Shown: piece after piece, positions 1 through 22,869 of the stretch
Layout of the letters: the number at the start of each line of letters is the position of its first letter
Position numbering within the stretch: the stretch's first letter is position 1
Origin: a virus
Virus record (IMG/VR): IMGVR_UViG_3300020470_003526
Span: 1 to 22,869 of that record
Length of the DNA stretch: 22,869 nucleotides
Reading direction: 5' to 3' (one strand)
Position numbers and translations under genes: made by a program
The notes under the pieces: generated by a model
Seen by the model: only the letters and a program-made list of their open reading frames with translations
What the model was told of the DNA's origin: nothing
Database searches by the model: none

Positions 1-23
1 ACAAAAGATAGGTACGAGGTAAA

Positions 24-767
24 ATGAAAAAACTAACAGCAGAACAAATACAAGAAAATTGGGAAGAGTTAATCGCTATCATCAATAAATATATTGGTGA
101 TGATAGAAAAGAAAATCTCTTAAAAATGTATGATGACTTTAAAGATAGAATGATGTTTGCACCAGCTAGTGCTAAGGCAGCATTCCACAACGCGATGCCA
201 GGTGGATATGTTGAACACATCCTTCACATTGTAGAGAACTCTTTACAATTAAAACAAGTGTGGGCAAACAATGGAGCTCATATAAACTTTACAGACGAGG
301 AATTAGTGTTTGCAGCTTTACATCACGACTTAGGTAAGGTTGGAGATTTGGAACACGATTATTATATCCCACAAGATTCAGATTGGCACAGAAAGAATCG
401 TGGTGAAATTTATAAACATAATCCACAACTTCAGTATATGAAAGTACCTGATAGAGGATTATGGTTACTTCAACACTATGGAGTCAAGGTTACAGATAAG
501 GAATATCTTGGAATTAAATTAACAGATGGTTTGTATGACGAAGCAAATAAATCTTATTTAATGTCTTACAATCCTGATTACAACCTGCGTTCTAATATGG
601 CCTACATATTACATCAAGCTGATATGATGGCTACACACATTGAGTTCGACCAATGGAAACGGGGTGACAATGTGGGAGAACCAATGAATACAAAAGTTCC
701 CAAAACAAAAGATGAACAAAAAAAAGTGGATAACCTCAAACAAAAGTTTGACGAGTTGTTTGCTTAG
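24..767 (+). CDS. HD-domain phosphohydrolase, YhaM-like
   Basis: Probable metal-dependent phosphohydrolase of the HD superfamily, 247 residues. The metal-ligand pattern is visible in order: H65 in GGYVEHILHI, H101-D102 in ALHHDLGK, H151 in LLQHYG, and H197/D200 in ILHQAD. The segment FHNAMPGGYVEHILHIV followed by HHDLGK resembles the HD domain of YhaM-type 3'-5' exoribonucleases, but YhaM's N-terminal OB-fold is absent, so the substrate (RNA end, nucleotide or signalling nucleotide) is not settled. The C-terminus (about 225-247) is charged and probably helical. ATG 24 is supported by GAGGT at 16-20. It is the first complete gene of a run leading to the late sigma factor, so a role in nucleotide or RNA turnover during infection is an inference. 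The HD fold is secure; the exact activity is not. Confidence 0.82.
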   Translation: MKKLTAEQIQENWEELIAIINKYIGDDRKENLLKMYDDFKDRMMFAPASAKAAFHNAMPGGYVEHILHIVENSLQLKQVWANNGAHINFTDEELVFAALHHDLGKVGDLEHDYYIPQDSDWHRKNRGEIYKHNPQLQYMKVPDRGLWLLQHYGVKVTDKEYLGIKLTDGLYDEANKSYLMSYNPDYNLRSNMAYILHQADMMATHIEFDQWKRGDNVGEPMNTKVPKTKDEQKKVDNLKQKFDELFA

Positions 768-776
768 GAGATAATA

Positions 777-995
777 ATGAAAAATAAAATGTTTAATATA
801 ATAATGAATGGTTTCAAACAACTTAATGATTTACTAATTACATTATTTGTTTTTGCAATAGTTAGTGGATTATTATTTAGAGATCCATTTGGTGTTATAG
901 AATCAATTGGAAATATGATTTCTAATATTGGTGATAATGGAATATCAGGACTAATCGCTTTATTGGTTGTGGTGTTATGGTATAGGAGTAAATAA
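777..995 (+). CDS. small two-helix membrane protein
   Basis: A 72-residue hydrophobic protein of unrecognised family. Two membrane segments are visible: about residues 19-34 (LLITLFVFAIVSGLLF) and 55-69 (NGISGLIALLVVVLWY). They are joined by a loop carrying the only acidic residues of the middle region (RDPFGVIESIG). The start ATG follows GGAG at 767-770, which overlaps the stop of the HD gene, so the two are probably translated from one message. The size and two-helix layout would fit a holin-like or inner-membrane accessory protein, but nothing specific supports lysis, and no endolysin is next to it. Coding is supported by the ribosome binding site, tight packing and membrane periodicity. 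Confidence 0.7.
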   Translation: MKNKMFNIIMNGFKQLNDLLITLFVFAIVSGLLFRDPFGVIESIGNMISNIGDNGISGLIALLVVVLWYRSK

Positions 996-996
996 T

Positions 997-1275
997 ATGT
1001 GGATATTTTTATCAATATTGTTTTTTTTAATAAGTATCTTTACATCTACACTGGTGTATTACTCACTAAGAAGAATAACACAATATGAAGAATTGATTTT
1101 AGAAATCCAGCAGGTGATTAAATTCTCAACTGAGAAAATGAAACTTGTAGATTCTAAAGGACATTATGAATCAGATGATGAAACTGGTTTTTTCTTTGAA
1201 CAATTAAAACAGATTCAATTATCTCTTGATGGGATATTTGAAGAGGAGACACAAGATGCCAAAAAAGAAAACTAA
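997..1275 (+). CDS. membrane-anchored coiled-coil small protein
   Basis: A 92-residue protein beginning MWIFLSILFFLIS. I chose ATG 997 because AGGAG lies at 984-988, eight bases upstream; an in-frame TTG at 967 has no such support and would overlap the preceding gene. Residues 2-22 form one N-terminal membrane helix without an obvious signal-peptidase site. The remainder is charged and likely helical or coiled-coil (YEELILEIQQVIKFSTEK), ending in an acidic tail. Its 3' end overlaps the sigma-factor start at 1256 by 20 bases. The topology (one helix, then a cytoplasmic coil) resembles Rz/spanin-like or other phage inner-membrane proteins, but there is no second spanin partner, so no function is assigned. 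Confidence 0.68.
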   Translation: MWIFLSILFFLISIFTSTLVYYSLRRITQYEELILEIQQVIKFSTEKMKLVDSKGHYESDDETGFFFEQLKQIQLSLDGIFEEETQDAKKEN

Positions 1276-1999
1276 TGATGTAAAAGAAGAAATAAAAAAA
1301 ATAGTTAAAAAGAAAAAAAGAAAAGTTTATTTCGGACAAGAGGTTCAAGATGCAATTGTAGAGTATAATTCTTCGTTGAGTAGTACTGAAAAAAATAAAA
1401 TTTATGGTACAAGAATACATGCAGCTTTTGACAAGTTAGCGGAAAACATAATAAATACTTTTAAATTTACTTATTTTGATTATGGGTTTGAAGATATAAA
1501 ACACGAGGTAGTAGCCTTTATGGTAATGAATATGCATAAATATGACCACACAAAGGGTTCAAAGGCATTTAGTTATTTTTCAGTTGTTGCTAAAAATTAT
1601 TTAATTCTTCATAATAATAACAATTATAAAAAATTAAAAAGTCACGATGGTATGGATGTTTTAGACAAAGAAAAAAATATGGGTAACCAAGATGATTCTG
1701 ATTATAAACAATTAACAATTGAAATCGTTAATTATTTTGAAAACAATCTACCAAGAATATTTAAAAAACAAAGAGATTTAAATATAGCCTACTCTATTTT
1801 AGATTTAATAAAACAAATAGATGAAATCGAAAACTTTAATAAAAAAGCTCTTTATATTTTAATTAGAGAAATGACAGATGTAAATACATCACAAATAACA
1901 TCAGTTGTTAATACCTTAAAAAAACATTATAAAAAATTATCAAATGAATATCACTCAAGTGGGACAATTATTCCAATGAAAAGTGGCTCATTTTTTTAA
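1256..1999 (+). CDS. 55: gp55-like late sigma factor
   Basis: RNA polymerase sigma factor for late transcription, related to T4 gp55; 247 residues. The start at 1256 has AGGAG at 1244-1248; an in-frame ATG at 1226 lacks this. Residues about 55-118 look like sigma region 2: AAFDKLAENIINTFKF, then FEDIKHEVVAFMVMNMHKYD, then KGSKAFSYFSVVAKNYL, which corresponds to the promoter-melting region. Residues about 195-228 form a helical C-terminal segment (MTDVNTSQITSVVNTLKKHY) that may be helix-turn-helix-like. The N-terminus is very lysine-rich (KKIVKKKKRK). T4 gp55 ends in a tail that contacts the sliding clamp; here the tail is IPMKSGSFF, whose terminal Phe-Phe could play that role, by inference. 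Length and motif order fit known gp55-type proteins. A terminator follows directly. Confidence 0.85.
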   Translation: MPKKKTNDVKEEIKKIVKKKKRKVYFGQEVQDAIVEYNSSLSSTEKNKIYGTRIHAAFDKLAENIINTFKFTYFDYGFEDIKHEVVAFMVMNMHKYDHTKGSKAFSYFSVVAKNYLILHNNNNYKKLKSHDGMDVLDKEKNMGNQDDSDYKQLTIEIVNYFENNLPRIFKKQRDLNIAYSILDLIKQIDEIENFNKKALYILIREMTDVNTSQITSVVNTLKKHYKKLSNEYHSSGTIIPMKSGSFF

Positions 2000-2005
2000 A
2001 TAACT

Positions 2006-2030
2006 AAACCCTCTTAAATGAGGGTTTTTT
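2006..2030 (+). terminator. intrinsic terminator after sigma gene
   Basis: An 8-bp perfect inverted repeat, AAACCCTC (2006-2013) and GAGGGTTT (2020-2027), flanks a 6-base TTAAAT loop. The 3' arm runs into six consecutive T (2025-2030). This is the classic stem-loop plus T-tract layout and begins seven bases after the sigma-factor stop. It separates the regulatory block from the structural operon. Confidence 0.88.
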
Positions 2031-2061
2031 ATTTCAAACAATTTCTTACAAATTTAATATT

Positions 2062-2077
2062 TATATATGAATAAATA
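2062..2077 (+). promoter_or_regulatory. candidate T4-late-type promoter
   Basis: AATAAATA at 2070-2077 is one mismatch from the T4 late consensus TATAAATA; the TATATATG at 2062-2069 is a second AT-rich option. The site lies between the terminator and the first structural gene, where a promoter is needed. If T4 spacing applies, transcription would begin near 2083, just before the AGAGGAG ribosome binding site. Similar A/T octamers occur inside genes by chance in this AT-rich DNA, so position is the main support. No convincing TTGACA-type -35 box is visible. Confidence 0.38.
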
Positions 2078-2094
2078 CATTCAGAGGAGATTGT

Positions 2095-2496
2095 ATGTCA
2101 AATGAAAAAGAAATATTCGAAGGTAAAACCTTTCAAGATTTAACAAAAGATATTTATGAAAACACAACAAAGCGTAAAACTCAAATAGATTTGTTAATAT
2201 CAGAGATACATGGATTCATTACAACCATAGATGATGTGGTTATGGTGGCTCCTATTATAAAAGAATATATGGACACTGCAGTTAAAAATGATGAACATCT
2301 CGTTAAACTAGCTGGTGTATTACAAAGAATTATTTCTAAATCACAAGGTGAATCTGATGAATCTATGTTATTGTCAGATGCTGAAAAAGAAGAATTAATG
2401 GGAACACTTCAAGATACAGTTCAAGATTTACAAAATGAAAGTGATAGACTTGAAAGTATAAAAGATAAAACAATCAATATTACAGGAAAAAATTAA
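2095..2496 (+). CDS. helical protein of unknown function, structural operon
   Basis: A 133-residue acidic protein with no recognised domain. It is almost entirely predicted helix, with coiled-coil-like stretches around residues 15-45 and 88-127 (LQDTVQDLQNESDRLESIKDK). It has no cysteine, signal peptide or membrane segment. The start has a strong AGAGGAG at 2083-2089. Its stop overlaps the start of the spike gene in a TAATG junction, so translation of the two is likely coupled. As the first gene of the structural operon, directly before the spike, it could be a small baseplate or tail component or an assembly chaperone; this rests on context alone. Confidence 0.75.
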   Translation: MSNEKEIFEGKTFQDLTKDIYENTTKRKTQIDLLISEIHGFITTIDDVVMVAPIIKEYMDTAVKNDEHLVKLAGVLQRIISKSQGESDESMLLSDAEKEELMGTLQDTVQDLQNESDRLESIKDKTINITGKN

Positions 2497-3824
2497 TGGC
2501 GTCATTATTTACAACATCAGATAAAGTCAAAATTCCAGGTTTATTTAGTCCAACAGCTGTACCTTTTTATTTACAATTTGTACCAGGCTATGTAACTGAT
2601 GTTGTTACATCTGATAAAAGTTTATATGGATATAATAGAGCGGAATTTGTAAATTCAATTATTGCATTACCTCATGTTTATAAGGGTGCTAAAAAAAGAA
2701 GAGCTAATGTAGACGCGTCTCGTGACAGATATTTCCCATTGATGAGGGGTATGGTTGATGTCCCAGCAAAAGGAGACCCAGTTTTACTTTGTAAAATTGG
2801 ACCTCATCAATATTATTTAGGCCCTTTAAATACTGCCAATAGTCCTAACTTTAATGAAGACATTTTAATTAAGCCCGAATATCCATATACAACAGAAGAG
2901 GATTACGAACCTACAGCAGAAGAAAAATTAACTGCAAAAGGACAATCAATAAATTTTAAAAAAGTTAGAACCAATAGAGTTAATAAAAGACCTAATCCTA
3001 CTTTAGATGAATTTGTTGAAGGTAAATCTGCAATAAATGAAACGCATGGTGATATGATGTTTGAGGGGAGACATGGGAATAGTTTAAGAATTGGAAGTAG
3101 ATCTAAAAATCCTTACATTTTTATTTCTAATGGTAGATACTCTAAAAATCATTATGAAAGTTTAGCCGATGGAACTATAATAAGTATTACCAGTAGAGGA
3201 TCTTTATCTCAACATTTTGGTTCATATGATAGGATAGTATCTAAACCCAATCCAGATGATGTATCAACTTGGAACATAGAAAAAATTAATGGTTTTCAAT
3301 TTGCGTCTGATTTAGCTGAAGGAAATCAAAGACATATAGCTATGGTTGTTAAATCTATAAATCAAGTAGATGATATAAATCCATTACTATACGATTATGG
3401 ACAATCTCCTCGTCAAAATCAAGTGTTAATACATTCTGATAGAATTATATTTAATTCAAAAGGACCTCAAGGAGATATTTATTTATCATCGAGGAATAAT
3501 ATTCATATAGGAGCGGGTAACCATATGTCAATATCAACAGGTAAAAATTTAATAATTGAATCAGATAAGGTATCTATAGGTGACCCTAATAAAGAAACAA
3601 ATAAAGGTAAGATGGAGCCGATGGTTTTAGGAAATGCATTGGTTGAAGTTATTGATGAATTATTTAAGATATTAGAGGGAACAACATCAAACCAATATTT
3701 TCCTTTAGCATTAGGTTATCTTGGACAACCACTTACAAATGCATTAACACCATTGAGAACAAAATTGGAGGCCGTAAAAAGTCAATATCATGAAATTGAA
3801 CCAAATGGAAGAGAAACACAATAA
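2496..3824 (+). CDS. 5: baseplate hub/spike protein, gp5-like
   Basis: Likely the central baseplate spike of a contractile tail (T4 gp5 / gpV class), 442 residues. Residues about 80-112 contain an OB-fold-like strand pattern, LMRGMVDVPAKGDPVLL then YYLGPL, typical of gp5-type N-terminal domains. Residues about 185-335 form further beta-rich sequence. Residues 310-362 alternate polar and hydrophobic residues (LIHSDRIIFNSKGPQGDIYL, then IHIGAGNHMSI and LIIESDKVSIGD), as in a trimeric beta-helix spike. A helical tail follows (MVLGNALVEVIDELFKIL). No lysozyme domain is evident, unlike T4 gp5. The gene precedes gp25 and gp6 genes, as expected for a baseplate cluster. The class is fairly secure; exact equivalence to gp5 is inferred. 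Confidence 0.68.
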   Translation: MASLFTTSDKVKIPGLFSPTAVPFYLQFVPGYVTDVVTSDKSLYGYNRAEFVNSIIALPHVYKGAKKRRANVDASRDRYFPLMRGMVDVPAKGDPVLLCKIGPHQYYLGPLNTANSPNFNEDILIKPEYPYTTEEDYEPTAEEKLTAKGQSINFKKVRTNRVNKRPNPTLDEFVEGKSAINETHGDMMFEGRHGNSLRIGSRSKNPYIFISNGRYSKNHYESLADGTIISITSRGSLSQHFGSYDRIVSKPNPDDVSTWNIEKINGFQFASDLAEGNQRHIAMVVKSINQVDDINPLLYDYGQSPRQNQVLIHSDRIIFNSKGPQGDIYLSSRNNIHIGAGNHMSISTGKNLIIESDKVSIGDPNKETNKGKMEPMVLGNALVEVIDELFKILEGTTSNQYFPLALGYLGQPLTNALTPLRTKLEAVKSQYHEIEPNGRETQ

Positions 3825-3833
3825 GAGGTAATT

Positions 3834-4223
3834 ATGAAAAAGAAAAAAACAATAAGACAAATCGTTAGAGAAGAAGTTGCGATGGCAATTCAAGAAGTGA
3901 TAACTGAATTAAAAAAACCAGTCAAGGTTGAAAAACCAATGACACCAAAAAAGAGAACACAGAATAGTAGTTTTACATCTAATAAAATTTTAAATGATGT
4001 GCTTAATGAAACAGCTCAAGACGGTGATTGGAAAACATTGGGTGGTAGTGAATATACTTCAGATAGAATGAATGAATTAGTTGGTAGAAATTATGGTGAC
4101 ATGATGAATGATACACCACAACAAGTTCCATCAAGTGACCCAATGAGTCAATTTGTTAATAAAGATTATAGAGAAGTTTTAAAAAGAACTGAAGAAAAAC
4201 AACAACAAAAATACGGAAAATAA
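3834..4223 (+). CDS. small basic protein of unknown function
   Basis: A 129-residue protein with a lysine-rich N-terminal amphipathic helix (MKKKKTIRQIVREEVAMAIQ, residues 1-20, continuing to about 28). A proline/lysine linker (about 29-42) and a polar, probably flexible remainder follow, ending in a Gln/Lys-rich tail (KQQQKYGK). No enzyme motif is visible. The start has AGAGG at 3824-3828. It lies between the spike and wedge genes with only short spacers, so a virion or assembly role is likely from position. The helix-plus-disordered layout would suit a scaffold, linker or plug protein, but this is not shown by the sequence. Confidence 0.72.
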   Translation: MKKKKTIRQIVREEVAMAIQEVITELKKPVKVEKPMTPKKRTQNSSFTSNKILNDVLNETAQDGDWKTLGGSEYTSDRMNELVGRNYGDMMNDTPQQVPSSDPMSQFVNKDYREVLKRTEEKQQQKYGK

Positions 4224-4225
4224 TA

Positions 4226-4762
4226 ATGGGATTAAAAGATGATTTAATAGAAGCTAAAGCCCAATCAGCTTTAGCTGCTGGTGCGAAAGAAGAAGATATA
4301 GATACATCGGAAGGTTCTCCAATTGAAGTTGAGGCTGAATTAACAAAAGAGGCTATAGTAAGTTTTCTAACACAAGCTGAATTTAGAATTACTCAATTAA
4401 ATGCTCCTGTTATAGTTGAGGATTTAAAAAGTCCTGATTTACCTGTTGATATAGCTCTTGAAACTTTACTTGGTGATAAGGCTCCAATACTAGACACCAT
4501 AAAAAAAATACCAGGAGCAGCTCCGTTAGTTGAACCATTGGAGGCGGCTCTTAAAAAAGCTATACAACCATTGTTGGAAGCTGGAGCTAACTTACCAGGA
4601 TTGGATTTAGGAAAGGATGTTGGTGGGTTAGAATCTACTGGATATGCATTTATTGGTGGAGATCCAGATTCACAAGATTCATTTGATGTTGAAGATGAAG
4701 ATGGACAAAGACAATTTACAACTGTAAAATTAATTAGAGAGGATGTTGAGGACATATTATAA
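4226..4762 (+). CDS. acidic protein of unknown function, baseplate cluster
   Basis: A 178-residue acidic protein that I do not recognise. Residues 1-70 are helical and Ala/Glu-rich (KDDLIEAKAQSALAAGAKEE, then a beta-like FRITQLNAPVIVEDL). Residues about 80-130 are Pro/Ala/Leu-rich with glycine turns (IPGAAPLVEPLEAALKKAIQ). The end is Asp/Glu-rich (DSFDVEDEDGQRQF). There is no cysteine and no membrane helix. It starts two bases after the preceding stop and its own stop overlaps the gp25 start in a TAATG junction, so it is co-translated with baseplate genes and probably supplies a minor baseplate part. A reverse-strand reading frame across 4393-4755 is taken to be a shadow of this gene. Confidence 0.74.
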   Translation: MGLKDDLIEAKAQSALAAGAKEEDIDTSEGSPIEVEAELTKEAIVSFLTQAEFRITQLNAPVIVEDLKSPDLPVDIALETLLGDKAPILDTIKKIPGAAPLVEPLEAALKKAIQPLLEAGANLPGLDLGKDVGGLESTGYAFIGGDPDSQDSFDVEDEDGQRQFTTVKLIREDVEDIL

Positions 4763-5244
4763 TGGCTATAAAAGATACATCAAGAAAACCATATATTGAA
4801 GATAATAATACCGATATTAGAATTGGTATTGATTTACCAATTCGTAAGGGTAACAGTATTGATGGTTATTTCGCATCGACTTCAACAACTATTGAAGCAG
4901 TAAAAAATAATATAAGAAATTTATTGAACACCAATCAAGGTGAAAGGTTAATGCAACCAAATATTGGTATAAATTTAAGAAAGTATTTATTTAATCAAAT
5001 TACAAGTGGGACTTTGGCTCAAATTCAAGAAGACATATTATCTGTATTTAGGAAGTGGTTACCATTTGTTGAAGTTAGAAATATAGAATTAAAAAGTAAT
5101 GATAGTTTTAATATGATTTCAATTAACATTGTGTTTAATATAAAACAAGATCCTGATACATTAGATTCGGTTCAAATAGCTGTTACTGAAGATGTGAGCG
5201 AACAAACAGGAGAAGTTTCTACCGCGGGTGGTGGTGGATATTAA
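4762..5244 (+). CDS. 25: baseplate wedge protein, gp25-like
   Basis: Baseplate wedge subunit of the GPW/gp25 family, 160 residues, close to the usual 130-150. In contractile tails this protein joins gp6 at the baseplate core and helps start sheath assembly. The family signature is clear: AVKNNIRNLLNTNQGERLMQ, then the glycine of NIGINLRKYLF, residues 46-77. A helix-strand-strand ending follows (ILSVFRKWLPFVEVRNIEL, then MISINIVFNI). The C-terminus adds a flexible glycine-rich tail, STAGGGGY. Its start overlaps the preceding stop, and the gp6 gene follows 13 bases later, the expected partner pairing. Confidence 0.9.
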   Translation: MAIKDTSRKPYIEDNNTDIRIGIDLPIRKGNSIDGYFASTSTTIEAVKNNIRNLLNTNQGERLMQPNIGINLRKYLFNQITSGTLAQIQEDILSVFRKWLPFVEVRNIELKSNDSFNMISINIVFNIKQDPDTLDSVQIAVTEDVSEQTGEVSTAGGGGY

Positions 5245-5257
5245 TGGAGAATAAATA

Positions 5258-7537
5258 ATGCCGACATATGGAAAACAAGAATTTAAAGAATCAAATGTAA
5301 ATTATTTGAATAAAGATTTTACTGCGTTAAAACAATCTTTAGTAGATTACGCTAAAGCGTATTTTCCAAATACATATAAAGATTTTAATGAAACATCACC
5401 TGGTATGATGTTATTGGAAATGTCAGCGTATGTTGGTGATGTAACATCTTTTTATATCGACCAACAATATCGTGAAATGATGTTACCTCTCGCTGAAGAG
5501 AGAAGAAATATAATCAATATGGCTAAGATGTTGGGATACAATGTAAAACCAATTGTCCCATCGTTTGTTGAATTGTCATTTAAATCAGATGTCAATGCGT
5601 CATCAGCTAATAGGGCTAATGTTGATTACACTAATGGTAGTACTTTTTCTTCGGGAATAAAAGTTCAATCGACAGCCAATAGTGATTTGTTTTTTGAAAC
5701 TCTTGATGTTGTTGATTTTAGAACAACTGGTTCTTTCAATGAACCGAGTGATACAAGTGTTCCAATTATAGATGCAGAAACTGATGGTTTAATAACTCAT
5801 TATACATTGACGAGAAAAGTTAGAGCCATAAGTGCTGAAACTAAAACAAAAACTTTTACAATAACATCACCACAAAAGTTTAGAAGAATAAATTTACCAG
5901 AAACAAATGTTATTGATATTATATCTTGTAAAGATTCAAACAATAATGAGTGGTATGAAGTTGATTTTTTAGCTCAAGATAAAGTACCTGTAAAAAAACA
6001 TTATACTGCAGACGAGTTAAGAGATCACGCTTATACCAATATAGATGGGGAAGAATACACATCTGATGTTCCAGTTCCATATTCTTTAGAATACATTACA
6101 ACATCAAAAAGATTTACTCGTGAAACGAATAATGATAACACAACATCACTTGTTTTTGGTAATGGTATATTAAAAAATGGTTCAATACTTGATGAAAGTT
6201 TTATAGATTTAGAACAATTAGGAATAATAATTCCAGGACAAACAAATGATTTAGATACAGCTATCGACCCATTATTAGGTGATGAGTATTCAACATTGGG
6301 TGAAACTCCTGTTCAAACAACTTTAACTATAACTTATAGAGTGGGTGGTGGTATATCTTCGAATGCTGCCGTTGGAGATTTAACTCAAGTAATAGGTAGT
6401 CCAACAAAACTAATAGATGGTGGTGCTAATTTAAATCCTGGTGCTGTTACAAATGAAACACCTGCACGGGGTGGTGCTGATAAAGAAGATACTGATGAAA
6501 TAAGAGAAAAAGCAAGAGCATTTTTTACAACACAAAACAGATGTGTAACAAAAGAAGATTATGAAGCTAGAACTTTAAATATGCAATCACGATTTGGTAG
6601 TATAGCTAAAGTTATTGTAACGAGAAGTAAAGAAGGTGACGCACCCCAACAAGACGCACTTGACGCGTTCTCTGAAGCAGTAACAAATCTTCAAATTGCA
6701 GAAAGTATATTAGAACAGGCAATAGAGACTTATCAAACTCAAAAAAATAATTTTGATGCTTTGTGGCCACAAACAGAGGCACAAAAAGATACTTACATTA
6801 GTGCACTTGAAAATAATTATGAGATTCTTCTTGATGGAGTTGTACTTAGCAAACTTCAAGAAGCTGAATCTACAATTAGTCTTTATGAGGATAATTTAGG
6901 TGTATTTAATTTATCATCTATATCTGTTAATATTCTATCATACGACAAAAATAAAAATTTAGTTGGCAATGGACAAGCTGGTAGTGGTGGTTTATTACCA
7001 GATGCCACTGATGGAACACCTACAATTTTAAATACAAATTTATCAAATTATTTAAGTAATTTTAAATTACTAACAGATGAAGTTGCAATTAAAGATGGAT
7101 ACATTATAAACTTCGGTGTGATATTTGATGTGGTAGCTCATCAATATGCTAATAAAGAACAAGTTAAATTAAGATGTATTCAAAGAATTATAGATTATTT
7201 TAAAATAGAAAAAATGCAGTTTAATCAACCAATTGTAGTAAGTCAATTAGAATATGATTTAATGGGTATTGATGGAGTTAGAGCTGTGAATTATGTAACT
7301 TTAACTCAGACAACCAATCCTAATGGGGGAGATGATTTTTCAGCTGAACCATTGTTCTTGTATTCTTGGGACGGTGCTACTGGTCAGATATTAGAAAATG
7401 GAACTACAGGTTATGGTTATGCATATAATTTCGAAGACGCTTTAAATAATGGATTTATATTACCACCAAACCCACAAACTCCAGCTGTATTTGAACTAAA
7501 AAATCCACGAACAAATGTAAAGGGGGTAGTTAGATAA
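5258..7537 (+). CDS. 6: baseplate wedge protein, gp6/J-like
   Basis: Baseplate wedge protein of the T4 gp6 / gpJ family, 759 residues, somewhat longer than T4 gp6. Gp6 forms the inner baseplate ring that controls sheath contraction. Diagnostic segments are DFNETSPGMMLLEMSAYVGD (residues 42-61), TYRVGGGISSNA (359-370), and ARGGADKEDTDEIREKARAF then TTQNRCVTKEDYEARTLNM (403-442), the conserved Baseplate_J core. Residues about 463-550 are a long charged, heptad-like helical insertion, after which beta sequence resumes (SSISVNILSYD, then IINFGVIFDV). GGAG at 5246-5249 serves the start at 5258. The stop overlaps the next start (TAATG). The assignment is strong. Confidence 0.92.
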   Translation: MPTYGKQEFKESNVNYLNKDFTALKQSLVDYAKAYFPNTYKDFNETSPGMMLLEMSAYVGDVTSFYIDQQYREMMLPLAEERRNIINMAKMLGYNVKPIVPSFVELSFKSDVNASSANRANVDYTNGSTFSSGIKVQSTANSDLFFETLDVVDFRTTGSFNEPSDTSVPIIDAETDGLITHYTLTRKVRAISAETKTKTFTITSPQKFRRINLPETNVIDIISCKDSNNNEWYEVDFLAQDKVPVKKHYTADELRDHAYTNIDGEEYTSDVPVPYSLEYITTSKRFTRETNNDNTTSLVFGNGILKNGSILDESFIDLEQLGIIIPGQTNDLDTAIDPLLGDEYSTLGETPVQTTLTITYRVGGGISSNAAVGDLTQVIGSPTKLIDGGANLNPGAVTNETPARGGADKEDTDEIREKARAFFTTQNRCVTKEDYEARTLNMQSRFGSIAKVIVTRSKEGDAPQQDALDAFSEAVTNLQIAESILEQAIETYQTQKNNFDALWPQTEAQKDTYISALENNYEILLDGVVLSKLQEAESTISLYEDNLGVFNLSSISVNILSYDKNKNLVGNGQAGSGGLLPDATDGTPTILNTNLSNYLSNFKLLTDEVAIKDGYIINFGVIFDVVAHQYANKEQVKLRCIQRIIDYFKIEKMQFNQPIVVSQLEYDLMGIDGVRAVNYVTLTQTTNPNGGDDFSAEPLFLYSWDGATGQILENGTTGYGYAYNFEDALNNGFILPPNPQTPAVFELKNPRTNVKGVVR

Positions 7538-8688
7538 TGCATCATTTTATTTTTCCAACACAAGACACTTGGATTTCAAGTGGTTCATCAACCATAACAG
7601 GCGAATCTTTTAAAGACCAAAACTTTGGAAGAGACCAAATACTTGAAGTCAAAAAAGAATTTTTTAACAATTCATTTAACTTTCAAACAAGAGCTTTAGT
7701 TCAGTTTGGTGGAGCAGAATTTACAGAAATGTCACAATCAATTGTTAAAAAAGATATACATAATCCAAGATTCTTTTTAAGACTTTATGAGACGGAAGGT
7801 AATTCAGAAATAACTGGAGACTACACTTTAGCTATACAGCCGATATCACAATCTTGGGTTGAGGGTACTGGTAAGTTTGGTGACAATCCTAAAACTACAA
7901 ATGGATGTAGTTGGGAAAACCGCTCAAATCCAGTTGGTGGAACAGCTGTTCAATGGCAAAGTGGTTCAAGTGGAACTCCTAAACCTGAAATACCACCCTA
8001 TCTAAATTCAGTTGGGACATTAGTTATAAGTTCCTCTACACAAACTTTTACTAATCAATCAGCTGATGTTGAGGCGGATGTTACTGATATGGTGAATATG
8101 TGGATGACTGGTTCTGGTGCTGAAGAAAACTATGGAATGATGATTCGTTTTAGTGGTAGTCAAGAAACGGATTCTACCACATTTGGACATTTAAAATTCT
8201 TTTCAAGACACACTCATACTATTTTTTCACCAAAATTAGAAATTCGTTGGGATGACCATTTACCTTGTACTGGTTCAAACACTGGTTCATTGAATGAATT
8301 AACAATGAGTGGATTGGCTGATAACTTTTTATTTATGAAAGGAATGAGAGAAAGTTACAAAGTAGGTGAGAGAGTAAAGTTTAGAGTTGGTGCACGAAAA
8401 AGATATATTCAAAAAACTTTCAATACATCAGTTCAAACCGTAACTGGTTCATACATACCTGAAGCTAGTGGTTCTTATGCGATTAAAGATGTTGCGACTG
8501 ATGAGTTCATTGTTCCATTCAGTGGATTCACTTCAATGAGTTGTGATGAGAATGGAAATTACTTTAATCAATTTTTAGATGGATTTTATCCTGATAGAGT
8601 TTATAAAATACAATTAAAATTAAAAACTGATGATGGCCAAGAACAAATATTTGATGATGACTTTGAATTTATAGTTAAGAGGAGTTAA
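7537..8688 (+). CDS. DNRLRE-type beta-sandwich virion protein
   Basis: A 383-residue structural protein whose first 245 residues follow the DNRLRE / CBM96-like pattern: PTQDTWISSG at the start, RALVQFGGAEF (52-62), a strand pair with QPISQSWVEGTGKFGDNP (101-118), NGCSWENR (122-129), ADVTDMVNMWMTG (180-192), NYGMMIRF (198-205) and SPKLEIRWDD (231-240). Such domains are beta-sandwiches, often carbohydrate-binding. Residues about 246-383 form a second beta-rich domain with no recognised family. Position directly after gp6 is where T4-like phages place outer wedge proteins, so it probably forms part of the baseplate rim or a fibre attachment site. Carbohydrate binding is possible but no binding residues can be identified by reading. 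Confidence 0.72.
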   Translation: MHHFIFPTQDTWISSGSSTITGESFKDQNFGRDQILEVKKEFFNNSFNFQTRALVQFGGAEFTEMSQSIVKKDIHNPRFFLRLYETEGNSEITGDYTLAIQPISQSWVEGTGKFGDNPKTTNGCSWENRSNPVGGTAVQWQSGSSGTPKPEIPPYLNSVGTLVISSSTQTFTNQSADVEADVTDMVNMWMTGSGAEENYGMMIRFSGSQETDSTTFGHLKFFSRHTHTIFSPKLEIRWDDHLPCTGSNTGSLNELTMSGLADNFLFMKGMRESYKVGERVKFRVGARKRYIQKTFNTSVQTVTGSYIPEASGSYAIKDVATDEFIVPFSGFTSMSCDENGNYFNQFLDGFYPDRVYKIQLKLKTDDGQEQIFDDDFEFIVKRS

Positions 8689-8690
8689 GT

Positions 8691-10277
8691 ATGGCACTTA
8701 CAGTAGAACAAGTTTTAGATAAGTTAGCTGATAAGTTAATTTCCAATGAAAAGATAAATACTTCGGTTGTCCAACAAAATCAAAAAACAATCAGAGGTGG
8801 TTTAATTGAACTTGGAAGAACTAATCAAGAAAAACTAATTTTATTTCAAACAGACGAACAAGCTAATAAAGAAGACTTCCCAAATCCAGAAAGTTTTCAA
8901 TCACTTGTTAGCCAATTATCTACAGATGATATTGGTCAAGTTGATTTTTTAATTTCATTTAGTGATGATGACCCACCTGTATTACAAGAAATAATAATGC
9001 ACGATTTAGCATCTGACGAAGAATATCCTGTTACTGAAATATTTTATAATTCTGATACTGGTAATCCAGTTAATTTAAGTCAATTTATGAGTTTGCAAAA
9101 ATTAACACAAGACATTGAAATTGGATTAGCAGAAGAGTATTTAGACACAACGATATTTGAATTATTACCAAGTATAACTTTTCGTCAACAAAGAATTATT
9201 AATTTTTTCAACGAATGGAATAATCTAAAAGGTGCTGTACCTGATTTCGAACTTGATGAGGAAGGATTTGTTGGTGAAGATTTTAGTGCGGAAGATTATT
9301 ATGAAAGTCACGACATATCAGCAGCACAAGAAACACCTGATGTGGGTATTCAAGAGGAGGACGCATTCATTACAAGATTACAATCGTGGGCTAATGAAGG
9401 TAATACTCAATATACACTCGAAGGTTTAAGAAATGAATTAAATTCTTATTTAGTAGATATAGATGAAGAACTTCCACCTCCTGGAGATGAAAGACCTGAA
9501 TATAGAAATCAATCAAGTGGATACTTAAAATTTAGAGATTTAAATCAAGGTATCATTGTAAGAAATACAGATAATAAATTTATACAAGGTTTAAATCCAG
9601 ATAATCCAACTTGGCAACAAGATGGATTTACCATTACAATGTGGGTTAGATTTTTAGATAAATCATCACAAGGAACATTGTTTAATTTTGGTAACCCATT
9701 AAATACTGATGGGTATGGATTTGCTTTAGAAACATATATAATACAAAAAGATGATACTCCAACAAAAACAGGATTCGGTTCAGTTCCCCAAAATACTTGG
9801 GGTGAAATATTTATGGATGGGAATCAACTTGGTTTATCTTATGACAACTCTCCACCATCTGAAGGATTTTTTAGTCAAGATACTGCTGAACGCTTTGTTA
9901 GGTTAGTTGTAAGAGATGAAAGTAAATTAAGAGGTTCTCACAGTGGAATGCCTTTTCTTAATAGAAGAGATGGTTTACCAGAGTTGGGAAAATGGGATAA
10001 TGAAAATGAATTTGACCACGAATTTGGATTAATGACAAACACAAGAATACCTATAAATTATTCTGAATGGTATTTCATTTGTGCGACATTTAATCCAAAC
10101 ATATTAGAAGAGGAATCTTTTTCATATACTGGATTCAAAAACGATTTTGATTTTTGGAATGGTAATAAATTCACTGATGGTGTATATACTCATTACTCTG
10201 GATATGGAGCTAAATGTAAAGTGGAAATTATTTCAAAAACAGATTTGTTGAGAGCTCGAGGATTTAAGGTAAATTAA
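8691..10277 (+). CDS. LamG/concanavalin-like virion protein
   Basis: A 528-residue protein. Residues 1-180 are mostly helical with an adaptor-like character (VEQVLDKLADKLISNEKINT; VSQLSTDDIGQVDFLISFSD). An acidic linker covers about 185-270. From about 275 to 525 it shows a concanavalin A/LamG-like jelly-roll pattern: SSGYLKFRD, then FTITMWVRFLDKSSQGTLFN, then EWYFICATFN and the ending CKVEIISKTDLLRARGFKVN. Such folds commonly bind glycans or peptides. A strong AAGAGGAG at 8677-8684 sets the start. The operon position and fold suggest a baseplate-attached recognition protein. The LamG-like call is by pattern and would need profile confirmation. Confidence 0.7.
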   Translation: MALTVEQVLDKLADKLISNEKINTSVVQQNQKTIRGGLIELGRTNQEKLILFQTDEQANKEDFPNPESFQSLVSQLSTDDIGQVDFLISFSDDDPPVLQEIIMHDLASDEEYPVTEIFYNSDTGNPVNLSQFMSLQKLTQDIEIGLAEEYLDTTIFELLPSITFRQQRIINFFNEWNNLKGAVPDFELDEEGFVGEDFSAEDYYESHDISAAQETPDVGIQEEDAFITRLQSWANEGNTQYTLEGLRNELNSYLVDIDEELPPPGDERPEYRNQSSGYLKFRDLNQGIIVRNTDNKFIQGLNPDNPTWQQDGFTITMWVRFLDKSSQGTLFNFGNPLNTDGYGFALETYIIQKDDTPTKTGFGSVPQNTWGEIFMDGNQLGLSYDNSPPSEGFFSQDTAERFVRLVVRDESKLRGSHSGMPFLNRRDGLPELGKWDNENEFDHEFGLMTNTRIPINYSEWYFICATFNPNILEEESFSYTGFKNDFDFWNGNKFTDGVYTHYSGYGAKCKVEIISKTDLLRARGFKVN

Positions 10278-10278
10278 A

Positions 10279-13200
10279 ATGGCCTCTGAAAAAAAATATA
10301 CTGATATCATTGATGATACGACTTATCCACCATATGATGATACACCATCACTCGGTAGTGACTTGGGTGGAGAACAAGATTTATTTGATTTAACCAATCA
10401 ACCATATCCAGTTATTATAGGTGGTGATACGGGACAACCATTATTTTCTATCGAAATTGGTAGCACATACACTTATCAAGGTGGTTCTGAAAAAAACATA
10501 TTGATAACAGAAAAAGCACCTGAGTCTTTAAGATACTCAAAAGAATACGCTACAACTACTAATGATCACCAATATAAAATTACTTTTGATATCATTCCAG
10601 ACAACATTAGTAATGAAGCATCCTTTGAACTTCAAGGTGGTATTGATGATATCCCATTTACTTTCTACACCATAGGTAATATGGAAGGAGTATCAGACAC
10701 ATTTCCTCAAATAAATCAATCTAAAAGTTTTGAAATTACATTCGATGCTGCTTTAGATAATCAATTTTTAATTCAATTTAAAAAAACAAATTGGACTGGT
10801 TATATAAAAAACTTTAAAGTTTTTGATTTAGGAGTTAAAGATGATTCGAGTGATGAAGTCAGAGACGAGGGAGGGTCTCCACAGAATCCATATGTTAGAG
10901 CTTGTCTATGTGGAGATTCAAGTAAGGGTCATAATACTGTTGGTAATTTTAAAACAGATTTTATTAATTGGGCTAAACAAAACAATTATGCGGAAAGTGA
11001 TAGTCCAGGTAATCAATTTGGTTTTATGGATTCGATTTTTGGTGATTTAGATTCTCAGACATTAGGTATTAGTGAAACTGAACTACCTGATGGTGTATAT
11101 CCATCAAATTGTGTTGGTGAATATCAGTTAGCACAAATGATAATAGATAGATATCCAAGAAATGAAGCTTATGATGAGGGAGGCCACCCATTTGGAGATC
11201 CAATATTATATGAAGTTGATACTGGACATGCATACGGTTTTGATAATGCAAGTCAATTTAATATTTACCACGACCCGAGATTATGTATTATGGGTGGGCA
11301 GGAATTAGATCCTGAAAAGAAAAATATAATTGGTTTAACTTGGAAAGATTTTAAAGATGAGAATTTATTTGATATTAATTTAACAGAAACTTCTGGTAGT
11401 GGTAATGTGTTATCAGTTAGAGATAACATTATATTGTTTAATAAAGATGCTAAAGATATTACTTTTGGTAGTAATAGGTACGAATCAACTTCATATCCTA
11501 GATTACCAAGTTCTGTTTTTGATACCAGTATTGGGATATATGGTTATACTAGTATGTTAGAGTATAATTTTAATGTTGAACAAAAAACAAATGATTATTT
11601 AGAAACTCTGTTTTGGGGTCCTGAGGATTATTTAGGAACTGGATATGAGCACACACGCGACATAATTTATAAGACTTTTGCTGATTCATGGAGTACAGAC
11701 ATAGCGTTTAACGATTCGACATTCCCGTGTAGTCAAGATGAAATTGACAGTGGAGATTGTGATAGCGTTATGGGGCGTTACGGTGTTAAATGGCATTCAG
11801 ATTATATCACCAGTGAAAAAATTTATCCCATATATGATCAGAATGCGGGCGACGAATCACCACCACCAATTATGGTTAGTGGTATTAAAAGGGGTGGCGA
11901 TGACAACAATCAACTTCAATATTCAGAACTTGAGAACATAGATGATTTATATAATGGTAAGGCTAAAGAATTAGTTTGGCCCGGTAGATGTCCTCCACAA
12001 TATCAAGGAGAAGAAGGAAGAGATGGTAGGTTTGGAACAAATACATTAAGTGGTTTTGGACCAATTATGTGTGCAAGAAATCATTTTGAATCACATTATT
12101 CTAAATGGCTTTATGGTGAATATGATGGTGTAGATGGAACTAATCCTGAAACTCCAAAAATCAAACCATATGTACCAAATGGAGATATTGTAACACTAGA
12201 GGTAAATCCAGATCAAGAAGATGTACCATACCCAGTAGTTGCAAATTTTCCTGACAATGACACTTTTAATTTTATTAAACAACAATTTGAAATAACGGTG
12301 GGGGATGTATATAGAAAATATTTAATAATAGATGTACCTTTAGGTGAACAAGATAGATTTGAAAATATTTATTTTGAATCAATTGATGGTGTTAGAACTA
12401 CTTTTCCTCTTGGTGTGGGAGAAAATTATCTATATATTGATATAACGGATATTGTCCCCACTACACCCGATGATGGATATGATACTTATAATGGGAATAC
12501 TTTCAATGAACAATATGGACACCTTTTAGTTACTCCAGCTCCAGCTGACATGGAAGTTGAAGCAAAATTAAAATATGAAATAAAACATTATTTTATGCCT
12601 AATTCAACCGTTGAAAAAGAACTCAGACGACAAAAGTTTTTAACTTTAATGACTGATTATTTTACTGGTGGAGATTTACAGTTCTATGAAGATTTTAGTG
12701 CCGCTAAATCTCTTATCTATTTAGATGGGTTCGAAGGAACAAAACTTTATCAATACGGTAATAATTATGAATATGCTGGTGGTGGCTCCGTTTACAATGA
12801 TGACGCAAGAAATAAATGGAGTTGGTGGAACAGTCATGCATACTATTTATGGACACATATGGGTGTTCATGCTCTTGATCAAGCTGGTGGTCCTAGTGCT
12901 CAGGATCATAATGCTGATGAACGAGATGGAATTTGTCCTGATGGTTATCCAATGCCTTGTAAATTTCAGTCAGTATTTTCAAATTGGAATTTTGGCGCGG
13001 GTCAAGATAACATACAGTTTCAATCGACACAAAGACTTTTACCATTCAATTATTGGGCTTGGGAATTTGATGAACAAATGTATCTAAATGGAGCCGCTCG
13101 TTATAATGCGCAGGATAATGACCAAAGACATCCAATGATGCATCACTGGGGAAATTATTTTAAAGCTAGTCCATATCAACAATATGAAGATTACTATTGG

Positions 13201-16200
13201 CGTTTAAACAATTTACAACTTAATGGTGGTGGTCCAATGGGTGAAGTTTATGAACAACCAACTTATGGTGATGGTGATGCTAACTTTAATGAAGCTGACT
13301 ATACACGATATATGATTGACTATGGGAATTACTCATATGACCCATACATTCCTTTCGACACTACTTGGAAAATTGAGTATTTTAGTCTAACACCTTGGCC
13401 AGAACAATCTATAATTAATGCTTATATGGATGCAACACGATTACCCCAACCTGCAAATTTTGATGAGTCTGAAGGTTATTTAAATGACTTTGATGGTGAC
13501 CACATGCATGGTTGGGCTTATAATGGTGAGGGTTCAGATTTATTAAATACATTTGATGGTGGGGTTGGTAAAGCGACAATAAATTTCTTCATTACAGGAA
13601 CACTTCAATTTGGAGGAGGATTTGGAGTAGGAGATTTTGATGTAGATTTAAATCCACAATTAGATTCTTCATTTGATTCATTTAGTGGAATAGATTTAAG
13701 ACCTGAAATCGTTGATGAAAACATATGTTCATATATTGAACTTATGACTTTTCAAAACATTGCTGGTTCAGGAGACGGATTGTGGTATCCAGCATCGGAA
13801 CATCCAAGTGCAGATGTTACTGAAAAAGCAATCACTTGTGAAACAATACTTAATTTTAATCTTTATCCATTTAGTAAAGTAAGAGCTAGGTGTAGTGACG
13901 GTTCAACGGTTTTAATTGGTGATACTGGTAATGGTGACACGATTAATTATCCCGATGAGATAGCCACAGGTCAGATAAACAGAGCTAATGATTATTTTCA
14001 TCTATCGGGCATTGATGCTTGCAAATATGCGTCAAATCATATAAGAAGTTATCCGAACAATAAACAATATCATTTTGGTGCTAATTTAGATAAAAGGCCG
14101 TCATTGGGTTTATTCTATTATGAGGAAGATAATTTAGCTTCTGAAGAATTTACTTTTGATATAGGTGAAGAATTTGAACAATATCCACTTACCAATTTCG
14201 TAACAAATGGTAATGGACAATTAATTAAAACATATGATGATGTTTTAGACCACATAAGGCCCCAATCTTATTGGTATATTGGGTCTCTTCGACCTTGTAA
14301 AATGAAATATTCAGCCAACATAATATCACATGATCACGACAATGATGGTGATACTGATGAAGAACATTGGAATGGTTGGACTACTGTTGGTGACGATTGT
14401 CCTAATAATGAAGATTGTTTTAATCCTGGTCAAGGCACTTGTGCTCCTCCGGGAAATCATAATTATAGTAATGGTAGTATTCATTGGAGTCCTTACGAAT
14501 GTGGTGTATGTGTAAAAACCACTCAAGATGGAGCAAGTTATACTGACATGTGGATGCAATATAATGATACTATTCACAATGATTCTTATTGGTATCCAAA
14601 TTATCCTTCAAGACAAGCTAGATATAGTCATAAACCACATCAACAAGCAAACATAAGAGAGGATTCATATACTCCTGATGGGGGTTGGGGCTTAGCTCGT
14701 ATTAAAGGTTATTATGATGGAGTTGATGATGATAATGATGATTATTTTATTCAATCAGGTAATTATGACAGTTCGATTGGTTGGTATAGATATATGGGAC
14801 ATTATAGTTCTATGGGTAATAATATATATTTACCTAACTATAATGGGTTGGATGATATGGCTGGTGGTACATTTTTTCCATTCCAACACCAAAGATCAAA
14901 TGGTACTCCAAGTGGTAAAGGTGGTATGGAGAAATTTCAAGGACAATATGCAACAGGAGTTTATTGGGGTAATCTTGTAAGTTTAGGAGTATTACCTGCG
15001 TGGGTTCGAGAAAGAGCAGAATATAGTTACATTTTTGATCAAGGTGGTAGCCAATGGCAATTTGGGCCAACAAAAAGAAGTGAAGATACTGGTGGTGGTA
15101 CACCATTAGATGCTGGAGTACATCCACAGTGTCACTCGGGTGGAGGTTGTTTAAATTTTCATGCCAATAGAAAGTTTTATGATTGGTTCAATGAAACATA
15201 CGCAAATATGCCAACACAATATTATCAATGGGAATCTTCAGACGGAAATTTTTATGGTGCAGATATTATAACATTAAAAGATAAAGATGGTAATGAATTT
15301 GATGATTCTTGGAAAGAAGCTTTAAAAGTAGTACAGGGATGGGAAGCAGCTGGAAGTGGAATAAAAATAGAACCTTATATGTTTTTAACTCAACAACAAC
15401 AACTACTGGACAAAGATGAAGCAACTGATATATTTTATCACGATATACAATCTACACCTGATTTAAAAGTTAGTTTTTGGATGCTAACCGATAGTCATGG
15501 AGTGGAAGATTTAGATAATCCTGATTTTCCAGAAATAGAAATAGGAATCAGCAAAGTTGACCACGATTTAAGAGAAAACACTTATCATAATTGGCCAAAA
15601 GCTGAATTAAATTCAATACATACGGGTGAGAAGCAAAATGTATACACAGGTGCTTCAGCTAGATTTAAAAATACAGTATTAGATGAATGGGAAAAATTTG
15701 AATTTAGTTTTAATTTAGATTATGACACTTATTATATTCCAAGTGAAAGAAAATTCCACCCACTTTTTTTATACACTAGTTGGGGAGCTCCCAAAGTTAA
15801 TGGTGATAATTCATATGAAAATATGTATGGAAATGTCTATCTTGATGATTTCTCTGTAAAAGAAACTGGTGAATTTATTCCTGATGTTGATGTTAGGGCG
15901 AAAAAGGGTGAAGGTGAATATGGTATTGGTTCATTAACAGAATATTACGACCCATTGATTGAAGGACAATTACAACATTACAATGATACAACTGCTCCAT
16001 TGGAAGCACAATTTTATTTTTATCCAAGATTTCATCACGAACAACTTTTTGATAGAGAGAGTTCATTAGTTAATAGATTTGATAATCCAGAAGCAACATT
16101 TGGATATGAATTAATCGCAAATGATTATAGAAGAGGTCGTTTTTATCTATATGATATTGATTGGGGTGATGGTTCTAAACCAGAATATACAACTGAACCA

Positions 16201-19200
16201 TTAAGACTTGGAAATGATGTTGCGGTTTATCATACATATACAAAATCAGGTATTTATGAAGTAACAGGTTATATGTTAAGAACAAGGCCAAGTAAAAATG
16301 ATGACGGAACACCTAATCATGATTTACCACTTGGTGTAATACATAATAAAAAATTTACGGTTAGAATTAATATCAATGAAGGATTGGATGAAGATTTTAC
16401 ATACTTTGGTTCAGAAGATGGGTTCTCATATATTCCTTATAAAAACTTATCACCTGTTATTGGTGGAATATCTTCAGAAAGTTCTTACTATAAAAATATA
16501 AAAAGACAAGTTGGGTTTATTGGTAATACATGTAAAAAAGTTGAATTTATGTTAGATGAAGGTAGTGGAGGAAATGGGTTTTGGTATAATGCTGAACAAT
16601 TTTATTTAGCTGGTTATTTAACTCAATTTGGAATTTTTGAAACTATTGATAGTGGGGATGATTTATCCATTGTTGATTGTGACTTTGATTTTTCTTCACA
16701 AATTGGTACAGGCTATCCTATAAAAAATGTATCTCAAATAAAGGCCATTTGTGAAGATGGAACTACTGTTTTAATAGGAGATTCGGATGGAATAAGTATG
16801 AGTATAAATGATTATTTCTACTTATCAGGTAATGAAGCTTGTGGTTCTACAAAAACATCAGTGTATTTTGAAAAAGAAAGTGATAAATTAAAAACAGAAT
16901 TAGCTTTAGATAAAATGGATTCATTTTATGAAGACAAGTTTGAAATATTACCAGCATTTAAAGAAGCAAGATATAGTGAACCTGATGGCGGTGGTGAATT
17001 AATATATGGTGGAATAGCGACAAATGGAGAGCGATTAGGAAAAACTTTAGGTAGTATGGATTTAACCGATATAAGATATTTTAATCAACCAAAATCAATA
17101 TATCAAATGTTCGGATTCACTTGTGATAATAACCAAACAGAAGTGGATTTAATACCATTAGGAAATCCAGAGTATGGTGTAAATTATATGAAACACTCTT
17201 ATGGACAAGTTAATAATGATGAAATTATGTCACCATTCGGAAGTTCTGTAACTAAAATTTTTAATAAAAACTATACTGATCCAAATCCAATTAGATTTGG
17301 GCATATGTTTAGAGTTGAAAATTATTTAGGTGCTGATCCTCCTCATTTCTCTGGTCAATGGGCGTATGTTTATCCTCAATTCGAAAATGTAGGAACAACT
17401 ATTAATACACCAGATTTAGGATACGACCAAGTTTATACATATTCCACTCATATTTATATTCCTTATGGCCATTGTGAAGATGGTCGTCCGTGTTCCGAAG
17501 GAGTTAGTGATTATACGGTTCAATGTTCTGATGGGGGATGTAATGGAACTGTACAATACAACAACGGAGATGATTTAGTACTAAGACATATTCAAACTGC
17601 TTATGTGGAAAACACTAGTGCTTTTAATGATTTTGAGAATGCAGTCCCAAATGATTGGGCGACTAGTGTTTGGAACAACAACGAAACTGGAACAGAGTGG
17701 CATGACAGTCATGGTAAGACCTTTAATTATTGGCAATATGACCAATATGCACATTGTCACCCATTAGGTAGTGCAAATAAGTTATTTACATTCGCACTAA
17801 CTAATGGAAGAAATGAAGATGGTAGTGGTTTATGGGGTCAAGTGCAAATGGATAACCAGTATTGTTTTGGTCATCCATATGCTACTTGTAATACTACAGA
17901 GGGATGTTATTGGAGTGGAGACGACGCATATAATGGTAATTGCGTCAGAGCTTTAGGTGGTGGTGCATCAACATGTTGGGAGGCCATCAATGAAGATATG
18001 TGTTCAGGTAATTGTTATTGGTATACAGGTGCTTCAGAAAATTCATATGTTTTACAATTACAAAGTATACCAAATGATCAAATTATATATGATGAATGGG
18101 TAAGAATTGACACAGCTTTCACACCACAATCTCCTATTGAAAATGGTAATTTACTTACACTTAAATTTACTACACCATTTGGTAAAAGTGTATTAACTGA
18201 TTATCAAACTCTCGGTGATGATATAATTGAATTTGGTAATTTTGATAGTCCTTCTTCTGACTATTATATTAGTCAAGACTTTTTATCAACTTTACCATAT
18301 CCGAATTGTTATGAAAAATTTGACATTAATGAAGATGGTACAGTTAATGTTCAAGATGTAGGGCCGTGGGCTACTATCTTCAACAGACCAGATATTTCTA
18401 CTGGTGAACCACCAACGGGTACTCCAACTACAATGGAAATAGTTACTTTACCTGGTGGTACGACTTATACTGAAGAAGTCGAATTCGCTGGTGGATATTG
18501 TGATAATCAAGTTAATGGAATTATAGGTATTAGAAATACTGATAATGCTTGTGCATTAAAGAATAGACTTAATCATCCACATGACAGTTGTTTTGATTTT
18601 ACACCCACTCAACAAGCTATGAACGATGATGTAGAATACACACCTGAAGCTTGTTGTGAATTAGCCGGCGTTGATTATGATTATGTTAGAAAGTGTTTAA
18701 ATCCACAATTTGAAGGTTCATACACTACATATGAATGTACGAAGTATAGTACAAGTGATGATACCACACAAACATTGGATTATAATGGAGATATAGATGT
18801 GTATAGGAATCCAGAAGATGATACTGGAGAAGCAGCTGATGAATATTTCGCTGACTATTGGATTTTTGAAAATGGAGCGTATGCTGAAGATGGTTATGTA
18901 TTTTTCCCCTTTGGTTTGGATGGTAATTATCCTACACTAACTCAAGTACATGGGTTTGATGGAGCACCGTATCAAACAGAATGGATACTTAAAATAGACA
19001 TTCAAAATATTTTTGGTGGCGGTATTGTATCTGGTGAGGTCTTGCTAGTGTTACTTGGTGGTGATAATAGTTATATTAATGATGATATAGTTCTTTTAGG
19101 TGACCAAGAAACAGGAGATATAGAAACAGGCATACTTGAATTTAGATTTACATCTGATAATGTAAATACTCCTGATGGGGGTAGAGAAAGCGATTATTAC

Positions 19201-19902
19201 AGAGAACTTACAATTGAACTTAGGGGTACTAATGAGGGTAATGAAGGTTCAATATCTATAGATTGGATATCATTGAGAGAAGTCATAGATGAAGGAACAG
19301 AGAATACTGTAACTTATAATGATGGTTTATATACATTTGGAGCACAACTATTGGTTGGAGATTTAAGTGGTGATGATTTAATAAATTATACAACTGAAGA
19401 TTTAAATCCAGGTGATTGTGCTGACTTTCAAAGTGGGAATCCAAGTAATCCAAGATATTGGAAAAATATAATTCCTCAAAATTTTGATATCACTAATAGA
19501 AATACATTAGGAACAGAACAAGAATGGCTTGAAACAAATAATGATTTACCTGAAAATCCTAATTATTATTATCCTGTATTACCTAAATATGACAAATATG
19601 GTAAATTTGGTTCTGCAGATGGTAATTTTTCTCCTGGTGGTGATTATGATTATCCTTTTGATAATATACCATTTCCAGTTGATTCTAATGTAACAACTGA
19701 ACAATTCCAAGACCAGTCAATGATAATAAGTATTTATAACGACCAATTACAAACAAATGTTTTTGGAGATGGATCTGGAAATGATAATAACGGATTTGTT
19801 TTAAATGATTATAAACCAAAATTTGATAAAAAAACAAATGAACCAAAAAATATAAAAAATGTTGATAGAATCAGAACATCTAAAAAGGATGGAGCATATT
19901 AA
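10279..19902 (+). CDS. giant 3207-residue modular fibre/adhesin protein
   Basis: A single uninterrupted reading frame encoding 3207 residues, about 42% of the window, and probably an extended tail-fibre or adhesin-like virion protein. Visible modules in order: a beta-sandwich, CBM-like N-terminal region (about 60-185); an uncharacterised Trp/Tyr/Asn-rich stretch (815-1050); a four-cysteine domain (1150-1248); a Ca-loop (1352-1360) in a cysteine-rich segment; a CBM-like sandwich ending YLDDFSVKE (about 1670-1863); a PKD-like domain (1955-2040, with IDWGDGS); a PVIGGI motif (2059); a second four-cysteine domain (2085-2188); an LGK...DL..IRYFN motif (2253-2269); a cysteine-rich CYW segment (2529-2579); dockerin-like loops (2682-2693, 3028-3041); a CBM-like sandwich (2855-3002); and a C-terminal 60-residue tail shared with the next gene. 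By my count it has about 48 cysteines. Function is inferred from modules and operon position; no enzyme motif was found. Confidence 0.85.
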   Translation: MASEKKYTDIIDDTTYPPYDDTPSLGSDLGGEQDLFDLTNQPYPVIIGGDTGQPLFSIEIGSTYTYQGGSEKNILITEKAPESLRYSKEYATTTNDHQYKITFDIIPDNISNEASFELQGGIDDIPFTFYTIGNMEGVSDTFPQINQSKSFEITFDAALDNQFLIQFKKTNWTGYIKNFKVFDLGVKDDSSDEVRDEGGSPQNPYVRACLCGDSSKGHNTVGNFKTDFINWAKQNNYAESDSPGNQFGFMDSIFGDLDSQTLGISETELPDGVYPSNCVGEYQLAQMIIDRYPRNEAYDEGGHPFGDPILYEVDTGHAYGFDNASQFNIYHDPRLCIMGGQELDPEKKNIIGLTWKDFKDENLFDINLTETSGSGNVLSVRDNIILFNKDAKDITFGSNRYESTSYPRLPSSVFDTSIGIYGYTSMLEYNFNVEQKTNDYLETLFWGPEDYLGTGYEHTRDIIYKTFADSWSTDIAFNDSTFPCSQDEIDSGDCDSVMGRYGVKWHSDYITSEKIYPIYDQNAGDESPPPIMVSGIKRGGDDNNQLQYSELENIDDLYNGKAKELVWPGRCPPQYQGEEGRDGRFGTNTLSGFGPIMCARNHFESHYSKWLYGEYDGVDGTNPETPKIKPYVPNGDIVTLEVNPDQEDVPYPVVANFPDNDTFNFIKQQFEITVGDVYRKYLIIDVPLGEQDRFENIYFESIDGVRTTFPLGVGENYLYIDITDIVPTTPDDGYDTYNGNTFNEQYGHLLVTPAPADMEVEAKLKYEIKHYFMPNSTVEKELRRQKFLTLMTDYFTGGDLQFYEDFSAAKSLIYLDGFEGTKLYQYGNNYEYAGGGSVYNDDARNKWSWWNSHAYYLWTHMGVHALDQAGGPSAQDHNADERDGICPDGYPMPCKFQSVFSNWNFGAGQDNIQFQSTQRLLPFNYWAWEFDEQMYLNGAARYNAQDNDQRHPMMHHWGNYFKASPYQQYEDYYWRLNNLQLNGGGPMGEVYEQPTYGDGDANFNEADYTRYMIDYGNYSYDPYIPFDTTWKIEYFSLTPWPEQSIINAYMDATRLPQPANFDESEGYLNDFDGDHMHGWAYNGEGSDLLNTFDGGVGKATINFFITGTLQFGGGFGVGDFDVDLNPQLDSSFDSFSGIDLRPEIVDENICSYIELMTFQNIAGSGDGLWYPASEHPSADVTEKAITCETILNFNLYPFSKVRARCSDGSTVLIGDTGNGDTINYPDEIATGQINRANDYFHLSGIDACKYASNHIRSYPNNKQYHFGANLDKRPSLGLFYYEEDNLASEEFTFDIGEEFEQYPLTNFVTNGNGQLIKTYDDVLDHIRPQSYWYIGSLRPCKMKYSANIISHDHDNDGDTDEEHWNGWTTVGDDCPNNEDCFNPGQGTCAPPGNHNYSNGSIHWSPYECGVCVKTTQDGASYTDMWMQYNDTIHNDSYWYPNYPSRQARYSHKPHQQANIREDSYTPDGGWGLARIKGYYDGVDDDNDDYFIQSGNYDSSIGWYRYMGHYSSMGNNIYLPNYNGLDDMAGGTFFPFQHQRSNGTPSGKGGMEKFQGQYATGVYWGNLVSLGVLPAWVRERAEYSYIFDQGGSQWQFGPTKRSEDTGGGTPLDAGVHPQCHSGGGCLNFHANRKFYDWFNETYANMPTQYYQWESSDGNFYGADIITLKDKDGNEFDDSWKEALKVVQGWEAAGSGIKIEPYMFLTQQQQLLDKDEATDIFYHDIQSTPDLKVSFWMLTDSHGVEDLDNPDFPEIEIGISKVDHDLRENTYHNWPKAELNSIHTGEKQNVYTGASARFKNTVLDEWEKFEFSFNLDYDTYYIPSERKFHPLFLYTSWGAPKVNGDNSYENMYGNVYLDDFSVKETGEFIPDVDVRAKKGEGEYGIGSLTEYYDPLIEGQLQHYNDTTAPLEAQFYFYPRFHHEQLFDRESSLVNRFDNPEATFGYELIANDYRRGRFYLYDIDWGDGSKPEYTTEPLRLGNDVAVYHTYTKSGIYEVTGYMLRTRPSKNDDGTPNHDLPLGVIHNKKFTVRININEGLDEDFTYFGSEDGFSYIPYKNLSPVIGGISSESSYYKNIKRQVGFIGNTCKKVEFMLDEGSGGNGFWYNAEQFYLAGYLTQFGIFETIDSGDDLSIVDCDFDFSSQIGTGYPIKNVSQIKAICEDGTTVLIGDSDGISMSINDYFYLSGNEACGSTKTSVYFEKESDKLKTELALDKMDSFYEDKFEILPAFKEARYSEPDGGGELIYGGIATNGERLGKTLGSMDLTDIRYFNQPKSIYQMFGFTCDNNQTEVDLIPLGNPEYGVNYMKHSYGQVNNDEIMSPFGSSVTKIFNKNYTDPNPIRFGHMFRVENYLGADPPHFSGQWAYVYPQFENVGTTINTPDLGYDQVYTYSTHIYIPYGHCEDGRPCSEGVSDYTVQCSDGGCNGTVQYNNGDDLVLRHIQTAYVENTSAFNDFENAVPNDWATSVWNNNETGTEWHDSHGKTFNYWQYDQYAHCHPLGSANKLFTFALTNGRNEDGSGLWGQVQMDNQYCFGHPYATCNTTEGCYWSGDDAYNGNCVRALGGGASTCWEAINEDMCSGNCYWYTGASENSYVLQLQSIPNDQIIYDEWVRIDTAFTPQSPIENGNLLTLKFTTPFGKSVLTDYQTLGDDIIEFGNFDSPSSDYYISQDFLSTLPYPNCYEKFDINEDGTVNVQDVGPWATIFNRPDISTGEPPTGTPTTMEIVTLPGGTTYTEEVEFAGGYCDNQVNGIIGIRNTDNACALKNRLNHPHDSCFDFTPTQQAMNDDVEYTPEACCELAGVDYDYVRKCLNPQFEGSYTTYECTKYSTSDDTTQTLDYNGDIDVYRNPEDDTGEAADEYFADYWIFENGAYAEDGYVFFPFGLDGNYPTLTQVHGFDGAPYQTEWILKIDIQNIFGGGIVSGEVLLVLLGGDNSYINDDIVLLGDQETGDIETGILEFRFTSDNVNTPDGGRESDYYRELTIELRGTNEGNEGSISIDWISLREVIDEGTENTVTYNDGLYTFGAQLLVGDLSGDDLINYTTEDLNPGDCADFQSGNPSNPRYWKNIIPQNFDITNRNTLGTEQEWLETNNDLPENPNYYYPVLPKYDKYGKFGSADGNFSPGGDYDYPFDNIPFPVDSNVTTEQFQDQSMIISIYNDQLQTNVFGDGSGNDNNGFVLNDYKPKFDKKTNEPKNIKNVDRIRTSKKDGAY
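12721..13404 (+). other. Trp/Tyr/Asn-rich segment of giant protein
   Basis: Residues about 815-1042 of the giant protein are unusually dense in aromatic, Asn, Asp and Gly residues, for example NKWSWWNSHAYYLWTHMGVH and YYWRLNNLQLNGGGP. One C-x3-GYPMPC pair (ICPDGYPMPC) occurs. No family is recognised. Surface aromatics of this density are common in glycan-binding surfaces, which would fit a host-recognition role, by inference. Confidence 0.45.
13726..14022 (+). repeat. four-cysteine domain, copy A
   Basis: Residues 1150-1248 of the giant protein. Copy A shares with copy B a spaced pattern: an initial Cys, E-x-M, SG-x-G-x-WY, a second Cys, a YP/YPF..V segment, then ARCSDGSTVLIGD, NDYFHLSG and a final Cys (GIDAC). 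All four cysteines are present in both copies, suggesting two conserved disulphides or a metal site. The copies are divergent at DNA level, so the duplication is old. Confidence 0.75.
14332..14358 (+). other. Ca-binding DxDxDGDxD loop
   Basis: Residues 1352-1360 read DHDNDGDTD, the alternating-Asp pattern of thrombospondin type 3 and EF-hand-like calcium loops. It lies just before a cysteine-rich segment (CPNNEDCFNPGQGTC, then YECGVCVK). Calcium-stabilised linkers are common in extracellular and fibre proteins. The motif is clear; ion binding is inferred. Confidence 0.55.
15286..15867 (+). other. CBM-like beta-sandwich in giant protein
   Basis: Residues about 1670-1863. LKVSFWMLTD, EWEKFEFSFNLD and NVYLDDFSVKETG occur in the order typical of CBM4/9-like carbohydrate-binding sandwiches, where the last strand ends in a YLDDFSV-type sequence. 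No specific sugar can be predicted. Confidence 0.55.
16141..16398 (+). other. PKD-like domain in giant protein
   Basis: Residues about 1955-2040. The PKD hallmark is present: YDIDWGDGSKPEY followed by AVYHTYTKSGIYEVTGYMLR. PKD domains are Ig-like spacers found in surface proteins. The equivalent region in the next gene (about 21264-21551) keeps the layout but has WNDVDN in place of WGDG. Confidence 0.72.
16453..17085 (+). repeat. PVIGG-LGK module, interrupted copy
   Basis: Residues 2059-2269 of the giant protein. The module begins PVIGGISSESSYY and ends LGKTLGSMDLTDIRYFN. The 770-residue protein has the same two ends (PVIGGVDENSKY and LGKSIKKVDLEQVRFFN) only 44 residues apart, against 194 here. 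The extra length includes the second four-cysteine domain. Confidence 0.75.
16531..16842 (+). repeat. four-cysteine domain, copy B
   Basis: Residues 2085-2188 of the giant protein. It matches copy A at the initial Cys, E-x-M, SGGNGFWY, a second Cys, YP..NVSQI, then AICEDGTTVLIGD, NDYFYLSG and a final Cys (GNEAC). It sits inside the PVIGG-LGK module, as an apparent domain insertion. Confidence 0.75.
17863..18015 (+). other. cysteine-rich CYW segment in giant protein
   Basis: Residues 2529-2579 hold seven cysteines (C2529, C2537, C2543, C2555, C2566, C2575, C2579). Two half-repeats end in GCYWSG and NCYWYTG. The C...GC-W...C spacing is reminiscent of PSI (plexin-type) repeats, but the match is loose and the family is unassigned. 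Confidence 0.5.
18322..18357 (+). other. dockerin-like EF-hand loop 1
   Basis: Residues 2682-2693, DINEDGTVNVQD: Asp, Asn and Asp at loop positions 1, 3 and 5, Asn at 9 and Asp at 12. This matches the calcium loop of dockerin type I repeats. It is preceded by CYEKF, a typical flanking phenylalanine position. Confidence 0.68.
18841..19284 (+). other. CBM-like beta-sandwich near C-terminus of giant protein
   Basis: Residues about 2855-3002. Strand pattern TEWILKIDI, then GILEFRFTSD, YRELTIELRG and a final SISIDWISLREV resembles a carbohydrate-binding sandwich lying between the two dockerin-like loops. The fold is suggested by pattern only. Confidence 0.5.
19360..19401 (+). other. dockerin-like EF-hand loop 2
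   Basis: Residues 3028-3041, DLSGDDLINYTTED: Asp, Ser and Asp at loop positions 1, 3 and 5, and Asn at 9. The acidic residue expected at 12 is a threonine, followed by Glu, so this loop is degenerate. It lies about 335 residues after loop 1, much further than in a normal dockerin. Confidence 0.5.
19720..19899 (+). repeat. shared C-terminal tail, copy 1
   Basis: The last 60 residues (3148-3207) of the giant protein. An ungapped alignment with the last 60 residues of the next protein gives 16 identities by my count, clustered at GN-x-N-x-GF...DYK-x-K and at the terminal GA-x. Both tails are lysine-rich after DYK. Confidence 0.75.
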
Positions 19903-22214
19903 TGAAAAAACAATTATTAAAAGACTTCCCATCAACAGATGCTAGAGGACAATATTTTTATTATGATGATGATGCTCCACCCCAACTATTGGAAAGTGAT
20001 GGTTTACCTCCTGGCTTAGATAAATTTAATAATTCACAATTATATTCATTAGTTCAAGAAGATGAATTAAATAAACAAATACTTAAATATGGTATAGCTT
20101 TTCCAGTTAGTTCATTGGTAAAATTTAATTCTTTACAGATTGAAAACAATGGTGTTAGGCATGATATAAAAAATGTTACCGTTAATGCTTGGATGTTTGA
20201 CAACATAACTTGGGAAGACTCTGGTATATCATCTAAACTTCCTGAAGAAATGAACTATGGTGAAATAGATGCAGCTCTACTAAAAAGAACAAGTGGTTGT
20301 GATGGTACATTTGGAAAATATATGACAGACCAATTAAGAAGCCAAGATCCTGATGCTACACCAATAACTGCGAGATTTTTTGGAAGAGGTTATAGTAGAA
20401 GAAGAAAAGGTAGGGGTATTGGTGAGGTTCTAAAAGAAAATGAAATTTTTAAAGATTTAGATAGTAACCCAACTTATACACTTGATGTAAATGGAGCACT
20501 AGCGAATTACAATGCTCAATATGCATTTACACATCCAGGAGATACTACTCCTGAAGGTGAAAATATGATTTTCAGTTATGTAGATCAATCTATATACATT
20601 GTTGTCAGAACAAAAGGTAACGCAAAAAGGTGGTGGGGAACAGATAGAAGAAGAAGAAGATTTAGTATTTATAAAATTGATTCAAGTGTTTTATTTACTG
20701 GTGGTGGTAGTGGAAAAATCACCACATTAACTTTTGATAAACCTCTGAAAATTATAGAGGGTGGAGGTGGCCGAGGTGGTGCAGAAAAGGTAGCATTAAA
20801 AGTTGAAAAGCTTGAAATGTATTTCGATACAAGAACTGGAACACCTCAAACCTATCCTGAAGGTGAGGGTATAGATTATTCAATTGGTAATGGTTCGGAT
20901 GTTATTGAAGATTATTCAAAAAAAGAAGTAGATCAGATTAAGCCTTCTGTCGCAGAAGGTCTTCGTTTTAATAGAAGAAATTTATTTGAAGAATTTAAAT
21001 ATCAAAATCCAACTAGACAAATAGATTGGCATTTGTATACTAATGATGAAGATAATGATGCATTCAGTGGAGATCTTCAAAGAAATTTTGAACCTGTCAG
21101 TAGAGTTAAAGTACTTGGTTATGATGAATATGATTTACAAGCTTATCAAAAAGATGATAATGCTAGAAAAATTTGTTCTGCCCCAAATACAGTAGAATTG
21201 GGTTTTAGTATAGCCCCATATATTGAAATTTCGGGTGATTTACTATTCGATGATGGTTCAGAACAATCGTGGGAGGGTTATACATTTTATGTTGTAAGTT
21301 GGAATGATGTTGATAATAATTTTGAAAAACCAGAAGATTATTTAAATGATATACCACAAACAAATAGTGATATGATAAAAAAACAAGAAGAAAATTTATA
21401 TAGATTTACATCGACACCAGATACCATAACTCATAATTATTTTACACCTGGAATTAAAGTGATAAAAGCTGTTTTATTTTCTCACTATACTCAGTATCAA
21501 AACTCACAAATTGCAAGATGGAAATTCATTGAAACAAGAATATTTTTAGATATTCCATTAAATCAATATCCTGATTTTGGAGAATTGGGTGGTGGTGATT
21601 TTGTTACAATTCCTTGGCCTTATCTAGCTCCTGTAATTGGTGGAGTGGATGAAAATTCAAAATATAAAATAAGTATCAGAAATACTTTATCAAGCGGAAA
21701 AATATCAGAACAAGATGTTATTGATTTTAAATTTTTAACAGATGCTAAAAATAATGATGAATTGGGTAAATCAATTAAAAAAGTAGATTTAGAACAAGTC
21801 AGATTTTTTAATACTGGTAAGGATAAAAATGGAGAAACATACGACATACACAAACTTTTAGGTATTCAAGATTCAATAACAACAGATGGAACAGATTTTT
21901 ATCCATATACGGATAATTCGTATTGGGATTGTAGAGATTGGGATATTAATAGAAATTATTGTTTTTCGGGGGAAACTTCAGTCGGACAGATATTTATAGA
22001 TGACAATTTGGATTTAGATTTAAAAGAAAGTTGTAAATTAGAATTAAATCTTGGAAATCTTGACGGAAAATCTATAAATGATACAAATGGTAATTCAAAC
22101 AAAGGATTTTTAATTGGTGATTATAAAATTAAAAAAAGACAAAAGAATATTCCTATGAAAAGAGATTCTTTTATGAAACTTCCTAAAACAGGAAATAAAA
22201 ACGGAGCTTTGTAA
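19902..22214 (+). CDS. fibre-type protein, paralogous to giant protein C-terminal part
   Basis: A 770-residue protein starting at a TAATG overlap with the giant gene. Residues 1-110 include an acidic start (YDDDAPPQLLESDGLPPGLD) and a beta-rich NVTVNAWMFDNITW segment like a DNRLRE-type fragment. Residues 160-175 and 240-255 are strikingly arginine-rich (GYSRRRKGRG; RWWGTDRRRRRF). A glycine-rich turn (EGGGGRGGAE) follows at about 286-295. Residues about 455-550 are PKD-like, followed by PVIGGV (577-582) and LGK...DL..VRFFN (621-637), then three cysteines (677, 687, 711) and the 60-residue shared tail. The match to the giant protein in module order makes it a paralogue. It is probably another tail-fibre or baseplate-peripheral protein; no enzymatic motif was found. 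Confidence 0.78.
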   Translation: MKKQLLKDFPSTDARGQYFYYDDDAPPQLLESDGLPPGLDKFNNSQLYSLVQEDELNKQILKYGIAFPVSSLVKFNSLQIENNGVRHDIKNVTVNAWMFDNITWEDSGISSKLPEEMNYGEIDAALLKRTSGCDGTFGKYMTDQLRSQDPDATPITARFFGRGYSRRRKGRGIGEVLKENEIFKDLDSNPTYTLDVNGALANYNAQYAFTHPGDTTPEGENMIFSYVDQSIYIVVRTKGNAKRWWGTDRRRRRFSIYKIDSSVLFTGGGSGKITTLTFDKPLKIIEGGGGRGGAEKVALKVEKLEMYFDTRTGTPQTYPEGEGIDYSIGNGSDVIEDYSKKEVDQIKPSVAEGLRFNRRNLFEEFKYQNPTRQIDWHLYTNDEDNDAFSGDLQRNFEPVSRVKVLGYDEYDLQAYQKDDNARKICSAPNTVELGFSIAPYIEISGDLLFDDGSEQSWEGYTFYVVSWNDVDNNFEKPEDYLNDIPQTNSDMIKKQEENLYRFTSTPDTITHNYFTPGIKVIKAVLFSHYTQYQNSQIARWKFIETRIFLDIPLNQYPDFGELGGGDFVTIPWPYLAPVIGGVDENSKYKISIRNTLSSGKISEQDVIDFKFLTDAKNNDELGKSIKKVDLEQVRFFNTGKDKNGETYDIHKLLGIQDSITTDGTDFYPYTDNSYWDCRDWDINRNYCFSGETSVGQIFIDDNLDLDLKESCKLELNLGNLDGKSINDTNGNSNKGFLIGDYKIKKRQKNIPMKRDSFMKLPKTGNKNGAL
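21630..21812 (+). repeat. PVIGG-LGK module, uninterrupted copy
   Basis: Residues 577-637 of the 770-residue protein: PVIGGVDENSKY, a short helical linker, then LGKSIKKVDLEQVRFFN. This is the compact form of the module that is interrupted at 16453-17085. Confidence 0.75.
22032..22211 (+). repeat. shared C-terminal tail, copy 2
   Basis: Residues 711-770 of the 770-residue protein, beginning at Cys711. It carries GNSNKGFLIGDYKIK, a basic stretch, and the terminal GAL. It is the counterpart of the giant protein's tail, of equal length. Confidence 0.75.
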
Positions 22215-22217
22215 TAA

Positions 22218-22869
22218 ATGCCTGATATAGAAAATAATTTTAATAATAATGATTTTAATATAATTTCACCTGGTGGTAATCAAGATGGAACTTTTGGTGC
22301 TCTTCGTGATTATGTAAGATTAAGTGTATTTGACGAAAATAATAATCTTGTTAATTATATAAATGGTGATGGTGTAAATACACCAGCTATATTTTATTCT
22401 GCTTTAGAATCAAGTTACCGTGCCGATTCCCAAACAACCATACCTTTTACAATTCAAGGTACGGGTGTTGTAGATGGAATAATAAATAGAGATATAACTT
22501 TTTCTCTTGATGAGCCTTTTACTGGTGATTTTCAAATTTATCAACCATTAGATTCTTCTGGTGACCCAATTGATGATAGTGATTTTTATATAAAACCAAA
22601 TGAATTATTATCAAGTTTTAATTTTACTGAAGGTGATTACAAATTAAAACTTGATTTCTTAAATCAATTTCCTATCGCACCCGCAATAGAAGTACCTTCG
22701 GAAGAGTTTGAACCTCCTGAAACAGGAGGTGATGGTGATAATGAAGGAGGTGATGATCAAAGAACTGAAACTTATAGTACTTATGGAGACCCAGTAGATA
22801 GATTTATTATTAAGGAAATATCTCCTTCAAGAAAAGAAGTTAGAATAAAATTATTAGATTTAAAAATTA
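22218..22869 (+). CDS. tail-fibre-type protein, N-terminal part (truncated by window)
   Basis: An open reading frame begins at ATG 22218 (GGAG at 22203-22206) and runs off the end, giving 217 residues. The first part is Asn/Asp-rich, followed by FGALRDYVRLSVFDENNNLV (residues 26-45), FYIKPNELLSSFNFTEGDYK (123-142), an acidic glycine-rich linker (about 162-182) and FIIKEISPSRKEVRIKLLDL (196-215). The KPNELL...FTEGDYKL and IKEISPSRKEVRIK segments look like an N-terminal attachment domain of a fibre protein, from memory of marine phage sequences rather than a search. It follows the 770-residue gene by three bases and continues the operon. Confidence 0.72.
   Translation, partial: MPDIENNFNNNDFNIISPGGNQDGTFGALRDYVRLSVFDENNNLVNYINGDGVNTPAIFYSALESSYRADSQTTIPFTIQGTGVVDGIINRDITFSLDEPFTGDFQIYQPLDSSGDPIDDSDFYIKPNELLSSFNFTEGDYKLKLDFLNQFPIAPAIEVPSEEFEPPETGGDGDNEGGDDQRTETYSTYGDPVDRFIIKEISPSRKEVRIKLLDLKI

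Follow-up and report, generated by a model that had tools for sequence, protein, structure and literature searches.

A giant modular scaffold protein encoded in the T4-like baseplate gene cluster of uncultured marine phages

The giant gene of the window (the whole stretch of DNA analysed here, which is an entire IMG/VR virus record, a linear fragment of 22,869 bases) encodes a protein of 3,207 residues, a member of a widespread and definable family of proteins encoded in T4-type baseplate loci. The conserved backbone of these proteins, which consists of a PKD-like core and about 250 C-terminal residues, is fixed in position between a LamG-like protein and a tandem paralogue, and variable modules are inserted at the N-terminus and at a small number of fixed ports. 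The giant protein is probably a peripheral baseplate scaffold-adhesin whose exchangeable modules would bind glycans and so serve host attachment. The initial annotation as a mosaic protein with modules of the surface-adhesin type in a T4-like baseplate cluster is borne out by both the homologues and the neighbouring genes.

The frame starts with ATG and contains no internal stops over its 3,207 codons, as originally read; the computed mass of the product is 363 kDa and its pI is 4.3. The baseplate genes form a same-strand run with junctions that are gaps or overlaps of a few nucleotides: the ATG of the giant gene is 1 nt past the LamG-like gene, and its stop overlaps the start of orf770 (Table 1). 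The cluster contains gp25-like and gp6-like wedge genes near the giant gene, as is typical of T4-type baseplate loci, and the gp6-like protein shares 32% identity with the gp6 of Flavobacterium phage immuto, which is annotated as a baseplate wedge protein. The upstream order of gp6, DNRLRE (the family presently named CBM96 in Pfam) and LamG, recognized from the outset, agrees with the Pfam and PHROG matches and with synteny; for the LamG family, synteny extends to 57 distinct sequences.

Table 1. Genes of the baseplate locus and segments of the giant protein (residue numbers refer to the 3,207-aa protein unless stated otherwise)
Feature	Position	Strand	Basis
gp25-like baseplate wedge protein	4762..5244	+	PHROG baseplate wedge match, 1.6e-21
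gp6-like baseplate wedge protein	5258..7537	+	weak Pfam Baseplate_J match, 0.0031; annotated relatives
CBM96 (DNRLRE) protein	7537..8688	+	Pfam 3.7e-8; kept in immuto and Mel-JY01
LamG-like protein, constant upstream partner of the giant	8691..10277	+	Pfam 0.011, below cut-off
Giant modular baseplate-locus scaffold protein, 3,207 aa	10279..19902	+	full-length homologue L086, partial homologues L003 and L010
N-terminal extension, residues 1-1110	10279..13608	+	alignment and viral scan
First conserved scaffold piece, residues ~1112-1149, GFGVGDFDVDLNPQLDSSFDSFSGIDLRPEIVDEN	13612..13725	+	by eye against the consensus FGVxGxxIEQTL..FDPxSGxDI; suggested by alignment
Cys module copy A, residues 1150-1250 (..DGSTVLIGD..DYFHLSGIDAC..), inside the N-terminal part of the scaffold	13726..14028	+	1.2e-19 at residues 1165-1250
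Scaffold segment, residues ~1251-1356	14029..14346	+	minimal-protein HMM positions 21-144
Insertion, residues 1357-1613 (257 aa)	14347..15117	+	minimal-protein profile and insert comparison
Scaffold segment, residues 1614-1845, ending ..GNVYLDDFSVKE	15118..15813	+	profile; putative fold
Most conserved scaffold core, residues 1846-2091, with PKD-like domain	15814..16551	+	alignment, Pfam segments, profile
Cys module copy B, residues 2098-2190, port ~917	16570..16848	+	2.1e-22; alignment
Scaffold segment, residues 2190-2287 (..ERLGKTLGSMDLTDIRYFN..)	16846..17139	+	homologous to orf770 615-657
Insertion of 761 aa, residues 2288-3048, port ~1008, Cys-rich	17140..19422	+	Ca-loop module inside; L086 has a collinear insertion of 772 aa
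Single EF-loop ('dockerin-like') module, residues 2658-2707, DINEDGTVNVQD loop	18250..18399	+	family copies, alignment, loop search
Conserved C-terminal scaffold, residues 3049-3207 (PRYWKNIIP...YYYPVLPKY...DGSGNDNNGF)	19423..19902	+	in nearly all complete homologues
orf770, tandem paralogue	19902..22214	+	PKD-like and C-terminal scaffold shared, residues ~504-770
Third structural gene, 5' end, cut by the contig end	22218..22868	+	first 217 codons; homologues up to 2,056 aa

Searches with the whole giant protein yielded no matches in Pfam (E<=1), in PHROGs (0.1), in a tblastn comparison with 50,697 phage records, among PDB sequences or in a direct scan of IMG/VR, where the query words are unique to this protein. 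The family was reached via the conserved neighbour gp6 (80 IMG/VR loci) and then by a scan with the conserved core (60 loci), which together yielded 49 complete distinct core-bearing ORFs, two of them the halves of one split gene. In the respective locus, L093, the giant gene occupies two frames (4104-6581 and 6610-8283; 825 and 557 aa) that are separated by a 28-nt gap, owing either to a sequencing error or to a true split. A pattern search of the bacterial and archaeal genome collection with the conserved core returned no loci, and the profiles of the core family and of the third-gene family have no matches in the PDB; the orf770-family profile matched a single PDB entry, a squid receptor (0.035), which was discounted as a chance match.

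The order gp25-gp6-CBM96(DNRLRE)-LamG-giant-orf770 homologue-third gene (1,265-2,056 aa) recurs among the gp6 loci with sufficient downstream sequence and is kept in 50+ IMG/VR contigs. The independent contig L086 encodes a collinear homologue of 3,011 aa, with 44% identity over residues 1612-3207 of the window protein and 33% over residues 33-1320; in L003 and L010, the contigs end inside the gene and match the window protein from residue 34 to about 2500-2750. Chance resemblance is excluded by these collinear homologues across the whole length of the giant. In three loci (L087, L097 and L064), the protein in the slot after LamG has no detectable core. The one in L087 (5071-12453; 2,460 aa) shows no scaffold, orf770 or module match and is apparently an unrelated giant in the same slot.

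The smallest complete giant homologues consist of 1,058-1,155 aa and the largest of 3,693 aa. The length CV reaches 0.32 in the giant family and 0.28 in that of orf770, compared with 0.04-0.06 for gp25, gp6, CBM96 and LamG. A profile (HMM) of the minimal protein maps onto every family member, and scaffold positions 701-1154 are found on average in 44-46 of the 46 distinct homologues compared, so that the approximately 450 C-terminal scaffold residues, including the PKD-like domain, are present in nearly all of them. On the window protein, the profile covers residues 1233-1356, 1614-1819, 1846-2091, 2190-2287 and 3049-3207. Insertions of 257, 98 and 761 residues separate these segments. Compared with the minimal members, the window protein carries a heavy load, with an N-terminal extension of ~1,110 residues, two Cys modules and the insertions of 257 and 761 residues. 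The extension is shared solely with members of the closest clade, which comprises 6 contigs (L086/L157, L003, L010, L004, L008 and L012). The end of segment 1614-1845 (..GNVYLDDFSVKE) bears a resemblance, and only that, to CBM4/9-like jelly rolls, and the C-terminal scaffold (residues 3049-3207) is a candidate assembly anchor.

The length variation of the giant family is not random. The best four 16-residue bins of the scaffold accommodate 60 of the 81 internal insertions; the maximum in 2,000 simulations was 24 under a uniform null and 38 under a null with C-terminal bias. The main ports are located at about scaffold positions 30, 917, 960, 1008 and 1039, with boundaries that derive from local HMM alignment and are precise to about 10 residues.

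All-against-all comparison of 107 insert segments and the orf770 proteins yields 298 BLAST matches (E<=1e-3) that link one port or gene with another, orf770 proteins included; the modules recur both between ports and between neighbouring genes. One example is the Ca-loop module (consensus LPFPQYFEEFDINxDGxLxxxDxxxWxxxGRPDIA, with one EF-type loop), represented by 79 copies in 68 ORFs, namely 39 in the giant family (including the one in the window), 26 in the orf770 family and 14 in the third-gene family. A search of IMG/VR with this module returned almost only the same contigs; the bacterial matches are ordinary dockerin or EF loops aligned over only about 30 residues of the loop. True dockerins contain two tandem loops. 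Since the module has a single loop, DINEDGTVNVQD, it does not belong to the type I dockerins, and the Pfam match at 0.079 is below the cut-off. The 'dockerin-like' label thus holds for the presence of a Ca-loop but not for the architecture, with one loop instead of two in what recurs as a family-private cassette.

The Cys module (DGSTVLIGD...YFxLSGxxAC) is found in 25 copies in the family, two of these in the window protein, where they are 43% identical to each other. Copy A is missing from the minimal members. Copy B is present in L086 and L010, is missing from L090, L094, L092, L091, L093, L003, L088 and L095, and forms a clean insertion between scaffold residues that directly follow each other in L090, L094 and others. 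The Ca-loop module is found in all three genes, the Cys module in the scaffold, and an intein-like Hint module in the scaffold and the paralogue.

Scans of the whole window protein and of its segments detect no module at the Pfam cut-off; the segment profile searches give only sub-threshold PKD (0.065-0.08) and Dockerin_1 (0.079) matches, and the sub-threshold LAM_C and Exotox-A_bind matches were treated as chance. CBM60 (5.6e-10) and CBM_4_9 (0.0011) are detected by Pfam in family homologues and not in the window protein. The PKD-like domain (DWGDG...HTYxxSGIYEVTG) belongs to the scaffold and its motifs WGDG and HTY..G.Y are kept family-wide; its best Pfam score in relatives is 0.0047, and the Foldseek PKD matches of the minimal homologue L135 have probabilities of 0.80-0.85 with E > 0.001. 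Judging by the relatives, the CBM-like, PKD-like, dockerin-like and cysteine-rich modules of the initial annotation seem to exist, although in forms more divergent than the names would suggest.

The giant and orf770 are tandem paralogues, both length-variable: hhalign aligns the PKD-like and the following conserved region with a probability of 98.5 (E 3e-15), and there are three short collinear matches that include the C-terminus. The third-gene family comprises 'hypothetical' proteins of 1,265-2,056 aa in these marine phages, immuto and Mel-JY01 (window 22218-22868; L086:11485-16587; immuto KNV73_gp109, 1,265 aa; Mel-JY01 WWT39511.1, 1,336 aa). This family has no PHROG match, no Pfam match in the one member scanned and no similarity to T4 gp7, and is probably an unnamed conserved baseplate component.

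The AlphaFold model of the minimal homologue L135 (26 sequences) has a mean pLDDT of 59.6, with partly confident beta domains at about residues 70-125, 210-410 and 456-870. Residues 940-1154 are modelled as unfolded yet are well conserved and carry three main ports; such a conserved unfolded tail could be a segment that becomes ordered upon partner binding. The core model has no Foldseek match at E<=1e-3, the top matches to glycoside hydrolases and S-layer proteins being at chance level. The model of the N-terminal extension (residues 1-1110; pLDDT 31.8) is unusable and was left uninterpreted.

The closest annotated isolates by gp6 are immuto and Mel-JY01 (32-37% identity of gp6), which share with the window gp25, gp6, a CBM96-type protein and the third-gene homologue but differ in that they lack LamG and any detectable giant scaffold or paralogue. 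They encode only a 112-aa and a 413-aa protein between CBM96 and the third gene, so that the variable slot lies between these two genes. T4 gp7 and gp10 are encoded in the same general place, after gp6; nevertheless, comparison of the third-gene family with gp7 and of the core with gp7 and gp10 gives hhalign probabilities of only 0.1-0.35%, and no homology is claimed, with the proviso that single T4 sequences were used and very distant kinship could escape. One direct precedent is the evolved Dit of skunaviruses, in which CBM insertions promote adsorption to exopolysaccharide-bearing hosts (PMC10688798); in lactococcal skunaviruses, host cells are bound by CBMs that decorate neck and tail proteins (PMC6669499). 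In the evolved Dit, carbohydrate-binding domains inserted into a conserved tail-tip protein produce long variants (PMC10688798, PMC6669499), much as putative ones may do in the giant family, and port clustering, scaffold conservation and module shuffling in the latter fit the pattern of a conserved protein with variable insertions at fixed places. However, the evolved Dit belongs to siphophage tails, and its insertions yield longer Dits; the giant family has a scaffold with several ports and members of up to 3,693 aa, and its cassettes are common to three adjacent genes. The giant may therefore work like an evolved Dit without being a member of the Dit family, the likeness being one of architecture. 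Among myophages, the Vp4 baseplate wedge protein Gp119 has CBM folds and binds bacterial cells, and the receptor-binding proteins of Vp4 and Deep-Blue contain PKD domains; the wedge-3 proteins of these phages, likened to the giant by description, consist of 341-831 aa with few modules (PMC11406892).

The scaffold-adhesin reading is favoured by the synteny, the contrast in length variation, the clustering of ports, the matches across ports and the shared modules, together with the CBM60 and CBM_4_9 domains of relatives, the PKD-like fold, the baseplate neighbours, the lack of matches in the pattern search of the bacterial and archaeal collection and the precedent of baseplate and tail proteins with CBMs, for which binding to host cells is documented (PMC11406892, PMC6669499, PMC10688798). 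The sub-threshold modules of the window protein, the core model of moderate confidence that lacks a significant Foldseek match and the slot proteins devoid of the core in L087, L097 and L064 count against it. The conserved C-terminal stretch, predicted to be unfolded alone, would lock into the baseplate wedge, and the inserted CBM-like, Ca-loop and Cys modules would project outwards and bind polysaccharide on the surface of host cells or particles; gain, loss and swap of cassettes would then retune attachment without disturbing assembly.

The main alternative, which we regard as not very likely, is a structural, non-adhesive protein of the wedge or its periphery in which the inserts are tolerated or stabilizing, for example via Ca-dependent or disulphide contacts among the three adjacent proteins, and other fibres bind the host. 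Contacts inside a single assembly would account for a Ca-loop module common to three adjacent genes, the C-terminus is predicted to fold poorly by itself despite its conservation, and the fibre-like protein of immuto is a separate one; the strong variation in length, the turnover of modules and the carbohydrate-binding families are better suited to recognition. An extension of the scaffold-adhesin reading, which we deem unlikely in its full form, is that contractile-tail phages display cassettes at multiple ports, with three baseplate-locus proteins sharing private exchangeable modules that recombine between fixed ports and genes and so diversify attachment, and with the Hint module possibly also cleaving or splicing proteins after synthesis.

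The original proposal of a very long receptor-binding fibre, like T4 gp34-37/gp12, is consistent with the length, the adhesin-like modules and the position in the baseplate cluster, but is improbable considering that the minimal homologue is merely 1,058-1,155 aa long and is modelled as separate beta domains with an unfolded tail. Neither Pfam searches with the whole giant protein and its segments nor PHROG searches detect a fibre or chaperone domain; fibre hallmarks such as repeats, a trimeric beta-helix or a chaperone/collar domain were not found in the giant, and relatives possess separate fibre-like genes, including the one in immuto with Collar/Gp10_C matches. Host recognition by an adhesin remains plausible from the surface-adhesin-type modules, whereas the 'fibre' wording is not supported. 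Adhesion to non-host targets such as algal polysaccharide or marine particles, which would concentrate phages near hosts, is even less probable: CBM60 is annotated as xylan-binding and adhesion to non-host targets is known for the Ig-like adhesins of gut phages (PMC13370021), but the baseplate location favours the host surface. The Ig-like adhesins of crAss-like phages and gut myophages resemble the giant in concept, being modular with recurring domains, and come from other phages and another environment (PMC13370021). That the gene is an assembly chimera of unrelated genes, or decayed, is suggested by its odd length alone and is very unlikely, the homologue searches having produced the full-length collinear protein of L086 in another metagenome contig, the partial ones of L003 and L010 and a gene order kept in >50 contigs, in addition to the uninterrupted 9.6-kb frame in the window, so that a chimera seems refuted as far as sequence permits.

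Modular CBM-bearing tail proteins are already known; what is new is the combination of a several-port scaffold, private cassettes across three adjacent genes, a length range of 1,058-3,693 aa and an intein-like Hint cassette in relatives. An orphan 9.6-kb gene becomes a definable protein family with a map of scaffold, ports and cassettes, and it becomes testable whether uncultured marine T4-like phages diversify host attachment by exchanging cassettes at fixed positions instead of mutating fibre tips. The conserved C-terminus and the third gene (the immuto gp109 homologue) provide anchors by which long structural genes of Flavobacterium and cyanobacterial myophages, currently 'hypothetical', may be named.

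Several additional features of the relatives deserve mention. The Hint/intein-like domain of ~163 aa (CFVAGTKV...ILTHN followed by S; PT-HINT to 8.5e-10) occurs in giant proteins (L143:92-254, L155:91-253, L148:68-230 and L150:274-436), in the orf770 family (L194, aa 826) and in L197-L200, in varied places and often at Gly-rich linkers; it has no matches in sequenced phages, and the usual block-B His is apparently Asn (TIANPFW). The domain looks mobile because its copies are 85-94% identical between proteins that are otherwise 48-76% identical and because the giant and the orf770 paralogue both contain it. After the Hint domain, the N-terminal extensions of L155, L148 and L150 contain Cys repeats of the GCTDSQACNYNSNAT type, of a kind known from marine Bacteroidota proteins, which may hint at the host. 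An extra gene between gp6 and CBM96 (834-1,272 aa where complete) is present in L090 (5163-8981), L097 (2632-5136), L122, L130, L146 and L154; the L090 product is repetitive (GSG/SASG-rich) and fibre-like, and that of L097 has a weak beta-solenoid match. Further downstream in the record that includes L088, L089:903-5036 (-) encodes a 1,377-aa protein with a near-complete Dockerin_1 match (3e-4). Finally, positions 24-767 of the window encode a 247-aa protein that is 47% identical to the product of an immuto gene annotated as a phosphohydrolase; in both phages, this gene precedes the baseplate genes.
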